Origin: a virus
Length of the DNA stretch: 25,215 nucleotides
IMG/VR virus record: IMGVR_UViG_3300037882_000059
Location: 1-25,215 of that record
Reading direction: 5' to 3' (one strand)
Below, piece after piece: positions 1-25,215 of this stretch. Position 1 is the stretch's first letter. Every line of letters begins with the position of its first letter. Under the pieces are notes generated by a model. That model did no database searches. It was not told the origin of the DNA and saw nothing but the letters and a program-made list of their open reading frames with translations. The position numbers and the translations under genes were made by a program.

Positions 1-1
1 A

Positions 2-352
2 CGCAAAGCCTTGGACGAAGTGATGACGAAGCTGCGTATGCTGGTGCAAGAAACCAACATCGCTCTCATCTTGGTCAGCCACTTGAAGCGTCCGTCTGAC
101 AAGGGTCACGAAGAAGGTGCAGCTACATCGTTGGCTCAGCTTCGTGGGTCTGCTTCCATTGCACAGCTTAGTGACATGGTGTTGGGTCTTGAGCGTAACG
201 GTCAGGCTGAAGACTTGATTGAGCGCAACACTACACATGTGCGTGTACTCAAGAACAGATACTCAGGTATTACAGGACCAGCTTGCCACTTGCTCTACAA
301 CAAAGAGACAGGTAGAATGTTCCAGACCGAAGTAGAACAGGACGTGTTATGA
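2..352 (+). CDS. Replicative DNA helicase (T7 gp4/DnaB-like), C-terminal fragment
   Basis: The gene enters from the left window edge; the frame is open from base 2, so the start and most of the protein are missing. The visible ~116 residues match the end of the RecA-fold helicase domain of T7 gp4/DnaB-type replicative helicases: a beta strand ending in SHLKRP, a glycine/serine-rich loop (TSLAQLRGSASIAQLSD), then LERN and the RVLKNRYSG-TG segment that in this family carries the arginine finger and DNA-contacting motif H4. The protein would be the ring helicase unwinding the fork, 5'-3', ahead of the polymerase at 1798-3867. Whether a primase domain is fused upstream cannot be seen. It ends with an ATGA overlap into the next small gene, so they are probably translationally coupled. 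Confidence 0.9.
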   Translation, partial: RKALDEVMTKLRMLVQETNIALILVSHLKRPSDKGHEEGAATSLAQLRGSASIAQLSDMVLGLERNGQAEDLIERNTTHVRVLKNRYSGITGPACHLLYNKETGRMFQTEVEQDVL

Positions 353-522
353 AGACGATCAAGCTATTGGTTGAGTTGACTTACAACAACGACACCATGC
401 ATGGAGATGATCCAGATGGTATTGTTTGGTTCAATGATGAAATATTAGGCAATGATTTAATTCTTTGGTCTAATGAGTTAGGAGATGAGGTCGGCTTCAT
501 CAAGGTGTTGGAGATTCTATGA
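349..522 (+). CDS. Small acidic protein, unknown function (57 aa)
   Basis: A 57-residue reading frame starting MKTIKLLVEL. It overlaps the helicase stop by four bases (ATGA), has an AGGA ribosome-binding site about nine bases upstream, and itself ends in an ATGA overlap with the next gene. The two overlaps, strand and frame continuity argue that it is real although it is short. The protein is acidic (several NDE/GDD runs) with one possible beta-rich N-terminus and no recognisable domain. I do not recognise the family. Its place directly behind the helicase suggests it is made with the replication proteins. Confidence 0.65.
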   Translation: MKTIKLLVELTYNNDTMHGDDPDGIVWFNDEILGNDLILWSNELGDEVGFIKVLEIL

Positions 523-671
523 GCGAAGTAGAACAATATTGGGAGGCGATCAGAAAGAAGTGGTCGCACCCTTTACCAAGCTATCACCAGCTAGACCCAA
601 TGGAGCAGATGATGTTGGTGCAATCGATCAACATCTTGCTTCAGATATTAAACAATCACAACAGAGGTTGA
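519..671 (+). CDS. Small protein, unknown function (50 aa)
   Basis: Fifty residues beginning MSEVEQYWEA. The start ATG overlaps the previous stop (ATGA) and sits behind a GGAG ribosome-binding site; the stop is one base before the ATG of the next gene (673). Aromatic and charged residues at the N-terminus are followed by a probable amphipathic helix (MEQMMLVQSINILLQIL). A helical hairpin is the most that can be read from it. No family is recognised. It belongs to the same tightly packed transcription unit as the helicase. Confidence 0.6.
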   Translation: MSEVEQYWEAIRKKWSHPLPSYHQLDPMEQMMLVQSINILLQILNNHNRG

Positions 672-672
672 T

Positions 673-1146
673 ATGAAAGTATTTATCGGTGACTATACAG
701 AAGATGACACTCCACGTCAGATCGACATCACCATCGATCCCTATGACACATGGGGTATGGATCACACCTTGTCCCTACTCATTGTGCCAATGCTCAAGCA
801 GTTGAAGGCTACGAAGCATGGCTCTCCATGTGTTGATGACGAGTATGTACCAGAACATCTTCGCTCTACAGCAGCACCACCTAAAGAGAATGAGTGGGAT
901 GTTGACGACAACCATTTCAAACGATGGGACTATGTCCTTGATGAAATGATTTGGGCAATGGAACAGATCGTTGACTTTGGTGGTAACGATAAGTTCTATG
1001 ACCACTCTGAGGTCAATGAAGAATCTGACCTGATGGAGCAGATTGCACAGATCAAGTGTGACTATGTAGCATTGGATGCACACAACAAACGTATTGCCAA
1101 CGGCACTAAGCTGTTTGGTATTTTCTTTCAAAGCCTTTGGGACTAA
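673..1146 (+). CDS. Conserved phage protein of unknown function (157 aa)
   Basis: 157 residues with an AGAGGT ribosome-binding site directly upstream of the ATG. The sequence carries features I associate with a widely distributed phage hypothetical family: an ITIDPYDTWGMDHTLS block near residues 19-34, then a short IVPMLKQLK helix with HGSP and VDDEYVPEHLRS, and a Trp-rich NEWDVDDNHFKRWDYVLDEM stretch around residues 73-92, followed by a helical C-terminus. The conserved Asp, His and Trp residues suggest ligand or metal binding, but no function has been established to my knowledge. It is cytoplasmic, without signal peptide or membrane segment. It sits between helicase and polymerase genes. 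Confidence 0.85.
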   Translation: MKVFIGDYTEDDTPRQIDITIDPYDTWGMDHTLSLLIVPMLKQLKATKHGSPCVDDEYVPEHLRSTAAPPKENEWDVDDNHFKRWDYVLDEMIWAMEQIVDFGGNDKFYDHSEVNEESDLMEQIAQIKCDYVALDAHNKRIANGTKLFGIFFQSLWD

Positions 1147-1148
1147 CT

Positions 1149-1274
1149 ATGAAAACCTACAAAGAACTTGAGCGTGAAGCTTATATGGCGGGCAACACAG
1201 AACTGGCTAAGCTTTATGCTTTGCTTGATGACGCTGAGCAGGAGTTGCTTAGCCGTGAATATGGAGGTACGTAA
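1149..1274 (+). CDS. Small helical protein, unknown function (41 aa)
   Basis: A 41-residue frame starting MKTYKELERE two bases after the preceding stop. The whole chain looks like two amphipathic helices (YKELEREAYMAG, then TELAKLYALLDDAEQELLSR). No clear Shine-Dalgarno sequence precedes it, but its 3' end provides a strong GGAGG site for the next gene and its stop overlaps that gene's ATG (TAATG). It is kept because it fills the only gap between two supported genes and has the helical, charged composition of its neighbours. Family unknown. Confidence 0.5.
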   Translation: MKTYKELEREAYMAGNTELAKLYALLDDAEQELLSREYGGT

Positions 1275-1426
1275 TGAGTGACGGTGGTAAAGGGTCTACA
1301 CAACGACCACGTTCTGTAGCTAATGAGGAATGGGCCAGTCGATGGGATGCCATCTTCGGTAGGGACAAACAGGAACAACCAGAGGAACAACCTAATGACG
1401 AAGTGGCTGAACAACACCCTGATTGA
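1274..1426 (+). CDS. Small conserved phage protein, MSDGGKG type (50 aa)
   Basis: Fifty residues. The N-terminus MSDGGKGSTQRPRSV followed by a WASRWDAIFG segment matches a small protein I know from many phages (N-terminal GGKGxxxRPxSV, then an aromatic W/F..IFG patch); its function is unknown. It has one of the strongest ribosome-binding sites in the window (GGAGGT seven bases before the ATG). The C-terminal third is Gln/Glu-rich and probably unstructured. Its end overlaps the next gene (start 1395) by 32 bases. Confidence 0.75.
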   Translation: MSDGGKGSTQRPRSVANEEWASRWDAIFGRDKQEQPEEQPNDEVAEQHPD

Positions 1427-1862
1427 AGGTGACTATCTAAGTGTTTGCTTCACTGAGCAGGAGTACACAAAGACTTTGAAGTCTTTGAAAATACCAATTG
1501 CTGATTGGGATAGATGGTTGTCGCAAGATGCATTGGCAACAACACACTACTTCAACACACCGAAGGGTAGCAGAGTCACCGTTGTCTGTATTCCTGTTAA
1601 GCCTGAGACAGACGGTATTGATGTTGCAACATTGTTAGTACATGAAGCTGTCCATGTGGTGCAGGAATACTTTAGGTTTATCGGTGAAGACAACCCCGGT
1701 ATTGAGATTGAGGCATACGCTATACAGAATATCAGTGCTGCACTGATGAGGGCGTACCGTGATAAACTATTCCCGAAACCAAAGAAGGAAAAGAAAGATG
1801 GATTACATATGGGACATAGAGACATACAAGACAGCGTTCACGTTCTCAGCGATCAGTGCTGA
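1395..1862 (+). CDS. HEXXH-motif putative metallopeptidase-like protein (155 aa)
   Basis: 155 residues with start at the ATG after an AGAGGA site; a longer upstream start is possible but would overlap the previous gene much further. Residues 83-87 are HEAVH, the zinc-binding HEXXH signature, followed about 17-19 residues later by EIEAYAIQ, where a Glu (E104 or E106) could be the third zinc ligand. This arrangement is typical of a phage protein family often annotated as hypothetical. Upstream, residues 12-60 look beta-rich with a conserved-looking TTHYF. Peptidase activity is an inference from the motif; the chain is small for a gluzincin. The 3' end runs 65 bases into the polymerase gene in another frame. 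Confidence 0.75.
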   Translation: MTKWLNNTLIEGDYLSVCFTEQEYTKTLKSLKIPIADWDRWLSQDALATTHYFNTPKGSRVTVVCIPVKPETDGIDVATLLVHEAVHVVQEYFRFIGEDNPGIEIEAYAIQNISAALMRAYRDKLFPKPKKEKKDGLHMGHRDIQDSVHVLSDQC

Positions 1863-3867
1863 TGAGTCGCATGCTGTAGCCTTTGAATGTTCACAACGAA
1901 AAAACGAAGCTGAGAATCTATTCAGTTTCCTTGGAGAACTCAAGCGTAAGAAGCACAGGATGGTGGGGTACAACAACATAGGCTTTGATTATCCTGTGTT
2001 GCATGACCTCATCTCTGTGTCTGAGAAGGCACTCACTGTATCGGGCAAGGCTGTAGCTACACGGGTGTACAAGAAGGCACAATCAATCATCGGTAGCGAT
2101 GATAGGTTTGGTCACATCATCCATGACAAGTCACAGTATGTGCAGCAGATTGACCTGTACAAGATCATGCACTTCGATAACCCTGCACGGGCTACATCGT
2201 TGAAGGCGCTTGAATTCAACATGAAAGCTGACAGTATTGTTGACCTACCATACGATCCGCACTCTGACCTGACAGATGACCAGATAGATGTGTTGTTAAA
2301 ATACAACATGCACGATGTGAAGATGACGTTGTTGTTCTACAAAGAATGCCTGTCACAAATTACATTCCGTGAAGAGTTGTCTACCAAGTACAGCCGCAAC
2401 TTCCTCAACCACAACGACACCAAGATCGGCAAAGACTACTTCATCATGAAGCTTGAAGAGAACATGCCCGGTAGTTGCTATCGCATTGGTAAGAAGGGTG
2501 AGCGTCACATCAATCAAACTAAGCGTGAATCTATTCACATCAAAGACTGTCTGTTCAACTACTACGACTTCAAGCGTCCTGAGTTTCAGCTTGTGCTGGA
2601 GTGGTTTGCTGCACAGACATTGACCGAAACCAAAGGTGCATTGTCTGACATTGAAGAGCATGAGCTTGGTGACTTAGCTGCCTATGCTGAGATGGTGACA
2701 AAGCGTCAGAAGTGGTTCAACAAACCAAGCGATGATGTTATTGCCATGTTCAAAGAGAACCATCCACTTGGTTGGGTATCTGAAGAAGAGTTGAAGGCTA
2801 AGAAGAAGGGTGAGAAGCAGTACAGCTATTGGAAGAACTGGAAAGTTGCTACCAACTTGAACGTATCCATCAATGGCTTTCGTTTCGACTTCGGTACTGG
2901 TGGTATTCACGGGTCCATTGAGAGCGCCATCGTTAGTGAAGATGACAACTACATGATTGTCGATGCTGACGTTGCGTCCATGTATCCCAACATCGCCATT
3001 GCCAATCGTGTGTTCCCTGAGCATTTGTCTGAGAAGTTCTGTGACATCTACCAAGATGTGTATGAACAGCGTAAGAGCTACCCCAAGGGCAGCGCTGAGA
3101 ACGCCATGCTGAAGCTTGCATTGAACGGTGTGTACGGTGACAGCAACAACCGATACAGCCCCTTCTATGACCCTCAGTACACGATGGCAATCACCATCAA
3201 TGGTCAGCTTAGCCTGTGCCTGTTGGCTGAGAAGCTGATGGACATTGAAGGCTTGTCCATTGTGCAGGTCAACACTGACGGTATCACTGTGAAGATGCCA
3301 CGTAACAAGCATGATGAGTACAACAACATCTGTGACGCATGGCAGAGACAGGTTGGTCTACAGCTTGAGTATGCTTATTATTCAAAGATGATTATCCGTG
3401 ACGTGAACAACTATATCGCTGTGTATACAGACGGTAAGGTGAAGCGTAAGGGTGCGTATCAACACGAAGGACTTGGTTGGCATCAAGATCAGGGTGGACT
3501 TGTGATACCGAAAGCTGCTGAAGCTGCGATGCTTCAAGGTATCTCTCTTGACACATACATCAAGGGTCACAAGAACAAGTATGACTTCATGTTGCGGGTC
3601 AAGGTTCCACGTAGCAGCAAGCTTGTGATGGTGATGGGTGATGGCACTGAGGTGCAGCAACAGAACATGTGTAGATTCTATGCATGCGATGCTGGTGGTG
3701 AGTTGGTCAAGGTGATGCCTCCGCTTAAAGAAGAAGCTGAGCCTAGACGTATATCGATTGGTGAAGGCTACAACATGTGGACATGCAATGATGTCAATGA
3801 CTTCACATGGAAAGACCTTGATCATCAATACTACATTGACGCTGCTGCAAAGCTAGTGATACAATGA
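1798..3867 (+). CDS. DNA polymerase, family B, with 3'-5' exonuclease (689 aa)
   Basis: Replicative polymerase. The exonuclease domain has all three motifs: Exo I D6-I-E8, Exo II NNIGFD ending at D64, Exo III Y169-x3-D173. The polymerase domain has family B motif A D391-VASMYP-397, motif B K439-x3-N443-GVYG-447 and motif C. Motif C reads N492-T-D-G495 instead of the usual D-T-D-S, so the first Asp is replaced by Asn. Only about 42 residues separate motifs A and B, so the fingers region is unusually small, and 689 residues is short for a cellular family B enzyme. The start at 1798 follows a purine-rich AAGGAAAAG site; a start 13 codons earlier exists but lacks support. It overlaps the preceding HEXXH gene by 65 bases. 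It replicates the phage genome with the helicase and SSB-like neighbours. Family A is excluded by the motifs. Confidence 0.93.
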   Translation: MDYIWDIETYKTAFTFSAISADESHAVAFECSQRKNEAENLFSFLGELKRKKHRMVGYNNIGFDYPVLHDLISVSEKALTVSGKAVATRVYKKAQSIIGSDDRFGHIIHDKSQYVQQIDLYKIMHFDNPARATSLKALEFNMKADSIVDLPYDPHSDLTDDQIDVLLKYNMHDVKMTLLFYKECLSQITFREELSTKYSRNFLNHNDTKIGKDYFIMKLEENMPGSCYRIGKKGERHINQTKRESIHIKDCLFNYYDFKRPEFQLVLEWFAAQTLTETKGALSDIEEHELGDLAAYAEMVTKRQKWFNKPSDDVIAMFKENHPLGWVSEEELKAKKKGEKQYSYWKNWKVATNLNVSINGFRFDFGTGGIHGSIESAIVSEDDNYMIVDADVASMYPNIAIANRVFPEHLSEKFCDIYQDVYEQRKSYPKGSAENAMLKLALNGVYGDSNNRYSPFYDPQYTMAITINGQLSLCLLAEKLMDIEGLSIVQVNTDGITVKMPRNKHDEYNNICDAWQRQVGLQLEYAYYSKMIIRDVNNYIAVYTDGKVKRKGAYQHEGLGWHQDQGGLVIPKAAEAAMLQGISLDTYIKGHKNKYDFMLRVKVPRSSKLVMVMGDGTEVQQQNMCRFYACDAGGELVKVMPPLKEEAEPRRISIGEGYNMWTCNDVNDFTWKDLDHQYYIDAAAKLVIQ
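3836..3865 (+). promoter_or_regulatory. Sigma70-type promoter before the SSB-like gene
   Basis: TTGACG at 3836-3841 and TACAAT at 3860-3865 with an 18-base spacer and a TG at 3857-3858 (extended -10). Transcription would start near 3872, just after the polymerase stop codon (3867), and would give a ~55-base leader before the SSB-like gene. It resembles host RNA polymerase promoters, so this transcription unit could be read by the host enzyme. Confidence 0.6.
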
Positions 3868-3880
3868 CAATATGCAGGAA

Positions 3881-3905
3881 GCTGACCCCTGTTAAATTGG
3901 TCAGC
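3881..3905 (+). promoter_or_regulatory. Leader hairpin before the SSB-like gene
   Basis: Perfect 7-bp stem GCTGACC (3881-3887) / GGTCAGC (3899-3905) with an 11-base loop. It lies about ten bases after the predicted transcription start and ends nine bases before the Shine-Dalgarno AAAGGAA. No U-tract follows, so it is not an intrinsic terminator. It may protect the 5' end of the mRNA or be a site for translational control. Function is inference. Confidence 0.5.
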
Positions 3906-3926
3906 AACAAACCAAAGGAAACTCAA

Positions 3927-4337
3927 ATGAGTGATAAAGTTAAACTGAAGTGTGATATTTATTGGGCACAACTCAATCGTAAGAACGAGATGTCTGATGC
4001 ATATCAGGTGAATCTGTGCAACCTGTCTGATAAAGCAGTCGCTGCATTGGAAGACATGGGCATCTCTATTCAAGAGAATGCTGAGAAGAAGCCTGAGATG
4101 GGTAAGTACATCACATGCAAGTCTCAGAAGCCCATCAAGGCTTACGACAGTGATGGTGTTGAAATCATTGAAGACATTGGTAACGCAAGCAAAGCCGTGT
4201 GCATGATCGGTGCCTACTCTTGGACGTACAAGAACAAGAAGGGTGTTAGCCCATCGTTGGCTAAGCTGGTCATCACTGACTTGGTTGAGTACGCAAATGG
4301 TGGCAGCATCTCTGCTGAAGACGAAGACGTTCTCTAA
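3927..4337 (+). CDS. Single-stranded DNA-binding protein-like (136 aa)
   Basis: 136 residues from the ATG behind the AAAGGAA site (an upstream in-frame start exists but lies before the hairpin and has no site). The first 60 residues look like alternating beta strands with aromatics (IYWAQLNRKNEMSDAYQV), followed by LCNLSDKAVAALEDMGI, GKYITCKSQKPI and a conserved-looking KNKKGVSPSLAKLVITDL segment. The last residues (EDEDVL) form a short acidic tail, which in SSB proteins such as T7 gp2.5 recruits partner proteins. I therefore call it an SSB-type protein that coats single strands behind the helicase. The call rests on size, fold-like pattern, acidic tail and position between polymerase and exonuclease, not on a diagnostic motif. 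It has its own promoter and leader hairpin, consistent with high expression. Confidence 0.7.
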   Translation: MSDKVKLKCDIYWAQLNRKNEMSDAYQVNLCNLSDKAVAALEDMGISIQENAEKKPEMGKYITCKSQKPIKAYDSDGVEIIEDIGNASKAVCMIGAYSWTYKNKKGVSPSLAKLVITDLVEYANGGSISAEDEDVL

Positions 4338-5036
4338 ATGATAGCGCTTCTCGACTCGGACATCTATGCATACCGAGCCGCAGCAGCATGTGAGAATGAA
4401 GATGAGCTACAGGCTAAACGGTCTGTAGACTCTCTCATCATCAACACTCTCATGTGTGGTGTAGATAAGTGTGGCTATGTCGATCAATGGAAACTCTTCC
4501 TCACAGGTAAGGGTAACTTCAGAAACGACATAGCCATCACAGCCACCTACAAAGGTAACAGAGCAGACAAGGTGAAGCCTAAACATTTGGCAGCACTGCG
4601 TAGTCATCTGATGCAAGAGTGGAAGGCTGATATGTCTGAAGGTCAAGAAGCCGATGACTCCATTGCCATTGAAGCTACAACGCTTGGTGACAATGGGGTC
4701 ATTGTTTCGTTGGACAAAGACTTAGATCAGGTGGCTGGTTGGCATTACAACTTCGTCAAGAAGGAAGCCTACTACATCACTGAAGCTGAAGGTTTGCTCA
4801 GGCTGTACATGCAAATCTTGACAGGCGATACTGCCGACAACATCATAGGTCTTCGTGGCATTGGTAATGTCAAGGCTAAGAAGATGTTAGAAGATGCACT
4901 GGATGAAACAGAATTGTTTCAACGCTGTGTTGAAGCTTATGATGGCAACGAGGATAGGGTTGTTGAGAACGCCCATCTACTTTTTCTACGTAGACATGAA
5001 GGTCAAATATGGAAGCCACCCGTGCAAACAAATTGA
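4338..5036 (+). CDS. 5'-3' exonuclease (FEN/PIN-like, T7 gp6 type)
   Basis: 232 residues, starting on the base after the SSB-like stop. All signatures of the 5' nuclease family are visible: D6-x-D8 at the N-terminus, the acidic E104-A-D106-D107 cluster, SLDKDLDQ with D126 and D128, L-T-G-D164-T-A-D167-N, and the helix-three-turn-helix segment GLRGIGNVKAKK (171-182) that binds duplex DNA. Such enzymes use two metal ions to remove 5' ends or flaps, for primer removal, recombination or host DNA degradation. Its small size and single-domain form match phage exonucleases rather than the N-domain of Pol I. The C-terminus overlaps the next gene by 28 bases. Confidence 0.92.
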   Translation: MIALLDSDIYAYRAAAACENEDELQAKRSVDSLIINTLMCGVDKCGYVDQWKLFLTGKGNFRNDIAITATYKGNRADKVKPKHLAALRSHLMQEWKADMSEGQEADDSIAIEATTLGDNGVIVSLDKDLDQVAGWHYNFVKKEAYYITEAEGLLRLYMQILTGDTADNIIGLRGIGNVKAKKMLEDALDETELFQRCVEAYDGNEDRVVENAHLLFLRRHEGQIWKPPVQTN

Positions 5037-5350
5037 AACCAAACGATGTAGCTGTAGTGCTGCGCCCCTTCGTCAAGAAAGGTGAAGCTTGGGATGGAGA
5101 TTTTGAAGTGATGATTAGTGGTGTTGGTCCTGTCACCATGAGTGAAGAAGACTTCAGTAGTCTTGTTCATATTGGTATGGTCATTGCTGCCACTGTTCAA
5201 CTCATTGACGAAGACCCCGCTCTTGCTGATCGCTTTCTCGACAAGGTTAAATCGATGTACGATCAGTCTGCTCTTGATGAACTTGAGGATGTCAAGGATG
5301 CTGAGTTTGTGTTGTCTAAGTATACGAAGACGATTGGGGGTGTGCAGTGA
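5009..5350 (+). CDS. Conserved phage protein of unknown function (113 aa)
   Basis: 113 residues; AAGGT ribosome-binding site inside the end of the exonuclease gene. The N-terminal half (DVAVVLRPFVKKGEAWDGDFEV then SGVGPVTMSEEDFSSL) looks like a small beta sheet followed by a helix, and residues 58-70 are a hydrophobic helix (IGMVIAATVQLID). The C-terminal third is acidic and helical. I associate this pattern with a family of hypothetical proteins found beside phage exonucleases; no function is known to me. It ends in a GTGA overlap with the next gene, so coupling is likely. Confidence 0.75.
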   Translation: MEATRANKLKPNDVAVVLRPFVKKGEAWDGDFEVMISGVGPVTMSEEDFSSLVHIGMVIAATVQLIDEDPALADRFLDKVKSMYDQSALDELEDVKDAEFVLSKYTKTIGGVQ

Positions 5351-5808
5351 TTGATAAGAACTGTGAGAATTGTTTTTACGGAGAACACCCTGCCAGTGCT
5401 GAGCCTTGTGTTAGTTGCTGTGCAGACTCAATGGATGGTAAAGACATGTACACTAAGTGGGTAGCCATTGATGTGTTCAAGAACATTGACAACCACGGTG
5501 AAGCTATGGCTGAGCGAGTTACTGGTGTCAAGTATGACAACGACAAACCTCAATGGTCATTGCTGCCCTTCAAAGCTTTGAAAGAAGTTGTTGATGTGTT
5601 GACCTACGGCGCGAAGAAGTATGCACCAGACAACTGGAAGAAAGTGCCTAATGCTAGGCAGCGTTATATCGATGCAGGCTTTCGTCACCTCACCGCCTAT
5701 GCTTCTGGTGAAAAGCTAGATAGTGAAACAGGTAAGAGCCACCTCGCTCACGCCATTTGTTGCCTGCTATACTTGCTGGCTTTTGAAATAGGAGAAGATC
5801 GTGGCTAA
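5347..5808 (+). CDS. dATP/dGTP diphosphohydrolase-like protein (DUF5664 type)
   Basis: 153 residues from a GTG start (GTGA overlap with the previous stop, GGGGGT site upstream). An N-terminal zinc-ribbon-like cluster has C6, C9, C21 and C24. From residue 60 the chain matches the dATP/dGTP diphosphohydrolase N-terminal domain family: GVKYDNDKPQWSLLPF, ALKEVVDVLTYGAKKY, NWKKV, then RYIDAGFRHL with H114, the metal-binding pattern GEKLDSETGKSHLAH (E122, D125, E127, H132, H135) and a C-terminal helix. The inferred role is to hydrolyse purine dNTPs or related nucleotides and shape the phage dNTP pool. The substrate cannot be told from sequence, and no PurZ gene for Z-DNA is in this window. The fusion of a Cys cluster to this domain is common among phage members. 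Confidence 0.82.
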   Translation: MIDKNCENCFYGEHPASAEPCVSCCADSMDGKDMYTKWVAIDVFKNIDNHGEAMAERVTGVKYDNDKPQWSLLPFKALKEVVDVLTYGAKKYAPDNWKKVPNARQRYIDAGFRHLTAYASGEKLDSETGKSHLAHAICCLLYLLAFEIGEDRG

Positions 5809-5977
5809 GATTACACTAACCTTTGTAGCTGAAGTAGACAACTCAGAACTTGACAGCATCTATACACATGAGGACTTGCTCGTTGAAGACTTGAAAGAGC
5901 ATGTGATCTATGCGTTGTCTCGGTTGAATATTGAAGACGTGTGTTTCAGTAATGTAGATGTGGAAGGACTGACATGA
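5801..5977 (+). CDS. Small protein, unknown function (58 aa, GTG start)
   Basis: 58 residues from a GTG preceded by GGAGA at good spacing; it overlaps the preceding stop by eight bases and ends with ATGA overlapping the next gene. The sequence begins MAKITLTFVAEVD, then an acidic helical stretch (EDLLVEDLKEHVIYAL) and NIEDVCFSNVDVEG. A short strand-helix-strand fold seems likely. No family is recognised. Support is the clear ribosome-binding site and the two-sided overlaps. Confidence 0.65.
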   Translation: MAKITLTFVAEVDNSELDSIYTHEDLLVEDLKEHVIYALSRLNIEDVCFSNVDVEGLT

Positions 5978-6165
5978 AGCTAACAATTACAACAGCAGAG
6001 AACGGATTCGTTGTTGATGTTGAAGAACCTTCTGATAGTCACTACTACTTCGTTGCTCTTGATGTTGCTGATGTATGCGGCATCGTTGAGAATGTACTGA
6101 CTGATCCAGCCGATGTGTTGGACATGACCAACCTAGCCTTTGAAGCGGTGCCTAGTGACCGTTAA
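5974..6165 (+). CDS. Small acidic protein, unknown function (63 aa)
   Basis: 63 residues beginning MKLTITTAENGFVV, with GAAGGA ribosome-binding site and an ATGA overlap upstream. The pattern suggests a three-strand start (LTITTAENGFVVDVEE, HYYFVALDVADV) and a helical end. It is strongly acidic. I recognise no family. The end overlaps the HNH nuclease start. Confidence 0.65.
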   Translation: MKLTITTAENGFVVDVEEPSDSHYYFVALDVADVCGIVENVLTDPADVLDMTNLAFEAVPSDR

Positions 6166-6535
6166 AGAACGCAATGGTGGTGAGTGGACAGAGGCACGAT
6201 TCAGAAGCTTCGTGACCTCTGCCTTACGTGCTGCGTCAAGGCGTTGGCCTCCGAAGTACAAGGCTTTGAAGGAAGCCTTTGCTGGTAGGAAGGTGAATGC
6301 TAAGACGGGTAAGCAGGCTATGCATTACAACTGTGCTGAATGCAAACAACTCTTTGTTGCTGCTGATGTGCAGGTAGATCACATCAAGCCCGTTGTAGAC
6401 CCTAAGAAGGGCTTCACTACATGGGACAACTTCATTGAGCGTATGTTCTGTGAGATGGAGAATCTACAAGTGATGTGTAAGCCTTGTCATAAAATCAAAA
6501 CTGATCAAGAGAAACTTGAAAGGAAAAAGAAATGA
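6155..6535 (+). CDS. HNH endonuclease (126 aa)
   Basis: 126 residues from the GTG at 6155 (a TTG 15 bases upstream is less likely). Helical, basic N-terminus (residues 10-50) with SALRAASRRWPPKYKAL, then a C60-x2-C63 knuckle, the D75-H76-I catalytic strand (VQVDHIKPV), N103 in ENLQVMC and a second C108-x2-C111-H112 knuckle with KTDQE after it. This is the zinc-knuckle HNH beta-beta-alpha metal nuclease. The CxxC...DHI...NLQ...CxxCH order is the form common in phages, where such enzymes nick or cut DNA in replication, packaging or as homing nucleases. It is embedded in the operon with overlaps on both sides, which speaks against a recent free-standing homing insertion. Confidence 0.88.
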   Translation: MTVKERNGGEWTEARFRSFVTSALRAASRRWPPKYKALKEAFAGRKVNAKTGKQAMHYNCAECKQLFVAADVQVDHIKPVVDPKKGFTTWDNFIERMFCEMENLQVMCKPCHKIKTDQEKLERKKK

Positions 6536-6819
6536 TGTATCGCAAGAAGCCAGTGGTTATTGAGGCACGACAACTCAACGGCTACACACTGTTTGAAATC
6601 ATGCGGTGGATTGATGATGGTGGTGGACGTGCCAAGAACTGGTCATGGGATAGTGACGAATCAACGATGCCTCTTCCTGAACGACACTTCTTCATTGAGA
6701 CTTTGGAGGGTGATATGAAGGCCGAGGACGGTGACTACATTATCAAGGGTATCAAGGGTGAGTTCTACCCATGCAAACCCGACATCTTTGAATTGACATA
6801 TGAAAGGATTGCAGCATGA
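6532..6819 (+). CDS. Conserved phage protein, GDYII-GEFYPC type (95 aa)
   Basis: 95 residues starting at ATGATG behind AAAGGAAAAAG. The start MMYRKKPVVIEARQL and the end TLEGDMKAEDGDYIIKGIKGEFYPCKPDIF are the two ends of a small phage protein family whose members occur in many tailed phages and prophages. The fold is probably a compact beta domain with a central variable region (residues 18-50). No function is established to my knowledge. It overlaps the neighbouring genes by four bases on each side. Confidence 0.85.
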   Translation: MMYRKKPVVIEARQLNGYTLFEIMRWIDDGGGRAKNWSWDSDESTMPLPERHFFIETLEGDMKAEDGDYIIKGIKGEFYPCKPDIFELTYERIAA

Positions 6820-7706
6820 GCTTCCTAAAATATCAACATCTTGAACGCTACGGTAACACCGAAGTGGAAGGTATCGAAGTGGGTACGTGCTACGTATTCC
6901 CTAAGCTAGATGGCACTAACGCTAGTGTTTGGTTTGAGCATGGTACGCTGCGGTGCGGAAGTCGTAACCGTGAGTTGTCACCTGACAATGACAACGCTGG
7001 TTTCATGAACGCTATGATGGTTGATAAAGCCATCATTAGCTTTCTGTACAACGAACCTGACCTTGTCCTCTACGGTGAATGGCTTGTGCCACACACACTG
7101 AAGACCTACAACGACGATGCATGGCGCAAGTTCTATGTGTTCGATGTGTTTGATCGTAAGAAAGAACGGCTACTTAGCTATGACGAATACTCAGCACCAC
7201 TTGTTGCTGCTGGCATCAACGTCATTGCACCTATTGCCATCATCAAGAACGGCAGCATCGACCACTTCACTGAGTGTCTGAGCAAGGCACACTATCTGGT
7301 GAAGGACGGTGAAGGCGCTGGTGAAGGTGTTGTCATTAAGAACTATGACTACAAGAACAAGTATGGTCGTCAGACATGGGCCAAGATTGTCGGCAACGAA
7401 TTCAAAGCTAAGCATCACCTTGAGATGGGTGCGCCTGTCATTGGTTGTGAAATCGTTGAAGAGAAGATTGCAGCTAAGTATGTGACGCAAGCTTTGGTGG
7501 ATAAGGTTGTTGCAAAAATCACTAACGAAATGGAAGGGTGGTCTAGCAAATACATTCCTCGTTTGATTCACACTGTATACTACGACTTAGTCACTGAGGA
7601 AACATGGAACTTCGTGAAGGAGTTTAAGAATCCTAAGATTGACTTCAAGGTGTTGTCGCATTATGTGACAGCAAAGATTAAAGAACTAAAGAAGGAATTG
7701 TTCTAA
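6816..7706 (+). CDS. RNA ligase, T4 Rnl2-like
   Basis: 296 residues, ATGA overlap upstream, AAAGGA site. The covalent nucleotidyltransferase motifs are in order: motif I K30-L-D-G (AMP attachment lysine), RNR at 50-52, motif III LYGE88-W, IIIa FYVFD (106-110), motif IV E170-GVVIK-175 and motif V W188-A-K-I. This places it with ATP-dependent RNA ligases of the Rnl2 type; the residues after ~200 form an extra helical C-terminal domain like that of Rnl2 relatives. It would seal nicked RNA such as cleaved tRNA. A DNA ligase is less likely because the usual OB-fold region is absent. The window also codes a tRNA gene, but no polynucleotide kinase is visible here. Confidence 0.88.
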   Translation: MSFLKYQHLERYGNTEVEGIEVGTCYVFPKLDGTNASVWFEHGTLRCGSRNRELSPDNDNAGFMNAMMVDKAIISFLYNEPDLVLYGEWLVPHTLKTYNDDAWRKFYVFDVFDRKKERLLSYDEYSAPLVAAGINVIAPIAIIKNGSIDHFTECLSKAHYLVKDGEGAGEGVVIKNYDYKNKYGRQTWAKIVGNEFKAKHHLEMGAPVIGCEIVEEKIAAKYVTQALVDKVVAKITNEMEGWSSKYIPRLIHTVYYDLVTEETWNFVKEFKNPKIDFKVLSHYVTAKIKELKKELF

Positions 7707-7867
7707 TGAACTTTCTAAGTTTACTAACTCTCGTCTTCATTGTGTTGAAGCTGACAGACTTCATTGATTGGTCTTGGTGGTTTGTATTAGCACCAACACT
7801 GATTGGAGTTACTGTAATGCTCAGCACAGTTGTTGGTCTAATTGTTTTTGCAGTGAGGAAGAAATGA
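7706..7867 (+). CDS. Small membrane protein (53 aa)
   Basis: 53 residues starting at the A of the RNA ligase TAA (TAATG). Two hydrophobic segments are evident: residues 3-16 (FLSLLTLVFIVLKL) and 26-50 (WFVLAPTLIGVT then VVGLIVFAV), joined by DFIDWSWW, and the chain ends in RKK. This is the layout of a short phage inner-membrane protein with LK-x4-W-SWWWVLAP-like sequence that occurs in many phages; function unknown. The small size and positive C-terminus would also suit a regulatory membrane peptide. The end overlaps the next gene (ATGA). Confidence 0.72.
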   Translation: MNFLSLLTLVFIVLKLTDFIDWSWWFVLAPTLIGVTVMLSTVVGLIVFAVRKK

Positions 7868-8034
7868 AAATCGAACTTGACATGTACAAAGAAAACGAAG
7901 ACGGATCAGCAGACTTCAGCGTCAACCTAGACAGCGAAGCCATTGAGTTTCTCGTCCGCAAAGCCCTGCTTGATTGCATCAAAGAAGGTATTGAGATGGG
8001 CAAGACAGCAACACCAACAGAGGAAACAGAATGA
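7864..8034 (+). CDS. Small acidic protein, unknown function (56 aa)
   Basis: 56 residues beginning MKIELDMYKE behind GAGGAA; both ends overlap neighbours by four bases. A short strand-turn-strand (MKIELDMYKENEDGSADFSVNLD) precedes a helix (SEAIEFLVRKALLDCIKEGIEM) and a Thr-rich tail. A longer frame extends upstream but starts within the membrane-protein gene and is not supported. No family recognised. It is directly before the MazG-like gene. Confidence 0.68.
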   Translation: MKIELDMYKENEDGSADFSVNLDSEAIEFLVRKALLDCIKEGIEMGKTATPTEETE

Positions 8035-8345
8035 ACATCGATGTATATCAAACAGAAGCTATGAAGCTTCGACTGCCCACCGCAGATCGTGAGTATGCCC
8101 TATTGAACTTGGTAGCTGAAGCTGGTGAGGTGGCAGGTAAGGCCGCTAAGTTGCGCCGAGATGGGGGCGATATTGAAAAATACAATAGCGACATCAAGAA
8201 AGAACTTGGTGATGTGTTGTGGCAGGTTGCTGCTGTTGCTCAAGACCACAAGCTTAGTATGTCAGAAATTTGTGTACACAATTTGCAAAAGCTGTGGGGT
8301 AGAAAAGACAACGGTACACTTCAGGGCAGTGGGGACAATCGCTAG
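8031..8345 (+). CDS. MazG-like nucleotide pyrophosphohydrolase (104 aa)
   Basis: 104 residues, AGAGGAAA site, ATGA overlap. All-alpha NTP-PPase signature: E30-A-G-E33 in the first helix (LLNLVAEAGEVAGK) and E58-L-G-D61-VLWQ in the second, the four acidic residues that hold Mg2+. The C-terminus NLQKLWGRKDNGTLQGSGD is the usual end of phage MazG-like proteins. The expected reaction is hydrolysis of (d)NTPs to (d)NMPs plus pyrophosphate; possible roles are dNTP pool sanitation or lowering (p)ppGpp, which has been proposed for phage MazG. It closes its operon: an intrinsic-terminator-like hairpin follows 30 bases later. Confidence 0.88.
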   Translation: MNIDVYQTEAMKLRLPTADREYALLNLVAEAGEVAGKAAKLRRDGGDIEKYNSDIKKELGDVLWQVAAVAQDHKLSMSEICVHNLQKLWGRKDNGTLQGSGDNR

Positions 8346-8346
8346 A

Positions 8347-8355
8347 TGGTATAAC
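8347..8355 (+). promoter_or_regulatory. Possible extended -10 promoter before RNR genes
   Basis: TGG followed by TATAAC (8350-8355), directly after the MazG stop. No convincing -35 box lies 16-18 bases upstream, so the call depends on the extended -10. Transcripts starting near 8362 would carry the hairpin at 8375 in their 5' leader and then the RNR ribosome-binding site. Confidence 0.35.
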
Positions 8356-8374
8356 TCCTACCCCTCCCACACCT

Positions 8375-8398
8375 AAGCAGCTTCGGCTGCTTTCTTTT
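8375..8398 (+). terminator. Rho-independent terminator-like hairpin
   Basis: Stem AAGCAGC / GCTGCTT (8375-8381 and 8386-8392) with a TTCG tetraloop, a very stable combination, followed by a U-rich run (TTTCTTTT). It ends the operon that runs to the MazG-like gene. The stem is short and the U-run is broken by one C, so read-through into the RNR genes is possible. Confidence 0.65.
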
Positions 8399-8422
8399 CC
8401 TATAACACTAAGGTATTACTCC

Positions 8423-10201
8423 ATGACATTCAAGGTTGACATTGACCTATCCCGTGACGCATTGTTCGACGAACTCGGACTACAGCGCCTCAAAGAAAGC
8501 TACATGAAAGATGATGAAAAATCTCCACAAGAACGTTTCGCATTTGTATCAGCAGCATTTGCCAGCAATCAAGAACATGCTCAGCGACTGTATGACTACT
8601 CTAGTAAACATTGGCTCAGCTATTCTACTCCTATCTTATCTTTTGGTCGTTCTAAGCGCGGGTTGCCTATTAGCTGTTTTCTTAATTACATGGATGATAG
8701 TGCAGAAGGTTTGGTCGATAACCTTTCAGAGACTAACTGGCTCTCAATGATGGGTGGTGGTGTCGGTGTTCACGTTGGCATCCGCAACAGTGACGACAAA
8801 TCGACAGGGGTTATGCCTCACTTGAAAATCTATGACGCTAGTTCATTGGCCTACCGTCAAGGACGTACACGCCGTGGTAGCTATGCTGCCTACCTCAGTA
8901 TCAATCACCCCGACATCATCCAATTCTTGGAGATGCGTAAGCCTACTGGTGATCAGAACGTTCGCACCTTGAACATGCACCACGGCATCAACATCACTGA
9001 CGATTTCATGGACATCATTGAGCGATGCATGAAGGATGACAATGAGGACGACAGCTTCAATCTGATTAACCCTGCTGACGGTAGTGTTGTTGAGACAGTG
9101 TCGGCTAAGTATTTGTGGCAGAAGATTCTTGAGTTGCGTATGCAGACTGGTGAACCCTACCTCATCTACATCAACACAGCTAACCGGGCTTTGCCATCTT
9201 GGTTGAAAGACAAAGGTTTGAAGATTAACGGTAGCAATCTCTGCACTGAAATCTTCTTGCCAACAAACGAGAAACGTACAGCCGTGTGCTGCTTGTCTTC
9301 ATTGAACTTGGAATACTATGACGAATGGAAAAAAGATAAGCAGTTTATCCTTGATGTTATGGAGATGTTGGACAACGTGCTGCAATACTTTATTGACAAT
9401 GCACCAGACACTATTGCCCGTGCTCGTTCCAGCGCTATGATGGAGCGTAGCATCGGTATTGGCACACTAGGCTTCCATGCTTTCTTGCAGAAGAAGGGTG
9501 TCGCCATTGATGGTGTCATGGCTAAGAGTTACAACAATGAAATCTTCAAACACATCCACGCACAGTGTACGATTGGTGATGCTATTTTGGTTACGTCACG
9601 TGGTGAATGCCCTGACGCACATCTCAGTGGTATTCGTCGTCGCTTCAGCCATTGGACTGCTATTGCTCCCAATGCCAGCAGCAGCTTGATCATGGGCAAC
9701 ACAAGCCCTTCAGTTGAACCCTATCGTGCTAACGTGTTCCGTCAAGACACATTGTCTGGTGCGTTCGTGTACAAGAATCGTTTCCTCAAAGCTGAGCTTG
9801 AGAAGCTTGGTATGGACGATGACGATACATGGGCATCTATCATTTCCAACGATGGTTCTGTGCAGCACTTGGATGTTCCTGAACAAATCAAGGACGTGTA
9901 CAAGACAGCGATGGAGATTGATCAGCGATGGTTGGTTGAGCTTGCAGCAGATCGTCAGAAGTACATTGATCAAGGACAATCGATCAACCTGTTCTTCCCC
10001 GCTAACGTGTCTGTGAAGTATCTGCACGGTGTTCACTTCCTTGCATGGAAGAGTGGACTCAAGAGTCTGTACTATCTTCGCAGTGAGAAAGTGAAGAAGG
10101 CAGACAAGGTTGGTGCTCAGATTAAACGTCAGCGCATCGAAGATGAAATTGATTTGAAGACCATTGCAGACGGTGATAGCTGCTTAGCATGTGAAGGATG
10201 A
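8423..10201 (+). CDS. nrdA: Ribonucleotide reductase class I, large (alpha) subunit
   Basis: 592 residues. It reduces ribonucleoside diphosphates to deoxy forms in complex with the following small subunit. Conserved residues: C85 in SCFLN (redox pair), N272-x-C274-x-E276 (radical and acid/base triad), C289/C290 before LSSLNL (partner cysteine), NTSPSVEP for substrate phosphate, Y550-Y551 for the radical relay, and a C-terminal CLACEG pair that accepts electrons. The N-terminal ATP-cone allosteric domain of host enzymes is missing, common in phage versions, so overall dATP inhibition is probably lost; inference. The start has an AAGG site. Length is about 170 residues below E. coli NrdA, consistent with loss of the cone and trimming. 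Confidence 0.96.
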   Translation: MTFKVDIDLSRDALFDELGLQRLKESYMKDDEKSPQERFAFVSAAFASNQEHAQRLYDYSSKHWLSYSTPILSFGRSKRGLPISCFLNYMDDSAEGLVDNLSETNWLSMMGGGVGVHVGIRNSDDKSTGVMPHLKIYDASSLAYRQGRTRRGSYAAYLSINHPDIIQFLEMRKPTGDQNVRTLNMHHGINITDDFMDIIERCMKDDNEDDSFNLINPADGSVVETVSAKYLWQKILELRMQTGEPYLIYINTANRALPSWLKDKGLKINGSNLCTEIFLPTNEKRTAVCCLSSLNLEYYDEWKKDKQFILDVMEMLDNVLQYFIDNAPDTIARARSSAMMERSIGIGTLGFHAFLQKKGVAIDGVMAKSYNNEIFKHIHAQCTIGDAILVTSRGECPDAHLSGIRRRFSHWTAIAPNASSSLIMGNTSPSVEPYRANVFRQDTLSGAFVYKNRFLKAELEKLGMDDDDTWASIISNDGSVQHLDVPEQIKDVYKTAMEIDQRWLVELAADRQKYIDQGQSINLFFPANVSVKYLHGVHFLAWKSGLKSLYYLRSEKVKKADKVGAQIKRQRIEDEIDLKTIADGDSCLACEG

Positions 10202-10203
10202 AT

Positions 10204-11163
10204 ATGACAAAGAATAAAGCCGACATTACACAAGAACGTACCATCTTTAAACCGTTCAGGTTTCCTTGGGCCTATGACGCATGGCTACAACATGAACAGT
10301 CTCATTGGCTGCACACTGAAGTGCCTATGTCAGAGGACGTTAAAGACTACAAGAAGCTGAACAAGGACGAGCAAGAGTTTCTGACAAAGATATTGCGCTT
10401 CTTTGTACAGGGTGACTTGGACATTGGCAGTGGCTACCACGACCATTACATTCCTTTGTTCCGTCAACCGGAAGTGCGAATGATGATGAGTGGGTTCGCT
10501 GCCCGTGAAGCTTTGCACGTTGCAGCCTATGCACACTTGATCGAAACATTGGGCCTGCCTGAATCAACCTACAACGAGTTCTTGCAATACGGTGAGATGG
10601 TAGAGAAGCATGACTACCTGCAACGCTTGAACACAGCACCAGTGGCTGAGAAGATTGCTGTCATCTCTGCGTTCGGTGAAGGTATGCAGTTGTTCTCAAG
10701 CTTTGTTATGTTGCTCAACTTTGCACGTAACGGTAAGCTGAAAGGACTTGGTCAAATCATTAGCTGGTCCATTCTTGATGAGACTATGCATGCTGAAGGG
10801 ATGATAAAGGTATATCGTGAGTATGTTAAACACCACCAAGATGAAACAACACCTGAACAGATTAAAGAGATTGCTAAGGAGATGGTTGCTCTTGAAGACC
10901 AGTTCATTGATCTTGCTTTTGGTATGTTGGAAGTTGAGAAACTTACCAAAGAAGAAGTGAAGCAGTACATTCGTTACATTGCTGATCGTCGCCTTATTGC
11001 TATGGGCATGAAGGGCATCTACAAGATTAAGAAGAACCCTTTGCCGTGGGTTGACGGCATGCTTGGTACATCACACACCAACTTCTTTGAACAGAAGGTT
11101 ACAGACTACAGCAAGGGTGCTCAGACTGGTACATGGGATGATGTGTGGGGTAAGGCGGTATGA
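10204..11163 (+). CDS. nrdB: Ribonucleotide reductase class I, small (beta) subunit
   Basis: 319 residues from the ATG at 10204, whose GAAGG site is six bases away; the ATG at 10198 (ATGA overlap with the alpha stop) touches that site directly and so is less likely. Ferritin-like di-iron protein. Aligning by motif with E. coli NrdB gives metal ligands D48, E102, H105, E159, E193 and H196, and the radical tyrosine at Y109 (E-A-L-H-V-A-A-Y). The set is complete, so a tyrosyl-radical class Ia-type enzyme is expected rather than a Mn/Fe or radical-less variant. The acidic/aromatic C-terminus (GTWDDVWGKAV) would dock to the alpha subunit. Confidence 0.95.
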   Translation: MTKNKADITQERTIFKPFRFPWAYDAWLQHEQSHWLHTEVPMSEDVKDYKKLNKDEQEFLTKILRFFVQGDLDIGSGYHDHYIPLFRQPEVRMMMSGFAAREALHVAAYAHLIETLGLPESTYNEFLQYGEMVEKHDYLQRLNTAPVAEKIAVISAFGEGMQLFSSFVMLLNFARNGKLKGLGQIISWSILDETMHAEGMIKVYREYVKHHQDETTPEQIKEIAKEMVALEDQFIDLAFGMLEVEKLTKEEVKQYIRYIADRRLIAMGMKGIYKIKKNPLPWVDGMLGTSHTNFFEQKVTDYSKGAQTGTWDDVWGKAV

Positions 11164-11342
11164 GAAACTTCACTGTCAGCTATAGCAGTCAAAGCAATGT
11201 CTTCAAGGGTGTGTTGCATGTCAAAGCAAACACAATCTCTGAAGCACAGGACAAGTTCTTTGATTGGCTACGAGAACAACCTTCATATGCACACCTCTGG
11301 CAACTCAGCTTTGAGTTTACGGAGATTGGAACTAGTCTATAA
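11160..11342 (+). CDS. Small protein after RNR, unknown function (60 aa)
   Basis: 60 residues, ATGA overlap with the RNR small subunit and AAGG site. Strand-helix-strand pattern: MRNFTVSYSS..., LHVKANTISEAQDKFFDWL and LWQLSFEFTEIG; the alternating VSY/LHVKA strands and a helix with ISEAQDKF look like a small ferredoxin-like or swapped-hairpin fold. I recognise no functional family. Its stop overlaps the -10 of the predicted phoH promoter. Confidence 0.72.
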   Translation: MRNFTVSYSSQSNVFKGVLHVKANTISEAQDKFFDWLREQPSYAHLWQLSFEFTEIGTSL

Positions 11343-11343
11343 T
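11316..11343 (+). promoter_or_regulatory. Sigma70-type promoter before phoH
   Basis: TTTACG (11316-11321), 16-base spacer, perfect TATAAT (11338-11343). Start site predicted near 11350, that is, at the foot of the hairpin at 11351-11375. Confidence 0.55.
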
Positions 11344-11350
11344 GTCCCCT

Positions 11351-11375
11351 AAGAAGCCCCATGTCGGGGCTTCTT
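11351..11375 (+). promoter_or_regulatory. Leader hairpin before phoH
   Basis: Perfect 10-bp stem AAGAAGCCCC / GGGGCTTCTT (11351-11360, 11366-11375) with a 5-base loop. No U-run follows (next bases CACAACC), so it is a poor terminator. With the TATAAT box directly upstream it would form the very 5' end of the phoH transcript. A role as RNase-resistant 5' cap-like stem or as terminator for the RNR unit are both possible. Confidence 0.6.
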
Positions 11376-11395
11376 CACAACCAAAGGAAGTATCG

Positions 11396-12145
11396 ATGGT
11401 AACGAAGAAACGAGTAGCGCCTAACGTCATCCCTGACGCACCAGCACCAGCTACAAAGAACAATAGCTTGCGTGTTCGTCTTGACGACATGGCAACTATC
11501 CAACCCAAGACAGCAAAGCAGAAGGAATTCTTTGATGCCTACAACGCTGGAGACTACTTCATGTGTCTGCATGGTGTTGCTGGTACAGGTAAGACTTACA
11601 TTGCCTTGTACAAAGCGCTTGAAGAAGTGATGGACAAGAGCAGCCCTTACAAGAAGGTTGTCATTGTTCGTAGCTCTGTACAAAGCCGCGACATGGGGTT
11701 CTTACCCGGTGATGCCAACGAGAAGATGGAGACATTCATCCAGCCCTATCGTCAAATCTGTGCCGACCTATTCAACCGCAAGGATGCATGGGATAGATTG
11801 TCTGAACAAGGCTACATCGAATTCATTTCGACCAGCTTCATTCGCGGCACTACCTTCACCAACTCCATCTTGTTGGCTGACGAGATTCAGAACATGACGT
11901 TTGAAGAACTCGACACCATCGTCACTCGTGTTGGTCACACGTCGAAGATCATCTACTGTGGTGACATTCGACAGACTGACTTGAAGAAGAAGGATGACAA
12001 GACAGGCTTGCCAAAGTTCTTGGACATTGTTCAGAACATGAAAGAGTTCAGCCGCTTTGAGTTTGGTATGGATGACATTGTGCGTAGTAGCTTGGTGAAG
12101 AACTACATCATTGCTAAAACACTCTATGAGGATCGTCAACCATGA
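11396..12145 (+). CDS. phoH: PhoH-like P-loop ATPase
   Basis: 249 residues from the ATG at 11396, six bases after the AAAGGAA site; a start at 11342 would place the site and hairpin inside the gene and is rejected. Residues 1-35 are a basic/Pro-Ala-rich tail. The ATPase core has Walker A GVAGTGKT (60-67), Walker B ILLADE with D162-E163, and a sensor-like YCGDIRQTD segment (187-195) followed by an Arg/Lys-rich end. PhoH proteins are common in marine and freshwater phages; they bind ATP and are thought to act in RNA or phosphate-stress processes, but their phage role is unclear. It starts the third rightward operon. Confidence 0.93.
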   Translation: MVTKKRVAPNVIPDAPAPATKNNSLRVRLDDMATIQPKTAKQKEFFDAYNAGDYFMCLHGVAGTGKTYIALYKALEEVMDKSSPYKKVVIVRSSVQSRDMGFLPGDANEKMETFIQPYRQICADLFNRKDAWDRLSEQGYIEFISTSFIRGTTFTNSILLADEIQNMTFEELDTIVTRVGHTSKIIYCGDIRQTDLKKKDDKTGLPKFLDIVQNMKEFSRFEFGMDDIVRSSLVKNYIIAKTLYEDRQP

Positions 12146-12324
12146 TGCTTGTAGAAATGCGACAAGGCTTCGGCCTAGATATTGAGTTCAACGATTCAAT
12201 CTGCTATGTTGCAGATACCGATGAATTTGAAGATGGCTTGTTTGCCTTTGTTGGCATCATCATCCTGTTACCTTTCATCAGGATACACATTGGTGAAATG
12301 AACCATATAGGTGGCAAGCAGTGA
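12142..12324 (+). CDS. Small protein with hydrophobic C-terminal segment (60 aa)
   Basis: 60 residues with a GAGGA site and ATGA overlap with phoH. The N-terminal half is polar and acidic (RQGFGLDIEFNDSICYVADTDEFEDG); the second half has a hydrophobic run LFAFVGIIILLPFIRIHIG at residues ~33-51, which may be a beta-rich core rather than a membrane helix. It is a small protein type I have seen after phoH-like genes in phages. Function unknown. The end overlaps the next gene (GTGA). Confidence 0.68.
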   Translation: MMLVEMRQGFGLDIEFNDSICYVADTDEFEDGLFAFVGIIILLPFIRIHIGEMNHIGGKQ

Positions 12325-12812
12325 TTGAAGTAATTGTTACAGGTGACATGCTCGTTGAAGCGCGAGACAAAGCAGCAGAGATGGGCAGGCTTCGTAACTC
12401 CATCATCAATGGGGCTGGCAACATCGCTGGCTTCATTGGTGAGGCCATTGCTCAGAAGGTGATGGGTGGTGTGCTTACTAACACATACGAGTACGACCTC
12501 ATCTTATGCAACGGTAAAACAGTGGATGTGAAGACTAAGCAGACTTCTGTTAAACCGTTAGAAACCTACGAGTGTTCTATTGCTGCATTAAATACAACCC
12601 AAGAGTGTGACTACTATGCTTTCGTTCGTGTGAAGAACGACTTCAGTGTAGGCTGGTTATTGGGTGTGTATGAAAAGAAGCAATATATGCTTGACGCAAA
12701 GTATCTGACTAAGGGTACAATTGATCCCGACAATGGCTATGTAGTTAAGAGCAATTGTTACAACCTTCCTATCCACCAACTAAAGGAGCATACATATGCA
12801 ACCCGTGAATAA
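12321..12812 (+). CDS. PD-(D/E)XK-like nuclease family protein (163 aa)
   Basis: 163 residues from a GTG (GTGA overlap). An N-terminal helical part with GFIGEAIAQKVM (E41) is followed by YEYD59-LIL, then D69-V-K71-T-K73 in the strand GKTVDVKTK. The spacing E...D...(D)xK with the hairpin matches the core of PD-(D/E)XK nucleases. Later residues (ECDYYAFVRV, GWLLGVY) resemble the remaining strands of the fold. It could be a structure-specific DNase or a recombination or host-DNA cutting enzyme. No specific family can be named, and the catalytic reading is inference. Confidence 0.65.
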   Translation: MIEVIVTGDMLVEARDKAAEMGRLRNSIINGAGNIAGFIGEAIAQKVMGGVLTNTYEYDLILCNGKTVDVKTKQTSVKPLETYECSIAALNTTQECDYYAFVRVKNDFSVGWLLGVYEKKQYMLDAKYLTKGTIDPDNGYVVKSNCYNLPIHQLKEHTYATRE

Positions 12813-12972
12813 AGCAACCATCATCTTCACCGACAATAACGATGGAGGTCTTGAGATGCAAATCTTGTTTGACCCTGAACCAGTCAACAAAGAAAGCAAC
12901 GCTCACATCGCTGCTGTGTTGGCTTATCAATACATCACAGAGAAAGTTGACGAAGATGAATCATCCAACTGA
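12796..12972 (+). CDS. Small protein, unknown function (58 aa)
   Basis: 58 residues starting MQPVNKATII inside the end of the previous gene, with an AAAGGAG Shine-Dalgarno sequence (12782-12788), one of the best in the window. Strands at 7-13 (ATIIFTD) and 19-26 (LEMQILFD) are followed by a helix (AHIAAVLAYQYITEKVDED). The end overlaps the start of the next gene by 17 bases. A competing open frame over the same bases has no such ribosome-binding site. Family unknown. Confidence 0.7.
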   Translation: MQPVNKATIIFTDNNDGGLEMQILFDPEPVNKESNAHIAAVLAYQYITEKVDEDESSN

Positions 12973-13246
12973 ACCTATCAAACGCACCTATGTCACCACG
13001 ACAGACATGCAAGAGAAGACTAAGAAGGTAGACTACTATGTTGTACCTGACACAACCACAACACTGTGCTTTATGCATCTACACTGTGGTTTTCTAATCA
13101 TTGGTAAGAGCGCCTGTGTAGACCCTGCTAAGTTTAATCAAGCTCTTGGTGAGAAGTATGCTTACGAGGATGCCATCAACAAGATGTGGGAACTTGAAGG
13201 GTATTTGTTATCTAACGAAATCTATGGAGATGGTCATGCAGTATAA
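12956..13246 (+). CDS. N4 gp49/Sf6 gp66-like phage protein (96 aa)
   Basis: 96 residues from the ATG at 12956. Longer in-frame starts exist upstream but run over the previous small gene. The sequence fits the phage N4 Gp49/Sf6 Gp66 family: a start with KRTYVTTTDMQEK, a central LCFMHLHCGFLIIGKSACVD block (Cys and Gly conserved in the family) and an EDAINKMWELEGYLL helix. Family members are small, cytoplasmic and of unknown function. It overlaps the following gene by 11 bases. Confidence 0.85.
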   Translation: MNHPTEPIKRTYVTTTDMQEKTKKVDYYVVPDTTTTLCFMHLHCGFLIIGKSACVDPAKFNQALGEKYAYEDAINKMWELEGYLLSNEIYGDGHAV

Positions 13247-13409
13247 GCGTCCTCAACATTTGCTTAGCATTCAGTTTGGTAAAGGCTACTACGCATTCAG
13301 TCGTGGATGGTTGTCTAACAGCTACGATCCAGACAGCTTAGCTGGTAAAGAATGGCAGCGTGGTTTTGATGCTGCCTACTTCGACAACCTTGCAAAACTA
13401 AAAATGTGA
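13236..13409 (+). CDS. Small protein before the tRNA gene (57 aa)
   Basis: 57 residues from the third of three in-frame ATGs (13224, 13230, 13236); GGAGA at 13226 gives a good site for the last. The chain has FGKGYYAFSRGWLSNSY and a C-terminal EWQRGFDAAYFDNL motif that occurs in small phage proteins. Rich in Tyr, Phe and Trp; probably a compact domain. It is the last rightward protein gene; its TGA stop is also the TG of the extended -10 before the tRNA. Confidence 0.68.
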   Translation: MQYKRPQHLLSIQFGKGYYAFSRGWLSNSYDPDSLAGKEWQRGFDAAYFDNLAKLKM

Positions 13410-13415
13410 TATAAC
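13407..13415 (+). promoter_or_regulatory. Extended -10 element before tRNA-Trp
   Basis: TGA plus TATAAC (13410-13415). Expected start near 13422, only about two bases before the mature 5' end of the tRNA. No clear -35 box. Confidence 0.35.
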
Positions 13416-13423
13416 ATTTCCAC

Positions 13424-13499
13424 GTTCCGGTAGCTCAACTGGCAGAGCAACGGATTCCAAATCCGTAGGTTGTGGGTTCGACTCCTACTCGGTTCGCCA
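13424..13499 (+). tRNA. tRNA-Trp (anticodon CCA)
   Basis: 76 bases with encoded CCA end. D-stem GCTC/GAGC (13433-13436, 13445-13448), anticodon stem ACGGA/TCCGT (13450-13454, 13462-13466) with loop TTCCAAA giving anticodon CCA, variable loop AGGTT, T-stem GTGGG/CCTAC with loop TTCGACT, and discriminator G73, as expected for bacterial tRNA-Trp. The acceptor stem is imperfect: pairs 2-71 and 3-70 are U-U mismatches and 7-66 is G-U, leaving four canonical pairs. Phage tRNAs usually supplement the host pool or resist host tRNA cleavage. The gene may be functional or partly degenerate. Confidence 0.88.
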
Positions 13500-13503
13500 A
13501 CAA

Positions 13504-13532
13504 AAAGGGGAAGCTTCATCGGCTTCCCCTTT
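13504..13532. terminator. Bidirectional intrinsic terminator
   Basis: Perfect 11-bp stem AAAGGGGAAGC / GCTTCCCCTTT with a 7-base loop, between the tRNA gene and the convergent 1744-residue gene. For leftward transcripts the stem is followed by U5-G-UU, a good terminator; for rightward transcripts the tail is UUU then mixed bases. It separates early/middle from late transcription units. Confidence 0.85.
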
Positions 13533-13557
13533 ACTATTTGTCGGTACTTATCAACAA

Positions 13558-16500
13558 TCACCGACGAGTTGCAAGGCCACCCTTCGCCAGCTTTGGCACA
13601 AACTTCCTCACCTCATCCAGTGGTTTGACTCGTTTGCTTTCGTCAACTGCTGTAGAGATTGCAGGTTCCGACTGTTGAAACTTCTTCAACTTGTCGCTGA
13701 GTTCATACAGATTCTGTGCTTTCTGTTTGGCTCCACCATCCCACAAAATATCACCGACCTCTCGCATCTGACGTTGGATACCTGAGTAGTCTGCAAAGTT
13801 GTTAATGGCAGCTTGATACTGCTGACCAAGACCAGACTTTGTAGACGTTGCTGTAGCCATATCCAAATAGCTGTTCATTAGATTTTTAATACCCTGATAA
13901 GACATATAAGCCATCTTCATTTGCTCTTTAGGGTTTGTGCTATTACGAGCAAGCTTCATTTGTTCAGATACATTTTCTTCTACGCGTTTGATCACTGCTC
14001 GGTTCAGTCCTTTACCGCCAGTCTCCAGCACTTGAGCAACATCCTTTTCACCACTACGCAACTTAGCGTTAGCACCTTTGACGCGAAGCTTCTCAGCCTC
14101 CAACATCATGTCTTCAGTTTCCAAGAAGCCAGCACGAGGCAGACCAATAGGACGAACAACACCGGGTGCGCCAGTGACAGCGCGAAGGATTGTATTCATG
14201 TCCTTTGCATCATACTTCTCAGGAGCCATGTTGATTTTGTTGAACACATAATCAGCATAAGGAATCTCTGTGACAACATAGTTCTGTGGTTTTGTTCCAC
14301 CAAACGGTGTGCCTCGGAAGCCAAGGTTCAGGTCTTTAGTGAACGATGGAGCGCCCACCATCATTTCAGAATGGAAGAATTCGTCACGCTTGGATGGGTC
14401 TGTGAAGCCTGACTTCTTCAGTGTATCCACATCTTCAGTAACACCTTGACCGTGGAACAACTTCACAGGTGGTACATCCTTATACTTCTCACGCAAAACA
14501 TCAAGACGTTTCTGGTACTGAGTAGCCAACTTCACAGCGTCAGCAAGCATCTCAGGGTCTTTAGGGTTGAGTTCAACACCACGAGAGTAGCGATAGTCAC
14601 CCAACACCACACCCAAGACATCGTCATCTACTGAAGCAAACTTGTCGTTGTTACGCATCTTAAAGAAGCTGTCTTCGCGTGTCTCTTTAATGGCAGCAAC
14701 AGCAGCATTACGTTGTGAAACACTGGTCTTCTTAGCGATAGAGTTGGCATCACCAGATAAATACTTAGGGTCAATACCGTACTCGTCAGCGATTGGTTCA
14801 GCCTTTTTAACCACAGCTTTGCCACCAACACTGACAGGATTACCATCCATGTCGTATTCAACTTCATCCACCAAAGACTCAGCAGCCTCGTCAGTCTTCT
14901 TAGCAAAAGGTGGTGGAGGAATCTCAGACGACTTCAACCCTTTAGCCATACCTGTGAAACTATGAAGAGTGTTCTCATAGTCTTCAGGGTTGGCAACCTT
15001 CCAAGACTTCAACTGTGCAGGTGTATACATCTCCAGCATAGCTTCTTCACCCATGATGTAGTCTTCATCAGCAAAAGCTTTAGAAGGCGTAGGAGCCTCT
15101 ATTTCCTTTAGCGCAGGGGTAGCTAGGACTTCATCTGTTTGACTCAACACAGGCGCTTCTGGCAGGGTTGGTGCAGGCTTTGCTGCTTCTTCAGGAAGCA
15201 CAGTCGTTGGCTTTGCTGTAGTCTTAGGCAGCACAGGCTTCTTACCCATCAACATGTTCGCAGTCTGGTCCATTGCTGGAGATGTTGTTGTCTCAGACAA
15301 TCGCTTGTTGATGATGTCGTCAATGGCGACAGTCTCAACTGGTGCAGGTGCAGCACTCTTCAGTCGCTTAGCTGTATCCAACACAGACTCAGCAGCACCA
15401 CCAACAATCTTCTTACCAACAACCTTAGTTGCTGTCAGTCCACCAAGGGCGTATGTAGGAACAAGACCACCTTTAGCGAATGCCAAGTTACCCAACATAG
15501 CGTTGTACTTATCAACAGCTTTGTAGTCTTTGGCTTCTTCCAATGTTGTACCGTTGTTGTCGTTAGCATAACGCTCGTTGATAACCTTACGCTGATCCTG
15601 TGACAGCTTATCAAACTGCATCTTCTTAATACGAAGGATGTCTTCAGACATGAACTTACCGTCTGTCTTATCACGAGCAATACCTGTAACGTCACGCACA
15701 ACGTTTGTCAACGCAAGCTTCTGTTCTGTTGGAGACAATGCTTGATAGCGTTTGTTTGCTGTGGTACGCTCAATGGCGCTAATGACCATTGGGTTAGCAG
15801 CTTCAACGAAGGAACGGTCATATGTTCGATCACCCGATGATGGACCATACAGTTTGTAAGGGTCAATGCCGAGTCGAACAATCTCTTTCTCAGCAGGAGT
15901 CTTTGCTGGTGTCTCACGTACACCGACCAAACTATAGAAGAATTCACCTTCTTTGTACACTGGACCTTCACGCAAGCGTGGAACAGCTTCAGGCAAAGAC
16001 TCTTTGACAACTGGCAGCTTAGACTGCACACGATTGACAGCAGCCTCAATGAAACGATCACCGCTGTCTTCAGCAGTGATGACGTTGGGGTCACGCTGAA
16101 TAGCACCTTCTTCACGGAACAGATCAAAGAATTCGTAAGCGCTCTTAAACACAAACGGTTGTGAGAAACGAGCAGTGAAGTCACCAACAACTTTACCCAA
16201 AGCAACTTCAAGCTTGTCAGCTTCTTTCTCAGAAGACATGGCAGCAAACACTTGATCAAGGAATTGGTTCTGTGTGCCAGCAGGCATCTTCATACCGATG
16301 ATGGACTCAACCATCTCAGCAGTCTTTGGCTCCAATCCCATCTTACGCTTAGCCATGAAGTCAGCAACAGCCAGTGTTGGACCCAATGGGAAGATGGCAC
16401 GAGTGTCAACAGTAGAACCATCATCGTTCTTCATGTTGTACCACTCAGTGTCTTGGTTGTTCAGGCGATAGTCATAGGCCGCTGCCAATGCAGCAGTACC

Positions 16501-18792
16501 AACAACACCCTTAGCGATGTTCTCTTGACCTTTACGAATGAGAGCATCACCACCAGCCTCACCAGAAGCTTTCAACAACGCACCCTGTGCCAAGTCTTGA
16601 GCACCAGAGGCTGCACCAAAGACGCTATAGCGATATTGGAAAGCAATGGCGTTCGACATGAAGCGAGGGAATGTAGCAATCAAACTACCACCGGGGAACT
16701 CAGCAGCTTTAACGAACAAATTACCAGCAGCTTCTGCACCAGCTTCAAAGGTTTGAATACCTTTCTTCTGCACCTTTGGTGTGTAGGAGAATGTAGCCTT
16801 CAGTGTTTCGTCAGTAGCTTGTTGCAGGATTGATGCAGGGATTGTCTTACCTTGACCAATAACCTCATACATGTCCAAACCAGCACGGCGCATGTGCTTC
16901 TCAACAGCAGCGTTGAAGATGGCTTTGCGGAAGAAAGCATCCTGTGCAACGTTCAATGTGTTGAAGATTTGTGCAGCACGAGAGATTTCGTTAGTGGAGC
17001 TTTCCTGTGTAGCGCTCAAGATGTTGTTACGCAACGCAGGGTTGTGTTGCAACAAAGTGTCTGTCACTTCAGTGGACAATCCATTCTTAGCCATGTAGCC
17101 GTACACACCAAACGCATCGCTCATTGTGTCACCAAGACTACGCATAGCTGTAGTGAGTCGCTGACCTTTAGCTGCACCATCCAGTGTACGACCAACTGTG
17201 TACAACGCACCTTCAACAAGCGAAGCAGCAGAGTTGTATGTCAAACCAACAGTAGTACCCAACACGTTACGAACGGTAGTACCAATACCAGAGACAACCC
17301 AAGCTTTAGATTCACGCTCAAGAGTTTGTACAGCTTGACCAACACGACCAAGCGCTGACACTTGACTGTCTGGTTTAGCAAACAGATCGTCCACTTGTTT
17401 CTTGAATGCTGGATCAATCTCTGTCAATCGCTTCAGCACCTTAGACGCAGCAGAGTATTGCTGCATCACCTGAGCAGCTTCTGTCACCGTCATCTTGTTT
17501 GCTTTAGCGAAGTCGTCTGGTGTCAAACCTTCCTTACGAATAGCCTGTTCTAGTACAACATCATCTACATTGTCCAAATTGGAGAACACATCATTGATGG
17601 CAGAGCTAGTTTGTTGGTTAGGTTTAAGACGGAATGTTGGGTCTTGTTCAATGACGTGCATCGCCACACGAACAGCACGAGCCGACATGTCCTTCTGAAT
17701 CTTTGCATCCGTCAAAGCTGTAGCGGGATTGACTTCGTCCAAGATACGACGACCTTCAAGCTTGATAAAGTCTTCAACAACTGTGTCCATGTTCGCAGTG
17801 ACAGGGTCTGTCAAGATACGCTCAGTAGATGTGACAGGTGCGTTAGGGTCTTTAGGTGATGCTTGCTTTTTCTTCAACACATCAGTGAGTTGTTCAGCAC
17901 CGGACTTACCAGCAGGAACAGCCAATGTACCTTTAGCTTCTACAAAGCCACCAACAGAACTGAACAAAGCAGCAACTGCCATTTGACCAGCATCAAGATC
18001 GGCAGGTTGTTCGCCAAGCGCTTTAGCTACTTCTTGTTTCTTCTTCTGTTCAATGACGTTCTGTCCAACACCGACGATGGCTTCAGTGCCTACAGTGGCA
18101 GCAGTGACAGCAGCAGGTGTAGCTTTCAACAACGAAGCTGTAGCAGCCTTTGTTGCTTCCTTAGCAATCATCTTCTTACCAACAGCAGCAGTACCGAAAC
18201 CAATGTAGTTGGTCAAGTCAGTCAGTGCAGACTTTGCAATGTCAACGTATGGTGCAGCACCGGGCTGACCACCCTTTTCTGTAGCATCTTTAACTTGATC
18301 GAATAAACGATTACCCAATGCCAACTTCTCACGATCAGGCATTGATGAGTTCTTCAGCTTGTTAAGAGCGGCAATGTTTGAGAAAGTGTTCCAGTCATTA
18401 CCACGCAACTCAGACATGAAGCCAGCAACATACTGCTCCTTGTCATCACCTTCTTTGTATTCTTTACCAGTGGCAACTTTGTTGTAGTCACTGACAATCT
18501 TGAACAGATCAGGATTGGTGTAGAGTTCTTTATATTCAAACTTAGGTTTGTTGCGCTCTTCAATAGCAGCAGCTTGAACCTTCTGTAGTTCTGTAGCACG
18601 TTGACGTGGTGCTGCCATTGCAGGCTTGGTCAAGTCTACTTCAGGCTTTGCAGCCATTCGTTCGATTTGTTGTGGTGTTGGTGCTGTCTTCGATGGTACA
18701 AGATCATCAAAGGAACCAGCAGTAGACGGAATCAAGTCAGCAAAGGCGCTGCCTCCACCCGTAGATGGAAGCAAGTCATCAAACATTCCCAT
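13558..18792 (-). CDS. Large internal-virion/ejection-type protein (1744 aa)
   Basis: The largest gene of the window and last of the leftward operon; CAGGAG site. The N-terminus repeats a short motif three times (FDDLLPS, FADLIPS, FDDLVPS, residues 4-35), which is found at the starts of many phage internal or polyvalent proteins. The rest is mostly long helical, Ala-rich segments with hydrophobic stretches (near 205-240 and around 760), charged coils, a Pro/Thr-rich linker (about 1140-1250) and FAKGG (1105-1109). A C-terminal region (about 1440-1565) has LFHG (H1447), SFTKD (S1483) and ETED (E1558/E1560), an ADP-ribosyltransferase-like order. The end is KLAKGGLATRR. No lysozyme motif is seen. 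The probable role is an internal protein injected with the DNA; this is inferred from size, composition and place among late genes. Confidence 0.8.
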   Translation of the reverse strand: MGMFDDLLPSTGGGSAFADLIPSTAGSFDDLVPSKTAPTPQQIERMAAKPEVDLTKPAMAAPRQRATELQKVQAAAIEERNKPKFEYKELYTNPDLFKIVSDYNKVATGKEYKEGDDKEQYVAGFMSELRGNDWNTFSNIAALNKLKNSSMPDREKLALGNRLFDQVKDATEKGGQPGAAPYVDIAKSALTDLTNYIGFGTAAVGKKMIAKEATKAATASLLKATPAAVTAATVGTEAIVGVGQNVIEQKKKQEVAKALGEQPADLDAGQMAVAALFSSVGGFVEAKGTLAVPAGKSGAEQLTDVLKKKQASPKDPNAPVTSTERILTDPVTANMDTVVEDFIKLEGRRILDEVNPATALTDAKIQKDMSARAVRVAMHVIEQDPTFRLKPNQQTSSAINDVFSNLDNVDDVVLEQAIRKEGLTPDDFAKANKMTVTEAAQVMQQYSAASKVLKRLTEIDPAFKKQVDDLFAKPDSQVSALGRVGQAVQTLERESKAWVVSGIGTTVRNVLGTTVGLTYNSAASLVEGALYTVGRTLDGAAKGQRLTTAMRSLGDTMSDAFGVYGYMAKNGLSTEVTDTLLQHNPALRNNILSATQESSTNEISRAAQIFNTLNVAQDAFFRKAIFNAAVEKHMRRAGLDMYEVIGQGKTIPASILQQATDETLKATFSYTPKVQKKGIQTFEAGAEAAGNLFVKAAEFPGGSLIATFPRFMSNAIAFQYRYSVFGAASGAQDLAQGALLKASGEAGGDALIRKGQENIAKGVVGTAALAAAYDYRLNNQDTEWYNMKNDDGSTVDTRAIFPLGPTLAVADFMAKRKMGLEPKTAEMVESIIGMKMPAGTQNQFLDQVFAAMSSEKEADKLEVALGKVVGDFTARFSQPFVFKSAYEFFDLFREEGAIQRDPNVITAEDSGDRFIEAAVNRVQSKLPVVKESLPEAVPRLREGPVYKEGEFFYSLVGVRETPAKTPAEKEIVRLGIDPYKLYGPSSGDRTYDRSFVEAANPMVISAIERTTANKRYQALSPTEQKLALTNVVRDVTGIARDKTDGKFMSEDILRIKKMQFDKLSQDQRKVINERYANDNNGTTLEEAKDYKAVDKYNAMLGNLAFAKGGLVPTYALGGLTATKVVGKKIVGGAAESVLDTAKRLKSAAPAPVETVAIDDIINKRLSETTTSPAMDQTANMLMGKKPVLPKTTAKPTTVLPEEAAKPAPTLPEAPVLSQTDEVLATPALKEIEAPTPSKAFADEDYIMGEEAMLEMYTPAQLKSWKVANPEDYENTLHSFTGMAKGLKSSEIPPPPFAKKTDEAAESLVDEVEYDMDGNPVSVGGKAVVKKAEPIADEYGIDPKYLSGDANSIAKKTSVSQRNAAVAAIKETREDSFFKMRNNDKFASVDDDVLGVVLGDYRYSRGVELNPKDPEMLADAVKLATQYQKRLDVLREKYKDVPPVKLFHGQGVTEDVDTLKKSGFTDPSKRDEFFHSEMMVGAPSFTKDLNLGFRGTPFGGTKPQNYVVTEIPYADYVFNKINMAPEKYDAKDMNTILRAVTGAPGVVRPIGLPRAGFLETEDMMLEAEKLRVKGANAKLRSGEKDVAQVLETGGKGLNRAVIKRVEENVSEQMKLARNSTNPKEQMKMAYMSYQGIKNLMNSYLDMATATSTKSGLGQQYQAAINNFADYSGIQRQMREVGDILWDGGAKQKAQNLYELSDKLKKFQQSEPAISTAVDESKRVKPLDEVRKFVPKLAKGGLATRR

Positions 18793-20172
18793 TTAAAACT
18801 CCTGACCAGTTTGTTCTTTATAACGTTTAGCAACGGCAGCGCGATCAGCACCTTTAGCAATAGCGGCTTCAGCTTCTTTACGAAGGTTTGTTGTAGGTGT
18901 AGGCACTGTAGGCTTTGCAGCAGGTTGTGGACCAGCAGCAGGTGTAGCAGCACCATCTGTTCTAACAACCGAAGGAACCACAGAGGTGAACGAGTTCATC
19001 ACCGATGCAACATCACGGTTGAGTGGTAGACCTTTAGCGTCAGTGTAGAGCGACAAAGCGTTCTTAGCGGCAGTGGCCTGTGTCTCCAAGATTTGACGAC
19101 GAAGAGTATCGTTGTCACCAATGTAGTCAATACCAACACTACCATCAGCCTTCTCAACAATAGCAAGCTGCTTAGTCTTAATCAAGTCACCATGCTTGGC
19201 AGCAACAGCACGAGCAACAGAAGCAGAAGTGAATGTGTTCAGTGTACTCAATGCAGGAATCTTACTTTCACCAGCGCCTTCACCAGTCTTCTTAGCCATT
19301 GCTTCAGCACGAATGTCTGCCATCAATTTGTCGTATTCAGGCTTAGCAGCTTTGCGTGTTTCAGCATCACCAAACATGTAACGATTCTTAATGTCAGCAA
19401 TCTTGTTAGCAAACTCAGTCTGTGTAGGCGACAACCTACTCTTCACATCTTTGATGATGAGAAGATCGGCATTGGCTTCACCAATACCTTTTGGATCGTT
19501 AGCTTTCGTAGCGAGAACAAGTTTGGCTTGTGCATCACTGACTTGCTGATCGAAGGTCTTAATAGGCTTGATACCACCCATGTTATAGGTAGCTTCAATA
19601 TTCATCTCAGGACGCTTATACCCTTTAGCTGCCACCAACTCTTCATAGGAAACACCAAGAGCCTCGGCAGTTTGACGAGCAGCTTTCTCAGCAGCACGAC
19701 CACCAGCAGCGCCTTGAATATCAGCAAACAAATTACCTGTCTTTTTCACAGCAAACAAATCTTCAGAATCCTTCATTGCTTTAGGAATACGCAGGTTTTC
19801 TTTGATCAGATCAAGCGCTGTAGACTTGACGTTGTCATTGGCAATGGAAGCAATGTTAGACAACTTGAATGTCTCAGGGTCGAAGTTTTCTTTCTTGATC
19901 TGTGCAGTGACATAGTCCATCACAGGTTTCTTAGTTGCAATAGCAAGCAACTCAGCTTCTGTAGCATTGGGATCGTATGCCTTCAATGTCTCAATGTTTG
20001 ACTTCAGTTCATTCTCAAGCTTACGGTTCTCAGCCAACACTGTCTTGTAGTTTTCATACATTACTTTAGCGCCATTAGCACCACGGGTTGCCGCAAGCTC
20101 TTCTTCTTTTTCAATAGAAGCAACGGCTTCTTTTGCAAAGCCACCAGCAAAAGCTGTAAAGTTAAATCCCAT
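18793..20172 (-). CDS. Virion-associated helical protein (459 aa)
   Basis: 459 residues; TGGAG site; its stop abuts the start of the 1744-residue gene and its own start overlaps the previous stop (TAATG). The N-terminus MGFNFTAFAGGFAKEAV precedes long charged, coiled-coil-like helices (residues 15-100 and 190-310). A Pro/Ala-rich linker near 405-425 leads to a small C-terminal domain, LRKEAEAAIAKGADRAA with AKRYKEQTGQEF, a short helical ending that recurs in phage internal proteins. No enzyme motif is visible. The context points to an internal core or ejection protein assembled with the 1744-residue protein; inference. Confidence 0.72.
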   Translation of the reverse strand: MGFNFTAFAGGFAKEAVASIEKEEELAATRGANGAKVMYENYKTVLAENRKLENELKSNIETLKAYDPNATEAELLAIATKKPVMDYVTAQIKKENFDPETFKLSNIASIANDNVKSTALDLIKENLRIPKAMKDSEDLFAVKKTGNLFADIQGAAGGRAAEKAARQTAEALGVSYEELVAAKGYKRPEMNIEATYNMGGIKPIKTFDQQVSDAQAKLVLATKANDPKGIGEANADLLIIKDVKSRLSPTQTEFANKIADIKNRYMFGDAETRKAAKPEYDKLMADIRAEAMAKKTGEGAGESKIPALSTLNTFTSASVARAVAAKHGDLIKTKQLAIVEKADGSVGIDYIGDNDTLRRQILETQATAAKNALSLYTDAKGLPLNRDVASVMNSFTSVVPSVVRTDGAATPAAGPQPAAKPTVPTPTTNLRKEAEAAIAKGADRAAVAKRYKEQTGQEF

Positions 20173-20672
20173 TACATATTCTCCACAGGTTTCTTAGACA
20201 TCAGTCCAGACAATTGAACACGAGGTGCTACAACCTCTTCGGTAGTTGTAGGTTTCTCCATAGCTTTCTTGATTGCAGCACGAGCAACACGATCAGGGAT
20301 GTCATCGTCCTTTGTCAACTCGTCAGGGAAGACTGTGTAATCAGCGCCATGCAATTCAGCAACAGTCTTCAACATCTCAATGATGATGGGCATAACCAAG
20401 ATGCCAGCATCAATCGTATGAATACCTTTATTTACGCTAGACAACATGATTACTTCAGCCATAGATGCCAAAGGAACTTGTGTATCAATAACATCCAAGA
20501 TTGAATTCATCATTGAAGCTGATGACAGGTTGTCAATGTAGCCTTGAGCAACATCGCTTACCTTTACAAACTTTGGAGGGTTTGTCCAAGGACGACCTTT
20601 AGGTGGTGCAGTCCATGAGATGCCCGGTGGTACTGGTTTGATAATATCAGCAGGAGAAAGATCACTTGCCAT
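20172..20672 (-). CDS. Structural-operon protein with PWTNPPKFV motif (166 aa)
   Basis: 166 residues; AGAGGAAA site. The N-terminal segment is Pro-rich with PPGISWTAPPKGRPW and NPPKFV, a signature of a small family in tailed phages of aquatic origin, which I know only as uncharacterised. It continues with helices containing VIDTQVPLASMAEVIML and a GIHTIDAGILVMPIIIEML patch, then a charged tail. Not a membrane protein by pattern, although residues 92-108 are hydrophobic. Function unknown; position suggests a virion or assembly protein. Confidence 0.75.
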   Translation of the reverse strand: MASDLSPADIIKPVPPGISWTAPPKGRPWTNPPKFVKVSDVAQGYIDNLSSASMMNSILDVIDTQVPLASMAEVIMLSSVNKGIHTIDAGILVMPIIIEMLKTVAELHGADYTVFPDELTKDDDIPDRVARAAIKKAMEKPTTTEEVVAPRVQLSGLMSKKPVENM

Positions 20673-20868
20673 TTTTCATTTCCTCTTTAGCGGTACGAAT
20701 ACCAGCGATGTATTTTGCAATGATCATCAGATCATTTGTCTTCTCAGCTTTATCTTCCTTACGAGCACCTGTAGGTGAAAGCAATCCACCCTTTGTTGTC
20801 TTTTCTTTTTTGTTCATCATGACGATTGCTTGTTCAATCTTGCTCATGTAGTCTTTAATATGTTTCAT
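20662..20868 (-). CDS. Small basic protein in late operon (68 aa)
   Basis: 68 residues, about a third Lys/Arg/Glu/Asp, with two helices (IKDYMSKIEQAIVMMNKK and NDLMIIAKYIAGIRTAKEEM) joined by a KGGLLSPTGARKEDK linker. It has an AAGG site and overlaps the following 166-residue gene by 11 bases. No family recognised; it may be a small structural or chaperone protein. Confidence 0.62.
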   Translation of the reverse strand: MKHIKDYMSKIEQAIVMMNKKEKTTKGGLLSPTGARKEDKAEKTNDLMIIAKYIAGIRTAKEEMKNGK

Positions 20869-20879
20869 ATACGCCTTTA

Positions 20880-22958
20880 TTAACCGAAAATATCACTAGC
20901 AAAATCCTTAACACTATCCCAATTCGTTACAGTTTTAAACGCTAAGTTCCCCCAAGCAGCACTAGAAGCTGCATCAGCAGTAATTTGTGCAGCACTAGCA
21001 GCAGCACTCTTAGTGATAGAAGCAACAGCAATGTTTGTAACCCTGTCCTTCTCTTGCTCACCAGTCTTCCAAGACATCTCTAACATATCACGATATGTCT
21101 GACTCTGCTGTGCATACTGAGAAGCAGACAAGTCTGTAGCATTCTTAGCATTAACGGCATTGGCTGCGTTGGTTGCAGCAGTGTTTGCCGTAGAAACATC
21201 TGCCAAGATTTTAGCATTGGCTACGCTGATCTCCGCACCAAGACGTGAGTTAAACTCTTCACGAGCATTGGCCTGTTGTGTATTAAATTTATTTAACTCA
21301 TTAGCAGCATTAGCGTTAGCCAGCGATATTTTGTTTCGTTCTGTAGCATTGAACTGATTTGCGGTGAGCGTTAATGTTTCAGAAATCTTAGCCGCCTCCA
21401 ACGCATTGTTAGCATTGGTAATACGCGCAGCATTTGAAAGAGCAGCATCACTCACTAAAGAATCAGAAATCTCCTGTGCTTTGAACAATGCAGTTTGTTG
21501 CTTCATCTCCACGTTTTTGAGGTCCATCATCAAGAAAGCTTTAGCATTCTCAACAGCAGCCTGTTGACGATTGTTCAGGTTCTGAGTTTCAAGCGATGCC
21601 ATCTGTGCAGCCTTAGCCAACACCACAGCATTATCGGCTGACAATTGTGCGATGTTCATTGAGTTGGTCAACCGAGCATTCTCAATAACAATCTGTGTCT
21701 GTGCATCAAAGTTCTTGTTAGCAATGTCAGACACCTTTGCGGCGTTCAACACACGAGTCTGAAACGCTTGATCAAACTCTTGACCCAAGAAAGCAGCACG
21801 TTGTTGTCCGACAAGGATCGCAGTCTGTTGACGGTTAGACAGGTTCTGCAAACCCATTGTCTCAAACACTTTAGCATCGGCAGCAGCAATGGGTGTAGCA
21901 GCCTCTAGCGTGGCCTGAATGATGGCCTGACCAGCCATACTACTAGCACCAATACCACGTGCTGCCATCTGTGCATTAGCTGCCCTCATTGAAGCAGCGG
22001 CCCAAGGTGGTGGAGAGCCAGCGTCGAAGTTGGTCAACAGCTTATTGAGTTGACCCTGCACAGTCATATCTTCTGTGACGGTGCCTTGTGCTGCTTGTGT
22101 CTTAGCAAGGGTTTCTTCTGCCTTTGCCATATCAACAGCACTACCAGACACCATCTCACCTTCCACCTCTGTACGTGTTGGAGCACCAGTGACTTGTGCC
22201 ACATCCCCTTGTGCAGCAGTGACATCTTTGATGGCTGTGTCGGCTGGTTTTGTTTCTTCAGCCTTAACCTTTGCGGCTTCCGACACAGACCCTGTTGCTG
22301 CTGTCAGCTTATCGATTTCAGTTTTTACACCAGCAGCAGCAGTAGCGGCTGTGGCATCTGTTGCAGTAACTTTACCGGGTGCAGTAATGTCAGTTGGTGC
22401 TGCAACATCTGTCACCTTAGCATCTTGTAATACTCCAATATTTGTAGCTACAGCAGCAGTGGGTGTGCCTGTCTGTGCAGCAGTATAGGATGTAGCACCG
22501 GGAATTGTAGGAGCACCAACGGTGGTATCGGCTGTAGAAGCTGCGGTTGTAACTTTACCTGCTACATCATCCTTCTTAACAACAGTTGCTGGTGGAGCCT
22601 TAACAGCATCATAACGTGCTTGAACTTCATTGCCGCTAAGTCCATAACCTCTTGCGATCTGATCAACACTCAGACCAAGTTCATCCATCTTTGCAGCAAC
22701 CTGCTTGTCGGACATACCTTGATTGGCTGCAATGTAGTTTTTAATTTCCTCATCAGAAATAGCAGCACCGCCTGCTGCAAACTTCTTAACCATACCACCC
22801 TTAGCCATACGCTCTACAAACTTAGACGTAATGGCAGAATACTTCTGTGCATCAGAGGGTGATGCAGATAAGAACTCGTCAAACATTTGCATAGGACCGT
22901 CATAGCCCATCTTACGTGCGACGATTTCTTTTTGTTTTGATGTAAAGCTTTCAGCCAT
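20880..22958 (-). CDS. Ala-rich virion protein with tandem helical repeats (692 aa)
   Basis: 692 residues; AGGAAAA site. N-terminal helical domain with GYDGPMQMFDEFL and the motif MAKGGMVKKFAAGG (51-64), then a helical repeat with SDEEIKNYI and GMSDKQVAAKMDELGLS (68-118). Residues ~119-300 are a low-complexity Ala/Thr/Val/Pro linker. Residues ~310-640 form long Ala/Asn/Gln-rich coiled coils with a repeated NL(S/N)NRQQ(T/A)A box at 372, 460 and, degenerate, 482. A similar layout occurs in phage internal or tail-associated proteins of aquatic phages. The role is likely structural: a fibre-like or tail-tube-associated element or ejection protein; the exact place in the virion is not readable. 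The gap to the endolysin is 11 bases. Confidence 0.75.
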   Translation of the reverse strand: MAESFTSKQKEIVARKMGYDGPMQMFDEFLSASPSDAQKYSAITSKFVERMAKGGMVKKFAAGGAAISDEEIKNYIAANQGMSDKQVAAKMDELGLSVDQIARGYGLSGNEVQARYDAVKAPPATVVKKDDVAGKVTTAASTADTTVGAPTIPGATSYTAAQTGTPTAAVATNIGVLQDAKVTDVAAPTDITAPGKVTATDATAATAAAGVKTEIDKLTAATGSVSEAAKVKAEETKPADTAIKDVTAAQGDVAQVTGAPTRTEVEGEMVSGSAVDMAKAEETLAKTQAAQGTVTEDMTVQGQLNKLLTNFDAGSPPPWAAASMRAANAQMAARGIGASSMAGQAIIQATLEAATPIAAADAKVFETMGLQNLSNRQQTAILVGQQRAAFLGQEFDQAFQTRVLNAAKVSDIANKNFDAQTQIVIENARLTNSMNIAQLSADNAVVLAKAAQMASLETQNLNNRQQAAVENAKAFLMMDLKNVEMKQQTALFKAQEISDSLVSDAALSNAARITNANNALEAAKISETLTLTANQFNATERNKISLANANAANELNKFNTQQANAREEFNSRLGAEISVANAKILADVSTANTAATNAANAVNAKNATDLSASQYAQQSQTYRDMLEMSWKTGEQEKDRVTNIAVASITKSAAASAAQITADAASSAAWGNLAFKTVTNWDSVKDFASDIFG
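21561..21848 (-). repeat. Internal repeat in the 692-residue protein gene
   Basis: Related DNA boxes around 21825-21845 and 21561-21581 encode NLSNRQQ and NLNNRQQ, 88 residues apart, with flanking similarity, for example CTGTTGACG and CAGGTTCTG in both. It looks like an old tandem duplication within the coiled-coil region. Confidence 0.5.
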
Positions 22959-22969
22959 ATGTTTTCCTA

Positions 22970-23440
22970 TTATGCCACGATACCGGGCAGATATACAGTT
23001 CTACGATTTTGTTTCACTGCTGTCATCACTTGTTTCTTCAGGTTGTTTACATCATAACTAACATGCACCCAACCGCTATCGGGAATACCTTGTGTGTAGA
23101 ACTCAAGAATAAGTTGTGTATATTCAAAGTTGTCAGCAATATATTGTGCAAGGTCTGCATTGGCTACACCGGGAATCTCAATATCAGCAGCTTGTCCTTT
23201 GCAGTGATCGCTAGTACGGCTACCACCAACAGCAGCATTAACATCGGGGCTACGATAGCCACTGTTGACTTTAATGCCAACACCATATACATCACGCAAT
23301 GGTTGCAACACTTGCTCACACAGAGTGGTTAGGTTCTGCACCACCTCATCGCTGTGCGGTGTGTTGTCCATGTCTCGACGAATAGCAGTCTCACTCTTAA
23401 TCATCTCATGCAAAGAGAAGTTGTTAGTCAGCATTGTCAT
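22970..23440 (-). CDS. Endolysin, M15 family D,D-/L,D-peptidase type
   Basis: 156 residues, AAGGAAA site. Peptidase M15 signatures: NSGYRSPDVNAAVGG (59-73), S-D-H79-C-KGQAAD86-IE for two zinc ligands, LILEF with E113 as possible catalytic acid, and WVHVS with H126 as third ligand. It is of the M15_3/DUF882-like form used as phage endolysin. Without signal peptide or SAR domain, it should need a holin to reach the peptidoglycan, where it cuts peptide cross-links or stems. The lysis genes sit directly before it in transcription order (spanins, membrane proteins). The start MTM overlaps the Rz-like gene by four bases. Confidence 0.92.
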   Translation of the reverse strand: MTMLTNNFSLHEMIKSETAIRRDMDNTPHSDEVVQNLTTLCEQVLQPLRDVYGVGIKVNSGYRSPDVNAAVGGSRTSDHCKGQAADIEIPGVANADLAQYIADNFEYTQLILEFYTQGIPDSGWVHVSYDVNNLKKQVMTAVKQNRRTVYLPGIVA

Positions 23441-23889
23441 TTTGTTTCCTTGTTAGTAGGCCAAGCATCAGTCAAGGCTTTTGAATCAACGGCGTGGCCG
23501 TCAGCTTTTCTTGCCATGTCTTCAAGAGCAACTGTACATTCTCCGAATACGGACGTGACGGTTGCGGCGTAGTTTCTAACGGAGGTGCAGGTAGCCGTAG
23601 GGATGGCGGCGGTGGCACGGTCTGCTTCGACGCGCACCCGGTGAAGCTCAATACGAGCAGCATCGGCAGCAACAGCATTCTTACGTACCTGTTCTTGAGC
23701 AAGTTTGAGAGCATTGTCTTTCTTTCCTTGTAAACGTGTAGCTTCAGCAGCTACAGCCTTTGTTGCCTCAACTACAGCAGCAGCGTTAGTTGTTTCAATC
23801 TCAGCAATCTTCGCATCCATGCGCCAGCCCTGAATAGTAAAGCCACCAACAAAGGCGGCAACAGCTATAGCAACAGTGATGTAACTCAT
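23437..23889 (-). CDS. Rz: Inner-membrane spanin (Rz-like, DUF2514 type)
   Basis: 150 residues; AGGAAC site; ATGA overlap with the preceding gene. Residues 2-20 form one membrane segment (YITVAIAVAAFVGGFTIQGW), then a periplasmic Ala/Glu/Lys-rich coiled coil (25-100), and the C-terminus has C-x-SVRN, VFGEC and ADGHAVDSKALTDAWP, typical of phage DUF2514/Rz proteins (two Cys at ~101 and ~117). It would sit in the inner membrane and bridge to the outer-membrane lipoprotein coded inside the same DNA, fusing membranes in the last lysis step. Confidence 0.85.
   Translation of the reverse strand: MSYITVAIAVAAFVGGFTIQGWRMDAKIAEIETTNAAAVVEATKAVAAEATRLQGKKDNALKLAQEQVRKNAVAADAARIELHRVRVEADRATAAIPTATCTSVRNYAATVTSVFGECTVALEDMARKADGHAVDSKALTDAWPTNKETK
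23472..23714 (-). CDS. Rz1: Outer-membrane spanin lipoprotein (Rz1-like), nested in Rz
   Basis: 80 residues entirely inside the Rz-like gene in another frame; start ATG at 23714 with an AAGGAAAG site about 10 bases away. Basic start (LKNRYVR), a hydrophobic signal core (MLLLPMLLVLS) and a lipobox-like FTGC with the acylated Cys at residue 27. The mature part is Pro-rich (VPPPPSLRLPAPPLE) with a helical C-terminus, as in Rz1-type o-spanins, which are short Pro-rich lipoproteins that bind Rz in the periplasm. The nested design is known from lambda-type spanin pairs. The -3 Phe is slightly unusual for a lipobox. Confidence 0.85.
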   Translation of the reverse strand: MLSNLLKNRYVRMLLLPMLLVLSFTGCASKQTVPPPPSLRLPAPPLETTPQPSRPYSENVQLLLKTWQEKLTATPLIQKP

Positions 23890-24302
23890 AACATTGGTTC
23901 CTGTTGACGAGGCATTGGAGGTGGTGGCAAAGGACGACCCATTGGTGGAGGCATCATCTGTGTAGGAGGCTTAGGCATGTCCGACATCTTACCACGAACG
24001 TATGCTGTTGCTGCCATGAATGCAACAACAACTGTACCCATAGAAGCACAGAAGGTTGTAGCCAATCCAACAATCAAGGGAATCTTGTTAGCTTCGACAA
24101 TACCTGATGCAAGCAATACAATGAGTATGAACGGAAGGAACAATGCAGCCCACGCCATAATGCGTTGCTGATCTGCCAGCTTGTCCATGTTCTCAATCTG
24201 CAATATCTTCTCACTACGTTCTATCTCAACGTCAGTGACGATGCCATCATGATCCATATCAAACTGGTTGTATGCGGATTGTTCTTCAAGTCGCTTACTC
24301 AT
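23886..24302 (-). CDS. EF-hand membrane protein, holin candidate (138 aa)
   Basis: 138 residues; AGGAA site; ATGA overlap upstream. Residues 15-26 (DMDHDGIVTDVE) form a complete 12-residue EF-hand loop (D15, D17, D19, G20, I21/V22, E26). Two membrane helices follow at about 48-68 and 73-101, and a Pro/Met-rich tail of ~30 residues ends the chain. N-terminal EF-hand plus two TMs occurs in a conserved phage family. Position just before the spanins suggests a lysis function such as holin or holin regulator, but this is inference from context; some related proteins are annotated only as hypothetical. Confidence 0.72.
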   Translation of the reverse strand: MSKRLEEQSAYNQFDMDHDGIVTDVEIERSEKILQIENMDKLADQQRIMAWAALFLPFILIVLLASGIVEANKIPLIVGLATTFCASMGTVVVAFMAATAYVRGKMSDMPKPPTQMMPPPMGRPLPPPPMPRQQEPML

Positions 24303-24751
24303 GCTCTATTCCTAAACAATTCAAAAGCGATAATACTCACATATATTAAGAGCGCAAGCACAACAGCTAAACAACTATACCAAAACGCATTCATCATCTG
24401 CTTAGCACGATGAAGTTTGGCACGTGCAGCTTCACGTTTCTCTTCTTCTCTGCGCTTTGCAGCTTTAGCTTGAAACATACGCCAGTCATCAAGCAAGCCA
24501 GCCCTGCCGCTATAGTTCATCAACTCTTCAAGCTCAGCCTTCTGTACTCTGATTTGTTCTAATGCTGCAAACTCTTCCAAGTCTGTATTAACTGTAGAGC
24601 CTGATTTATTATTTAGTCTTTTCTGTAATGCAGCTTCGTTATCAAAGTAGGAGAACAATGCTTGCCCTGCCGACATAAGGTCGCCAGAGTTTTGCACTGC
24701 TTCTTTAATGACAGAGAAGGCTGCGTTACAGGCTGCAAGTTCAAGCAGCAT
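24299..24751 (-). CDS. Coiled-coil protein with C-terminal membrane anchor (150 aa)
   Basis: 150 residues starting MLLELAACNAAFSVIKEAV at a TAATG overlap; ribosome-binding site weak, so coupled translation is probable. A hydrophobic, Ala/Cys-containing N-terminal helix (1-19), a charged coiled coil (40-118, with GRAGLLDDW at 82-90), and a strong membrane helix at 122-145 ending in basic residues. The MLLELAACNAAF..KEAV start and the GRAGL-DDW motif are found in a widespread phage family near lysis genes; function unknown. A holin/antiholin or membrane-remodelling role is possible. Confidence 0.75.
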   Translation of the reverse strand: MLLELAACNAAFSVIKEAVQNSGDLMSAGQALFSYFDNEAALQKRLNNKSGSTVNTDLEEFAALEQIRVQKAELEELMNYSGRAGLLDDWRMFQAKAAKRREEEKREAARAKLHRAKQMMNAFWYSCLAVVLALLIYVSIIAFELFRNRA

Positions 24752-24957
24752 TAACGAATCATCCGTTCACCAACAAAGGTGAGAATGCCTCCGAAGATGG
24801 AAGCGATGGTCATACCCATCCAGAAACCACCCTTGCTTTGATTGGCAAGTTGCAACAGTTCTTTGATGTCAGCATCCATACTATCAACCTTCTTAGTGAG
24901 GTTGTCTACGGTGCTGATGAGTTTGCCGTATTCAACGGGATCGATATTGTCCGACAT
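24751..24957 (-). CDS. Small coiled-coil/one-TM protein, XhlA-like (68 aa)
   Basis: 68 residues; GGAG site. The N-terminal half is a coiled coil (residues 12-38, heptads with V/L/M), then SKGGFWMGMTIASIFGG and a membrane segment of about 20 residues (43-63) with a basic end. The plan, coiled coil plus single C-terminal TM, is that of haemolysin XhlA-like phage proteins that work with a holin. It starts the membrane-protein trio before the spanins. It may be the holin-associated factor or the holin itself. Confidence 0.7.
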   Translation of the reverse strand: MSDNIDPVEYGKLISTVDNLTKKVDSMDADIKELLQLANQSKGGFWMGMTIASIFGGILTFVGERMIR

Positions 24958-24960
24958 TGG

Positions 24961-25215
24961 TTACTCCGGTTGTGTAGGCCATTCAATGGTCCAAGGAAAA
25001 CCCTCTTGACCAGTGACATCACGCAGTGCTTGGCAGTAGTCCTTCCACTCTTGCAAAGGGTTCATGTCAGAGCGAAAGCGCCAGTCGGTTGCAGACAGCA
25101 ATGCGTTGCGGCTGATGCGAACATTTTGCGCTTGCTCGGCATCCTTCACGGCTTTGTAGTTGGCCTCTTGGTCAGCCGCTGTGTGCAAGATGCCGTCAGC
25201 GCCAGTGTAGTCAGT
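24961..25215 (-). CDS. Tail protein C-terminus with XkdW-like assembly domain (partial)
   Basis: The frame is open to the right window edge, so the 5' part is cut off; at least 84 residues are visible. The sequence ends with NALLSATDWRFRSD, W-x-D-Y-C-QALRDVTGQEGFPW and a WPTQP end. This pattern (LL..TDW...Wx.YRQALRD....GFP...WP) is the conserved C-terminal domain of phage tail-fibre or tail assembly proteins of the XkdW/TAP type. It would be a chaperone-like or fibre C-terminal domain. A TTG at 25186-25188 is a start only by default and is not believed. Confidence 0.78.
   Translation of the reverse strand, partial: TDYTGADGILHTAADQEANYKAVKDAEQAQNVRISRNALLSATDWRFRSDMNPLQEWKDYCQALRDVTGQEGFPWTIEWPTQPE

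Follow-up and report, generated by a model that had tools for sequence, protein, structure and literature searches.

A hairpin and a probable -10 box at the nrdAB/phoH boundary of freshwater phages

The window, by which we mean the whole stretch of DNA that was analysed, is an IMG/VR virus record of 25,215 bases. Its plus strand carries, in order, DNA polymerase, an SSB-like protein, an exonuclease, an RNA ligase, MazG, nrdA (8423-10201), nrdB (10198-11163), a 60-aa ORF (11160-11342), phoH and tRNA-Trp, and genes of large proteins lie on the minus strand downstream of the tRNA. The 60-aa ORF, read from its translation and retained in relatives, had no match in a PHROG search; the minus-strand proteins encoded at 13558-22958 (1744, 459 and 692 aa) likewise had no PHROG match. 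By DNA polymerase, the nearest annotated record is MW202701 (63% identity), a complete, circular podovirus genome of 54.8 kb from a spring, followed by Limnohabitans and Curvibacter phages at 51-52% identity; the phages compared here are a freshwater group. A search for a single-subunit, T7-type RNA polymerase (PF00940), in which T7 itself scored 9.9e-110, detected none in 14 related contigs, MW202701, PQ492658 and KY981271, although many of the contigs are fragments, as is the window, and a divergent polymerase (that of the N4 virion is divergent) could escape such a search. This absence from the relatives suggests that the phoH promoter is probably used by host RNA polymerase, which would be the likely transcriber of these phages in general. 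Among known RNA families, the tRNA alone was matched in the window.

The original prediction described the phoH leader as a promoter followed by a 10-bp hairpin and a Shine-Dalgarno sequence, and each of these parts can be found on the plus strand: a proposed -35 hexamer TTTACG (11316-11321), a spacer of 16 nt, the probable -10 hexamer TATAAT (11338-11343), the hairpin AAGAAGCCCC-ATGTC-GGGGCTTCTT (11351-11375, with arms at 11351-11360 and 11366-11375 and the loop at 11361-11365), the Shine-Dalgarno sequence AAAGGAAG (11383-11390; recognised by its sequence and present in most window-clade leaders) and the ATG at 11396. Transcription is predicted to start 6-8 nt after the box, at 11349-11351, which would leave 0-2 unpaired bases before the stem, in line with the predicted start at the extreme edge of the hairpin; the hairpin also lacks a U-run, as had been said, with two T in the eight bases at its 3' edge. 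What had passed unremarked is that TATAAT overlaps the stop codon TAA (11340-11342) of the 60-aa ORF, whose last Leu codon, CTA, together with that stop supplies most of the box. An in-frame ATG at 11342, within TATAATG, was considered as the start of phoH and would make the hairpin coding, but relatives contradict it: the extension contains an in-frame TAA after the hairpin in five loci (L002-L004, L090 and L091) and has ATA in place of ATG in two (L001 and L019). The conserved start of phoH is thus the ATG at 11396 (249 aa, 11396-12145), which leaves the hairpin outside the coding region. The match to phrog_170 (7.1e-83) was obtained with the longer ORF that begins at 11342.

Tests against chance separate the hairpin from the hexamer pair. 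The hairpin is kept in relatives and is stronger than expected from dinucleotide shuffles of two overlapping stretches: for one stretch 2 of 200 shuffles fold as well (z -3.29), for the other none of 200 does (z -3.79). Strong hairpins are also rare in comparable surroundings; of 40 same-strand gaps that are 30-160 bases long and come from 13 sources, 7 have one, versus 8 of 400 shuffled gaps, a frequency that favours the original prediction. The TTTACG/TATAAT promoter fared less evenly, since the -10 box is kept in relatives and the -35 hexamer is neither conserved nor above chance. Sites resembling a sigma-70 hexamer pair numbered 22 in positions 1-20000 against 27.7 +/- 5.5 in shuffles. TTTACG matches at four of six positions, relatives have TTTGTA, TTCACT or TTCACA, and the best -35 match at a spacing of 16-18 nt equals that at random positions in every leader type (3-5 of 6 matches in the window clade, 1-4 of 6 elsewhere). 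TATAAT, by contrast, stands in all 14 window-clade leaders that have no box in the loop, as a sigma-70 -10 hexamer conserved among relatives would. The comparison therefore supports the -10 box of the phoH leader and not the -35.

The position of the box relative to the hairpin differs among lineages. Viral contigs were scanned twice with a single protein and once with a profile, which yielded 104 distinct phoH leaders, from 28 PhoH clusters at 93% identity, and a -10-like hexamer is paired with a hairpin in 35 of them. The box precedes the stem in 19 leaders, 14 from the window clade and five from the L190 clade; it forms part of the loop, as TATAAT or TACAAT, in 14 leaders with eight different arm sequences; and it follows the stem in two (L041 and L038), as a weaker box after a terminator. 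The loop types comprise AAGAAGCCCC-TATAAT-GGGGCTTCTT (L025, L030), which has the arms of the window, AAGCCCC-TATAAT-GGGGGCTT (L033, L036, L142), GGAGC-TACAAT-GGCTCC (L042, L044), GAGGGC-TACAAT-GCCCTC (L045, L046), GGGGC-TACAAT-GCCCC (L169) and longer loops containing TACAAT (L158, L156, L020/L026); L156 was placed here by eye, the script having taken the wrong start codon. The 69 leaders left uncounted mostly have no gap or stem, some have coding stems, and three others miss one or both parts (L171 has a hairpin and no box, L047 has TATACT and no hairpin, and L031 has neither). Stems inside an apparent small overlapping ORF were also left out of the count (L163, L170, L175, L177, L181 and L182), although the script found TAYAAT in L163 and L175 as well, and L212 has a terminator and no box. 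The same 5'-hairpin leader, for which a search of relatives had been proposed, is found in the window clade, while its sisters have the box in the loop (14) or behind the stem (2).

Several observations support the box. In the 14 box-before leaders of the window clade, where the loop is ATGTC (ATTTC in L005) and TATAAT lies at the upstream stop codon, the last Leu codon of the upstream ORF is CTA or TTA in 14 of 14, whereas in the loop-type leaders that belong to this clade it is CTG or TTG in 6 of 6; CTA and TTA are rare, together making up 12.4% of 250 Leu codons in ten window genes. In an unbiased scan of hexamers in the loops of stems of at least 6 bp, TATAAT occurred four times against 0.20 expected and TACAAT four times against 0.29, and six of these eight loops are phoH leaders. 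Other hexamers, CAGTGA (7 versus 0.53) and TTACGG, were enriched as strongly, and the motif TAYAAT had been picked after the leaders were inspected. In control hairpins of the form AAGCCCC-N6-GGGGCTT from viral contigs, a TATAAT or TACAAT loop occurred in 0 of 81 among the matches listed. Six changes are required to explain the loop state on a tree of PhoH DNA sequences, at least three of them forced by well-supported (starred) branches; the tree took in 38 of the 104 leaders, the other 66 mostly having no gap or stem, and these counts are rough and possibly inflated, since leaders may have recombined.

Boxes of a similar kind occur ahead of other genes. The nrdA leader has an extended -10-like box, TGGTATAAC (8347-8355, with TATAAC at 8350-8355), and the hairpin AAGCAGC-TTCG-GCTGCTT (8375-8392) followed by TCTTTTCC, all on the plus strand. 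Among relatives L001-L151, TATAAC and a terminator-like hairpin occur together in 62 of 71 distinct nrdA leaders; in 61 of these 62 the box lies 12-24 nt from the U-run hairpin across a G-poor stretch, with a Shine-Dalgarno sequence after it. The exception is apparently the window's own locus, where the script took a second, later TATAAC, although the first is separated from the stem by 19 nt. Of 63 nrdA hairpins, 47 have a TTCG loop, TTTT loops also occur, and the class II RNR gene of MW202701 is preceded by the same TATAAC/UUCG-hairpin leader. In the window, the nrdA leader (8347-8422) has the look of a promoter reading at once into a terminator-like hairpin, which resembles an attenuator. 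The SSB-like gene is preceded by another extended -10-like box, TGATACAAT (3857-3865, plus strand), which overlaps the stop codon of DNA polymerase, and 11 of the 49 distinct leaders of this gene, all of them from close to the window's clade, contain TGNTAYAAT. Its hairpin (3881-3905, plus strand; 7 bp with an 11-nt loop) is not above shuffles, of which 37 in 200 fold as well (z -0.84), so the recurrent order of promoter, hairpin and Shine-Dalgarno sequence that had been proposed applies to nrdA and to the window's phoH leader and is weak at the SSB-like gene.

Furthermore, the window, L016, L029 and L031 have TGATATAAC boxes 9-10 nt ahead of tRNA genes, suggesting that promoters centred on the -10 are in use in the group and lending credibility to the nrdA box. 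Extended -10 promoters have the form TGnTATAAT, and the SSB, nrdA and tRNA boxes resemble them in having no clear -35; the phoH boxes differ in having no TGn in front. The window also has a compact tRNA unit (13407-13532) made up of TGATATAAC, eight further bases, tRNA-Trp (13424-13499) and a 12-bp terminator-like hairpin (13504-13532).

How much of the phoH hairpin would enter the transcript depends on where the box stands. With a start 6-8 nt past the box, the window clade would keep 10 of 10 bp behind 0-2 unpaired leading bases, the L190 types would start within the 5' arm and keep 3-5 of 9 bp, and the loop and after types would keep 0 bp. The stem itself is nevertheless retained in every one of them, and its main target may therefore be RNA that enters from nrdAB. 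A U-run follows the stem in several of them, with 5-7 T in eight bases in L190, L042, L045, L169, L041 and L038. The window clade and the L158, L020, L156, L030 and L033 types have 0-3 T in eight, and termination there is therefore doubtful; in the window clade in particular, the immediate U-run that accompanies the G+C-rich stem of an intrinsic terminator is missing.

We consider it about evenly balanced (a probability near 0.5) that 11316-11396 is a compact boundary between the nrdAB and phoH operons, in which a hairpin serving nrd read-through has the phoH promoter superimposed on it. The hairpin would act on transcripts entering from nrdAB, whether by ending, slowing or protecting them, and a host sigma-70-type promoter on the same bases, recognised mainly through its -10 box, would start phoH. 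In several relatives the hairpin would be a clear intrinsic terminator with a U-run, and in the window clade a stem without a real one, where the box happens to lie just ahead of the stem, so that phoH mRNA would begin with the hairpin. Such a start at an intact hairpin would be confined to the window clade, a lineage-specific geometry. The arrangement is like an intrinsic terminator beside a sigma-70 promoter in pairing an intergenic hairpin, with a U-run in several relatives, with an adjoining promoter-like box, and unlike one in that the -10 is itself the hairpin loop in 14 leaders and the window clade has no U-run. Against an operon boundary of this kind stand the lack of a -35 above chance in any leader type, the want of a proper U-run in the L158, L020, L156, L030 and L033 types as well as the window clade, the L171, L047 and L031 leaders with one or both parts missing, and the nrdA box, which precedes its terminator-like hairpin in nearly all leaders and so reverses the order of terminator followed by promoter.

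Alternatively, the phoH mRNA may start at the stem, which would hinder 5'-dependent decay. Stem-loops at the 5' end stabilise mRNA in E. coli, as in ompA and papA, and the stabilising stem is separated from that end by no more than about 0-4 nt. The window stem, at 0-2 nt from the predicted 5' end in the 14 box-before leaders of its clade, would have this geometry, and its 10 bp, intact and without a U-run, are not an obvious terminator. The L190, loop and after types do not have it: most other lineages of the phoH leader have lost this arrangement, and their transcripts would lack most or all of the stem, yet the hairpin is conserved. This pattern gives no support to a stabiliser conserved throughout the group, and we regard stabilisation as an unlikely account of the leader, although a possible one within the window clade. 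(Works on stabilisation by the ompA and papA stem-loops are cited in an excerpt of PMC3997798.) Nor does the proposal transfer to nrdA, where a start 6-8 nt after the box would put about 5-19 unpaired bases ahead of the stem, and where that distance and the U-run better fit a terminator or an attenuator. The nrdA order in turn raises the possibility that the phoH promoter, too, reads at once into a terminator-like hairpin with regulated read-through, and the L190 phoH leader, in which TATAAT is followed by the stem and TTTTTCTT, has the same appearance as the 61 of 62 nrdA leaders with TATAAC 12-24 nt ahead of a U-run hairpin. Since the window's phoH hairpin has no U-run, and since in the loop and after types transcription would not start ahead of the hairpin, attenuation at phoH is improbable.

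A protein, PhoH or another, could instead bind the hexaloop UAYAAU on a variable stem near the Shine-Dalgarno sequence and control translation or decay of the read-through mRNA. Operator hairpins of RNA phages have a conserved loop on a variable stem, and the phoH leaders resemble them in that the loop is more conserved than the arms, the expected trace of a protein that reads the loop, and in that the stem adjoins the Shine-Dalgarno sequence. They differ in that some lineages have the hexamer elsewhere than in the loop: it lies outside in 21 of the 35 leaders (19 before the stem, two after), and the window clade and the L190 types have a different loop. TAYAAT is also the usual variation of a -10 box, and nrdA hairpins have TTCG or TTTT loops, all of which makes an RNA operator rather improbable. 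The window TATAAT may even be no promoter at all but a chance product of the Leu-stop-T junction, with the hairpin a mere processing or 3'-end element of nrd mRNA. That the hexamer pair is no commoner than in shuffles and the -35 is at chance level would agree with this, but the codon choice at the stop and the reciprocal presence of the box in sister loops argue otherwise, and the odds of a chance box are poor. Lastly, in the loop-type leaders supercoiling might extrude the DNA as a cruciform whose hexaloop displays the -10, to be read by host sigma as single-stranded DNA, while the same bases terminate nrd read-through. In phage N4, hairpin promoters are formed by template-strand DNA extruded under supercoiling with SSB and are read by the phage's own polymerase, as described in an excerpt of PMC4496689. 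A hairpin-forming stretch coincides with a promoter in both cases; here, in contrast, no single-subunit polymerase was found in the relatives, and the loop is the -10 consensus and lies on the non-template strand. We hold a cruciform promoter to be very improbable. Were it real, supercoiling and traffic would decide whether one 26-bp element is promoter or terminator, and host polymerase would have its own counterpart to the hairpin promoters of N4, from which the window clade would have escaped by shifting the box to the neighbouring stop codon.

If the leader is a superimposed operon boundary, phages that apparently rely on host RNA polymerase need about 60 bases to finish one operon and begin another. 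A small open-licence literature search found no description of a terminator hairpin whose loop contains a promoter -10 box. The leaders also form a natural series of variants, with the same -10 box before, inside or behind one hairpin, that suits tests of interference between promoter and hairpin. They also caution against taking a hairpin beside TATAAT in a single genome for a 5' stabiliser until its relatives have been compared.

A terminator type widespread in hosts was also considered, but AAGCCCCTATAATGGGGCTT had five matches in genome contigs (three Methanolobus, one Parcubacteria and one Flavobacteriaceae), so it is no common host element. A near pattern had four matches in viral contigs (L235-L238), adjoining unrelated genes; in L235, L237 and L238 an unrelated gene is followed by AAGCCCCTATAATGGGGGCTT and then by another GGGGGCTTT arm, so that the stem-TATAAT-stem arrangement recurs there in a different context.

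A candidate structured RNA of about 125 nt was noticed in L016 (5020-5150), L020 (11425-11556), L031 (5827-5957) and L033 (11429-11559). It lies behind a TGATATAAC box, ends in TTTTTT and is directly 5' of a small ORF that looks, by eye, HNH-endonuclease-like. A comparison with Rfam at E 0.1 gave no match. Its core pattern recurs in five stretches of viral contigs, in L031 it occupies the nrdB-phoH gap, and six of 36 predicted pairs show compensatory change across the four sequences.
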